64,000 nt of DNA from Paramacrobiotus metropolitanus (Eukaryota; Tardigrada; Eutardigrada; Parachela; Macrobiotidae), in the NCBI RefSeq assembly GCF_019649055.1, contig NW_026570258.1, positions 806,001-870,000 on the forward strand, read 5' to 3'. The notes below the pieces were generated by a model that worked only from the letters and a program-made list of their open reading frames with translations, had not been told where the DNA came from and did no database searches. Positions within the stretch are counted from its first letter, which is position 1. Every line of letters starts with the position of its first letter. The position numbers were made by a program, and so were the translations under genes. Below, piece by piece: positions 1 through 64,000 of this stretch.

Positions 1-277
1 TTGGTTCTTAAATGTGTTCTTTCGGGGTACTATTTTATCGGTAATGAAAGTCATGTCAGATGCAAGTGAATAATCAATTTCATTATGTAAGCATTCTATT
101 CAAAAATACGAGCACATTCACCTAACAACCAAATTAAATCGGCAACATCAAACGATGTCCTCTAATTATATAGACAACGGGCCAATGTCGGACACAGCTA
201 TGCACTACTGACGGTTATTGCGGCAAAATTGTTTTACCTCTACTAAGCACACTAAAGAACTGTTATCGATCATAAAA

Positions 278-925
278 ATGAGCGATTCCGCCTCAGAGAC
301 CGCTGTTCCGTCCCCAAACGATCCCACTGCCGGAGACTGTCGACCCGCCGGAGCCGAATCGATCGCTAACTGCGCCGCTAAGATCTTCAAGGACCACCTG
401 TATGTTAGCGGTGGACTGGCGCGAATCGGCCGACGCACCCTGGACACCATTGGCTGCTGGCGGCTCGATCTCCGGCGGCCCACCCTCTGGACACCCATCG
501 CTAGTCTGATGCGGGCAAGGCAAAATCATGCCATGCTGGTGACCGGCGGCCAGCTGTACGTTGTGGGTGGGGCGTGGTATCAGTATGAGCATTACGACGA
601 GCAGGCGGATTGGTGGAGTCCCGTCGGCCGCGATTACCATGTTTACAGGAATCCCACCCACGCCGTCATGACGGTCGTGAATGCGGCGAGTACTCATTAT
701 AAAGCGGAAGACGATGACGACGCGACGAGTGTATACTTTAAACTGATCAGCGATGAAGATGAGTGTAGACAGAATTATTGTAGCTGGCAGCGGCTGAATC
801 GGAAAACAGCACTGTCAGAAAGTTTTGTCTGTGTAAATAAAAGGTTTAGAACGCGGTGGCACAACTTACAGTTGCGAGGTACTATGTACTTATATATCGT
901 ACTGCTTGGTCGGTTGCGACAGTGA
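278..925 (+). pseudogene. Chimeric, internally deleted BTB-kelch paralog (open for 215 codons)
   Basis: The first ~27 codons match the start of the complete BTB-kelch gene at 6039 (both begin MSDS and share a proline/serine-rich stretch). The frame then jumps directly to the middle of that gene's last kelch exon (CAAKIFKDHLYVSGG here, CAAKAFQDQLYVTGG there). The BTB domain, the BACK domain and the first kelch repeats are missing, equivalent to an internal deletion of about 3.5 kb. The 5' flank (121-277) also resembles 5880-6038, so the copy arose by genomic duplication and not by retrotransposition. It continues past the position of the paralog's stop and ends in unrelated codons. Without BTB or BACK it could not bind Cul3 in the normal way. 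The frame is open, so a short kelch-only protein cannot be excluded, but a decaying copy is more likely. Confidence 0.6.
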
Positions 926-1587
926 CCATTGATCACTCGGAATATTAAGGGCTTTAAAACGTAATAAAAACATTGTGAAAGCATCCATAAAATAATTTAT
1001 CCGAATGACTCACACTGATTATGTATTGTATCATTGAGCGGATTCAAAAAATTAATATGGAGATACTCAATGTTAGCGGTGTTGGCTTCTTTAAGTTTGC
1101 TCTGAAAACGGTCGATCTGTTCGAATAATCTCTTTTTTGTTGTTAACCTTTAGCTGTTTTTTACCGAGCAGACGTTGAAGTCCCGTTAACCGGTTGTCTG
1201 CTCTTGATATATGAATGAATGAATGAATGAAGGAATCATCTCCGCATTGCCCACCGACGCAAGATTATTAAATTTACCTATCCGTGATCAGAAAAACATA
1301 AAAATCAATGTATTGTATTTATAACTGTTAATGCTGTCGTTACAATTACGCTAATTCCGCTCTTTGAGAGTAATGATAACTTTTGTTCACAATCAGGATA
1401 CACTGCCGCGCTCAGCCATGTCAGAATATAGCATCCAAAATAAACGGGACGACGTCGTCACGACGATGTAAATCATGTATGTTTCAGCGGAAAGAAACGG
1501 CACGAAACCATAGAAATGAACTTTAAATCGTCGCTACTAGCCTACTGTAACAAATATTCCGTTCGGCAACTTCCCTCGATCAGGTCA
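926..1587. other. Intergenic; short (GAAT)n tract
   Basis: No gene seen. A short tetranucleotide microsatellite (GAAT/ATGA) lies at about 1211-1232. The rest is AT-rich single-copy-looking DNA between the kelch copy and the convergent F-box gene. Confidence 0.5.
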
Positions 1588-3774
1588 TCAGTCCGATGAG
1601 TCGGAATTATAGTAGAAGTTGTCTGAATCGTCTGGGTTCATCCAGAACTCAGCCATTTCGGCTAAGAAATGCAGTGCAATTGAAGACAGTTTCTTCAACT
1701 GCAGATGCCCCGAGCCGTCAGCGCATTGAAGAGCCCGCAAGCCGTCAGCGCACCACTTTTTGCCGCGGTAATGCGCGGATGGACGCGGGTCAGCTGTCTG
1801 CGTTGCGCACAGGGTCTACAGAATATCATCATTTTTATGGCGCTATTACGGTTCCTAATTTAATTTAAGCTTGCGTTTAATTCATCAAACAAAAGCAAGC
1901 ATCAGCGACCGCTCTTACCCTGCAGGCCAATCCTCTCTCACGACGCATAACTTTTTCCCTACCGATAAATGTCAACCAGCCGGACAAGGTGTCGAGCTCC
2001 TCGCTGCTCGGCATCGGTACGTCGTTCTCCATTTCATCCCATACTGCGCTGCTCATATCCCTCCTCATCGGCAACCGAATCCCGGACAGGTCGACCCACA
2101 ACTGAATTTCCTTCCAATCCTCTAACTCAGCATAGTTCAATTCCATCGTGCAGCGGACCATATGAATAGTATCGCACGGCAGATCACTACATGCGGCGAT
2201 GAAATCAACGAGACGATAGGTGAAGGGGTATATATTAATGGGTTCTTCAGCGCGGTGCGTTTCACAGCTGCGATACCGATTCTGCTCAGACTCTAGAGTA
2301 TAGCCGAACTGCAGATCAAACTCCACTCCCACCACATAAATCGTTGGTACTCGACTTTCTGTTTTCCGGCCCATATAGTGTATCATATCAGTCACCGTCA
2401 CAAAATCGCCTGTGTTCATCTCTTTTTCGCGACGACCATCTATGACGATGCGTTGTGTCGATTTGCAGAAAAATCTAAAAATAGGTGATGTCAAAATGTA
2501 ATGCCGCTGGATACGATTCGCCTGGTAGTCATTGTGAGAAGTTCCAACAATGATGCAGGTCGTCAATAAAGGTGATTCCAAGAGGCTGCTCCACCCAAAA
2601 CAAACGGAGCGTAGTCCGGTCTGCGTCCTAGTATCCAAATGGGAAAACACTTCCAGCAAAACAGCTGACGTTATTAAACTGATATCATTGATTTCCTCGG
2701 GCTCCCCACAGAACGCACTTTCTTTGGGCAAAGTGCTGTTAATTTGTCGTATAGTTGAAAACAGCGCGTCATGGCGTCGATCTAACCGACTCTGTAAACA
2801 CCCGTAATTTTTAGAAACTGACGCCAACTAACAGCATAGGCAACAAAATAATAATCTTCAATACGAGTACTCAAGCATATAAATGCTGTAAAAAACACAT
2901 TTCGCTATTAAAGCGCATTCTAACGTGCCGGCAGTTTTTCGACGAGTCATGTTTTCTATGCAACGTGTTCCGTGAAAAACCGTTATTAGCAACGTAATGA
3001 GTAATATTTATTGATTACCAGAACTTGAGAAGGAGTCTCTTGGCCCGGAGCCTTAGGAGGGTTGCGCCACAGGTACGAGAGGTTTCCATCTATTACGTCG
3101 ACGAAAAATACCGGGATGGGGTTGTACGTTGCTTGCCGGCTCGCCTTTTCATTCAAGTGCTGCAGCAGTTTATCGGCGTCTATATGGCGGCAGTCTTGCG
3201 GCAACGACACACTATGTTTCTCGAATACCCCTGGTACAACTGACTCAAGCACAGTAGTCAGCCCGCTTAACTGAGAGCCGCCATCATGCCATTTCTCTGA
3301 GGACGGAAGCTGAACCGGAGGTTTCCGACCTACAGTGGCCCACCAATCCCTTGACACTTTCCAACGCAATCGGTCCAACGAAACCAGATCCGTACTCGGT
3401 ACGCCATGCACCCACTGGACAACGGCTATGCTGCAATCCGTGTGGCGAATGCCACGCGACACATTGACAATCCCTGCGGGAAACCAGACCCACGGACCGA
3501 AGGGTGTCTCGGGCATCAGCACGTCCACGGGAATGGTCACGTCGGGTTTGGCGTAAGTATATGCATCGGCCAAAAGGGATGGTTTCGACCGTTTCTTATC
3601 AGGAATGGCATTCTGGAATACGCGGCTAAACGGAGTAAACTCGCGTCGTCGGCTGGGAGTTAGGAAGTCAACAAACAGCCCGTAATCAGCCACGTCCACC
3701 ACACGTCCGCTGCGGAAAAGGCCGTCGTCGCCCAAAATATCGACACGGTTGGTTCCACAAACGTTTTCAGACAT
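1588..3774 (-). CDS. F-box protein of a lineage-expanded family (three exons, 618 aa)
   Basis: Exons on the minus strand are 3774-3019, 2791-1919 and 1815-1588. All junctions are GT-AG and phase 0, giving 252 + 291 + 75 codons. Residues ~8-250 form an N-terminal region (starting near VDILGDDGLFRSGRVVDVAD) rich in Trp/Pro with an RRRE motif. An F-box-like helix set follows near residues 300-345 (LLEVFSHLDTRTQTGLRSVC). The C-terminal part carries FIAACSDLPCD, GIRLPM and TADPRPSAHYRGKKWC. The last motif lies in exon 3, which supports the splice model over an earlier stop at 1877. F-box proteins are substrate receptors of Cul1-Skp1 (SCF) ubiquitin ligases; the substrate is unknown. From memory, this architecture belongs to a family greatly expanded in Hypsibius-type tardigrades. 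The alternative of two separate genes (2986-3774 and 1877-2827) is less likely because both junctions keep frame. Confidence 0.8.
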
Positions 3775-5080
3775 CGTTGTAGGCTGTAGCTAGAGAATTC
3801 TAACAACCGATAAATGCCAAATATTCGTGGAAATTAAAAATCTATCGTACTTATAATTTCGGTTTATCACAAACCCTATAGCGACATGTAGAATTTTTTT
3901 ACAAGTGAGAGTACGGACACCTTTCAAGCTTCATATGCATCAAATACTTACGTTTTGATTTTTAGTTCAAGAACGGCTTCCCCATTCTGTTTATATTAAT
4001 TATGAAGTGAATATGATAAATATACAAACTACTAAGGGGTAATTTAACAACTCAAGCAGGCGAACACAGAAAATACGGCTGCAGAAATATGACGATAAGC
4101 TTGAATACACCTCGTAAATTTATGGCTGCTTTGAAAAATAATTACGCGATTACTCGAAGTGCTGATAATTAAGTGATACCTGCGTAGCGCGTACTCCAGC
4201 TGCGCAAAAGTCTCATAATTATGATGAACTACGATCTCGCCATCTCGGTACCGCACGTTCGATGTACGACGAAACAACAACATCTACGGAACTTGGAAGC
4301 CCTTTTCAGCAAAATGCTGCAAATTGGTACACCAGTGCGCTGCTTATCGGCACTATCTTACTGAAGATATATGCTCATTTTATTAGCTGCAGATGTATAA
4401 AGTGTCTTATTGCATCAGTATTAGTATCGCTGAAACTCCAGCTGTAAGCTGTAGTTACCTAATATCCTATTAGTACAATATGTAGTACGTTATACGTATA
4501 ATACTATTAATATGATATTATGTACAATTAATATTTATATGATATTACGTAGTAATAGTACTCGTACTACATATTAATATGATACGTAGTACAGAGTCAC
4601 TACAGACCTGCGTAAAAAACCCGGTACCGCAGATGTTGCAGTTTTGTTTGCTTCCCGCTACTTCCATATTTCTCAACAACTGACAAGCGGTTACTTTTAC
4701 TTAAGTATGCATTTTAAACAACCATTTAGCCAAGTTTAAAAACTGTGTAAATCAAGTAGAAGCAGAAGCGTAATGTTTAATTTGAGCAGTAATCGCGTTA
4801 CTTGTACTGTGTAGTGTGTACACGTTACTGCGGTGAGCAGTTTATCATGAAGATACTTGTAACGTACACGCCACACAGCGGACCTGTAGCCGGTTGTTCA
4901 AAACTTGTGTAACGTGGTCGGTTGTCAAGAAATACGAAAGTGCAGTTATTCCCGACTAATTCATAAGAATAATGATACCTTTTTCAGTTTTTCTTAAGAA
5001 GTAACTGAGCTAGTATATTTGGTTAAATATTTTAAATAGAAGTACTTGTAACTGGAAGTATCGCTCAGGAGCGGCGCTGA
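3775..5080. other. Intergenic, AT-rich
   Basis: No gene recognised. 4450-4610 is very AT-rich, with imperfect palindromes built from TACGTA/GTACTAC/TTAATATGATA. Short open frames at 4044-4447 show no family resemblance. Confidence 0.4.
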
Positions 5081-5087
5081 CCGCGCT

Positions 5088-5330
5088 TGATAACCCACCA
5101 ACCGGCGACTGGATCACCCTGCCACAATTCCCCGCTCCGATCACCCTGCATTGCATGTGCCGCCAAAGTCTTCCAGGACGATTTGCACGGCAGCGGAGGA
5201 GCCATGCAGAATGGGCTCACTGCGTGTTCTGCATTGGCGGTCCCTCCGTTGAGTGCATGGTCCGATCACGTCATGCGAGCCGCTGTACATCATGGACCGG
5301 GCGTGGTGTCACTGTAAGTGCTGCGGGACA
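5088..5330 (+). pseudogene. Degenerate kelch-exon fragment
   Basis: Nucleotide and conceptual-protein similarity to the last exon of the BTB-kelch gene at 9450-9996. A segment reads NPPTGDWITLPQFPAP, matching the NPVTAEWTALPPLPEP part of a kelch repeat, and is followed in another frame by CAAKVFQDDLHGSGG. At least one frameshift separates the two parts and the copy dissolves after ~5330. It is the third kelch-related sequence in the first 10 kb. Confidence 0.6.
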
Positions 5331-6038
5331 TGGAAAACTACACTCAGAAGATTTTGTTTATATAATTAACAAGTTCCGTTTCTCTGTAACATTGTGTTAT
5401 TTCCAACTCGGTGACATAGGTACATATGTGATGTGTGACTGTGAAGTGTGATTCCTGCATTAAGAATACTTAGCCGCGCGTTCAGGAGAATCAGGACATT
5501 CTGCTCGCTACCCTTAGCTTAACCGGTACAATACAGTACTGTAATTTGATGCTATTGCTGTGTGTAGGGTATGTTTGGGTTAATCTACTGACGATGACAT
5601 GACATTTTCATATGTATGCTAACCCCGTGGCACCAGATACTTCTCGTTCCGTTTAGCATAATCGCTCTCTATTCATATCAGTCGGAGAATGAGCTGTTTT
5701 ACGAACGTAACAGAAAATAATGTACGACAATACCCATAATTAATTCTCCATTCTCGTAACTACAAAATATTTTATCACTGTACTTAACGTATCGGCACAT
5801 ACTAGTCGGTCAATGAATGATATTATTAAAATAAGTAATTTCACTAATAATATTTTGTCACTCATACGAAATTTGCATGTCGCTTAACAACCAAATCGAT
5901 TAGCCCAGATGATGCCCTCTAAACAACTGACCATTGTCGGACACAACTGTGAACTGACCCAAAATTCTCAATGATGTTGCGGCAAAATTGATTTAGCATA
6001 CTAAGCACACAAAAAGAAAACGGCTAACGACCATCAAA

Positions 6039-9000
6039 ATGAGCGATTCCGACGCGGTTACCGGTGTTCCGTCTCGCAAGCGCTCCCATTCGCCGGAGAC
6101 TACCGACCCATCGGAGCCGGCGGACAGCAGTGATGTGGCGTTATTTATGCCCATTATGGCAAAACGCAGCCGTCTCCGTGCCGGTTCAGCGTACTTTGGA
6201 GCGATGCTGCAGTCCCAGGTTTTTACCGAACATGACCAAGCCGAGATCACCATGCAGCCGCCGCCCGGGCTTGATCCCAACGCCTGCAACCATCTGCTGC
6301 TGTATGTCAGTGGATATTTTCCGGAACTCGACATTCCTGATGGACAGGCTAGTAATTACGAATCTATCTATACTAAGCGCAATTCCACCAGTTTCCATTT
6401 ACAATCATTTTTTCAAAAACTATACTCGTACTGCGGTTATTAATACGCACTTTATTAATCCGCCCTGTGCGCTATTTTGCAAGTCCTTAACGTGAAAAAA
6501 GGGCCCATTGTGTCAAAGCTCAGTGAAATCTTTTTTTATGGTGGAGAAAGTAATTATTATTTAATGCATCAATAGAATTTCGATATAATATTCCTTAATG
6601 AGACTAATTTTTCAAAAGGCTAATTTTTCAAGGACAACTATAACTTTACCCGCACTTTTTGATCTGCTATTGCAACGAATACTTCAATTTTTCTGATACG
6701 TTTGCGTACGGGTATATGTTTTCATGAACTGGTTTCGTATATATCCTGATTTCTTAACACAACGAAGTACTCTGTGGCTTAAACTTTTTATGTTAAGAAC
6801 ATTGTTCTTCCGAATAAAACTAAGAGGATGACAATCAAACACTGGATGGCTCCAGCGCACCATGGTAAATCAGACCGACATTTTGTTCAGCCACCCGGTA
6901 TCATGGATTCTGCGATTATAATTTTCGTGTTTGGTTTTCTGCGTTGAATTACAGTACAGATATTGGCTGGGCAAAAAAGGTTGCAAAAACACTTGCTGTT
7001 GAATTTATCCCTGAATTTATTCTGTCAGCACCGCGGCGCACACCAGCCAGCATTCTCTGTACCCGATGAAATCACCCGTTTTGCGCTTGTGATAGCTTTA
7101 ATTATTGAAAACCTTTCGCTCAAAACGTTTAGGCAGATCATCAGTTGATTCACCTAAAAACAAACTTAATTTAAGAAAACCTGAGATCAGGCGTGCGCGA
7201 TGGACGGTCACTCGAGCTAGTAGCGCGCCAAACACGTGCTGGTTGGTCACAATTTCTAAGGGCGTAGGTAATGCGGTCGAAATATGAGAAGTACGAGATA
7301 ATCGAAATATATAAGAAAATAAAAGTATGTATTTTTATTAAATTAATTCAAATTCGAAATTAAGCAATATTAACGTTTTCACAATTTGAAATATGAGGGA
7401 AAAATTAATACTGAATGTTGTCTGTGTTAAATTTACAGGCCGAGCAGATCCTGCAGGTGGCCGACTACTTCCAGCTGCCCAATGTGCAGGAGATCGGGGA
7501 GCAGTGTGCCGAGAAGCTGGTTGCAGAGACCGATGAGATCAACTGCTTGCGTCATCTCCGCGTGGCCCTACGCTTCGGGCATGAGTGGTTGAAACGATGC
7601 GCCATGCGTCTGGTGATCTATGATTTCCAGCAGATATCCACTACCGCGGATTTCCTGGACTGCTCCACGGAACAGCTGCTCTACATTCTGCAGCAGAATT
7701 TCCTCGTTGTACCCGATGAAGAACAGGTGGTCGAGGTAAGACCAAGAGATTTCAATGGCACTTCACAGTACTTAAATGTATCGTAAAGGTCATAGGTGGT
7801 TAGTTTACGTCGGCTCGTGTTCATTGCCTAAAAGCTTAGCAACTCAAATACTAACTACAGCATACTGACTGATGTACCGTACCGCCTTTCGCATGGAGGT
7901 TGTGTGCTGAATTGTATTTTGCTTAATTCCATGGATCCAGGAGTTCTTCCCTAATCAAGAAAATCCCTAATCAAAACCAGGCAAATAAAAACAGCATAAA
8001 TGTTGCTGTTCCGAATTTTTTGTTCCTATATTTAACAACAAACTTAGAACTTAATTTATACTTAAACTTAATTTATACTTACAAAGAACGCACAAATTGT
8101 ACGTAAATGTAAACAAAATGTCAGAAGATTCGCATCCCATATGTATGGCGAACTTAGGCAAAGGTGACCGATAACTTAACTCAACGCGTGCAAACCGGAA
8201 TTGTGCTTTGGGCACTATTACCGTTTTTAAATATGACTAATTATTTTAAAATGTTTCTTTATCTTTTTAATAATATCCGTCGACAGCAGCGTCATGGTCA
8301 GCCATGTGACAGTTTGCAGGCGGTGATGGCCTGGTTCGGACACGACAAACCCAGCCGTTGGCGGCTGGAAGTTTTCAGTCAAATCCTGGCGGAGATCCGC
8401 TGGAGCCTGCTGAGCGACGGCGCCCGCATGATGCTCATGTCGGCCGAGGACCCCTTCCGCGCCGCCCTGACCGACATCCTGCAGTACTCCGGTCTCTCGC
8501 CGGCCACACCCACCCCGGCCATCACCCGGCCCATCGCGCGCCGGCGGAACGTTCAAGATGTGACCTTTACGTATGCGCCCTTCATCAGCGCGTTCAGTTT
8601 GCGCTGTATGACGACGGATCTGACCGAATGGCCGCTGGCGCCTTATGACCCCCAAAAAGTGGGCGGGCCGCTGGTCCCTGGACTGTGGGCGGTAAAGGTC
8701 AACGGCAAGATAATCCTGCAGATATTGCAGTATGGCCGGATTGCCACGCTGTCGTATGATCCATTGAAACATACGTTCGAGACGTTGAATGGACACGAGA
8801 GGCTGAATCTGGGGTTTACGATGGACAAGGAGACGGTGTCCATTCAGCCGGTGGTCATTCGAAATAAGATTTATATCTTCCGTGAGGGAAAACGGTCACA
8901 GGATTTCTACGAGTACAATTTTAAATCTAAGGCGTTGCACCGGAAACCGACGCCGACATCCGGTAGAAGGTATGAGAACGTCTAACAGCAGCAACAAAAT

Positions 9001-9996
9001 ATACTGCACGGTTTTTTTTGCAAAATTAACGGAAAAATAAATGGCGAAAATAAAAATCATTACCTTCTTAAAAAGTATAAATAATCAATTATTATCCCGA
9101 TGCAGGCACAAAAATCGTTTAACAAATTAAACGAGTTCCTTGTTAGTTTCAAACCTATTTTTTAACGTTGTGAATTCACATACATAATATTTTAAAAATA
9201 CATTACAATCACACTATTTACTGATTAACTCATTTTCATTCGATTTAATAATTTATTCATTGACTTATTCATCTGATTTAATTTGATTTAGTAATTTGTA
9301 TAAGTCATAAAATATGTACAATCATTTATCAATGAATGCAAAACAGTATTACAACGGATTTTTCAGATTCTGTTTATCGGCTGATTACTTTCTCAAGTAA
9401 TTCAATAACGTTGCAATAAAATTAATAATAATAATAAAATGTCTCGTAGAATCAACTGCGGCATCGACGTTTACCGCGACGAAATCATCCTCGTCGGCGG
9501 CCAGCTACTCCCCCTTAAACCCCGCCTCCTCAGCAGCAACGTCGACCGCTTCAACCCGGTGACCGCCGAATGGACCGCCCTCCCGCCCCTCCCCGAGCCC
9601 ACCGCCCAGTGTGCCGCCAAGGCCTTCCAGGACCAGCTGTACGTCACCGGCGGGACGGTGTTGTTCGGCCGGCGCCTGCTGGACGTTGCCGGCTGTCTGC
9701 GGCTCAACCTCCGGCAGCCCACGGTCTGGGCCCGCGTCGGCAGTCTGACGCGGACCCGGCGCCAGCACGCCATGATGGTGACCGGCGGCGGGCTGTATGT
9801 CGTGGGTGGGATAGGGCACCGGTACGATACGGCGTTCGGGAGATATGAAAAATATGTGGAGCGGATTGATAGGTGGCATTCGGTGTACCGCTGGGATGAA
9901 CAGAGAACGTATCCCATCGGCGGCGGGATTAGTGTTATTGATGCGGCTAGTACGTACTACAAGGTCGAGAGCGACGGAGAGGATGACGCTGCATAG
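6039..9996 (+). CDS. BTB-BACK-kelch protein, KLHL type (four exons, 611 aa)
   Basis: Exons are 6039-6347, 7439-7735, 8287-8969 and 9450-9996. Exon 1 encodes a compact BTB core (DVALFMPIMAKRSRL, then AYFGAMLQS). Exon 2 continues it (AEQILQVADYFQLPNVQEI) into the BACK domain. Exon 3 finishes BACK (QAVMAWFGHD...RWSLLS) and starts the beta-propeller. Exon 4 holds clear kelch blades (IILVGG, LYVTGG, LYVVGG). KLHL proteins are usually ~570-650 aa, so this copy is complete. They dimerise through BTB, bind Cul3 through BTB/BACK and present substrates held by the propeller. Introns 2 and 3 are GT-AG. Intron 1 keeps frame only with a GC donor (CAG|GCTAGT). Exon 3 to exon 4 joins in phase 2. The substrate is unknown. 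Confidence 0.85.
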
Positions 9997-10709
9997 CTGG
10001 CTGCTTATTAAAACCCGCGATCATGTATTGTTGTGTGCTGTTTCAACTCGGTGTTGCTGTACCAAGGTTTCGGCCGGCAAAAATTGTCGATTAACAAAAA
10101 CTGAAAAAAAAGCTTCTCCAAGTGTTTTTGTTAAAAAAGCAAATAAACTGTATCAACTAAAATAATTTACGTTAAATATTAAGCGAACTATGACTAACTG
10201 CGTAGTAATTGCAACGATAGCAAAATACATAATAAAATATACAAGCACGGACATATTACTTTACAGTTACAATTCAAATATTAAGCAAAATAGCCATAAT
10301 ATCCTCCTGTGCTCAAATGCAACCTACAGTTATTGAAAACTCATGCCAGAAACATTTTGTTATGAAATCATTTTACATTCAAGACCAGAAATACAACTGC
10401 AAAAGATCGTTCACAACGCATTTATCTTTTTTGTGAATTTATCATTTTTGTGAATCATTTACAAAACATTTATTTGCATAATTTCCAACGACAAACTGCC
10501 CTTCGTTTGCAGGATCTTTATCCAACAAACAAGACTGAAAAATCCGGAGATGTAGATTCAATGCGGCGCAAGAGCGCACTCGTAAGTTTGAACTTCCATT
10601 ATCCATTCACAGAACGAAAAATTGCCATTAACATTAAAATTATAAAAACTAAAATCAAAGTAAAAAGAATTAAACCAAAAAACCCTTTTACTTTACATTA
10701 AGACTTTTT
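9997..10709. other. Intergenic between convergent genes
   Basis: AT-rich sequence between the 3' ends of the kelch gene and the convergent xylosyltransferase gene. No gene seen; short ORFs at 10450-10701 are lysine/asparagine-rich and look non-coding. Confidence 0.4.
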
Positions 10710-11623
10710 CAAAAATCAGTAAAAAAATGGCAAACATAACTAACACAGAAAATATACGGGCATAGTAAAGGGAAAAATCAAACAGGAATTTCAAAACCCT
10801 ATCACCAACTCAAACGGGCATCATCTCGCTTTTCGCATCCGGAAAGTAGGAACTCCACACGGCAAAAATCAGTAAAAAAATGGCAAACATAACTAACACA
10901 GAAAATATACGGGCATAGTAAAGGGAAAAATCAAACAGGAATTTCAAAACCCTATCACCAACTCAAACGGGCATCATCTCGCTTTTCGCATCCGGAAAGT
11001 AGGAACTCCACACGGCAAAAATCAGTAAAAAATGGCAAACATAACTAACACAGAAAATATACGGGCATAGTAAAGGGAAAAATCAAACAGGAATTTCAAA
11101 ACCCTATCACCAACTCAAACGGGCATCATCTCGCTTTTCGCATCCGGAAAGTAGGAACTCCACACGGCAAAAATCAGTAAAAAAATGGCAAACATAACTA
11201 ACACAGAAAATATACGGGCATAGTAAAGGGAAAAATCAAACAGGAATTTCAAAACCCTATCACCAACTCAAACGGGCATCATCTCGCTTTTCGCATCCGG
11301 AAAGTAGGAACTCCACACGGCAAAAATCAGTAAAAAATGGCAAACATAACTAACACAGAAAATATACGGGCATAGTAAAGGAAAAATCAAACAGGAATTT
11401 CAAAACCCTATCACCAACTCAAACGGGCATCATCTCGCTTTTCGCATCCGGAAAGTAGGAACTCCACACGGCAAAAATCAGTAAAAAAATGGCAAACATA
11501 ACTAACACAGAAAATATACGGGCATAGTAAAGGGAAAAATCAAACAGGAATTTCAAAACCCTATCACCAACTCAAACGGGCATCATCTCGCTTTTCGCAT
11601 CCGGAAAGTAGGAACTCCACACG
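10710..11623. repeat. Six-copy 151-154-bp tandem array derived from the XYLT 3' end
   Basis: Near-identical units restart at about 10710, 10861, 11014, 11166, 11319 and 11470, differing mainly in the length of A-runs (AAAAAA versus AAAAAAA). Each unit contains, on the minus strand, the last ~17 codons and stop of the xylosyltransferase ([15 protein letters not shown]) followed by ~100 bp of its 3' flank. The unit nearest the gene merges into the true coding exon at 11624. The array therefore duplicates the gene's tail and is not an unrelated satellite. Confidence 0.95.
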
Positions 11624-14600
11624 GTGTCTGTACACAGCGGAACCGCGCTCTCCCCCGGCATTTCCCCTACGACACAAGATCCCATCCAGTAAAAAACCTC
11701 CGACACTAACTCATCGATCCACGCATCCCCGTTTTCCTCCATGTTCTCCGCATGGGACTGCGATAAATGTATTTTTTCCGTGGCGTTCAGGCGGAGGAGT
11801 CGCGCCACGGAGGAGAAATTATAGTGAATGTAGGTGCCGTCCGGGGGGCCGGCGTTGGTCACGTGCAGGGGATGCTGGTACACCGGAATCACAAGGAATT
11901 TGGTCGTCGCCACTAGGCGCCACTGGTGCAGTAAAAGGACGCGCCACAGGCCGGGACGGAGGGGTCCGCGGAAGACCGGCTGGTGGACCGTCCAACCGGC
12001 TTCCTCCGTGATGTTCACCTGCAAACAAAATGTCGTGAGTTGGAAGAAAACGGTTACCTATTAAACTACTTGTATTCATTAAAAGTTTATTCACAAAAAT
12101 ATTGTTACTAAAATATTGGAATACAAACATTACTATTTCATTATTAGCAAGAAAATTATAAAATATATTATTACTTTACTATTAGCAAGTAAATACTTTC
12201 GGACTTGCTGCATCACTGCCTCGGTCTTCTTTGTAAAAGGCACAAGTGCAATGCACATATTCATTATGAATTTATTACATAAAAATATTATTGCTGATTA
12301 TTACTAACTGATTAAATCATCGTTTTCTACAGAGAGTCTGCACACTTTAAGAGCCAACTGGTAAATAAGCCAAAATAATGACGAAAATGGCGTCTGCCGG
12401 TCGAGAAACCACAATATAACGTTCAATTAAAAAATAAATATGATTAACTACTATATTTAGTTAATAATTGGGCGAACCAAATCAAAATAGTAAGCATTAG
12501 AAAGCAGTTAGAAATTTGGAAGCCAAGTAGTAAAATAATAAAAGTGAGTAAGTGATTTATTTGAACGATCAGTAAAAAGTATGTAAAAGGAAGCAGATCA
12601 CTATTATATCAGCTCGATCAGAGAAAAGATTGTAAGTAACGATGTTTTTTTTAAAATTAATCCACAAAAGCATTGCTTATTCGTAAATGTTTTTATATTA
12701 AATTTTGGGCAAAAAATATCATTTTAACTATGAGAAAACTGTATTTATTAAAAACTCATTCCATAAATATTTTACTAATATTGCTGTTAAAAATTTCTGT
12801 AGCAAAATATAATGGGAAAACAATTTTGGTGTTCAATGACAATAAATATCCTGTAATATGGCTATAAACTCTATGACCTGTCTGCGTTTCTTTAAGCTGA
12901 ACGGCTTACTAACAGTAACATGAGCAGAAGTCAATGCACTACGATTTCACCGGGATCTGAGTTCACACAAACTGCACCATTTCAGACCGTGTTCTTCATA
13001 AAGGCAATTCATATAGCGCAAAAACAATTTCCGTTAAAATTTCTTAAAGCAAATCACGTTAAAACGGCTAGGTATGTACTATGTACCTAAAACTCATAAC
13101 GGTCTTCATACTCACAATCCTAATCCTAATTCAAAATTTATACTCATATTGTCTCTCATAATCATAACCATACTTTGTTCCAACCGGTTATCATACTTTG
13201 TTCATTATCGGAACTGGGAAAAACTGGGAAATACAGAACAGCAAAAAATTAAAAAAAGAATTCTAAAAAAACGCAAGAATGGTGGTATCCAAAATTCAGA
13301 TAAGCGCAAAACATTACAAAATCCCTTTTTTTTGTCATGACCTAAACTTGTACTGATCCAGTTTTGATGCTCGAGAGTGCAACAATTTTTTTCAGTATTC
13401 CAGGTAATTCCAACTGTTGACCTTTTACAAACTCAAATTTGTGAGGCCTTAGGAGCGCACTGGTAGTCTGGTATGAGTCGTGGCGCAGGTAGAAGTTATG
13501 GTTGTGAACGATAGTATGGTGATTGGTACTTTGGTAGGATCAAAGTATGATTTATGATTATGAGGGCCAATACGTGTATGAATTCTAAATTAGAAATAGG
13601 ATTAAGAGTATGAGGACCGTTATGAGAATTAGGTGCCTACCTAGCCCGTCGAAAATCATTTCTAGCTGCCACTGCATTTTGTTGCAAATACTTTTACTTA
13701 CAACATTGTACTAAAATCATTTCGGAGCAAATAATTCGAAAATCCATTTAAAATTATTAAATCAGTAAACTACTAACTGGCAGGGCACTAACCAACTATA
13801 ACACATATTACAACCTCGAAGTTAATAAACGAATTTTCAAAAAAAAATTCCGAAGACTTCGGAATTTTTTTTGAAAATTCGTTTATTAATTTCAGAACAT
13901 GGTGCGGAACAGCTTCACGTTCATCACTGACAATTTCCTGAGCGAAATTTCTTCCCACAGGCAATACACCACGACTTCCGCTCTGCAGTTCCCAAAAGCA
14001 TTGCGACAAGTGTTAAACGCAAGAACTTCTAATTTTGCTATTTTGCTCTTTAAAAAAATGAATTATTTACCTCGAAAGAGCCAGCAACAGTATCCGCGGG
14101 ATCCAGCCATACAACGGACGTAACCGTGAAATTTCCAGCGTCGGCCAGAATGGCCAAGACCGGTTCGGAATATGGTCCCACGACGTCCAGGTAATTGCGA
14201 AACAGATCCTCCTTCAGATCGAAATCGCTGGACACCTGAAAATCACACAAAAACAACGCGCTTTTTAATTATGCCTACAAGCTACGGGTACGAGTATGGA
14301 AATTAAATTTGAATAAAATATTTTCGCAGTTTCCACCATAGACCATCACATGTCCGGATTGATAATTAACAAACCATAACATTTTCAATTTTCAAACAAT
14401 TCATTATCATCTGTTTTTACGGGAAAAAAAGATTTTTACTACCCATTTCCGACTGGAAAAAAAATCACAGAAGTATACATAACCATGACAAAATTCTGAA
14501 CGAGCAGGCTGCTGTTTTGGTTATTACGTTGTTCCATTCGCCTATGCACTACAAATTTCACTGTAGGAGTACTATAATACAGTTTGTTTATTCGTAATTT

Positions 14601-17600
14601 CGAATTATTTTGTATAACGATTACATTTTAATAACACATTAAGTAAACCACTCCGTCGACTCACATTACTGATTAAAAAATTTCAAACTGAAAATACATG
14701 TACAAGTTTTGAGTAAAATCTACGTTTCACGGTTTCACCCAATGAGAAAAATTATCCGGAAATTACTAATAAAATTATAAAACACGAAAATAACGCTACC
14801 TTCATCGTCACCAAACGTTTCCCAATTTCGCTGCCGTCCACATCCTCTTTCTCAAAAAATTCTTCGAATCCGTATCGACTTTGCAGGACCGTCTGTAATC
14901 TGTCTCCAATACGATGACTAATCACGATATTTTTTACGCCGTCAACATCCACTTGCAGAAAAACATCCAGTAATTGTGGGCTTCCTTTTCCCCCGGGGAA
15001 GTCATGCTCCTCCAGCGACGAGCGCCCCAGACTCTCATACAGTGAGCGTGTCTCGTACGACGGAAATGTTTCCGCGGCGGTGTACAAATTAATCCAATGA
15101 TAATTCCACGATGGACTCTTTTCTGCACCGGACGAAAAAGGACGGACAACTTCATTAATAATGGACAGATCCACGAGGGCGTCGAATTTTCGGGCGAAGA
15201 ATATCGGTTTATTGGCGTAGGTCTGCAAAAGAATACAATCTGCAAATGGTCAACGCCGGTGCACGGAAAATAATTTTAAAAAATTCAGATGGATCACACA
15301 AGCGAAGAAGATAGAATACTTTATCACTTAAGAGTCGTGTTTAATTTTTCCAACAAACCGGCAATAAGAAGTAAAGTTATGAAAACAAAAGCGAAGAAAT
15401 AATCGATATTTAGTGCAAATTAACGTTTGGCATTAGGCATGAAGTTCAGCCAGTTCTGTCAGATAAATTAAATGCAACTGGCCATAAATTGGATCAAAAA
15501 CTGAGAATCCATCACGTTCTATTCTGGGGCACACATTTCATTCATCAGCAAAGCTTGGCAGCTTGCGCACGGAACCGAAATGGCGGTTTAAAGCAGCCAC
15601 TACTCTACGATTTAACCAATTAACCGTAACCTTCTCAGCGCATAATGCAAAATTTTGTCTTCAGAAACTATAATTCGCTTGATGTGCTTTTATACAAAAT
15701 AAGTGATAAAGTTTTTGAACGACTTTTTAGCAGCACTGGCCCTTTATTGTTTACCTGAGATGCGTTGGGTCTGTCCAGTGCTTTACTGAGATGATATTAG
15801 TTTCATTTAAAAGAGCAAATGTCTATAGCACATAAAGTTATGTCAAAAAATTAGTGTTAAAATATCGTTGTTTTCTGAATTATTTCAAAAAATGGGTACA
15901 TTTAAATGATGTTCTGGAAAAAAAATTCAAAGTTGTCCATTTTTTAATTAAAACTGTAGATATTCAATAAGTATATTCAGTACTCTTAATCACGTTGCTG
16001 TTTTTCTCGTTTAAAGACGAAGTTTTCCTGGTTTTTTTCGCTGTAAAAATAGCGCCGTTCTAGTGACCATATCCGGCCAGGACACGAGACACGTGACTCC
16101 AGCGAACAATTTGACACTCCCCACATTTGATCCTCATGAAGAGGTAGCAGGTCCTTTAAAAACAATTTTTAAAGCATCGCTTCGAAAGCAGTCTGGGTTC
16201 AAACCCCTGTTTGAAAGGACAATCACCCACCTACAGAGTACAGTTGCCAGTTGAACCGGCGTTTTTCATTGCAAAGTCACGAGCAATAAAATTGTAATTA
16301 AAATACCTAAAAATCACAGTAAAACATTTGCGATTTTTTGAAATGTTAAAAAGTTGTTTTGTGCTTAGTTCATCCAGCACGAGCCCCATGCCAACAACGT
16401 TTTCCAAACGGAAAGAGAACGTCCATCTCTAGACAAAACAATTTAAAAAATTGAAATATTATGCATGAAAAAAGGTGGGACGAAATTTTTCACTTTTCGA
16501 GCTGGGACGCGAAAAATTTCGACACGATTTCAACTGGCGCCACTGCTAGTGAGAAACTTTCAATTTTTCGAAAAACATTTATTGGTTTTGGTAGCTAATA
16601 AAATTGTCTATCAAACGAGTCTACGTAAGCAGTTTACCGTGAGTCAAGTAGATTGCGAGGGGCAAAGCAAAAACGGAGAGAGTCATTTTGTTCGCCCACC
16701 AGGCACTGATACAACAACCAAAGTACTGTATATGCAACAATCTTGCTGTAACACACGGATAAACAAATTCCCAGTTTTTTGTTTTACCGCAATGCGCTGC
16801 ACATCGCCGGAACGGAAGACATTAGGCGAACATCCACACCAGTCGACAATATGCCGATACTGACAATTGCAGCCTTTTTTCCGTTTCCAGTTGGTCATCC
16901 GCAGATTATTGTTGATAAATGTCGGCGCGAATTCGCTGTTCTTCAGCACCGTATGGAAAAAGCTCTGCAATATTATAACTGTAAATTATAACAAATAAAT
17001 AACAGAAATATGTACTGTAAGTATAATAACTATAAAATATAATAAATGAATAACAAATAAATAAATAATAAATTACTGTAAAACAATTGTAAAATATAAT
17101 GGATAAATAACAAATAAATAGTATACGAGTACTGCTGTAAAATAATTTTGAAATACAGTATAACAAAAATAAATCTACTGTATTAAAATTTTTATGCCAT
17201 AAAGAAAAAAGTGTTGTACTTCGGCTGGCAATAATGTATGGTTGAAAACCACCAGCAATCCGCGGATCAGCTCGTTTGCGGGGCTGGTAATGAGATACTG
17301 GCAGAATGATCGATGCAGCGCCACCCAGTCACTGCCTCCGTCGATAATGATTCCCGATGGCAGCCGTCGCGATCCCACACGCCACATCCGGTCTTCGCAT
17401 TGATAGAACGTCTTGTCCAAGCCTTGCCGCTTAATAAACCTAAAAATTGCATCAAATCGCACTGAAAAAATCACGAAAAGAAAAGAAATGAAAAGCAAGC
17501 ACGCACATTTCACAACAGATCGTACACATAAAAAAGCTACGCTGGAGAACATAATCAAAAAAACCGAAAAATACAACTGCCACAAGTAACAACTATGTAC

Positions 17601-20600
17601 GCGAAGACGTTCAACGATTGCCAATGCAACAACAGTTTAAAACTCATCAAGTAAAGGAGAATCATCTACCCACATAATTCACAACGCTTAGAAAAAAGAA
17701 CACTACAAAAACGAATTTACAATATTTATATTGATAAAATAACTAGCTGAAAATTAAAAATATGCACTTAAGCTTATTTAGGTAAAAATTACGGAAGACG
17801 CCTAACATCTTTCAAAACCCAAATATTATAAGCGTGGCTCGTACAGATAAATGGGGTGCGACAGAGCCATTGTACTACGTACAAGAACCACAACTACGCG
17901 CACACTAGAATTATTTAATTTTATTAAGAACTGCAATGCCAATAGCAATGAAGTCATATCAGCTGAACGGCGCAGAAAACTGGCTTTTTCATGCAACAGA
18001 GACAAACAAATTCTATTATTTAAAAATATCTAATGGTGAACGACTTTTGTACAGTCACAGAGCGAGTCACACGTATAAAGTCGACACTACCGGTGTCCCA
18101 AGTAGGCCATATTACTTTCAATATGAAATTTCAAAAATACGCCATACGTTACATTTACGCACATTTTAAATCACAACTCACTTTTCTGTTTCCGTTCCAT
18201 GCGATTTCGCAAAATTCTTCCCATAATTAACCGTTAAATATTCCGCCAATGCTTCGCTGGATCTGCAAAAATATGCTAACAGTATTAAACGCAGCCGTCT
18301 CACAATCTCGATCGACGATGTGTGTACTTGATGGGCAGATCAGATTCACTGAGATTAATCAAATAATCCCAATTCCACCCGTCCGCATCACGCAGACCGT
18401 ATCGCATGGCATCCAACAACGTCGTCAGCAGACTCGCACCACCCCAGATCGGACTGCGCCGCTGACGCAGCAGGCGAATGTTGGGGAACGCCGACTCCAA
18501 CGGTATCAGCTGGTTAAATAGGTACGAACTTCGCTATTAGAAATATACAAAATAAATGCCTGGTCATTGCCAAAAAATTACAATATTTACAAAATATCCA
18601 AAAACCATATAGCAAGGGAGAAATTTGAGATTAGGGCGAATGTCCGCTCGGCCAAGGGAATACAGCTACAAGGGAATACATTCGATAAAATGATTTTGAA
18701 CTATCCTTCTCGCCAAACCATTTTTGATTTTAAAAATCAGCTTAGCATTTTTAACTTAAACATTTTTAAATTAAGCATGTTAAGGTTTCGCTGTAACTGA
18801 ATGTTGATGTGAAAAATTTATCGGAAATTATTCAACTAGAAGTTGTGGCAAATTCATAGTACTGGGTTTCAGGCACAGGCTCACAGCTATGCCAGAACGC
18901 CCCGAAGCAACGCCCCTGCACTGCAATATCTGCAATAACGTATAATCAACGTATGGTTGATTTTTCTGTCGCAGCTGATTTCCGACGAGACCAGCTATGA
19001 AGTATGAACTAATACTGTAAATTTTCACTCATAGACATAGCGAGAATATCTTCGGCTGCACATGTTATTCGAAATCTTCAACACTAAATTTTAAACTTTC
19101 TAAACAAAAGGCAGTTTGTATAATTTTACAACGCCACAAAAAAAACTGAACTGGCGGAATAAATATTTTGGCGAAATAAAAATAGCACCTAGCTATTCCG
19201 GCGTAATTTAATCCACTGGAAAAATGAAATATGAATGCAACTCACCGCATCCACATGGATGACAAAGTAATAGTTCCGTTGATAAATTAATTTCAGTAAA
19301 CGCAGCACTTGGCGGCTGTCGCGTCCGTAAATTGTCAAGACAAATAAAATCCGCAGCGGTCTCTTCGGAATTTCTGAAAGGCGATCACGAGTATAATCAA
19401 TTTTGCCGATTTTTTATGCTAGCTGAAAATCACCTAAAAGTACCAATTAATTCACTGTAACTGAACAAAAGCTTATCTAAAACGAATATTAAATCTGATT
19501 TTATAACGTGGTTATTTTTTATTACAGCAGTACTCGCAGAAATGAAATACTGAAGTTAACATAAAAAGCTGAATCACAGGAATTGGAAAAGAAAGCAATA
19601 ATTCCAAAACTCTGAAAAACATTTAATAAAATTTTGGATTAATTATATCATACGGCAAAAGAGCAATATCTGACGATTTTTCAGTTTTATTCCCATAATA
19701 ACAACATTCGTAAAAATTTTTAATAAGAAATTAAGGAAAAGGTATTAGCAGTTTTTAACACAGTTTAAATTTGTTGTGGACTGAATATTTACCTTTAAAA
19801 TTCTAACATTTTAGCAGCGTTGACAAGGTCTGAATATTTTTACAAACATTAAACATGCCATAAATTATTTAAACACAAACTGACATTATAAATAGTGTCA
19901 GTATATTAAAAAAATATTTTGAAAAACATATTAAATTTATTTAAAAACATTAAAACTTATTAATTAAAATTATGAAATAATCAAGTTAAATTTAAAATAA
20001 TAATATAATAATCTGTAAGCGGCTGATTATTCAGTACTTATTGTTTTACAATTATATTAAAAAATTTTAATAGCAGAAATTATGACCGAATATTTTTAGA
20101 AACATACCATAAAAATAATTATAAATAAAATTCATAACTATGTTACTTAATACGAGTAAATCTACATATGAATTGCAAGAAAATCCTCACCGAAGTCGTG
20201 AATTAATTTGCTCTCGTAACGTGGCAGCGATTCCGGATATACCGATCCCTCCTGCAGTCGACACGCGAACTCCGCCAGCTCATTTTTACAGCGTACCGTT
20301 GTCGCGCGCTGGATGGCGGAGAGTGCATCACGCGATGAGATGTTGCATCGCGAAGTCTCCAGCAGCTCCTCGCTGTGCACACTCTGTGGAATCTGGAAAC
20401 AATTCACATCCAATGATCAAAACGATTGCAGCCAGTCGTCGAGAGGGAACTTCGACATACAGTAAAATCGCTGGTGCGATTGGCAAAATAATGGTACGAA
20501 ATGCGAGCCGCCAGCGCCACGGTGAGAGTCAGAAAAAGAAGACGAGGAGAGAAGAACTGCAGCTGGTGGAAAATCTGCAGGAGCCATCGGGATACCACCA

Positions 20601-20610
20601 GCACATACAT
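11572..20610 (-). CDS. XYLT: Peptide O-xylosyltransferase (ten exons, 732 aa)
   Basis: Transfers xylose from UDP-xylose to serine of core proteins, the first step of heparan/chondroitin sulfate synthesis, as a type II Golgi/ER membrane protein. Minus-strand exons: 20610-20461, 20392-20191, 19373-19246, 18533-18328, 18262-18182, 17439-17220, 16964-16788, 15222-14800, 14235-14071, 12018-11572; all phases agree. Residues ~23-42 form the signal anchor ([19 protein letters not shown]). GT14 motifs follow: [75 protein letters not shown] and FFARKF. The Xylo_C part contains [25 protein letters not shown] and [11 protein letters not shown]. Vertebrate and fly homologs are ~860-960 aa. The shorter length reflects a short stalk and no visible WSC domain. 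The 3' end lies in the tandem array, and introns hold a MITE and a large palindrome. Confidence 0.93.
13066..13646. mobile_element. Foldback MITE, copy 1 (GGCTAGGTA termini)
   Basis: Long imperfect terminal inverted repeats made of phrases such as CTCATAACGGTC, CATACTCA and CTCATAATCATAA. They start GGCTAGGTATGTAC on the left and end GCCTACCTAGCC on the right. The same family recurs at 36884-37676. There is no coding capacity. It sits in the last intron of the xylosyltransferase gene. Flanks CGTTAAAAC and CGTCGAAAA may be a decayed 9-bp target duplication. Confidence 0.75.
13822..13889. repeat. Near-perfect 68-bp palindrome
   Basis: Arms of ~33 bp (TTAATAAACGAATTTTC plus an A-run, then TTCCGAAG) are repeated in inverse orientation with essentially no spacer around GAAGACTTC. 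The arms differ only by one A in the A-run. It lies in the last intron of the xylosyltransferase gene, directly before a more GC-rich, coding-like segment (13895-14020) of unknown origin. Confidence 0.9.
16970..17180. repeat. AT-rich intronic tandem-like repeat
   Basis: Irregular repetition of AACAAATAAATA, CTGTAAA and AAAATATAAT phrases in the intron between xylosyltransferase exons 6 and 7 (17219-16965). It is low-complexity with no coding content. Confidence 0.5.
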
Positions 20611-23508
20611 GGCGCTCTACGTGATGTCTGCATGCATCGCGGAACTGATCAGGGCATTATTGGCAGTACTTTCATCTGAGATACACTACACTATGAAATT
20701 AACGAGAAAGAATGCAAGGGAGTGTGAAACAATCAACAATGCGATTGTGAAACAATAAACATAACACAATGCGAAGTAAGTAAGAAATAAATTTGAAAAT
20801 AATCGTACGTATAACATAACATCCACTTGCTACTCATAGACAAGTCAGGCTTCAGCATCACCCTGCCCTGAATTCAGGCAGCCCGCAACTGCTGCGAGCG
20901 GGAAGCTGAGCGACACATTTTATATCTTCATTTACCGCAGCAGTACTGTACAGAGTAGAAAATATTTAAGAACTGATATTAATTCGTGGCGCTCACTGAA
21001 ACTGCACTGCAGGACACATCAGGATTTTATTGCTTTGCGGGTTAAAAATGGGGAACAGAGAAACTGAAACATATGCCGACAGACTGAAAACAACCAGAAC
21101 AAACGCCCCCTCTAAAAAAAAAAGAAGAGGAGAGGGCGGGAGGGGAAAATCTTTGAAGCAAATTCACGAACACTGCAACTGGACAAAATTCTTACACTGC
21201 GTTACCCGCAGCATTTACTTATATAGGCACAGCCACACGCATGGAAAACAACAAGGTAATTAACATGTCCGAGGGAGAATCTTGCAGCTGGGCGCTGGCC
21301 AATAAATCTGACGCGGTGCGATAAGCTGGTGCCGGTGAGGATGATGAAAGGAGGAGGCCGCTCGCTTCTAATTAACCGCTTTTATCTTCGATAACGCTCA
21401 TTAATTTTCGAGTTTTCTAAGCACATTTTTTTTACTACTGGTAAACATTTACTAGAAAATTATTTTACCTCTAATAGATCGACTGAAGTTTCAATCAATG
21501 TAACCAGTAGCAGTACTGTACATCATTATGCACAAAGCAATGACGCATATAAGGTAGAGTATTCAGGCGCGTAGCACCCAAATGAAGGACACCATAAACG
21601 TATTTTGAGTAATATTTGCCCAAACAAATGTTATCAATTGGGTGTATTTTCTTTACTTGTAAAAAAATAAGTCACGTCCTAGGCATAAGTCTATGAAGGA
21701 AGGAAATGGAAATAGAGCTGACGCAAGAAAGCGAGCAAAGGCTTGTACATGTATAAGTACTGTACCTGCATGCATCCAAAAAATCATAAAGTGCTGACGC
21801 TTTTGCCGATAATTCGACGTTTCGCAGCCACCAAGTAGCACCCGGAAAAATACTCGGACAATCACCGACATTTTTCATTATTTTTAATCTTTTCTTGGAA
21901 GATTCCAATAAACTTTGGTTCAACAAAGAATAAAACATAGCACTTCTTTTACAATAAAATCTCATTACAGTTTGTTTAGTGGCCGGCGCCTCTTGAGAAA
22001 AACTCAAAACAGGCTCTTAATACACAACAAATATCTAACTTAGGGAATCTTCTGAATGCCTCTCAGTAAAAATTTAAAAAATCTTCTCTAACGGTTTATG
22101 TTTCGTTCTGTTTATTCTAAAATAATTATCTCCTGGCACAGCCTCATCAGCCTGTTCCAACAGGGAAACTTTGTTCGAATTCGCCACTTCAGCATCCCGG
22201 CGCTAATGTTTTATTGGTAGCCTCCAAAGTGATATTTTCCATGGAGGGCGGTCCTTTAACTATATCAAAAACAATTGAGGATGCGTTGCTTCACAAACTG
22301 TCATCGGCAGAGAAAATTGTAGGCAGGCGCGCAGGACTTCCGGATGCATCGGCATATAGACACAAATCGTAGTCAGGAACCAAGGGCAGCATTCCGGATG
22401 TAACAACAGGCCGGCGAACACGAATACCCAGATCCATGTTTTATTTACAATTGTTAGCTGTGGTATAGTCTCCTGAATATTGCTGTAGATTTGACCTATA
22501 TACTGCAATTACGTCGCTGGTGCCGGTGACCACGGTTGTACATATGTCGGTAAATGAATCTTGAGTTTGATCGTTCCACCGTTCTCTGGAGCGCAGTTGC
22601 AGTTTCTGCCAAACAAAGGCATTTTGCGAATTAAGTAATTCTTAAATTATATCGGATTTGAATACAATGAGTTTCTGTTATCGTAATTAAGTTATTAAAA
22701 TTAATTATTGAAATTTCCGGATGCAAAGTTGCAGTACGCTGTAGTAAAAGAATTTGTTCCAAGACAAATTTTAATTCGACTTGTGTAATAATAATATAAA
22801 TATATTATTTTTAAGTCAGTGCTGTGCGCCCCGATCTGGGCGTGAAGTAAAATGGCTATGAGCCCGGTCAGGACGCGCAGAAAATTGGCTGTGCGCCCCG
22901 AATATTCGGCGTAAAAAGTCGTGGCTAATTATGGTAAATTTGTCAGTACACACTCACAGAACGGTCCAAAGGTTACCACAATATTTACCTGAAGACACGT
23001 GACTTTGAATGCGTATAAATATTTATGGCTTACAGGACTGACTAGAACACTATTACTAGTAAATGTTAACAAATAAATGAGATCGACACTTGTGGGGAAG
23101 CGAATCGTGAAATACTGTAATTATCGAATTTTTATCACTGTGCGGCAAATGCGATACTGTAGTTCAAACGCCCTAGTACAGATACAAGTGCGCTTTTTTT
23201 CGGGGAGGTGCCACTATTTTTCGCACAGTAAATTTTATAGCGGGCCAATATTTTTTGAAACCAGGAACGCATCCTGCTCTAAACAACCTGAACGCTATAG
23301 TTGGTGTAGGTACCGGGGTATGCAATAGCATGCAAATACGAGACTTGCCTGCAGCATCACGGGCATGCATACAATTGCTTGCTAGCAAATTAGCAATCAT
23401 TACCACATTTTAGGTTACGATCTAACTAGGTACAACTTTACTCCGCTTGACATTTATTAACGACCCAATGTGGGCAATTTCTGGGGTGCCCTAATATTTC
23501 AAACTTAA
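20611..23508. other. Xylosyltransferase 5' flank and sparse intergenic DNA
   Basis: Holds the upstream region of the xylosyltransferase gene; no TATA box is obvious. A GC-richer minus-strand stretch at 22260-22630 has open frames with possible splice sites (acceptor-like TTGCAG near 22503) but no recognised family. 22825-22920 holds two direct copies of GCTGTGCGCCCCGA ~70 bp apart. No gene can be supported. Confidence 0.35.
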
Positions 23509-24312
23509 GGTGAAGGGTAGGCAATTAATTATGAAAAGTCACTAAATGTTCCCCAGCATGGGTCAAGTTAATTAACATGTCACCCACATTTTGAAAAAAT
23601 CCGGTTCGAAAACAATGGATTCTTGGTTCGAATCATAAACAAAGCATTGGCAACCCACAGCACGGCAGGCGCGCGTTATCCCCTGAAACGGATCTGAGTT
23701 GCGCAGCTGCTCTGTCCTGACTGACTGAAGCTAGGGCGCATTGTATCCTCTCTCGCTGTCTCTCACTGGCGTGCGCAGCCTCGTGCTAGCCCGTCAGCTC
23801 CCAGCCACTTCGGTTATCACTCACATGTTGTTTATATTAATCATATTTTATGTTTGTTTCGCAACTGCATTAATGCTATTGGACATAACTCATTCAAATA
23901 TGATCCAACACAACAGGTTAGATACTAAGGCGAAAGTGCAGAAGTTTGAGAAAGATCGCTTAACAAGGGGCAAAGATCCAGCGTTTTAAAATTTTCAAAG
24001 TCGATTTTGAAACCTTAAAAAATGTTTCTCGAAAAACTGTAACGTACACTTTTTCCCAATAGTGTTTATATACATTCGGTCCGCTCAAGGGGGAACAAAA
24101 ATCCGAAGCGTTCGAATACAGGTCAGTGATAAGTGTTTTGTTTACAGGCTGCTGTTTACGGGTAGCCGGCCGGTATTGTCGTGATCATGATGCACCATTC
24201 GGTAGCAAAATTATCCTGCTATTAGAAAAAAGGCGCAATATCTTCCTAGCTAGATACAGTTCAGTTCTAAAGCGTTTAAAGTGAATGGTTCCATAATTGC
24301 CTAACCTTCACC
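23509..24312. mobile_element. TTAA-flanked non-autonomous DNA element (804 bp)
   Basis: Inverted terminal repeats GGTGAAGGGTAGGCAATTA (left) and TAATTGCCTAACCTTCACC (right) are each bordered by TTAA (23505-23508 and 24313-24316). A TTAA target duplication is typical of piggyBac and Kolobok superfamilies. No transposase is visible inside, so it must depend on an enzyme encoded elsewhere. Confidence 0.75.
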
Positions 24313-24316
24313 TTAA

Positions 24317-25405
24317 ACTTGGAGCACGAGGTGCGCTTATTACAGAGAGCGCCCTGGATGAGTGGTTGCCACAAATTCGAAAATTTCCGTATTCACTTCT
24401 TGCGTAATACGGTACTATTAACTAGTAACTACTCTATCACGGCGATTTTTGCAATGGATTCAGGTCCGAAAATGCAGTTCGAAAGTGCGAAGGAGAGTGC
24501 TGGTATACAGGAATTAATGCTGATCATGAAAGTCGGTTTACAGTACCTGCGCGAACTATCGGGAAGGCTTTACCATGAATGACAAAGCCAGCCACGAAAA
24601 AAATGAAGCTTTGAGCGGCAGAAGTTATGTTAATTATAGTGTAACACAAAGAAACGTGCAAGATTTTCGGTGTTAATGGTTAAAAACAAAGAAGTTATGG
24701 CGCAGAGCAACGTAATACAATGGTCACAAAAAATAATTAATTATTATATCAGGGGCACACAGCCATTTCGTAATTTTTAATACTACCTAGGGTCGTTACG
24801 TGCGTTTATTTTGGGGTTGAACTGCATGCCAGCTGGGCAACTGAATCCTATTCCCCGTCCATTTTGCTCACAGTTGTAAAAGGTCATGCATATTGTGGTC
24901 GGATCGGATACAAACTTATTGGCATTATTCCCATTGATACATACGAGTGCCGGGACAGACTATATATATGAACACAGCACAGCGTAAACCACATGAAAAC
25001 TCCAAGCCAAACGGCAATTTTCCGCCTGGATTTTCGTTGCTGTTTCTTACCGGCTGCACAATGCCCGGCGCGCGTTAGAGATCTAGAAGCAGTTGACTTC
25101 CGGAAGTTCTCGTGTTTACCGCTAATTCATTATCAAGACATCCCTGGGCACTCGCGCGTATGCTTCCATTCCCTTGAAACTGACATGCAAAACTGTCAAA
25201 CAAAACAACATCAGATTATCATTCAAAACACCGCCCACAACTGCTGGCACGCCGGTCGGCGTACAGACCAGCCGCTCTCAGGCACACAGCGGGAGTCTGC
25301 TGTGATGTTGGTCCATAGCCCGTGTGTTGCTGCTGCTATTGTTGGGGTCGGCACCTTTAATAAGCATCGTAGTACATGTACAAACTCAATACCAAAACAG
25401 AACGT
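24317..25405. other. Intergenic, no gene seen
   Basis: Short open frames (24319-24582 plus, 24993-25493 plus) lack recognisable domains. 25060-25480 is moderately GC-rich but gives no family match by eye. Confidence 0.35.
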
Positions 25406-25409
25406 CATT

Positions 25410-25823
25410 ATGACAGAAAAACTTCCTCCATGCTATCCTGATAGGGGAGCGTATCCATTACACAAATCGCGTTTCCCCGTTGTATTTGCATAGATATCCG
25501 CTGCTTAAAAAACTCTTTCGCTCGCTTCTGGCCAGTTGAAGTCGCTATACCGTTTCCAATCTTCTCCACTAGCTTTTTTGTTCTTTTCCCAAAGGTCCGT
25601 AAATTTCGAAGGCAGCGGCAACAAAATCGTATCTTGGTTGCAGCCAGGCGTGTTTCGAAAGTTTCTTCCTTTCCGCGAGTTCGGCTGCTGCGCCTGCGTT
25701 CACGGAGGTGCGGTCGATATACGAGGCCGCCAGCGTGTCCACGCAGGTAACATCCACGACCAGCGGCTTTCCGCGTGCCCATGGTATAAGTGTGATCACA
25801 TCCGGCCTTTTCTTATCTTTCAC
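25410..25823 (-). pseudogene. Retroelement C-terminal endonuclease-like fragment, frameshifted
   Basis: On the minus strand, KRPDVITLIPWARGKPLVVD is followed by TCVDTLAASYI and AGAAAELAERKK, then in a second frame by AKEFFKQRISMQIQRGNA. This set (RPD...PW..G..L..D.T..DTLA.SY, then Q..S.AIQRGNA) is a common C-terminal domain of invertebrate retroelement polyproteins with a PD-(D/E)xK-like look. The frame changes near 25570, and no reverse transcriptase is adjacent, so this is a truncated relic. Confidence 0.6.
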
Positions 25824-25888
25824 GGACAGACCTGTTGTTGTCGTCTGTAATTGCCCGTTTGGAACTGCTAGTTAAACGACTGACCGGT

Positions 25889-26172
25889 TTACTGATAGCC
25901 AACATTGCCTTGCTGCACAGCCTGCACTTGATCGTAACCGTAGTCGGGCTTGTTGTGGTTCTGGGGAGAAGACTGGTTGCTGCCGCTTAGGATGTTGTAA
26001 TGTTTGCCTTGAAAGAAACTATCCATGTTGTTGCCGGATTGAAAATTCTGATTTAGCAGTGCAGCCATTGGTGGCGGGGATTGCGGCGGCGTATACGTAC
26101 GGTGGATACCTTCCAAGTCCAACTTACCGGGAACCGCTGGGCTCGGGTTCCGTAGAGTACTAGTAGAAGTAT
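25889..26172 (-). CDS. Possible C-terminal exon of an unknown disordered protein
   Basis: Open minus-strand segment after an acceptor-like CTTCTACTAG at ~26160, ending in GYQ-stop at 25889. The product is rich in Pro, Gln, Asn and Ser (TYTPPQSPPP, NQNFQSGNN), like the activation region of a nuclear protein. A second Pro/Thr/Tyr-rich segment lies upstream on the same strand at 26511-26790 and could belong to the same gene. No domain is recognised, and the joining of the two is speculative. A (TTG/ATT)-rich tract lies between them at 26161-26220. Confidence 0.3.
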
Positions 26173-26850
26173 TGGTTATTGTTGTAATTAATATTGTCGT
26201 TGTTGTTATTGTTTTTGCAGTTGTTAAGAAGAACCGTGAGCTCCTAATAGCTTTTAATGGAGGGCCGAGTGCGTAAGTGCTACATACAAGTATTATTGTT
26301 AACTTTATTAATTAAACTCTCAGCTTGCTGTAAGCCTGCTGCAAAATAAGCGGTTAACTGCGGTTAATGAAAAAAAAAAATAAGCGGTTAATAATGCGGT
26401 TAACTGTTACATATTTGGTGTTACTGCTAAATTAACTTAGGTTCTTTGTCAGATTAATTAGCGAGGAGGTGTAATGTATTCCAAATTGTTCATAATGCCA
26501 TATGTGTGTATCAGCAAAAACCTGTCAGTTTGGATTTTATTGCTAGTTTATTCGTAGATTTGCTAGTGGATAGCTTCGATTTCATTGTAGAGTAACTGTA
26601 TCCGACAGTAGTGACCGGCGGTGGCTGCTGCCCACTTCCCGGGCCGGTATACGGACGCAGTTGAGCGACATACGACGTCGTCGTTACCACCGGGGGAAAC
26701 CTGAACGTTGCTGTATTCGGTACAGGACGCGGCTGGTATTGTTCGGTGCTGGTTGGTCTCACTTGGTAATTCCTTTTCATCCTTGATAACCTGTTCCACC
26801 CGTGTTACCGTTCCACACCAGTTCGTGTGGGCCATCTCCCGGCACACCAT

Positions 26851-28417
26851 TTTCCCGTTTTATTTCTCTGGGAGGGAGGCCAGTGGCCCCCCCCCCCATA
26901 AAGACAGGCCTGGCTAGAGGCACGCCTTTTCAATTATTTAATGCCGCGCCCCGTACTGTGAAAACGCTATGGGCTCCCATTTTTTAGAGATAAAAAATTA
27001 GACCGCTGCTGTACGTGTATCCGGTTATATTTTCTTCTCCTTAGGAAATTTTTTAAGACATTGCAACACTCACTGGTTTTGAAATATTTTTGCACTTCAT
27101 AAGAACGAAGCTAGTAGCCAGCGTTTTCGGATGGAAATGGACACGACCGATCAGTGGCGCTAGCCTACATGACCAATAAAAAATACCGCGCATGTTGAAC
27201 ATTAACATTTTATTCTCAAGTTGACAGCTATGTACAAAAGCCCAGATGGTGCGGGGCACTGCGGGCGACAAGGTGTTCAACAGCACGTACGTAGACGCTG
27301 CACTTCCATACCATAATATTTTGCAGGCCAGCCTGCGAATACATTGTTAATGTATCGCAACTTTATTCGTAAGGCAACAATATCTAATGTACAAAACATT
27401 TTCCTTCAAAAAAAATTACGTCGCAACGGGGTGCTTGTAGTCCGCGAAAAAACGGGTTGAGAAATAATCGAAACGGGGTGCCTAACGCTGCCTATAGAAT
27501 AAGCGGGTGCAAAAGAGGGTGCCTATACTCATGGTGAACGGGCTATTGCGTGAAAGGGCTGCCCAGAGTATCACCCTTAAAATAATTCACTATAATCGTT
27601 TTCTAGAGGTGCACTCGTAATTCGGGACACTAACATGCCGGCGGTGATATATGTAGTTTTTTGTTTCTGTACTCATCTTAGATTCAGTGCCATCACTTGT
27701 ACTCATATAATTTATGTTACTTTTTAAAGTTTAGACATTGTTCAACAAGCAAACGGTGCGAGGAAAGTTTATTCATTGTTGTATGCTTTAAAAATTGTAC
27801 AGTTATTTTCTGTTGATCGCTGTAATACAGTAACGGAATAATAAAATAACCGGCAAAATTTGTCCGGTTACTACAATATTAACAGCATTTTGGATGCCGT
27901 ATTTCAAATCATTACACAAAAAAAGACCAAGAATACAGTATAATATGAAAACGTACGTATAGTATAGACTGTATAGTATAAACACAACTTGTGCTCATTG
28001 TCGATACTGGATGTATACCGGTAATTGTACAGTAAGCAATATAACGGACTTGAAAGCACACTTCGCAGAAGATGAAACTCTATACTTGTGTAAAAAGTAA
28101 ACAGTGTGTACCGCACCGAAACCTATTTGTGGTCCTCGCCGGCAAGCTTTCCAGAAATGTTCAATATTGACAAAAAGACGAGTTCTGCTCGGCACTCACT
28201 CCATTACAGCCGGCGTCCGCTTTCTTGCTCGCTGAAAGCGATCCTCAGATTTTCTTGGGAAAATTAATGCCGGCATAACGGATGCTGCATTCAACAGCAC
28301 AATTCCGCAAACAACTTTTATAAAAAACGTAAATTAAGTGTTCTGAAACAGTTGCAGTGTACCAGAAATGTTCACAATGCAGCATATGCAAACAACTACA
28401 AATCGTAATCTTTGGTC
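26851..28417. other. Intergenic with remnant of a GGGTGCCTATA-type repeat
   Basis: 27420-27545 holds degraded copies of the ACGGGGTGC / GGGTGCCTATA phrases that form the ends of the element at 43411-44700. No gene is supported; open frames at 27053-27286 and 27803-28195 have no recognised similarity. Confidence 0.4.
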
Positions 28418-28427
28418 TATATATAAA
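28418..28427 (+). promoter_or_regulatory. TATA box of the 113-aa secreted protein gene
   Basis: TATATATAAA lies 94 bp before the ATG at 28521, so a start site ~30 bp downstream would give a 5' leader of about 70 nt. Confidence 0.55.
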
Positions 28428-28520
28428 TGAGCGCAAGTTCAACAAGTGCAGCATCACGAATCAGTTGCTCACACTTTGCAGCTTTCTGACCTTTTGTTGC
28501 GAAATTCTTGTTTTACCGCT

Positions 28521-29053
28521 ATGAAGCAAATATACTGCTGCTTATTTGTCGTGCTTACGACACGGCTCGTCCTGTGCCGCACGGTAAGCGCTACAAACCT
28601 AAGTTCGCATCAGTACTGTACATTTATCGCCCATGTACAGTATTTATGGAACTCGTGTCTGATAACACGATCATATATAACGCAACGTTAAAGTTTGCAT
28701 ATTTAATAGTTGTGCGCGTACATTTTTATATTGGATCGATAGCTTGCCGTCCTAATTTTCATCCGATGTTGCAGGCAAATCCAACAACGGACATCCTAAA
28801 TTTCGACGACGAGCCGTTACCGTTAAACGTCACCGCTAGTGGAGCCAGAATGAAGGGCGAACGGAACACCACCACCAACGCAACCATTAAGAACCTGTTC
28901 AGCGAAGCGATAACCGGCTACCGGCCTGCCAAGGCAAACACCTCCGCCGAACATATTCCGTACGAAAACCACCACAGACCGACCAAGCCGAAAGGTGGCC
29001 GCCCTGACCCGCCGCCAGTGCATTCTAATCACACTGGCAAGCATTCGCCCTAG
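28521..29053 (+). CDS. Small secreted protein (two exons, 113 aa)
   Basis: Exon 1 is 28521-28583 and encodes a typical signal peptide (MKQIYCCLFVVLTTRLVLC). The donor is ACG|GTAAGC and the acceptor is TTGCAG at 28774. Exon 2 (28775-29053) encodes 92 residues. The mature protein has no cysteine after the signal region, several potential N-glycosylation sites (NVT, NTT, NAT, NTS, NHT) and a basic, proline/histidine-rich tail (HHRPTKPKGGRPDPPP). No family is recognised. It lies just upstream of the lectin-like tandem genes on the same strand but does not resemble them. The TATA box, signal peptide and clean splice sites make it a credible gene. Confidence 0.65.
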
Positions 29054-29639
29054 CGCCTGGAACAGCGTCCATTAATGGGCACCTTGTCCGTCATCGAAAA
29101 TATTTTTCCGATAGCAGTTAAGAGTATAACGTTGAGCGTTTCGCGTTGACAGCCTTCCATGTTCAAGATTTTATATGAGTTAATGTGAATCACTAACCTG
29201 TATTACCCTTTTCCCGATTCAGAAGGCATATACATACTTAAGCTCTGTAGTTATAGCGATTTTACGACTCGCACTGATCATGAAGTGCCCTTTAATAGTT
29301 CTTTTGGGTGATTATTTTTCAGTTCTTCATACGAGTACACAAGTCGTAGATTGTCAACTTAATTTTGGTCTGAAAGAGTTGCTTTGGCAGCTAGGTACGA
29401 GTAATTAAGCACAGTCAAATATGACGTTATAGTTATTCCACATTTTCAAAAGTTTAGCTTACAGGAAGCGAACTGGCAATTGAAAATATAATTATAAACA
29501 AAGTGGTAGCGTTACTTACGAACTGACCGTAAAGAGCAGATAAAACATTAAATATAATTTATAAAACTCTCAGTAAATGGACAAGTGTTATGATGATTAT
29601 TCTTACCGCATAAGTAATTGTTAGTGCTTTCCTTTGATA

Positions 29640-30343
29640 GTTCAGCTTTTACACGAGGTACTTGTCTTTTTGCTACATCATGTTAAAACAACGCACGGGA
29701 AACTGTAATGGGTACACATGCTAATTTATAATGCACATAAAATTAAAATAAAAATTTTAGGCGATAATATTCTGCCGACAGGCACGGCAGAACCTATCTA
29801 CGATAACCGGTTAATACACCAAGGATACACCAAAACATTCAAACCAGGAAGTAAAACCAATGATTTCACACAAGTAGTTTCTCTGTAGTAAACAGCAAAG
29901 TGCCGAAATAAAAATCAGATATATTACAAATATGCCAAACTGCAATCGAAGGAGCAGTAATTATTATCCTTCCAGAGGAGCAGTAATTATTATCATTCCA
30001 CTTTGGTAAAAAAATTAAAAACACTGTCATGGATTCATGACAGCGTTCGCAACTTCGCACTAAGGAAAGCAGGTTTATACGACAAAGAAAATCATCTGTC
30101 ATGTTATATTAATTACAAACAAAAGTCAGGTTCACAAGTCGATTAATTTGTGCACATAATTAAGTAGCACATAGCCGGTTATTTCTCCCATGGAATGGAT
30201 ATCACGAGGTATAGTACAGTATATCCGCTGTAGCTCCACACAACAAGTACAATGCTTTATTGTAATTTTTTTATAGATCGAGAACATCATTGTGTGTGCA
30301 GTCGCAGTTTTGTTGCAAATCCTGAAGCTCTTATGTGTCAAGA
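29640..30343. repeat. Upstream half of duplicated lectin-gene unit A (repeated at 39930 and 42290)
   Basis: The ~700 bp before gene A match the DNA before genes B (39930-40563) and C (42290-42840). Shared phrases include GCACGGGAAACT-like, ATTATGCACATAAA, GACAGGCACGG, CAAGTAGTTTCTG, GGATTCATGACAGCG, AGCAGGTTTATACGACA and TTGTGCACATAATTA. The duplicated unit therefore included promoter DNA. Within A, a ~30-bp segment (GGAGCAGTAATTATTATC) is itself tandemly doubled near 29950-29995. Confidence 0.85.
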
Positions 30344-33300
30344 ATGGCTCGTCTTGCAGTTACAATAGCTGGGATTGTTTGCATGCTTTCTGCCGGTTAC
30401 GATGTACGTCGGGGCTCCTGTTGTGCTCTGTAACTTCTCAATTAGCAAATATGAAGAAACTTCTCGCCTAACATTCGGAAATCGTATTTTAGTCGGCTGG
30501 CATTCAGAGCTCCAGCACGAATTCTCCGAAAACAAGCCCGGCATCCAGCGGAAGCGATGTGCAGCGTGTCACTATAAAGAACGGAGAGTCCTACACGATG
30601 CGATGTACTGATTTCAACTCCACACCAACCGCACCGGATTCCCGTCGACGCCGCGCGGCGGACGACCATGTACGTTACATTGTACAGTAGATAACAATAC
30701 ACATATCAGGTTTCAAACGGTACTAATGGTTATGGGCCTACACGGCTAATTTAGTGGAAAATCTGTAACGTAAAAGTTTTTTTTAGCGAAGAAGATGCCT
30801 CGATTAATATTTGTAAGTACAGTAATTGCTCCTGCTCCCGATCCTAAGGCTTAATTCTAAACGATCCCTAAAGGATCTACCGGTACTGCACTTTAGATCG
30901 GTAGTCGATCCGAAGAGGAGCGACTGTATATTGAAAAAATTTTGGTTGGAGAGTGGCGCTAAATGATTAGGCGATCGTGTTACGAGTACAGAGGGATACA
31001 AATTTCGAGCACCCAGCGGCTCGTTTGACGATTCACCGAAACTGGTCAGTCGAGTACTCAGGAGTCGATATCGATGAAAGAAGTATGCTATGGGAATCCG
31101 TTGCGGGTCGTATGTGGAGCAAACCGTACTTTTAACCGGATCGCATGTTGCGGATTTAGAGTTATCAGTTAGGCACGCAGTTTAAAATGCCATTTTTTTA
31201 ATTATTTCCGCTAAAACACTAATTTCGTAATTGCAAAAACAATTATTACGAAGTCTTAACAATAAACTACTAAGTACAAAATAACTAGAAAAAACCATGA
31301 ATCAAATTACTAACTTGAAAATTAAAATCACCTAGGTGATATAGATATCTGTAAAATTGAGAAAAAGTGAATTCAAGATGCAACTAATTAACAGAAAATA
31401 ATAAATAAAAGTTGTCATTTTGGACAACAGAACTACCGGGTTTTTTTAAACTCTTAATTTGGCCGCCGTTCCCGGTAGTCGGCTGTATTCGGCAGCGCGC
31501 GATTTCGCGATTCATCCAGGAGGTCATCGCTCTGGTGGCTGTGTCACGGCGCAAAGTCAGCGGTGCGGAGATCTAAAAACATAAAAAATGTAACTCAACC
31601 AATCAAAGATCCTCAGTAGGCAGATTTTGAATACGGCATGAAATCAGTGGATAGCTAAATACCTTTCATAACGCCAACACAACCTTTGCCAAATATCCGC
31701 TGGAATTCCGCCTCGGAAGCTCTGGATTTCACATTTTCCCGTTTATTTAATTTTAAATGTCTTGCGAACTCGCTTCTGCAAAAAAGCACTTTTAAAATAA
31801 TTAAAAGTTACGCCGCTTTTAAATCCTAAAATTTTGTTGAAAAACTTAAACAGAATTTGACAAAATAAACGTAATAAAAATAAACGTAATAAATATGTAT
31901 TACAGTATAAATTCTATAAAACTCCATATTGTCATTTTTAATAATTTGATTAAAAAAAGTTTGATACATCAAAATACTAAAAAAACTTTACGGTTAAATT
32001 TACTACATCACAGAGTTAACGGTGTACATCGTACAGTTTATTTATTGGACATTTTGGATAAAAATTCAAAAGCTTTAACTCCGTACGCACAGCGGGTGAA
32101 CATACCTTCACTCGTTCTGTTTCACTGTTCCCACGTGCACCTGCCACAGAATTGAACGCTGGCGAAATCGCCTGGTCAGGATCGTGGGGCAGAAGTGGAA
32201 GCACAGCGACAAACGAAGAAGAGTAGCAGTTCTGAAGTTGAGCAAAGCAGCCACAAACAGGACGTTTTCAGGACACGCTTCCTTTTCAATAGGCATGTTT
32301 ATTTTCTACTGTAACTTAATCCCGTAATAGTTTACGAAAAATGCGAAATCGCACGCAACTAGTGAGCAAAACATCCTTGGTGGAAAGAAAAAGGAAAATG
32401 GAGTCAGGTTTCAGTTTTTGAAACCAAAAAACTCCCGTGGACGTTGATTTAAAAAAAAACTGAAAGCCTGAATCTAAATGAATAAATTCAGACTGCAGAT
32501 TCCAAACAAGCGCAATACATCACAGCGAGCTCCATGCCGCCATCTTGTGTACGCATTTGGCGACGGCCATTGGACACACAGCGAAGGATACGCCTTGTCT
32601 TTATTAACATACTTCAAATGTACGTACGTTGTTAATGGGCAGTGGGCATTTAGCCTACCAGCCGAGGTATGCCGAGCACAAGTCGCACGACTTGCCAGCT
32701 CTCAAGACAACCGCCACTAGCTGCCTTTAGACCGGGGCTGCCATCAGCTGCAGCATACAAAGCTTAAAAATATAATACATTAACATTATGCTTTCTGTAA
32801 CTATGATAACAGCATTTTACAGCCCAATCACTCGTATAACGATAGTACTTAAATAATGAAGCGTCAACAAGCATTCATAGTGGTCTACAGATATACTATA
32901 CGATGCGTCCACGGTATCGTCATTTTCCCCTGTTATACCAGGGTGCTACGCCAAGTTCGGGCAGTTTTTCTAAAAAATTACTGTAGGTCACCCACCAACA
33001 AAATTATAGTTACTCAATTTTTGTGTTATCACCGTATGTCTTACGCATCTTTTTTACTACGAGACGTCGCACTGGGGGCGTGGTCTGAATTACAGGTGGA
33101 TTTAAACTAGAGCAGACCCGCATAAAAATTCGGCTCGACCCATGAATCGTGGTACACTTCCTCCCGTTTGAAATTTGTTTAATAATTCCGCTAATGCTAT
33201 TGTCCAAAATTGATAATTTTGGGCTGTTTGCCATTCAAAGTTCTTAAAGAATACGTCTAATATCGATCTATTTGAACAAAGGATTCGTGACCCTTGCAGT

Positions 33301-36030
33301 ATTACTACTGCCGTTGTGAAAATGAAGGACGGTGCCCTTTGTGGGTTCGCAGGACAACCACGAAATGTCGGATGCATTCGTCCCAGGTAGAATCTCGTTC
33401 GCTAAGCGTGAAACAATAAGCTTAGCGTTTTCTTTTTCACAAAAAGCCCACGACACCCCGTTTAAACACGTTTCAGCACCAACCAAAACTTTTTTTGGCC
33501 ACAGCTTTGGTGGCTTTTTCGGCCAATCGTCCGCCAGTTCCACCTTACCGCCTAGGTAATAACTATCGTGTTGGACGCAAAAATCCTCTACTTTAGTCTA
33601 CGCCCCATTCATGGAGAGCAATATCTCGAAGTTACCTAGGTCAGCGCGTTAGGCAACCGCATTTTTCCATAGACACCTTTTAACATACAGGTCTATGGGA
33701 GATGCACCTTGTTTCGAGGTCATCTCCAGCACCGATCCCGCCAATGTTATTTGTTTACCCAAATTACATACCTTTTGGGTCGCTCGACAGTTTATAAAAA
33801 AGTCTATGAAAAAAACTTTCTTGGGAAATATTTTAGAAGGGCAGGTATAACCGCTCTGAAAGTGTCTGCTACCTCATCCCCATATTAGCCGGTTGGCTGC
33901 TCGAGGTCACATTTAAAATTTCGAATTTTATCGTTTTTGATTTCCCAGTAAAAAGTTCTACTGGAAAAGTGCAAAACAAAAAATAAAACGGCGCGCACAA
34001 ATGTTTTCGAATTTAATTTATGCAAGTGCCCGAACTTGGCGTAGCACCCCTGTACGTACCGGTATTCTGAGCTATTGAACGGACAGGGTATTTACTATAT
34101 AGATATTTATGTACTGCGTGGCTACATTCAAATTGCTAAACTACTGATTACACCTACTTACAGTATTACTGTCGGCATTGCAGATGATCTACGGCATCAT
34201 CCTACAGGAAGCCAAGTATCACGGCAGCGGAAGCGGTCAATGCCGAGAATCATCCATCGTGAAAAACTTGCAGACGAGATTCTGTGTTGATGTTCGTCAC
34301 CAAGAATGCGAAGTGCACGCAGAGGATCCCGTTGAAGGATGCGGTAACCGGTCGCTGACAGTGGTCTATACTTGCGGATTGATACGTAAGTGAAATAATC
34401 GTTCTCAACGAGGACTGACAATATCCGAGCCTAAAATCTTCAAAATCTATGTGAGCACACTTAATTTCGCATAGAGGGGGTACTGATTATTTGCTCTGTA
34501 TTTTCATACTGGCTGATAATTATCAGGACTCGGGAGTACCGAGTATGTATACAGGTGCAACTGACGGTAGCAAATTTGCAGAAAACTTAAGGGGCGCATA
34601 TACGCATCCAGTAAACCTAAAAAAACATGAGTTGTGAGATGGCTCAAGTTGCTAGTCTTTTTCTGCAAGATGGTTGTTAGTATGACAGTGGATATTTTTT
34701 GCAGTTCCTTTGATTTCGAACTGATGCCTCGCGCGAAGCGCGAAGCCAACGATGCTTTTTGTCCAGGAAATACCAGAAATTCAATAAAATTAGGCTAATT
34801 ATTCAGAAATGTTTCGGGTTTGTCAAATTTGTTGAATAAATAAAACTAGCGAAGCATTTTATGTAGCAAACAGATTCTTTTGCCCTGTATTAAATTTTGG
34901 TGTTTGAACATGGCCATGGGCTGGCTGCATTGATGACCTTACGCGAACATTCGGGAACGGTATCCGTATTCGTATTGGACCGGGTTTACTGGTCTTTCAA
35001 AAAGAAGAAGGAAACTAGAAGAAAAAAAAAGAAGCAAACTAGAATAACATCGAGCCTGATCGTTGTGGTCCACCAACATTGCAAGTGCTAGTACTAAAAG
35101 CTGTAAAACTATCGACCAGTAGAGAGATACTGTATATGCGCCGATACGCACCACGTTATCGGTTAACATTTACAGGGAGGTCTGGCAGTTGACACTGGAC
35201 ACGTTTTAACGTATCCACACTTACGGCGCTGCATATTTAAAATGCACATTGCTTTTGTGGTACGTAGTAATAATGCTGTTTCGTAGGCTAAATCTAAAAG
35301 CGGAACGAGAAAAAAAGTAGGTTAGTGATTTCGGAAACTATTAATAAATATAGTTATAACAAAGATCTCTGTTGTTTCCGTTACGCAAATGGCATTCCCT
35401 CTTTAACTGTATCTGTAAATGGACAATTAGATATTGCTGAAACAACCACTGGAATGCCGCATGTCTAGCCGGAAAGCTAATTCTCTTGAACGACTACGAG
35501 ATCATCCCCGTGAAAATAGAAGCACACATTATTTGTCACAATCACAATGATACCGGTTTCTTGGTTTTCTTAGATGATCCACTGTTATTACTGTACAAGT
35601 GCTAAACAGCGCGTGTGATTTAAACAACAGGAGCACTACTGTGCATCGTGTAGGCTATGCAGCGTCAGAAGTGTAGTTACTATAAAACGTGCCCATTGGC
35701 ACAACTCCCACTGAAAGATAACGTGACACGCATTGGTTTAAAGCGTTTTCCTGTTCGTTTGCGCAAATTTTTGCTCTTTTAAAAAATAAAAAAAAAACAA
35801 CCTGAAGCCGATTAATTACACAGAAGGGGTGAGTATTGACAACTTTTAAGCACAAGTTCCAATCTAGGTGAGCACATGCACCTTTATGTGAGCACATTTT
35901 GTGCTATGTGAGCACAAGTTTTTAGGCCCTGCGAGGACAATAGTTAAGGAAGTCTCCATCTGGCATCTGATCTGCAGGAAGAAACAAAGGTAAACGTTGG
36001 ATGATCACGGACAACGTGTTGGATGATTGA
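30344..36030 (+). CDS. Secreted SUEL-like lectin-domain protein A (four exons, 163 aa)
   Basis: Exons 30344-30403, 30493-30669, 34184-34385 and 35978-36030; phases 0, 0 and 1. Exon 1 encodes a signal peptide (MARLAVTIAGIVCMLSAG). Exons 2-3 fit a SUEL (galactose/rhamnose-binding) lectin domain: VTIKNGESYTMRC as its first strand, then IILQEAKYHG, C(x)14C(x)6C, and LTVVYTC as the last strand. Differences from the family are six cysteines, no YGR triplet, no DPC motif, and an insert with a basic RRRRA stretch that could be cleaved by a furin-like protease. The tail is short and polar, ending NVLDD. Intron 2 is 3.5 kb and holds an inserted element. Binding to glycans is inferred only. Confidence 0.75.
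32939..34052. mobile_element. Inverted-repeat DNA element (1.1 kb) in intron 2 of gene A
   Basis: Left end CAGGGTGCTACGCCAAGTTC and right end with the complement of CAGGGGTGCTACGCCAAGTT; the ~25-bp terminal repeats differ by one base. Both sides are flanked by TAC (32936-32938 and 34053-34055), a 2-3-bp target duplication. No transposase is recognised inside. The minus-strand open frame 33268-33543 has no known domain. Confidence 0.7.
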
Positions 36031-36883
36031 TCTATTCTCTTGGTACTGGCATTGGCTGGAGTTCTGCTGATTCTGTTTATGATTTTCCAAGAAAAAGAGG
36101 CTCTTGCTTATATATATCGTCTGCTAATAAATTGCTGTTATTGATAGGCGGTAGTCATTACTGATGCATATACCCTCTAATTATGCGATTAACCTTTAAT
36201 TATGCGGATTTGTGGCCCTGCGTGTGCTCGTTAAAGTGAAGGATTCTGCTAACTTAATGCCGAGCCAGATATCCTCGTTTAATAACAAGGAATCAAAATC
36301 GTGGCCACCATCAAAATAACTGGCACACTTTGGCCCCACGGGCCGTTAGTACGCTACATAATACAAGTTTTCGAAATATGTACTGTTCCGGCTTACAATC
36401 AGTACACCAGGCTGAGGATGGCATTTCGGTGTCAACAGCAGTACTTCTACTTGCAATGCTTTAAAAATTTTATTCAAAATAATCCAATTTATTAAAAGCG
36501 TCAGAACATTTAAAAACAGATGGTTATTTATTATTATTGAACTTTATGGTGTTATTACTGAAAGCCTTGACCATTGTGCAAACAACAACCACCTCCGTAG
36601 AATATCATGCAGAGAAGAGCCGGTGATCTCCCTCACCAGATTTGTTCCCATTTGAAATTCCCTCCTTTAGTGCCAGAAAAGAACTAAATTTTTGAACGTT
36701 TCGACAAATTAAGCAGGTTTTGCTGAAATGCGAAGATGGCAACCCGCTCTCCGCTGTAACGATCAGGGAATATAGGGTGCCTAAACCGGTCTGCATCTGG
36801 GGCTGTCCAAGCTGACCACCATCACGCTTTGTATTTCGAGTGACGAAGAGGAAGTTAACCGAAATGGAGACGGTCCCCACTGC
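36031..36883. other. 3' flank of gene A and unassigned DNA
   Basis: Shares short blocks with the 3' flanks of genes B and C (for example CGGTAGTCATTACT-like followed by TAATTATGCGATTA), so the duplication extends past the coding ends. A minus-strand open frame at 36605-36880 has no recognised family. Confidence 0.4.
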
Positions 36884-37676
36884 GGCTAGGTATGTACCTA
36901 ATACTCATAACGGTCCTCATACTCATAATCCTACTCCTAATTCAAAAATCATACTCATATTGGCTCTCATAATCATAATCATACTTTCGTCCTACCGGTC
37001 ATCATACTTTTGTTCATAATTATAACTCATACCTCTGCCATTACTCATACTGCTCACTAGCGTGTCAAAATTAATATTACTAGTATAATATTCGATCAAA
37101 ACCACGATAGTCTACTCAATCGTCCACTATCGTCCACTTGTAAAAATTATTTCATCCGAAACTGAAGCAGAAAATTAAATCACTTTATCGGAAAATTACT
37201 ACACTACAAAATGAATTCAGTAAACTTAAACTGGATAATGAAAGCTAATTGATAAAAAACTGAGAATACGGACTGAGTACAAAACTTACCATTGTCCACT
37301 TTCGTCCATTTTTTAAACTGGTGTAAGTTGAAACGATACATCATACAAATATATGAAAACCATGTAACTGGGCTCACCACACAGATTCCAGCCTTCATGT
37401 TAGCGAAAGGTCGCGGTTAGCAACATCAAGCAGGAGAGGAAGCCGTAGAGTTACTGTTGCTTTATTAATAATTACGGTATTTATCAAGTAATATAATGCA
37501 TTTGCACTGGTATGAGTAGTGGCAAAGGTATGAGTTATGATTATGAATAAAAGTATGATGACCGGTAGGACAAAAGTATGATTATGATTATGAGAGCCGA
37601 TATGGATATGAAATCTGAATTAGGAGTAGGATTATGAGGATGAGGACCGTTATGAGTATTAGGTACATACCTAGCC
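36884..37676. mobile_element. Foldback MITE, copy 2 (793 bp) with 9-bp target duplication
   Basis: Terminal inverted repeats of ~170 bp start GGCTAGGTATGTACCTAAT and are built from CTCATAACGGTCCTCATA-like phrases, as in the copy at 13066. CCCCACTGC is present on both sides (36875-36883 and 37678-37686), indicating an insertion with a 9-bp duplication, in the size range of Mutator-like or related elements. No coding sequence. Confidence 0.85.
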
Positions 37677-38022
37677 CCCCCACTGCTCCTCCTTGTGACG
37701 CATGTACATGGATGTACTTGTACTCTGGTCAGCCTTATAAGGCAGAAAATCATATTCCTTAATACAGAAATGCTGTCTAAACTGTACTGCTTGTAAATGA
37801 TTTCTTGGTGAATTCTTGTGATTTGAGTGATTTGATTTATTGTCTCATGCAGCGGGACAGATGTCCCCTCTGGGCACTTGACACAATTATAGACACAATT
37901 TAACTCTTCAAAAGGTAGCCCAAAAATTATAGAAGTATCAGACAAAAACAAACCAAATGTAAAAAATAAAGACAATCAACTAATAATTTTACACAGAAAA
38001 TGCTGGAAACCACAATGTCGAA

Positions 38023-38760
38023 TCAGTTCTTCAGTAGCTTAGTATTACAAAAACGTTTAACAAAGTCCAGGTTGCTCCAGTTGACGGTATCCAGTGCACT
38101 CCTAAACATATTGACCGAGGCGTAACTTTCTTTGTCCAGGGGAATTTCATTCCATAATAGCGCTAAGCGACTTGAGAGAGAGTCCGGGGAGGAAGGCAGA
38201 GTGTTCCCGCACAATGTTGTTGGTGCCGCCATAATGGGGAAGGGATGTGTACATAGCCGCCTGGCTGAACGAGTATTACCTGAAACACAAGAAACAGCGG
38301 CAGCAGCTTGCTCATATGGTAAGAAAAACCGTTTTCCCAGCGGGATGCGGTTGAAAACAAGTTTGTACGTAAACACAAGGCTCCGTTTCAACCTGCGCAA
38401 TTCAAAGCAGTCCCAATTTAACTCCTTTAACCGTTCTCTGTAACTGCTGCTACCGGGATTAAGAGAGTCCAGAAAGCGCTCCAAACAACGTTCTAACTTA
38501 TCTCTGCAGGTTTTATTCGCTGGTGCTACATAAGGGCTGCAATAGTCAAACGATGTAAACACCAAAGATTTAAACACCAAAGATTCTTCACTTTTATTCT
38601 TGTTGAGTGGGTATAAATGAACAATATTATAGTTATTACGGTACTGGAAGGTCTTACTCTTAACCATACGGACATCGGGCTGTTCGATTTTGGCAGGACA
38701 AGTCCTCTAAAACAATTGCTGAAGCAAAGATTTTGCTGCAAAATCGCTAATTGACTCACT
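38023..38760 (-). pseudogene. LINE (non-LTR retrotransposon) 3'-terminal fragment
   Basis: A 214-codon minus-strand frame matches the region after the reverse-transcriptase core of jockey/CR1-like LINEs: FDYCSPYVAP, KLERCLERFL, YRERLKELNWDCFELRR and SLVFTYKLVFNRIPLG. The catalytic RT motifs and endonuclease are absent, so this is a 5'-truncated copy, as expected from incomplete target-primed reverse transcription. The reading frame is still open over its length, suggesting a fairly recent insertion. Confidence 0.8.
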
Positions 38761-38848
38761 GAGTGATCGAGCTACCACCATTATCCAGTGCTCAAAATCG
38801 CTGCGTGAATGAGTAACCGGGCTATTCGTTCCTTCTGGCCGTGGATCA

Positions 38849-38884
38849 CAAGAAACGCGGAGGCAAAGCCGCAGCTGATTCTTG
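38849..38884. repeat. Dispersed hairpin repeat, copy 1
   Basis: CAAGAA...TTCTTG stem enclosing GCGGAGGCAAAGCCGC, which is itself a small stem. Nearly the same 36-bp sequence occurs at 59104-59139, embedded in a slightly longer shared block (ACAAGAAACGCGGAGGCAAA). Confidence 0.7.
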
Positions 38885-38889
38885 TAGTT

Positions 38890-40430
38890 ATTATGGTCAT
38901 TGTTATACCTGTTATAGTCATATTATAGTTATTACTTATAATTATAGTTGTTGTGTACTTACTGTAACTGGTTTTTAATGTATCAGTTAGATTATAATTC
39001 TCTTTCTGTTTTTCTCGCTGACATAACATTACCATAAATTACTGTATTAGCGGCCGTAGCAGTATTTCGTGGTCACTTCCGTGATGAATGTTAAGAGTGG
39101 AGCATGCACAAGTACTCTACTATGAAGGATATCTGCCCGACGCTGCCGAGCAAGCGAAGCGGTTAAAGCTCCATAAGCGCTCAGGACCGTTGCAGAAACT
39201 GAAACGTTGGTGAAAAAGGCTAACGACTAGGACAGCACCGCATTCTTTCGTGCTAATGGAACGAGCGAACAGTTCAACGACAAACGACCTTTAAACACCA
39301 AACACTCTACAAACATCTGAAGTTTGAAATTCCGGGACATCAGCAAAGAAGTACAGTAATATAGCATACTTCAATAAACTTATTATAGTACTCGTACCGG
39401 AGCCGTACGTATAATCGTATATGTTCCGCTGTGGTCCGCTTTCATAGTTTTTGCTTGTCAAATTATTCCTTTGAGACTTTTTTGTGGCTAATTTCGTATT
39501 CAGGAATCAGTACTATCCGAAAGTGAATACGTGGATTTGCATAGGGCTGGTGGACTCGATGAAACTGGAAGTTTCCTATGGCATACGCGACTTTTGTACC
39601 GACTACGCCTATAGACGTTTGCCCATATTGCCCGGGAGTCCAGATAAGGGAGAGTAAGCTAAGGGGAGGCCATATAAGGCATTGGTCGAAGTATACATAT
39701 ACACACTAATACACATGTATGTACATATATGTATGTACCTCGTATATTTATATATATAAAATTTACGTATGTAATTCAGAAAAACTGACGCGAAAATTCG
39801 GATTATCGTATCTATCTCTTGGTACGAGTGAATGGAATGATGTCATGATGACCTCGCACAGCGAGTGTTAGTGCATTTCCTGTCACAGCTTGACAGTTGT
39901 GTTGTGCAGTAATTTAATTCTTTTGACAGCTTGACATTTCTTTTTGCTACACAACTTTGAAAAAACACACGGGAAACTAAAAGCGGTTACAGGCACATGC
40001 TCATTTATTATGCACATAAATATATTAAATTTAAGCGACATTATTCTGAAGGTAGGCACGGCAGAAGCCTACTTTCGACCGGCGGTAAACCCCAAGAAAT
40101 TTTGTTCTGCTAAAACCGTTCTAAACGGGAAGTTTAACAATGATTTTGCACAAGTAGTTTCTGTTCGTTGATCAGCAGAGTGACAAAACAGCAAGCATGC
40201 CAAACGGCAGGTAAGATTGTTCAGAAAGAGGAGCATTAATTATTGTCATTCCGTTTGGTGAAAAAATTTGCAAAACAGCCGGGGATTCATGACAGCGTCC
40301 GTACTAAAGAAAGCAGGTTTATACGACACAGAAAATCATCTATCATATTTAACTGCAGAAGGCCAGTAATTTGTGCACATAATTACCGTCGTCCATTGTT
40401 TAATTCTCCCACGGAATTGCCATTTTGGGG
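38890..40430. other. Intergenic, possible short exons, upstream unit of gene B
   Basis: Two plus-strand coding-like stretches were noted, ~39100-39220 (YYEGYLPDAAEQAKRLK) and ~39495-39655 (VDSMKLEVSYGIRDFCTDY), without a family or a coherent splice model. From ~39930 the DNA is the duplicated upstream unit of gene B. Confidence 0.3.
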
Positions 40431-40438
40431 TATATAAG
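40431..40438 (+). promoter_or_regulatory. TATA box of lectin-like gene B
   Basis: TATATAAG 126 bp before the ATG at 40564. The aligned position before gene A reads GGTATAGTA and before gene C TATATAG (42720-42726). Confidence 0.5.
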
Positions 40439-40563
40439 TTCTAGCACGACGCCATAAGTACTGGTAATTGTAATTTGTATTGATCAGGAATATCGTTGTG
40501 CGTTTTGTGTTGTGCAGCCACTGCTTACGCTAGTTGCAAGAGTGATGCTTGAAGTTGTCAAGA

Positions 40564-41404
40564 ATGGCTAGTCCTGCTGTTCTAATAAATGTGATTTTAT
40601 GTACGCTCTTTGCCGGTTATGATGCAAGTACTTACTAGTCCTACAGCTTGCGTACCGCTAATACGGATACTTCTTTAATCAACTCTACCAAGACACTGCC
40701 AGCGCTGACCTGTTGTCTAACATTCTGTATTTGTATTTCAGTCGGCCAACATTCCGGACTCCAGTACTGACCATCCGAAAACAGGGCCCGCGTCCAGTGG
40801 AAGCGATGTGCAGCGTGTCACCATAAAGAACGGAGAGTCCTATACGATGCGATGTATTGACCCCAACCCCGTACCCCCGGCCGCATCGGATTTCCGCCGA
40901 AGCCGTACGGCAGATGACGATGTACGTACTTAAATTACAGTATACGACACATGGCACCGGCATTTTCTCTTAATAATTATATTCTGCGATTATAAGCGTG
41001 CCTCGGTTAATTAATATGAACGTGGTTAAGCAACGTCAATTGCATTTACACGATTACTAATTAGTGTTGGCATTGCAGATGATCTACGGCATCATCCTAC
41101 AGGAAGCCAAGTATCACGGCAGCGGAAGCGGTGCATGCCGAGAATCATCCATTGTGAAAAACTTGAAAACAAAATTCTGTGTTGCTGTTCGTCAGCAAGA
41201 ATGCAAACTGGACGCAAAAGATCCCGTTGAAGGGTGCGGCAATCGCCCGCTGACACTGGTCTTCACTTGCAGAATGACGCGTAATACAACACTTCTTTAT
41301 CGTTTTTAACGAGTACAGTTAAGGCATTTCCCCGCTGTCATTTGTTTGCAGGAAGAATTCAAGGCAAGCGTGGCATGATCGTGAACAACATGCTGGATGA
41401 TTAA
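40564..41404 (+). CDS. Secreted SUEL-like lectin-domain protein B (four exons, 164 aa)
   Basis: Exons 40564-40623, 40742-40921, 41079-41280 and 41352-41404, with the same phases and layout as gene A and short introns throughout. This is probably the ancestral gene size before elements entered A and C. The signal peptide starts MASPAVLINVILCTLFAG. The lectin-like region holds VTIKNGESYTMRC, EAKYHGSGSGACRESSI, EGCGNRPLTLVFTC and the tail MIVNNMLDD. The basic site reads RRSRT, weaker than RRRRA in A and C. Intron 1 begins GCAAGT, a standard GC-AG donor in place of GT. Over exon 3, B shares most residues with A and C, so duplication is recent. Confidence 0.78.
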
Positions 41405-42719
41405 CTTTTCTTTTAATTATAATGGTATCGGCTGAAGTAGCCCCGATTAGGTTTGCGGCTTATCAAAAAAAGGCTCTTGCGTACTGTATTATTTTTTACC
41501 GGTAGGTATTACTCGTGCAGACACGCCTCTGATTATGTGATTATTCTTGGGTCACTGATGAGCCTCCGTGTTCTCGGTAAAGTAAACGATTATGCTACCT
41601 AAATTCGGAGTCAGATCTCCTCGTACATAATACAGTAGCTTTTCAATAAAGAACCCAGTCGTGGTCACCATCGAAATACAGTACAGTTATTGACATGGTA
41701 TGGGTCAACAGTCAGCTTCTTACGCTACATAATTAAAGTTTCAGAAATCAGTACCGGCTTACAGTCAGTACATCAGGCTGAGCATATCAGTTCCTTGTGA
41801 GTACAAGCAATTTCACTGCTTTATAAAAATATAATAATTACAAGGGTCAATAAGGGATCGCTAAAAATAAATGTCAAATTTAAGCTTGTATCGCAGTGAC
41901 GCACCGTGTATATACCAAACTTGCGTTACCGTACGAATATATCATTAACCAGTATACAGGATATATTCTACCAACTGAAGTAAGTATGCAAGGTAAGTTT
42001 AATCCAAAAAGCAATATCATGCTAGAAAACTAATTATTGTTCTGATGTTCGAAATAGAAAAATAATATTTCGTACATACGTAGTTACATACCTACAAAGT
42101 CATTTCCTCAATCGTGTACAATTATTAATTGCACTTCAGAAAAAGCTCGTGTGAGGTTAGGAGTTAATTATAGATATGAAGTTCGTGGTAAATGGACTGA
42201 TGCTATGATGAGAACTCGTAAAGCGCATTCGTTAGTGCTTTTCTTTTCCAGTGACAGCTTTACAGTTATGTTGTACAGCAGTTTATTTCTTTAGTCAGGT
42301 TGGCATTTCCTTTTCTTTATCACGTTGAAGAAAGTATCCGTACACGGGAAACTGAAAGCGGGGTACGCATGCTATTTATTTTGCACAAATAGATATTTTC
42401 ATTAATTCAGACGATATTATTTTGTCGACAGGCACGGGTAGAAACCCATTTTCGATCACCGGCAAACGCCAAGAAACTTTGATTTGTTCTGCTAAGACCG
42501 TTCGAACCAGGAAGTAAGACCAATGATTTTGCACAAGTAGCTTCTGTATGTATATTAAACAGTATAGTGCCAAAATAAAAATCGTACAGGTACACTGCAG
42601 ACAAGCCGAACGGCAAACAACAGCTCTCATAAAAAGATCATATACCAAATTTTATTCGGCACGAAACCAGTTATTTGTGCACATAATTAGTCGGTTGTTT
42701 TCCCCCAGAGAACGTTTTG

Positions 42720-42726
42720 TATATAG
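42720..42726 (+). promoter_or_regulatory. TATA-like box of lectin-like gene C
   Basis: TATATAG 115 bp before the ATG at 42841, at the aligned position of the gene B TATA box. Confidence 0.4.
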
Positions 42727-42840
42727 ATCCTTGCACCATGCCGTAAGTAATTGTGATCGTAACTGACCAAGAACAGATTGTGCGCTTAAGCTTGTCCAGC
42801 CACTGTTTAATAGCAACCCTCAAGCTTCAAATTGTCAAGA

Positions 42841-45093
42841 ATGGCGCGCCTTGTTGTTATAACTGAGATTGTTTGCATATTCTTTGCGAGCCATGGTGTA
42901 AGTCCTGCAGTTTGTGTAGCTTTGTTTGTGTTGGCAGGATTACCAAGATACTGTCAGTGTGAGCCTAATGTCTTTAATAAAAACATTGTGCATTCGTATT
43001 TTAGGCGGCTGGCATTTTGGGCTCCAGTACTAGCTCTCCAAACACAAGTAAGGCATCCAGTGGAGGTGATGTGCAGCGTGTCACCATAAAGAGCGGAGAG
43101 TCTTACAGGATGCGGTGTATTGACGCAAATTCTGCACCTCCAGCTGCATCCGATGTTCGTCGACGCCGCGCAACGGATGATGTACGTAGTACTATGTACC
43201 CTGATCCAGTTGCGACCGATTAAAACAAATTTAAGATAATACATCAGTCTGTATTGACTGTACATAACTACAGTTCCAACCAAAAATTTTTAGGGTAATA
43301 ATTTAAGCATTGTCGAGCATCCATATTGCTTCATAGTTTATACATATACGACGCACGGCACCGGCAACTGCTCCTGATATGCTGTATTTCGAGCTTAAGA
43401 ATGGACCAGTTTATATAATGGGAACCGTTATAGGCACCCCCTAAAACCCCCGTTTATTATAGGCACCCCTTTTCACACCCCGTTTATTATAGGCACCCTT
43501 TTTAAATTAATGATATATGTAACATATTCAGTATTCTCAGATAGTAATGCAGTTTTATTCGGATAATAGTACAATAACTTTATCGGGCGTCGAGTTAAGT
43601 ACATCAAGCTTTCCAGCCTATAATAGGATGATTAGGCAAATCAGCCAGCCTAGAGCGAATCAGTTATGCGTCTTCTACTGTGACCAGAAGGTCATCTTTC
43701 GCGGTAGTTAGCTCCTTCATTGGCTTCCTTCCAATCCCTTGAGGACACCGTGTGATTTTCTCAGCCTGTAACACTTCTGCCAACCATTCCCTTTGAGCTG
43801 AGGCTTTTATGAATACAAGTGTTTGCGGGCGATGCTCCAGAGATCAGTTCAGCAGTGTAGGAACACACCATAGGGCCGCACTGATTGGACCCCATTAACT
43901 GAAGCTGGACAATTGGAAACTACGGTGACCGGATTCTGTTCGCCATCGTACAGCATGGACAGCTGCAGTTGGACGTGCTGCGACAACGTAGAATTCATGC
44001 TGTTATATAAGCGAACTGTATTCTCGGATGGCCTTTTGTTGCGACAGTACAAAATGGTTCAAGCCATACTTCTACAGCGCCAAAGCCCTTCTTTTCGTAT
44101 TCTCTGTGGCGCACGCATTCGTAGAAAATCTTTCTGTACGTAAGGGACGGCTCCAGAGCTTCTCCGGTCTTGAACTTTTAGGACCGTCGTATTGTGAATG
44201 TTTGGAAAGTCGCTTCCTGGTATGTCTTAAAGTCTTTCTCGAATTCTTCAAAAGAAGGGTATTCGTCCTTCAGGTCAGCGACATTTTCGAGGGATGGGAA
44301 TACCGAATCTGTGATCATGGCTTCCGATGGCCCCGGCGCCGGAGGGCTGTTTGAACCCGCCATGATATGATATTTGCAAATTGCCGGTATTGGGAACAAA
44401 GTTATTGATACATTTATGTAATATATGAATGTATATTAACCCTGTTATATGGACCTTTTGTCCATAGGAAGCTTTTACGGTCATAGTAACAATATAAAAC
44501 AATAATAACAATTTTTTGGAAAATGTAAGTAATATTCCGTTCACATAATTATTTGCCATATATTAATTCAAAATGGGTGCCTATAATAAACGGGGTGCGA
44601 AAAGGGGTGCCTATAATATACGGGGGTTTTAGGGGCTGCCTATAAGGGTACCCTATAAGGGTACCCCTATATAATACGGACATAAGGGTACCCTTATATA
44701 ATACGGACATGATTAAGCAACGCTTAGAGTTACACCATCTCTAATTAGTATTCCGTATACCGCCATTGCAGATGATCTACGGCATCATCCTACAGGAAGC
44801 CAAGTATCGCGGCAGCGGGAGCGATCGATGCCGGGAATCATCCATTGTGAAAAACTTGAAAACAAAATTCTGCACTGGTGTTCGCCAGCAAGAATGCAGA
44901 GTGGACGCAGAGGATCCCCTTGAAGGATGCGGTAATCGGCCTCTGACAGTGGTCTATACTTGCGGAATGATACGTAAGTAGCAATCACTCTCAACGAGGA
45001 CAATCAGGAAATTTTCCTTCTTGCTTTTTATCTACAGGCAGAATCCCAGGCCGCAAACGTGGCATGCTCGTGAACAACATGCTGGATGATTAA
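42841..45093 (+). CDS. Secreted SUEL-like lectin-domain protein C (four exons, 163 aa)
   Basis: Exons 42841-42897, 43005-43181, 44772-44973 and 45038-45093. The signal peptide starts MARLVVITEIVCIFFAS. The mature chain carries VTIKSGESYRMRC, a RRRRA basic site, EAKYRGSGSDRCRESSI, EGCGNRPLTVVYTC and the tail MLVNNMLDD. The six cysteines are conserved with A and B. Intron 2 is enlarged to 1.6 kb by an inverted-repeat element (43411-44700), while introns 1 and 3 stay short. The frame is intact. Function is inferred as extracellular glycan binding (defence, eggshell or cuticle are options); nothing in the sequence decides between these. Confidence 0.75.
43411..44700. mobile_element. Long-TIR element (Mutator-like?) in intron 2 of gene C
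   Basis: Ends of ~100 bp are inverted copies: left TTATAGGCACCCCCTAAAAC..., with repeats of CGTTTATTATAGGCACCCC; right GGGTGCCTATAATAAACGGG... and GGGGGTTTTAGGGGCTGCC. The right end has extra duplications of TATAAGGGTACCC. The minus strand inside carries a decayed gene fragment (44040-44365). Related end sequences survive at 27420-27545. Confidence 0.75.
44040..44365 (-). pseudogene. FAR1/ZSWIM-like DNA-binding fragment inside the long-TIR element
   Basis: The minus strand begins MAGSNSPPAPGPSEAM, then FPSLENVADL, YPSFEEFEKDFKTYQEATF and FTIRRS. After an in-frame stop it continues with TYRKIFYECVRHREYEKKG. An EF...L..Y...T...F...RS stretch followed by a Y..C..HGE-like segment is the pattern of the FAR1-type domain found in MULE transposases and ZSWIM proteins. 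Stops show it is broken; the catalytic part is missing. Confidence 0.45.
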
Positions 45094-45363
45094 TTTTTCT
45101 TTCATTACCGGTAGATAGTAATACTTCAAAGTACTGGAGTTGCGCAGATTTTGGTTGTAGAGTTTACCATTAGAAAGGTTCTTGCACATTGTTTGCTATA
45201 GGAATCAATTATTAGTGGTAGGCGGCAGTCATAACTCGTGCTTATACCCCTGTAATTATGTGATTATTCTCTATGGATTGGTGACCCTGCGGGTTCTCGA
45301 TGAAGTAAAGGATTTTGCTACCTAAATGCCAAATCTAGTCTCCTCATACTTACTGTACATGTA

Positions 45364-45500
45364 GTAGCTAGCTTAACCTACGGGCTCCGTCGACTGGACT
45401 ACGGTTCAGCGAAAAATGGGTCGTGCTAGACAGACTGCAACGGAAGCGTTTGGATCTAATCACCAGGGACACGCCCACGGAGCGAGATAGCAACATGAAT
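45364..45500 (+). pseudogene. Possible LINE reverse-transcriptase tail relic
   Basis: Frames contain RLDYGSA followed by VVLDRLQRKRLDLITRDTP, reminiscent of the Y(G/C)S....L.RLQR...LI segment after the RT domain of non-LTR elements. It is short and frameshifted. Confidence 0.35.
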
Positions 45501-45599
45501 AAATGGACGATATTTCAAGTTCAAACATGGAGTAACGGTTCATGCATGTATTTTTTATCAGTTTTTTTGTGGCGAGATGTTTTCTAATTCTTGTTTTTT

Positions 45600-47150
45600 T
45601 GTTGGTTGAAATGCTTGCTTGCTTGCTTGTATGTAGTTTGTTTTCTGTGGAAAAATTATGATGACTATTGACTAATGATTAGTCAATAGTCATCGTCACT
45701 AATGTCTTTTGCGATTTATTTCGCTGTTATTGTAACAAAGCCTCGTCGTCTAGCGAACAGTGGTTTCCTGTGCGAAATCTCCTCAGTGTAAGAACTGTCC
45801 TTTACTCAACCACCCTGTCAGATGCGAAGCAATAATCACGATGCACTTTGCGGACGCTTAGCTTTCTCAATAAGTTCAACGCAGCAGTCAGCATGTCAAA
45901 ATCTCGTGTCATGGTGCGGCACTAGAAATTCACGCCTACACCCACCCAGTCCTGTGGCGTGGTGATGACGTCACAGCCCTCCTCTGCTGGCGCCTGCGCT
46001 TTATCTTGGTAGTAAACATAGTTTCTCTTCAATCACAATCACAGAGGCCCGTCCTCCTTCCCGCGCAGGGCGGTTTGCTTGCCATCCAACTGCAGCAAGT
46101 CACAGATATTGGCATCCACCCGCATGCCATTGCACGTGGGGATCAGTCCACAGAAGGCCGCACACTGATCCATCCCGAACCATAGATTCCAGAAACTGGC
46201 GAGGGTGTTGTTGCCCTGACTGGTCAGAGAGTGGCTGGTGCGGTAGCTGAAGTCGATGCCACGGACGTTCAGCTGTATAGACACCGTCGGCTCGTCCCGG
46301 AAGTCGTCGACGAGCAGTGGCTGGCAAGAAGCGCCATTGGCGGCCGTGGCGCAGTGGCCTGTCTGGTTGTACACAGCCACCAGACAGGTGGTCGGGTGGC
46401 AACCGGCGAAACAATCAGTCTGGTTGACGGTGGTATTGGACTATTGGTGAATGTCAGGCTAGGCACGCACTCCACGGTGAAACGATCGTAAACGCGGGTA
46501 ATTCCTATAAATAACAAAGAAGCAATGTGAAGAAATGAAGTATCATATTAATAATCTGCCTGAGCACATTACCGTACTTCAACCAATGTTCTGTTTCCCG
46601 GCTGACAGATGGAAATTTAATTCTGGAAAACCCCCGCATTTTTGCTGCGCATCGCAGTGACCACACCATACCGCTGTACATTCACGATTCGCTTGTGGCG
46701 CAAACCGCACAAGTATGGTCAACTACATAAACAATTATTCTGTGACCTACCGATATCCGCGCTGCTCCATGCCCCAGCAGACAGCAACACGCAAATAATA
46801 ATTAAGATTCTCGACATTTTCTTCAGAGCAAGCGCTATATTCGTATGGTTATGACACAGAGTATCTGTCGCATTACACAACGCTCTGTAGTGCCTTCTCG
46901 AATAATGGCAGGTGTTTGTTTTTCTTAAATTTCGTTTGTTAACAACTTAACATTGTGTAAACCTGATTTTACGATGTCCTCGGGCACTATTGTTACACCT
47001 TCTGAGCAACCAGCATTACAAGACAAATGCTCTTCATATGATAAGCCGGTTTGTTTGTGTGAAACCAGAGAAAAGTTACAGCCGCTCGATACTGTACCTT
47101 TTTGATTGCATTGCAATTGCAGGCATGCAGTGAAACAAGCCTGGATCCCT
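45600..47150. repeat. Segmental duplication, copy 1 (partner 55935-57430)
   Basis: About 1.5 kb in direct orientation, aligned from GTTGGTTGAAATGCTTG through the PAN-like gene to AACCTGATTTTACGA and beyond. Both exons, the intron and both flanks are shared with 55935-57430, so it is a genomic duplication with a 10.3-kb offset. Confidence 0.85.
45922..46817 (-). pseudogene. PAN-like secreted protein, broken copy
   Basis: Same layout as the intact gene at 56241-57142: exon 1 at 46817-46751 encodes a signal peptide (MSRILIIICVLLSAGAWS), and exon 2 starts at 46504 after TTATAG. Relative to the intact copy, ~8 extra nucleotides near 46438-46452 (a duplicated CCAATA phrase) shift the frame after VPSLTF. 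Near 46028-46045 about six extra nucleotides bring stop codons just after EDGPL. Between these the protein (for example GHCATAANGASC and EQCAVFC-like MDQCAAFCGL) is well preserved, so loss was recent. An unrecognised splice that removes the 8-nt insertion is possible but not seen. Confidence 0.75.
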
Positions 47151-50028
47151 ATACCGCCCTTCCTGATACATTCCATTCCGTACGTTCTAATAAGCTGAAA
47201 AAATAATTTCTAAAGCGTTTATTTAAAATATCGAAAAAAATAAAAACATTACATGGGGGCAGTATTAGTTAATGCTGCTGGTGCTGGTAGTGGTACTGCT
47301 ACTGTTAATAGTGGCAGCGATAATGTTATATACTGGTGGTGGTACTGGTTGTGGCAGCAATATCATGTCATGGTACTGGCACAGATGGTGGCAGCAGTTA
47401 TGATACTGACGCCGGAAGTATTGTCACCGGAAATCACTGGGGATTCGCATAATGGATGCTTAAACCGCACCTTAATCGGAAGTAAATTTTCTGATAACCA
47501 CTTTCAAAAATAAATATCCCCCCTTCACGAGCGGTTTTCTTGTAACTGTAATGAGAAGTACAGCTCGTCAACATTTCATAAGTTTTGCGCCGCATGCTTT
47601 GAATATTCAGCTGCTAACAGTGGTGGTATCGCGCACTGAGGATGTCAGTGCCACAGAAAAATATAGAAAAGCGAGTCAGATAACTTACTAGTGCTAGATC
47701 ATAATTTTTTTTCACGAAACCAAATCGGATGAATCATGGTGGATTCCTGCATTTCATGTTCCACTCCGTGACTACTATTTTTTAAACCATTGGGAAAATG
47801 GTCAGTTGTGACGCTAAAAATGCCGAGATAACGGCCGGTATAGTGAAGCCAGCGGAACGTAACGACGAAGGACGGGATGACGCTAGTATTGTATCTGTGT
47901 ATCCCATCTAATCATTCTAATGCAATACGGTACAGAAATAATTGGGCAGCAAGGTACAGTACACACAGTACCGACCGCAGCAACTGATATTGCCGATTAA
48001 CTACAAGTACTACTGCCGCTGCGTGCTGATTACAAAACTGATGGAATCGGATGCACATTTACATACGTAGCCGAACAAGTAAGCACTTCCGCTCATTGTC
48101 AGGCGTTGTATAAGCCACATCTTTTGTTTTCATTTTCTAGCTTACAATAATTTAGGTTAAACGTTGGCGCGGCACGATCACCTGGTATGTAAGCGTGATC
48201 ACCTAGTATGTAAGGTATGTGAGCCGTGAGCGTATACAGAGTACAGTGTCGAAGAAATTGATTTTTCCCCAAAACTGCATAAACTGATGACGAAATCGAA
48301 CATGAGAATTTCACAATAAATCTACGGTGCCCAGAATAGTAAATTTTTTCCCAAACAGCATTCACCGGTGAGATGGAATGTCAGGAGTCCATACTTGCTA
48401 GTTGCTACCGCCTAGAAGATTTCCGTAATTGTTTTGTTACTTGCATGAATACTTGCCAACTGCCTAAAGGTTACAGCCGTAATTTTTTCTGACTCGCGTA
48501 ATTAGCGTAATTAGCTTGGGCCTTGGAGTGTAACAGTAAATAGTAAATACCATAATTCTGCACCGTACAGACATTAGGTATATGTAATCAGTCGCGGACA
48601 ATTATGCAGTTCATGACTCACAACATTTCCATCGGACTCAAATGCAGTAGGAACGCCGGCGCACATCCACTTGGATCCTTCCGATTCACCAGGCATGTAT
48701 ATAATGGCACCGCAATTTTCTTTAGCCGTTCTGCCCACAATATCATCTCTTACCCGAATTGGAAGCAGTCTGGAATACAGAGAAATAATATGCCGATCAA
48801 ATAAAATGAATTCCCTTTTGAGATAGCATTAAACATAAGCGCTGACCAAAATGAAGAGGTCTGCACAGTCTTGGCCTGCACAGCTGCAGTCTTGGCCTGC
48901 ACAGCTACCGAACGGCCAATAAATCTAAAACTTTTCTGTACCCCTTTTCTCGCTATTTTCTTTGCTTTTTCCTTGCCAAAGTATGAGTTTTTTTACTTGA
49001 ACGCGGCGCTCTTAATTAGAGCTTGCCCATCGGGTAATGGAGATTCATTATGGAAGCATATCTTCTGCATCTTCCTTTTTTTCCTGCAATTTTTGGAGCA
49101 GGCTGCTGGATATACGACGCTTCGCTGTTGGAATAACGGTCGACCGTTGGATATCTGGCCCACCATGAAGCAGAAGCATCTGGCTGTTTTCTCTACTTTG
49201 GACGTTAACAACATCCGGTAAGCCAAGACTCCTGGATTTGGCATCATCCAGAAATTACACGCAGCATCGTTTTCCACCTTCTGCGTTTTGCACACGACGC
49301 GGTGCCTCATCCATGCTGCCGTGTGCCTCACATCGAGGAGGAGAGGCCTCTCATTCCATCAAAGACTGTCCAATTGCCATTCGCCATCGGCATTTGGAGT
49401 GGGCGGAGTTGTCCAATCAGCTTTTGCTACTTCATTCTTTTTTAGGCCCCTTTGTGATGTGCAGGTCGGCTTGCCCTTTTTGCGGCGCCAAAATGTTACC
49501 TTGTTGTCAGTTACGTAGCACTTTGTTTGATTGTTTTCGTGAAATTGTTGAACTACATGTATTGAAGATCTTGAATTGTACGGTGTACCAACCACAGGAC
49601 AATAAAGGCTGAGACACAGACGGTTAATAAGACGGGGACTGAAATGAATAGGTTAAGATTGAATAGGATTTATGGCCAGACAGGAAAGCCTTTGTCCATA
49701 CATCTGTCTCAGTCTTTTTCAGGCTGGTTTAGCTATCCAGTCGTTGAGTGCGGGCGACTTTGGCTTTGCTACTGACAAAATAATTAATATACAAATGTAT
49801 TGTTGAAACGGGAACCGAGACGTCATTAAACGTTGGATGGGGCTTATCTGCTCAGCTTTCGGAGAATACTCGGCGCCGTTATTAAGACTGCCTACAAGTA
49901 TTATCCAAATATTCACAGAAACTGGACTACGGATGACGCTGTATTATGAAGACATCTTTTCAGGCTGTACCTCGTTTTTCTTGGACTGCATTCAGACCAG
50001 GCATTTGACACTTGACAGTATGGTAGTA
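47151..50028. other. Intergenic, no supported gene
   Basis: 47260-47400 is a low-complexity GGT/ACT-rich stretch. 48990-49600 has longer open frames on both strands. One minus-strand piece (TDNKVTFWRRKKGKPTC, 49470-49540) faintly resembles a FLYWCH zinc finger, but cysteine/histidine spacing is incomplete. No gene is called. Confidence 0.35.
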
Positions 50029-52094
50029 CTGTAGCGGCGGTTTCAAGTTAGACCACAGAGTTCGTTTACCGTAAAAATGCACACCTATATACCTGCGCTG
50101 CACGGGCAAAATTCACGATGTAAAACACGTTTAATATTTTCTGATTTCAGGAGGCAAATTATTACGTATTTCGCTAGGGACTTTCCTTTTAAATTTTATT
50201 TCGTAAATTACTTTGGTAAACCGTTTTCAAAATCACAGGAATCATCAGAAGCGAGAATACTATCACTAAAGAAGCTTATCTCCATTTCACAGTCACTTTG
50301 ATCACCGTTATCTTCCTCATCACCAGAGCTCTGAAAACCAACACCACTTTTTTCGCTTATATTTTCTTTATCATCAGAGCTCTGGAAGTCTTCATTGTCT
50401 TCACAGTCTTCTAACACCTGAGCTGCGTAAAACGAATTACGAACCACGTCGGCCGTGACATTCTGCCAGGCGCGCGAAATCATATTTAAAAAATCCTGGC
50501 GGCCTGGCTTTTTTAAGTAGCCAGACTTTGTCACTTCATTGTGTGACGCACGCCTTGCTTGGTACTCGCTCCGAAAAAAAGACTTCAAGGACTTGTTGAC
50601 GCTGACATCCAGGGGCTGATAGTCGCCAGTCCGACCAGCTGGGATGAAAATCTGCTCGACATTCCGATCGCGTAACAGGAGCTCCGATGACACTTTCTTA
50701 TGGACTGTTGCCTGGTCGCGCACAAGGACCTGTTTTTCCTTATCATCTGGAAAGGTATATTTAATCCAGTCGTTGTCCATTTGCTCGGTCCACCAGGTCG
50801 TATAAGAGCTCTCAAGAAAAATATTTCCGGGAATCTTCAGCTTTGACAGGATCCCATCAGAGAGTTCGCCGTTCTTCCCTCCCTTTAATACCACTACGGC
50901 AGGATACTTTCCTCCATCCGCACGAATTGTCAGAGATACAGTAATGCCTTCTTTCTCCCCAGGGGGATGCTTGACAGTCACCTGTAAAACCATCCATCGT
51001 CAACCCCAGTGCCAAACATAAAACACCCCCCTTCACCGTAGGGGCACCCCAAAAACCACAACAAACCAACAAGTTACTGTAAATCAGAGCTCTAAATTCG
51101 ATTACTTGAAATGATTTCAGTCGTCAATAAAGCTTTAAAATACTGCACAAAAACTCACTTCATTGACTCCAAACGGTGTAAGTGTCTTCGGTTTGGGAGA
51201 AACAAGGCGGATCATCGTCTGGTCGAAGTTGAAGACACGGTCATTCGGCGTACCATCCAAAACAACAGAATTGTGCAATCGCAAAAAGTAATCCAGTTCA
51301 TCGTCCTGTGTTTATTGAAATATATATTAGAGCTCTGACAACTTATAAAGACATTTATTTGTATTTACCAAATCTTGCTCTGTAAACACCGATTTTCGAG
51401 CATGACGTGTTGGTACGCGGTAGCGCAGGCACCGCTTCTTAAGAAACTCTGTCAACCATCCGCTTGATGCTTTGAAAGTCGGAGCTCCTTTCGCTCTTGC
51501 TAAATTCAGCGCTCTTTCTTTCAGCTCAAAGCGGGTCACAATTAGTCCCTTCTTTCGCTCAGCCATGACGAACTCGTACAAGTCGTCTTCGATGTCGCGA
51601 TACTTTGGCTGCCTTCTGTGCTTCTGCTTTCTGGGTGGCGCGTTACTTTTCAGCCTTCTGAAATGCAGTTCCTGGCTGACTTTCAATTTTAAAATATTAA
51701 CATTTTATTTAATCGAATGCTTACTTTTTCCAAAACATGAATGGTGCCCACGGAACTCCGATTTTCTTCGCATAGGCTCTGGCGCTGACATTAGACGCTG
51801 CATATCCCAACATAAAAGCCCGTATTTCTTCGTCCGTATACTTCTGCTGTCCACGGGCCATTTTGATCATCAGAGCTCTTACATTATACTAATAAATTTT
51901 TCAGGGCATAGAAAACTTTAATTAAACCTTGTCGTTACATGTTCAATCACAAAAATAAATTATTTTGGAAGTATTACAGTATTTCTGTAATTCACTCGTA
52001 AACACCGTGAGTTTTGCCCGTGCAGCGTAGGTATATACGTGTGCATTTTTACGGTAAACGAACTCTGTGGTCTAACTTGAAACCGCCGCTACAG
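50029..52094 (-). mobile_element. Complete Tigger/pogo-type DNA transposon (2066 bp)
   Basis: Terminal inverted repeats of ~90 bp start CTGTAGCGGCGGTTTCAAG and differ at only about three positions. TA dinucleotides flank both ends (50027-50028 and 52095-52096), the target duplication of the Tc1/mariner superfamily. The transposase gene inside is open. Six copies of the palindrome AGAGCTCT are spread through the element. The matching TIRs and intact gene point to a young, possibly active copy. Confidence 0.93.
50208..51861 (-). CDS. Tigger/pogo-type transposase (four exons, 454 aa)
   Basis: Exons on the minus strand 51861-51725, 51675-51369, 51305-51159 and 50981-50208; the first junction is phase 2, the others phase 0. 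Residues 1-46 form an N-terminal helix-turn-helix (YTDEEIRAFMLGYAAS...). Exon 2 holds the CENP-B-type HTH (DLYEFVMAERKKGLIVTRF, then ASSGWLTEFLKKR). The DDE_1 nuclease follows: first Asp in VFNFDQT (residue ~176), second in LVRDQATVH (~286), third in YQPLDVSVNKSLK (~322), giving DD35D spacing. The tail is acidic (EDNEDFQSSDDKEN). It cuts and inserts its own TIRs at TA. No stops or frameshifts are seen in the model. Domestication is unlikely because intact TIRs surround it. Confidence 0.88.
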
Positions 52095-52096
52095 TA

Positions 52097-54020
52097 GTTT
52101 CGTTCTCACATGCTGCTGATGAATCGAATGACTGATGTACCTGATACAATAACCTAACTCATACTAACAATGTAAAACTACTTTTCGGTAGTATTTCTGT
52201 CATCATCTTGGCAAGCGACTTATTCATTAATGATTAAATGGCGTGTCAAGATGATGAATGAAATATTTGAATCGACTGTGTTCTTATGTATTCTAATAAT
52301 TCTATTACCTTATTAGATTTTACCGTACGGTACCGCTGCGCAAATTCAACCGCCTAAGAAAATAGTGGATAGAAAACGCGTCACAGGCAGTGCGGAATGT
52401 AAGAAACCGGCCAGCTTGAAGGACTATCGTAGCCATCCCATCCCTTCTTCTAGTCAGCCGGAAAACATTGGTGACCTTTCGCCCAGGAATCCAGGGTTGC
52501 CAGTAAATCGTAAGTTTCCCTTCTTCCGCGACCAATTATGTTGGCTGCGGCTGCTTCCTTTAAAAAAATGCACGCCTGCGCACAAATATCTTGGGCAAAC
52601 ATTATCATTCCAAATCGGTCAGGGTGTTATCCATAATTAACAACATAATTAAGTAACACTATAATTATAATAGGCAAATTAAAAAGCAGCACATCCATTA
52701 CGACAATCGGGATGCTGCATTTCAGTGTGCAGGTCGAGTAGGACTTCCGCAATTGTTTTCCGAGTGAGCGCTGACTAAGAAATGGCACCTAGCAGAAATT
52801 TTTTCAGAAATTTTTTTTTAGGAATGCAGAAACAGGGAATTTTGGTGTTGTGAAATGTGGCGAGTTAATTTCCATAGTTTCAACCTTTTTATGCAAGCCG
52901 GCAGTTTCTCCAGTTTGACTACTCGTACATGCATTATGACGACTGATGGGAGTAGCATGATAATCCCATAACATAGTATCTGATTGTTAATAGAATATAG
53001 GTATCTGATTATTAACTCCGTGATCTAAATCGTGGAACATGACATTGTTTACTTTAATAAATTCTGGTACAATAGTAGTTTTTTGAAAGTTCATTTAAAT
53101 CATCAAAAAGTGGAATGACAGCGAGTTAAATAGCAACATCTACAACAGTGGCGGTCAAATAACAGAAAAGGTTTCACATAAATTCGTCGCCGGTGGTGCC
53201 GGTAAAGCATGTTATATTCGCTTTACGTATAAAATAAGCGGCTCTGACCGATTTGTCTGTATAAAATGCAAAAATGTTCCATTCTACCAGCCGTTTTTGG
53301 GAAATATCTGTACACAGAAATAAAAATTAAAAGCTTGGACCAAATTATCCCTGCATGACATAAGCAGAAACTCGATGGGTTCGCCGTTGGCGACCTTCAT
53401 GTGCGCAAGCCATCGGCTGGCATCACCAATAACATAAGAAAAACGCGGGCATGTCTCGCAGGATCTCTCATTCCGCGACGCGCAAACAATAGTCCGCTGG
53501 ATTTTGCTCTGATCTATTATTGTCTTCCCTCTATTGTCTTGGAATGTGGAATCTACCTGTTGACCAGCGGATTGCCTGTCTCTTCTCTATATGCGATCGT
53601 TCTAGTTGCCCTGCTTTCCACCAATAGCCGCCCTGCTCCTTTCTTCGACGGCCTTCTTGGTTCCAGTCGCTTTCAGTGGAGAATGGCTTGGTTTCGTTGT
53701 GCCAAGGTGGATAAGGGACCTTGGTGGTGTATTTGCAAAGATGGTATATTAAATGTGTGTTACGTTTTGTGACTGGTATTAATTTTGTCTTTTGCACACG
53801 ACACGGATTGGAATCTAAAAGCTGTTCAGTGGCTTTTGGATGTGAAATTTGTGAGGCCTTTCGTGTTATCGGAATTTACCCGCCTTCCCACCCTGCTGCA
53901 TGTTATCAGCGACGTCGATATTTACCAAGCATTCACACAACGTTGTAACAATTTCTGATTAAAGGTCTGTCCGGTCCTACACTCGCACATCCTAAAGTTC
54001 ATCAACTGACATACTGGCGG
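52097..54020. other. Intergenic, no supported gene
   Basis: Open frames at 52365-52640 and 53401-53797 have no recognised family and no clear splice context. The rest is AT-rich. Confidence 0.35.
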
Positions 54021-54548
54021 ATGCCAACTCGATGAACTACCAGAAGACGATAGCGGTTAAGAACGGAGAAAATATCTAGTGGCTGAATATACAGGACACT
54101 GAAGGCGAGAACGCCCACGTCCACTTCAACTCCAGAAGGCCCACCACAAGTGGATCCACATGGTGACATGGGCAGTGCCTGGCCACTGCCCTTTTACTGG
54201 GATAACGGTGGGCCAGTGTGCCCTATCCGTTCAACCGCTGTCGCTTATACCTGCGTGTTGAAACGGAGGGTGGCATGTTTATTGTCGTCAGTTTCCCAAA
54301 AGACGAGCAGGTGACCCATACAATGGAGACCACGTTGGCCCAAATAATGCAGATGCTTTTAATCAGCCGGATTAATCTTCCGCCGATTAGATCACGAGAC
54401 GCCCGCCCACAGGACGCCGGTTAGTAACCTGGCGCCATTGGCTTTTATATGATTATTTGTGACTTTTAGTATGGGTTGCTTGTCGTCTTTGCAGCGATGC
54501 TGAGCGGCCGTCTACGGGGATTGGCCGTTTGCCGCCGTGTCTGGCATG

Positions 54549-54621
54549 CACATCAAGACGAGCTAAGATGTCGCTCTGCAGACACTGTCTGCAAAGTCAC
54601 ATCTTGGCACATCTTGATGTG
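54549..54621. repeat. Hairpin 1 (73 nt)
   Basis: Arms of ~35 nt (outer CACATCAAGA, inner TGCAGAC) pair with about 80% identity around the loop ACT. A further copy of ACATCAAGATGTGCC occurs at ~54662. Confidence 0.75.
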
Positions 54622-54757
54622 TATTCCTAGATAAGGACCAGTTTGGTTCTCATTTGGGAGTGTACATCAAGATGTGCCTCGGCATCTCACCTATGACTGT
54701 TGCCTGATGATGGTCATTACTGCGACAGGGTATGTCAGTTGTGGCAGGAGCTGATCA

Positions 54758-54819
54758 GCGACTCCCGCATGGGGAGCATGTCAGCGAGATGCTGACATGT
54801 TCCGCCATGCGGGCGTCGC
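54758..54819. repeat. Hairpin 2 (62 nt)
   Basis: GCGACTCCCGCATGG...CATGTCAGC pairs with GCTGACATG...CCATGCGGGCGTCGC around a GAGAT loop; only a few mismatches. Confidence 0.85.
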
Positions 54820-54892
54820 GGCTTCAAAAGCTGCTGAAAATTCAATCGGCCAGACAACTGCTAACCAAGCGGTCATTCTCATGAGCCCTCTA

Positions 54893-54975
54893 TCGCTTCC
54901 GCCACCCTCAGTGTGACTTTGCTGCCAATCCTCGGAGGACTGGATACAAGGTCACACTCAGGGTGGCGGGAGGGA
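54893..54975. repeat. Hairpin 3 (83 nt)
   Basis: CCGCCACCCTCAGTGTGAC (54899-54917) pairs with GTCACACTCAGGGTGGCGG (54951-54969). An inner stem CCAATCCTC / GAGGACTGG (54926-54944) closes the loop. Confidence 0.85.
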
Positions 54976-55515
54976 GGAGTCCGCACCAATTCCAAACCGG
55001 TCGACATTGCCCGACGATCCCAACCGGGTTTCTCCCCGCACCCGGCAGCGTACTCTGCAATGCAGTGCGTACTCTCTGGACAGCTGTGTGGCACCATTCT
55101 CCTGATCAACTGGACCGTGCGTGACCATTTTGGCAGGGCGATGTTTTACGCCTTTAAGTTCGCTTCTACCGTCATGTGCCGAGCCAGTTCCTGCCCGCGA
55201 GCAGAAGCTGTTGCAGCACCTAAGGTCAAAATCGTGCTCGCGAGATATTGACCAGCTGCGCGCCACCATTCCGCCGCGGCTTCTGAAATGCAGCGAAGGC
55301 CGGGAGCGGATGTGCGCGCGCGCGCTACATGCATTCGCTGAACGTCCATTTTCGGCCGGACATGATGGCAAAGGCCACGGTGGGGCACGCGAGCTGGATG
55401 CGTTCTGATGCATCCTGAAGAGTGCAAATCTGATCGCACCCTGTGGGCATCCAATACACCGTGCAGCAACCCATTGGTGGCGCCAGAAATTTAACTTTCA
55501 TCTGTCTGTGTCGTA

Positions 55516-55583
55516 GATTTAGCGGGTTTGACGCGGATCTCGAGGGGAGTCTGCAGGCCCCCTTCCACGTCAAACCCGCTAAA
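55516..55583. repeat. Hairpin 4 (68 nt)
   Basis: TTTAGCGGGTTTGACG pairs perfectly with CGTCAAACCCGCTAAA; the interior is partly complementary. It lies inside an otherwise coding-like stretch. Confidence 0.85.
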
Positions 55584-55934
55584 CCAACATGCATGTTCAT
55601 GGGGGACGATGTGGACTTGCGCCTGCTGAATTTGTCCACACTCAGCCATATATGGCCGGCCGTCTACGGTATCAACGCACACTTCCGTGTCTGAGACGCT
55701 AAACCCGACCTTTTGACACCCGGATGTTATTCGTGCTATTATTATACTGTAGTTATCCCGCCGTTTAGTGAGTGACGGATTCGAAGGTGAAAGAAACAAC
55801 TGAGCTCAGTACAGGCTTAACGATCACCTGCCAACCCCTGGGCTGCTGCAACAGTCCTTCTGCCTATAGCTGGCGGCAGGAGATTCGAGGCTCAATAAAA
55901 CCGATTCGTGATTGCATCCGATTGCGCGCTTACT

Positions 55935-57430
55935 GGTTTTTGTCCTTGTTGGTTGAAATGCTTGATAGTAATTTTTTCCTTTTGGTAAAATAATGATTGT
56001 TCGTATCTTTTTCGGTTTTTCGGCTGTTAATGTTTTTTTGTCTCCCCGTTCAGCAGGCAACCGAGCAAGGGTTTCCTATGCGAAATGTCCTCAAGAACTG
56101 ACCTTTATTCAGCGAACCTATGTATCAGATGGATGCGAACAATAATCACGATGCACTTAACGAACGCATGCCTTTGTCGTAAAGATCAACAGCAGTCAGC
56201 AAGTCAAAATCTCATGCGGCGCGTCACGAGAGTTTGACGCTTACATCCAGTCTTGTGGCGTGGTGATGACGTCACACCCCTCCTCCATTGGTGCCTGTGT
56301 TTTATCTTGGTAGTAAACATAGTTCCTCACCGAGCACAGAGGACCATCTTCCCGTCCGCGCATGGCAGTTTGCTTGCCGTCAAAATGCAGCAGGTCGCAG
56401 ATCTGCGCATCCACCCGCATGCCGTTACACGTCGGGAACAGTCCGCAGAAGACCGCACATTGCTCCCTTCCCATCCAGAGATGCCATAAACCATCGAGCG
56501 TGTTGAGTGTGTTGTTGCCCTGGCTGGTCAGGGCGTGGCTAGTGCGGTAGCTGAAATCGATGGCACGGACGTTCAACTGCATAAACACCGTCGGTTGGTC
56601 AGCGTTCTCGTCGACGCGCACTGGCTGGCAGAGGGCGCCATTGGCGACCGTGGCGCAGTGGCCCGTGGTCAAGTTGTACACAGCCACCAGGCACGTTGCC
56701 GGTGGGCAACCGGCAAAACAATCAGTCTGGTTGACGGCGGTGTTGCTGAATGTCAGGCTAGGCACGCACTCCACAGTGAAACGATCGTAAACGCGCGTAA
56801 TTCCTACAGATAGCAGAAAATCACTGTAAATTAAAATATAATCATCATCAAGTAATTTGCATTATTACATTGCCGTACTTTCAGTCAACGAATGTTCTAT
56901 TTTCCGGCAGACCGGTGAAAACTTAATTCTAAATAAACTACACCTTTTTACAGCCCACCACAGTGACCAGCTGTACATTTACGACTCGCATGTGGCACAA
57001 ATCGTACGGCCATATGGGCAAGGACATACATGTATGTGCAGAGTAGTTCTACAAATACAAAGTACTAGAAGAACTTACCGATATCCGCGTTGCTCCATGT
57101 CACAACAGGCAGCAACACGCAAAGATTAAAGATCCGTGACATCTAACAAGCGGTTTGTTGTTATGTTTAACTTTATGGCAGTAATTATTGCAGCAGTGCC
57201 ATCTCGAATAATAACGCTAGTAACTGTTAGTTCCTTATCGCGCCTGTTAATAATCTTCTGTAAGCAAACCTGATTTTACGACGCCTTCGAGCAATATTGC
57301 TGCACCTTTTGCGCAACCGACATTACAAGGCAGATTTTGATTAACTAAAGAGCCGGTTTTTTTTGTACAAAGCCGGAAAAAAGTTTCAGCAGCTCAATTT
57401 TGCATTTAATGATTGCGCCCTTGCAGTGAA
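55935..57430. repeat. Segmental duplication, copy 2 (partner 45600-47150)
   Basis: Shared flank phrases include AACAATAATCACGATGCACTT on the 3' side of the gene and AACCTGATTTTACGA plus ACATTACAAG on the 5' side, both in the same order as in copy 1. Confidence 0.85.
56241..57142 (-). CDS. Secreted PAN/apple-like protein (two exons, 208 aa)
   Basis: Exon 1 (57142-57079) encodes a signal peptide (MSRIFNLCVLLPVVTWSNA). The donor is ATATCG|GTAAGT and the acceptor CTGTAG, and exon 2 is 56803-56241. The mature protein has two cysteine-rich halves. The first has VECVPSLTF, DCFAGCPPATCLVAVYN and GHCATVANGALC. The second has EQCAVFCGLFPTCNGMRVD, ICDLLHFDG, PLCSVRNYVYY and GCDVI. The C..C....C..(A/G)(V/M)..(Y/D)..C pattern recalls PAN/apple modules, which bind proteins or carbohydrates outside cells, but the match is by eye and partial. 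Potential N-glycosylation sites include NQT and NLT. It is the intact partner of the pseudogene at 45922-46817. Confidence 0.75.
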
Positions 57431-58620
57431 CCAGCCCTCCTTTTTCACCGACTTTCTTTTTATTATTATCAGCCTAATTACCGGCCTGAGAAACTGGGAT
57501 AGTGCACAGAACGAATCAAAACTGCTGTGTCACGCGCGTTTTGTGGTAAAAATATAAACCGTACTTTGATGCGGTGCCTCCGAAGCAAAAGCTCACGGTG
57601 ACCAGGATAACGTTGCGAAGGAAGTCTTACGTCTGAAATAATTTATCCCAAACTGTTAATCAACCAGACAATTGTTAAAAAAAAACCCAGAAAACACCCG
57701 AATCGATTACAAACAACAAAAGCCCTTTAGACACCTTACGTTTTAGAGGATACTGCCCCTTTCCCAGGTTGTCAGGTCAACTGTCAAACTGTTGTAAATT
57801 TGGGCTGATTTCATGGAAAAATGTGTTACAATGGACGACAAAATTTACTTAACCTCGAAACCGGTTTTGCGGCTTTAGCTTTGTTTGTCGTGAACTCTCG
57901 CTCGCATATTTATTGACTGATTTTGTGTCAGTTATCGATACATGTAAACCGATGGTCAAGGCAAGATCTATATTACAACGGAAAACCCTGTACGATCTGG
58001 TCAGAACAAACCAAAAAATTGATACCGCCATTCGATTCCGCATGTCTGGAAACTGTGTCACATGCATTTTGTTTTAAAAATTATTCGCTCCGGCTCCCGT
58101 GCCCGGTGCCGGTAGAGCTGAAAGCTCAAGGTGACCTTGAAAATAATTTCAAAGTCCGGTTGCATGGAGAAAAATCAGTAAATTTAAACTGGTACCTTTT
58201 TAGATCAGCAAATAAAAAATATTTAAAATTTTACTCCTATAAAACTAGAAAACCAATAATATTAGCAGTAACACAAACGATGCTGCTAGTGGATGGCTTC
58301 GTTTCAATAAATCGTTAACATGACAATTTAAAGCGCTCAAAAACATGACTAAAGAATAAGAACGCTCGTTAAAAGCCACTTGAAGGCAGCTGTAAAAGAA
58401 GCTGACCATCGCAATCGTTCAAACGGGCTGACCTTTCACTGCAGTCCGAGCAAAACTAAGGACAGTAATTAATTAATCAGCATATACAGTCCGTAAATTA
58501 TTCCGTATAATACGGAATATAATACGGTATCTACATTCGAGATCTCTGATATTACAAAAAAAGGGATACACGAACCCAGCTTTCCCCTGTAGAATGAGCA
58601 AAAACCGTTTCCATCATCTG
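57431..58620. other. Intergenic, no supported gene
   Basis: An open plus-strand frame at 57923-58318 (131 codons) has no recognised family and lacks coding-like base composition. The remainder is AT-rich. Confidence 0.35.
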
Positions 58621-58624
58621 AGCA

Positions 58625-58850
58625 CAGTCCAGAGCACGCAGCCCGCTAGGTGAACGAACTACCGCTGCTGTCCAGAGCACACGTTCACGCGGGCTGTGTG
58701 TGAACGAGTGACACTTCGGTCACCGCGGCTGTCCAGAGCACACAGCCCGCTAGGTGAACAAGTGACCGAATTACCACTGCTGTCCAGAGCACACGCCACA
58801 CGGCCCGCTAGGTGAACGAGTGACCGAACTACCACTAGCATCTACTGCAA
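58625..58850. repeat. Short tandem repeat, ~50-60-bp unit
   Basis: About four irregular copies of CTGTCCAGAGCACAC, AGCCCGCTAGGTGAAC and GAGTGACCGAACTACCACT. One copy contains an inverted segment (ACGCGGGCTGTGTGTGAAC), so the array includes local inversions. Confidence 0.7.
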
Positions 58851-59103
58851 GCGTTCTTTACGTTGAAATTTTCTACCTCGTAGACTCAGAGTCGGGATGG
58901 AAAAGTTAACATAGATTCCTTTCTGAGTCAATGGGAATGCGTCAAGTCAATGTAAATGAGTGCACAAAAGCCGTAAATTCACTTATTATCCTATCTACGT
59001 TTTGGCGCTAATTTCGGACCGTTTTGTTTTGCTGAAGGAATAAGATGTTAACTAAACAGCTGATCGAAATCATTTGAATAAACCGGCCGTAGACTGGGGA
59101 CCA

Positions 59104-59139
59104 CAAGAAACGCGGAGGCAAAGCCGAGGCTGTTTCTTG
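59104..59139. repeat. Dispersed hairpin repeat, copy 2
   Basis: CAAGAAAC...GTTTCTTG stem of eight perfect pairs around GCGGAGGCAAAGCCGAGGCT; partner of 38849-38884. Confidence 0.75.
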
Positions 59140-59222
59140 CAATTACTAGTACAAAGTCATGGGTTACCAGGACACCACACCTCCCGGCAATGTCACCTCA
59201 CTTCAAGAACCCAAAGTGACCT

Positions 59223-59870
59223 CTATAATACATCGAATTCCTCTTCTATACTTAGACAAAATCCGGTTAGTGCGCCGGTCTCTCTTATCCGGTTTGTCGC
59301 ACATCCGCGCAATGTGGCCAATCCGACCACAGTTGTGGCACTCCGCATTCCGGGTCGGATTCCCACAACTGGCACACCCTCTTCTCGACTCGCGGTCGTC
59401 ACCTTCACGGCTGTCTCTTTCTCTGCGGCCACTTCCGGTCTCTCTCTCCACCCGGTTCTGGTGTCACGTTCTCTGTCCACCCTCTCGCTTTCTGATTCAC
59501 TCTCGCTCTTACTCTTCGTCTTCTTCGTCTTCAGTCTCGACTCTCTCTGTTTTGCTCTTCCTTTCATAACCCGCGCTACATCTCCCCCATTGCTGGGATT
59601 CCGTCGCTTCGATTCACCCTGAGCAAGTTCATACTGTTCCGTGAGTTCCAGCCCCTTATTCAGCGCGTCAAATTCTTTTGCCATTAGATGGCGCCGGGTA
59701 AGGTCACTGGCAAGGCCATTCAGGAACGTGACCTTCATATTCTTTTCTAGAACTTCAGACGGGAATCCACAGGCAATGGTCTTGCTCCGTAACTTATTGG
59801 AAAATTCCAACAAGGACTCATCCTTCTCTTGCCGCAACAAAAAGTAGTTGGTCCATTCCGTCGTTTTCAA
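59223..59870 (-). pseudogene. LTR-retrotransposon Gag fragment with CCHC zinc knuckle
   Basis: A 215-codon minus-strand frame begins with a retrotransposon capsid-like segment (WTNYFLLRQEKDESLLEF, then MKVTFLNGLASDLTRRHL). A basic/serine-rich linker with RE/SE repeats follows. It ends with the zinc knuckle CHNCGRIGHIARMC (C-x2-C-x4-H-x4-C). These are Gag features of Ty3/gypsy-like or BEL-like elements. No protease or reverse transcriptase follows, and no LTRs were found nearby, so only a Gag-containing fragment remains. Confidence 0.8.
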
Positions 59871-59879
59871 CGTTAGACA

Positions 59880-60570
59880 GAGAACAGAGAGAACATGGTT
59901 GTCGCTAGCCCAAGTACGGCTATATAAAATTTCTCATTTCAAGCGAGCGTCTTTTTTACCATTATAATTTTGTTTTACATTTACGATATCAGAAAATATA
60001 ATAGCGAGAAAAATTGTTCCGCCGAGAGTGGCGAGTCCAAGCATTTTGCAGCGAAAGAAGGACTTAGACAGCTTACTTAAAAACAGGGGCGGTGATGAGG
60101 CAAGGAACAATATTTGTCTTTATGTGAGTTTTCGATAACCTGCTGGGTGTTTGTAATGATGCTAACAGCCTAGCGATCGCCTCCCTCTGAATGAGGCACA
60201 TCGGTAGTCGTGGTTTTCACCACACAGTTACACGGACAGTGGCACTGTGGGCTGACTGGCCGTCACTTCGGCGGGCCCTGACAAATGCAACGGGAGCCGA
60301 TAAAGGTTGGGATTCCCTCATTGTATCGCCCGCCTGTTGGGCTGAACTGTCGCTCTCCATTTCGACTCCCGCTGCTGGATAAAGCTAGAACACAAGAAAA
60401 CTATGCTAATAACTAATTACACTTACAAACATTTACATAAGAATACAGAGCATTCGCATTCGTCAGTTCTCAGCACTCGGAGATCTCGTGAAAGTCTAAT
60501 AAAAGTCTTCTTAGAAATCTGCTAAAACAAGGTACTTGAAGTACGTCCTTTCAAGCATAATTAGTTAAGT
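59880..60570. other. Spacer between retroelement fragments
   Basis: No gene seen. The plus-strand open frame at 60191-60382 has no recognised domain. It may be remnant of the neighbouring elements. Confidence 0.3.
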
Positions 60571-60574
60571 AGCA

Positions 60575-61670
60575 TTAATGCTCTACGTCTCCTGTGCATC
60601 CATAGCAGCGTGTGGGGGGATACTGGAGAAGCTGCTGACCGGAAGCGCGAGCAAGGTGCGTGAACGCGAGTGCGTAGGCCACCTCTGATCGCTCCAGCCG
60701 CACAGGCAACCCCAAACCACCCCAAACCACTGCTCTGTCCGTAAGCGTCGAGGGCGTGTGTCGGAACAGCTGTGGGGACATATCTTGCATAACAGGAGGA
60801 CTTCCATCTCCCAATGCAATCCTCTTAATTGTGGCTTCGGAGGCTCACTGTGAGGCTTCATGTTGTCGAAGCCGTACCGATGCGGAAGCTGTGCGTTCCA
60901 TCCCGATGCTTTCCGGGGATTCCGCGTAGGTGAGTTAGAAGCCAGCGGTCAACTTGCGTTCTTGTGACAAATTGACCGTTCTCTTGCACAAACAGCGGCA
61001 GTGCGTGCAGATTGGAAGATTTCCTTGCCGCGAAGTAGTTTCGTAATGCAAAGACAGGGCAGACTGATCGGCCGGTTGCATACAGCACGATCCTGTACCC
61101 GTGTCCAAACTGGTCCGTCTTCGAATGTCGAACGTTAGGGTCATCGAGTAATTAATCTCCAATATGTCACTGATGAGCAGCGTGCTCCGCTCGTCAAACT
61201 TGCTGGAAGACGGGGAAACAAACTCGCTTACTCGAAGTGCAGCAAAGGACGCCGTCGTGAAGATACACCAGATAAGCCGCTGCTCGTAGTGGGATATTGC
61301 GGTCGATCTGATACTATATCAGGTCGCCCGCATGATGTCCAGAGTGGTGGGAAGGCGGCAATCCGAGACTGTGGGGCAGATGCGCTTGCAGCCGTCGATG
61401 GCTCTGTTCACCGCCAACGACACAGTGGCATTCGGCAAATTAGTTTCGGCGTGCGCATTGACGATTCAGGGCTATGTAGACTTAAATTGTAGCAGGCGAT
61501 ATCTTTTGAAGAAAAAGTTGAGCCACGAACCGTAGCACGGTTACTTCTGTCGCTGGTAAAGACTGGGCATCGTAATTCATAAACAATTGCAAAAACCGTG
61601 ACCAGCCGGCACCGTAGGTCGTTCTTGTTGAAACGGCAAGATGATGGTACTGGAGGTGTGCCACCATCAC
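60575..61670 (-). pseudogene. Tyrosine-recombinase element remnant (DIRS/Crypton-like integrase)
   Basis: Read on the minus strand from 61670, pieces of a phage-integrase-type recombinase appear in order but in different frames. First is a core-binding region (STRTTYGAGWSRFLQLF). Next is the first catalytic Arg motif FAALRVSEFVSPS (~61230), then LPLFVQENGQFVTRTQVDRW. The HxxR box HSFRIGTAST (~60880) follows, and a possible nucleophile Tyr in CYARYVP (~60790) closes the series. At least three frameshifts or stops show it is dead. HSFRIG(A/T)AST is common in metazoan DIRS/Ngaro/Crypton-type recombinases. The element's other genes are not recognised. Confidence 0.75.
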
Positions 61671-61689
61671 GTCTAGTCTGTCGGGAGAC

Positions 61690-64000
61690 CGAACGCTTTC
61701 TGCAGTTCGGTCCAGATGTCCGGAATGACTTACGGGAAAGCCTTTGCGAGCGGTGACAGCTTCCGGAACCGCGCTACTACGCTGTTGGTGCAGCCGTCGT
61801 TGTCGGCATGCCTGCCGTCGGATTATAGGCTGCCCTGCCGTCCGAGATGGTGTCGTTAGGGTGCCTGCATGCGCTCCAAGGGAAACGCCGCCGTTGCCAG
61901 GCGGCTTGACTTCCGTCCGAGGAAGGTTCAGCCGTCGTTGGTGGGCCTGCTTGCCGTCGGAAGAAGGCGCTGCCGTAGCTAGGGGCCTTATTGCCGGCCG
62001 AGAAAAGTGCGGCAGCCGCTGGTGGTCCTACATGCGCTCCAAGGAAAACGCCGCCGTAGCCAGGCCGCTTGACTTCCGTTTGAGGAAGGTACAGCCGTCG
62101 TTGGGAGGCCTGTTTGCCGTCGGAGGAGAGCGCCGCCATTGCTAGGGGGTCTGCCTTTCGTCCGAGGAAGGTACGGCCGACGTTTATGGCCTGCTTGCCG
62201 TCGGTGGAGGGCGCCGTCGTTACTAAGGGGCCTGAGTCCCGTCCGAGGAAAGTGCAACCGCCACTAAGTCTGATTGCCGTCGAAGGTAGGCGCAACGGAG
62301 GTGGCGGCCTTGTATGCTGTCCGAGGAAGGTGCAACCGCCGCTTGGGGTCTGCTTGCCGTCGGATGTAGGCGCACCGGAGCTGGCGGCCTCGTATAATGT
62401 TCGAGGAAGGTGCAACCTCCGCTGGGGTATGCTTGCCGTCGGAGGTAGGCGCACCGGAGGTGATGGCCTTATATGCTGTCCGAGGAAGGTGCAACCGCCG
62501 CTGGGGGTCTGCTTGCCGTCGGAGCTAGGCGCACCGGAGGTGGCGGCCTTGTATGCTGTCCGAGGAAGGTGCAACCGTCGCTGGGGTCTGCTTGCCGTCG
62601 GAGGTAGGCGCACCAAAAGTGGTGGCCTTGTGTGCCGTCCGAGGAAGGTACAACCGCCGCTGGGGTCTGCTTGCCGTCGGAGGTAGGCGCACCAAAAGTG
62701 GTGGCCTTGAGTGCTGTCCGAGGAAGGTGCAACCGTCGCTGGGGTCTGCTTGCCGTCGGAGGTAGGCGCACCAAAAGTGGTGGCCTTGTGTGCCGTCCGA
62801 GGAAGGTACAACCGCCGCTGGGGTCTGCTTGCCGTCGGAGGTAGGCGCAGCCGAAGTTGGTGGCCTTGTGTGCCGTCCGAGGAAGGTGCAACCGCCGCTG
62901 GGGGTCTGCTTGCCGTCGGAGCTAGGCGCACCGGAGGTGGCGGCCTTGTATGCTGTCCGAGGAAGGTGGAACCGCCGCTGGGGGTCTGCTTGCCGTCGGA
63001 GCTAGGCGCACCGGAGGTGGCGGCCTCGTATGCTGTCCGAGGAAGGTGCAACCGTCGCTGGGGTCTGCTTGCCGTCGGAGGTAGGCGCACCAAAAGTGGT
63101 GGCCTTGTGTGCCGTCCGAGGAAGGTACAACCGTTGCTGGGGTCTGCTTGCCGTCGGAGGTAGGCGCAGCCGAAGTTGGTGGCCTTGTGTGCCGTCCGAG
63201 GAAGGTGCAACCGCCGCTGGGGGTCTGCTTGCCGTCGGAGCTAGGCGCACCGGAGGTGGCGGCCTTGTATGCTGTCCGAGGAAGGTGCAACCGCCGCTGG
63301 GGGTCTGCTTGCCGTCGGAGCTAGGCGCACCGGAGGTGGCGGCCTTGTGTGCCGTCCGAGGAAGGTCCAACCGCCGCTGGGGTCTGCTTGCCGTCGGAGG
63401 TAGGCGCAGCCGAAGTTAGTGGCTTTGTGTGCCGTCCGAGGAAGGTGCAACCGCCGCTGGGGTCTGCTTGCCGTCGGAGGTAGGCGCAGCCGAAGTTAGT
63501 GGCTTTGTGTGCCGTCCGAGGAAGGTGCAACCGTCGCTGGGGTCTGCTTGCCGTCGGAGGTAGGCGCACCAAAAGTGGTGGCCTTGTGTGCCGCCCGAGG
63601 AAGGTACAACCGTTGCTGGGGTCTGCTTGCCGTCGGAGGTAGGCGCAGCCGAAGTTGGTGGCCTTGTGTGCCGTCCGAGGAAGGTGCAACCGCCGCTGGG
63701 GGTCTGCTTGCCGTCGGAGCTAGGCGCACCGGAGGTGGCGGCCTTGTGTGCCGTCCGAGGAAGGTCCAACCGCCGCTGGGGTCTGCTTGCCGTCGGAGGT
63801 AGGCGCAGCCGAAGTTAGTGGCTTTGTGTGCCGTCCGAGGAAGGTGCAACCGCCGCTGGGGTCTGCTTGCCGTCGGAGGTAGGCGCAGCCGAAGTTAGTG
63901 GCTTTGTGTGCCGTCCGAGGAAGGTGCAACCGTCGCTGGGGTCTGCTTGCCGTCGGAGGTAGGCGCACCAAAAGTGGTGGCCTTGTGTGCCGTCCGAGGA
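61690..64000. repeat. GC-rich 79-81-bp minisatellite, continues past the window
   Basis: From ~62170, more than 20 units carry the core GGTCTGCTTGCCGTCGGAG, GTAGGCGCA and GTGTGCCGTCCGAGGAAGGT. Spacing is 79, 80 or 81 bp through small indels (extra G in the G-run; GCACCAAAAG versus GCAGCCGAAG). Several unit types alternate and form higher-order blocks of two to three units. From 61690 to 62170 related but more divergent and longer units lead in. Long open frames occur on both strands (up to 477 codons on the minus strand, 61777-63210), but all are by-products of stop-free GC-rich repetition. Confidence 0.93.

Follow-up and report, generated by a model that had tools for sequence, protein, structure and literature searches.

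Rhamnose-binding lectin (RBL) or SUEL domains, a family defined in PMC10817417, have an eight-cysteine pattern in which the disulfides join C1-C3, C2-C8, C4-C7 and C5-C6 (PMC3269628). Their fold has five strands and a long helix, alpha2. In the RBL domain of the receptor latrophilin-1 (PF02140; PDB 2jx9), strand beta3 spans residues 54-65, helix alpha2 residues 86-96 (ending at Cys96), beta4 residues 101-105 (with Cys102) and beta5 residues 121-130 (with Cys128); the changes E42D, E42Q and K120R abolish or strongly reduce sugar binding, K120R also disturbs the NMR spectra, and folding failed in a construct from which the N-terminal part and the first cysteine had been removed (PMC2430599). The same paper describes RBL domains with replaced sugar-binding residues in the transmembrane proteins EVA-1 and PKD1-like 2, and protein ligands are proposed there for such sugar-dead domains. 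Six-cysteine domains that have lost the C1-C3 pair are known from the drillilectins of Clavus (for example Drillilectin_CvDg1), 28 of 28 of which have two or more domains and which typically keep the YGR and DPC motifs (PMC7259678); changes in the DPC motif are also found in other RBLs (PMC6891753). Sea urchin egg lectin, a type V RBL, has a single domain and is a disulfide-linked, hemagglutinating homodimer (PMC3269628). Our searches of the PMC literature for rhamnose-binding lectin, galactose binding lectin domain or SUEL in connection with tardigrades gave no related paper (for SUEL, judged by title and start of abstract).

We describe here three tandem genes, A, B and C, in a 64,000-nucleotide stretch of Paramacrobiotus metropolitanus DNA (hereafter the window), which we read, with a probability of roughly 55%, as functional tandem duplicates that encode small, secreted, sugar-blind and possibly processed proteins with a single SUEL/RBL-derived domain. 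Gene models were first built by reading the DNA and then checked by splicing, in which all three genes proved intact, with four exons each on the + strand. In gene A (30344-36030), exon 1 (30344-30403) encodes a leader, recognised by eye as signal-peptide-like; exon 2 (30493-30669) encodes a linker, the putative beta1 and beta2 strands, the first mature cysteine and an insert with RRRR; exon 3 (34184-34385) encodes a putative beta3-alpha2-beta4-beta5 segment with five cysteines, assigned from models of this exon in C and B; and exon 4 (35978-36030) encodes a basic C-terminal tail with GKR. The corresponding exons lie at 40564-40623, 40742-40921, 41079-41280 and 41352-41404 (tail with GKR) in gene B (40564-41404), and at 42841-42897, 43005-43181, 44772-44973 and 45038-45093 (tail with GRKR) in gene C (42841-45093). 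The spliced open frames code for 163 (A), 164 (B) and 163 (C) amino acids, and the proteins, which contain no tryptophan, are 71-73% identical in pairwise comparison. Intron phases are 0, 0 and 1 in each gene, and eight of the nine introns are bounded by GT and AG, the exception being the first intron of B, which has a GC donor (GC/AG). Each mature protein has six cysteines with one common spacing (x40-41, 13, 7, 10, 10). The exon layout, phases and cysteines common to the trio, claimed earlier in a sequence-only reading of this DNA, are thus borne out, and the leaders suggest that all three proteins are secreted. When a profile of the three proteins was run against the 2,685 six-frame segments of at least 15 amino acids in the window, 12 segments exceeded the inclusion threshold, and their positions are those of the 12 exons; as the next match had an E value of only 0.8, the window shows no sign of a fourth copy.

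The duplicated unit extends beyond the genes on both sides. On the 5' side, blastn aligns A 29665-30675 with B 39939-40927 (66% identity, E 1e-79) and B 39828-40164 with C 42188-42547 (73%, E 5e-50), and on the 3' side it aligns A 35942-36427 with B 41317-41793 and B 41012-41629 with C 44699-45352. Similarity therefore covers about 650-740 nucleotides upstream (+ strand, 29665-30343 in A, which matches B from 39939; 39828-40563 in B; 42188-42840 in C) and 260-400 nucleotides downstream (36031-36427, 41405-41793 and 45094-45352, respectively), confirming the earlier claim that about 700 bp of upstream DNA was duplicated and adding the 3' flank to it. Over the last 700 upstream nucleotides identity is 72% for A-B, 59% for A-C and 72% for B-C, compared to 40-45% for shuffled sequences (five for each pair); the global A-C alignment is misplaced near the ATG, where a separate alignment places all three genes. 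About 150-200 nucleotides 5' of the ATG the flanks share a 17-mer, ATTTGTGCACATAATTA, with the same letters in A (30146-30162), B (40369-40385) and C (42673-42689), all on the + strand. A scan of the window that allowed up to three mismatches finds exactly these three matches, a number that was reached in 3 of 100 shuffles. The 17-mer is a possible regulatory site; because the flanks are homologous, it could also persist through shared ancestry without a function.

The introns differ greatly in length (89, 3514 and 1592 nucleotides in A; 118, 157 and 71 in B, where all are short; 107, 1590 and 64 in C). Intron 2 of C contains an element with 92-nucleotide inverted repeats (43420-44653), while 31-nucleotide inverted repeats form a pair in intron 2 of A (32936-34054); insertions appear to have lengthened both introns. 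The window as a whole reads as eukaryotic, probably animal, DNA, with spliced genes and pieces of transposons.

The three genes are under purifying selection and look functional. In a neutral simulation with the number of nucleotide differences set to that observed (2,000 runs per pair), 59-63 amino acid differences are expected per pair and only 44-46 are observed; as few changes arose in 1, 0 and 0 of the 2,000 runs for the three pairs. The simulated sequences acquired 2.6-2.9 stop codons on average, whereas the real ones have none, and across all codons dN/dS comes to about 0.34-0.43. Nonsynonymous divergence is higher in exon 2 than in exon 3 (dN 0.18-0.22 versus 0.10-0.11), and the two fastest-evolving parts are the insert (dN 0.18-0.34) and the leader (dN 0.28-0.34). 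Synonymous divergence is also lower in exon 3 (dS 0.23-0.28) than in exon 2 (0.49-0.71), which may reflect gene conversion or another constraint.

The assignment of these proteins to the SUEL family is less secure, and curated libraries give it no help. The Pfam Gal_Lectin (SUEL) model PF02140 matched none of 11 overlapping query sequences at E values up to 10; latrophilin-1, the positive control, scored 85.5 bits (E 3e-24) against a curated cut-off of 31.4 bits. The sole Pfam hits, all weak, were to unrelated families (THD_CWZF3-5-7, E 0.13; HTH_70, E 0.15-0.2). NCBIfam had no match for A or C, a profile search of PDB sequences gave no match, and hhalign against SUEL gave no significant result (P 0.49 with the whole protein and 0.75 with the domain). 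In other searches, 109 pattern matches to the exon-3 alignment among viral contigs yielded no confirmed relative, PHROGs gave A, B and C together three weak matches (best E 0.081), and neither Rfam, at gathering scores, nor ARAGORN found anything; a bacterial-type promoter scan, run on one stretch, is without meaning for an animal gene.

A PDB search with protein C freed of its insert gave weak matches to CMRF35-like molecule 1 (E 0.39-0.4), which bring to mind an immunoglobulin-like domain in which GESYTMRC would correspond to the B strand and YTC to the F strand. Such a domain is highly improbable here: there is no immunoglobulin match in Pfam, tryptophan is absent, four cysteines are in excess, a helix is predicted with low confidence in the middle of the domain, and beta-2-microglobulin aligns with a z score of only 1.1.

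Glocal alignments checked against shuffles and decoys are more favourable to SUEL, except for B. A glocal alignment of the joint A/B/C profile with ten SUEL domains (insert left out, gap opening 10) gave a score that was reached by 1 of 1,000 full shuffles and by 2 of 1,000 shuffles in which the cysteines were fixed. At this gap opening the pairing agrees with our assignment for C2, C4, C5, C6 and C8 and departs from it for C7 and the beta3 stretch; at a gap opening of 8 the full favoured register appears. Proteins A and C, taken singly without the insert, have z scores of 5.5 and 4.1, above all 75 decoys from the window (maximum 2.7), whereas B (z 1.5) does not rise above them; with the insert the values are 4.75 for A, 3.0 for C and 0.2 for B. 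When single sequences are aligned with a gap opening of 8, a cysteine-fixed z above 1.5 is seen for nine of ten SUEL domains and for 2 of 18 decoys. Four of the ten exceed every decoy; the three latrophilins (z 1.6-2.2) fall below the best decoy, so that latrophilin-1 as a single sequence aligns to our proteins no better than that decoy does, and one reversed SUEL domain (z 2.55) outscores six of the ten real ones, including all three latrophilins. A HMMER model of the ten domains scores the proteins at 1.3-8.3 bits, and without the insert these scores are reached by 30 (A), 5 (B) and 44 (C) of 2,000 full shuffles and by 70, 21 and 106 of 2,000 cysteine-fixed ones. Across the window this model scores an unrelated segment highest (9.7 bits); of the 2,180 segments scored, A exon 3 comes 2nd and C exon 3 comes 6th, and B exon 3 lies outside the best 25. 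In most of the positive tests the insert was omitted after it had been seen, and the SUEL statistics overstate the case somewhat because the family had been proposed after looking at the sequence.

AlphaFold2 (AF2) models of exon 3 alone were made in two runs, with C or B as first sequence (pLDDT 50.0 and 50.6). The C-first model has strands at 3-10, 40-47 and 58-66 and a helix at 24-35; the B-first model has strands at 2-11, 42-46 and 57-66 and a helix at 24-36. This strand-helix-strand-strand order is, at low confidence, the beta3-alpha2-beta4-beta5 order of latrophilin, and model cysteines 34, 42 and 64 stand at the latrophilin C5, C6 and C8 places to within one or two residues. Foldseek with the two models listed no SUEL structure among the best 50 of 107 and of 192 matches, a result that says little, as a pLDDT near 50 is too low for fold searching. 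A structure clearly unlike SUEL, which would have refuted the assignment, did not emerge, but this carries little weight for models of exon 3 alone at such confidence.

These results leave a serious rival, which we nevertheless consider the less probable account: the trio may be a lineage-specific, cysteine-rich secreted family unrelated to SUEL, in which the strand-helix-strand-strand order and the cysteine spacing arose by chance. The silent curated libraries and hhalign, the failure of B to exceed its decoys, the absence of SUEL from the Foldseek matches listed and the differing cysteine spacings (below) all agree with it, but it must set aside the shuffle and decoy tests of the joint profile, A and C, as well as helix and strand positions that fit latrophilin relative to C5, C6 and C8. 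The SUEL-like character proposed in the sequence-only reading is therefore plausible at a twilight level of similarity; it is favoured by the tests of the joint profile, of A and of C and by the predicted order of secondary structure, and not by Pfam, NCBIfam (A and C), hhalign or protein B.

If the SUEL alignment is accepted, exon 2 would contain beta1, beta2 and C2 and end in the beta2-beta3 turn, and exon 3 would supply the remainder: strand beta3, then loop 1, shortened and carrying C4, helix alpha2 with C5 close to its end, strand beta4 (C6), loop 2, also shortened and carrying C7, and strand beta5 (C8). Six of the eight latrophilin cysteines are then in register. The missing ones are C1 and C3, which in the canonical topology form one disulfide and would have been lost as a unit, loop 1 being reduced to a few residues and losing C3 in step with C1, while C2-C8, C4-C7 and C5-C6 would be retained. 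Spacing departs from that of the ten SUEL domains compared: 7 rather than 5 for C5-C6, and 10 rather than 12 for both C6-C7 and C7-C8. The YGR and DPC-KYL motifs, said earlier to be missing, are indeed absent, with AKYHG or AKYRG and EGCGNR.L in their stead, but the tyrosine of YGR is kept. Aligned to latrophilin-1, the three proteins retain Tyr63, have Arg in place of Lys120 and have also replaced Arg65; at the place of Glu42 a gap-free count from C2 gives Asn (A, B) or Ser (C), and the profile alignment gives Lys, neither of them placing a Glu there. Since Glu42 and Lys120, which latrophilin needs, are both replaced, sugar binding is unlikely, and given this alignment the loss of the sugar site is a well-supported prediction. 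For the same reason the domain would most likely recognise an extracellular ligand other than rhamnose, a protein for instance. The K120R change and the lack of the first cysteine, both of which harmed the latrophilin domain, also count against a SUEL fold in A, B and C.

A further feature that sets these proteins apart from latrophilin-1, beyond the shorter loops and the lack of an HMM match, is an insert of about 20 residues that would lie in the beta2-beta3 turn and carries a conserved R-X-X-R. Although the insert evolves fast, this motif is retained in all three copies: RRRR in A (30643-30654, + strand; a furin-type candidate site) and C (43158-43169, +), and RRSR, which has the R-X-X-R pattern only, in B (40895-40906, +). 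The basic RRRR insert noted earlier inside the domain is thus present in A and C, with RRSR in its place in B. From its assigned position in a turn the segment would be exposed, and a furin-type convertase may cut after RRRR or RRSR. Such a cut would give two chains, which would stay joined through C2-C8, because C2 precedes the cut and C8 comes after it. The C-terminal tail has G-K-R or G-R-K-R in all three copies, followed by a conserved end, LDD; it could be trimmed as well, and amidation would be possible in principle. A PMC literature search for a rhamnose-binding lectin domain together with a proprotein convertase matched nothing but a review of BAI receptors.

The same signals could be those of a processed peptide hormone or growth factor, with a pro-region, an R-X-X-R site, a five-cysteine factor (one cysteine free, for dimerisation) and amidation at G-K-R or G-R-K-R. 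The conservation of both basic sites in three of three copies and the greater variability of exon 2 would suit a hormone; nevertheless we consider it decidedly improbable. It leaves an odd cysteine unless that residue is bonded to the cysteine of the N-terminal chain, and the segment that precedes the insert, DVQRVTIK.GESY.MRC, shows good conservation, which would not be required of a pro-region that is thrown away. Furthermore, no hormone or cystine-knot family matches in Pfam, and NGF (z -0.57) and IL-17A (z 0.61), used as single sequences, align poorly. We regard the fuller version of the SUEL-derived reading as rather unlikely in its entirety. In it, a lectin fold deprived of its sugar site and of one disulfide became a two-chain, convertase-processed extracellular ligand with an amidated tail, beta1-beta2 staying tied to the rest by C2-C8, and the family grew by tandem duplication of the whole unit including its upstream regions.

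With the Clavus drillilectins the trio shares six cysteines per domain and, under our alignment, the lost C1-C3 pair, but it has one domain, lacks the motifs and carries the R-X-X-R insert (PMC7259678). As in EVA-1 and PKD1-like 2, the sugar-binding residues are replaced, but those proteins are transmembrane and ours are small, secreted-looking and encoded in a tandem cluster (PMC2430599). Like sea urchin egg lectin they have a single domain, without its sugar motifs and with a suspected cleavage (PMC3269628); and what in latrophilin-1 is part of a receptor is here a free domain. Because six-cysteine and sugar-dead SUEL domains are already described (PMC7259678, PMC2430599), the earlier suggestion of an undescribed system was too strong.

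Should the SUEL link be wrong, A, B and C would be one more lineage-specific cysteine-rich secreted family. If it is right, they would show a lectin domain that lost the ability to recognise sugar, persisted as a scaffold and came to depend on proteolysis, and as a small gene family they would offer three natural variants for comparison; the proposed binding of proteins by sugar-dead RBL domains would then extend from receptors to free secreted factors.

Among the tandem duplicates A, B and C, which encode putative SUEL-like small secreted proteins, the start of exon 3 is base-identical, in contrast to exon 2, which carries silent divergence in the same comparison. Genes A and B share every base of exon 3 codons 1–18 (34184–34237 and 41079–41132, respectively), and gene C is also identical to both over codons 1–12 (44772–44807 in C). 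This identity may reflect gene conversion or a constraint on the sequence itself. The three genes differ at a splice donor, since intron 1 of gene B (40624–40741) begins with GC, while A and C have GT at the same intron.

Inverted-repeat elements lie both in and between these genes. Intron 2 of gene C contains an element (43420–44653) with 92-nt terminal inverted repeats whose arms are 92% complementary and contain 30-nt repeats of the type TTATAGGCACCCC; in intron 2 of gene A, 31-nt inverted repeats (90%) flank the stretch 32936–34054, and a fold-back element with 167-nt arms (93% complementary) occupies 36884–37676, between genes A and B. A transposon at 50027–52096 was recognized by its 95-nt inverted repeats (96%) and by Pfam matches to DDE_1 (E 7.5e-19) and a Tc5-type DNA-binding domain (E 2e-11), and on these sequence features it is classed as a pogo/Tc5-like element. 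To the eye, the minus-strand open frame at 38026–38706 resembles the end portion of a reverse transcriptase from a LINE; a Pfam search of it with E values up to 1 gave no match.

Six near-identical (99%) tandem copies of 153 bp lie at 10710–11624, and the window ends in a satellite (61903–64000) with units of about 80 bp, longer periods of 319 and 399, and a G+C content of 65% in the final 2 kb. Pfam matches place a plus-strand series of BTB-like, BACK and Kelch gene pieces at 212–9993, the BTB-like matches being below the Pfam cut-off, and an F-box gene is present on the minus strand (1880–2827).

Finally, two minus-strand open frames containing cysteines, 46042–46440 and 56244–56861, gave nothing above the cut-off in Pfam searches; pairwise alignment shows them to be paralogous (75% identity across 137 columns). 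Judged from this alignment, they are another duplicated family within the same window as A, B and C.
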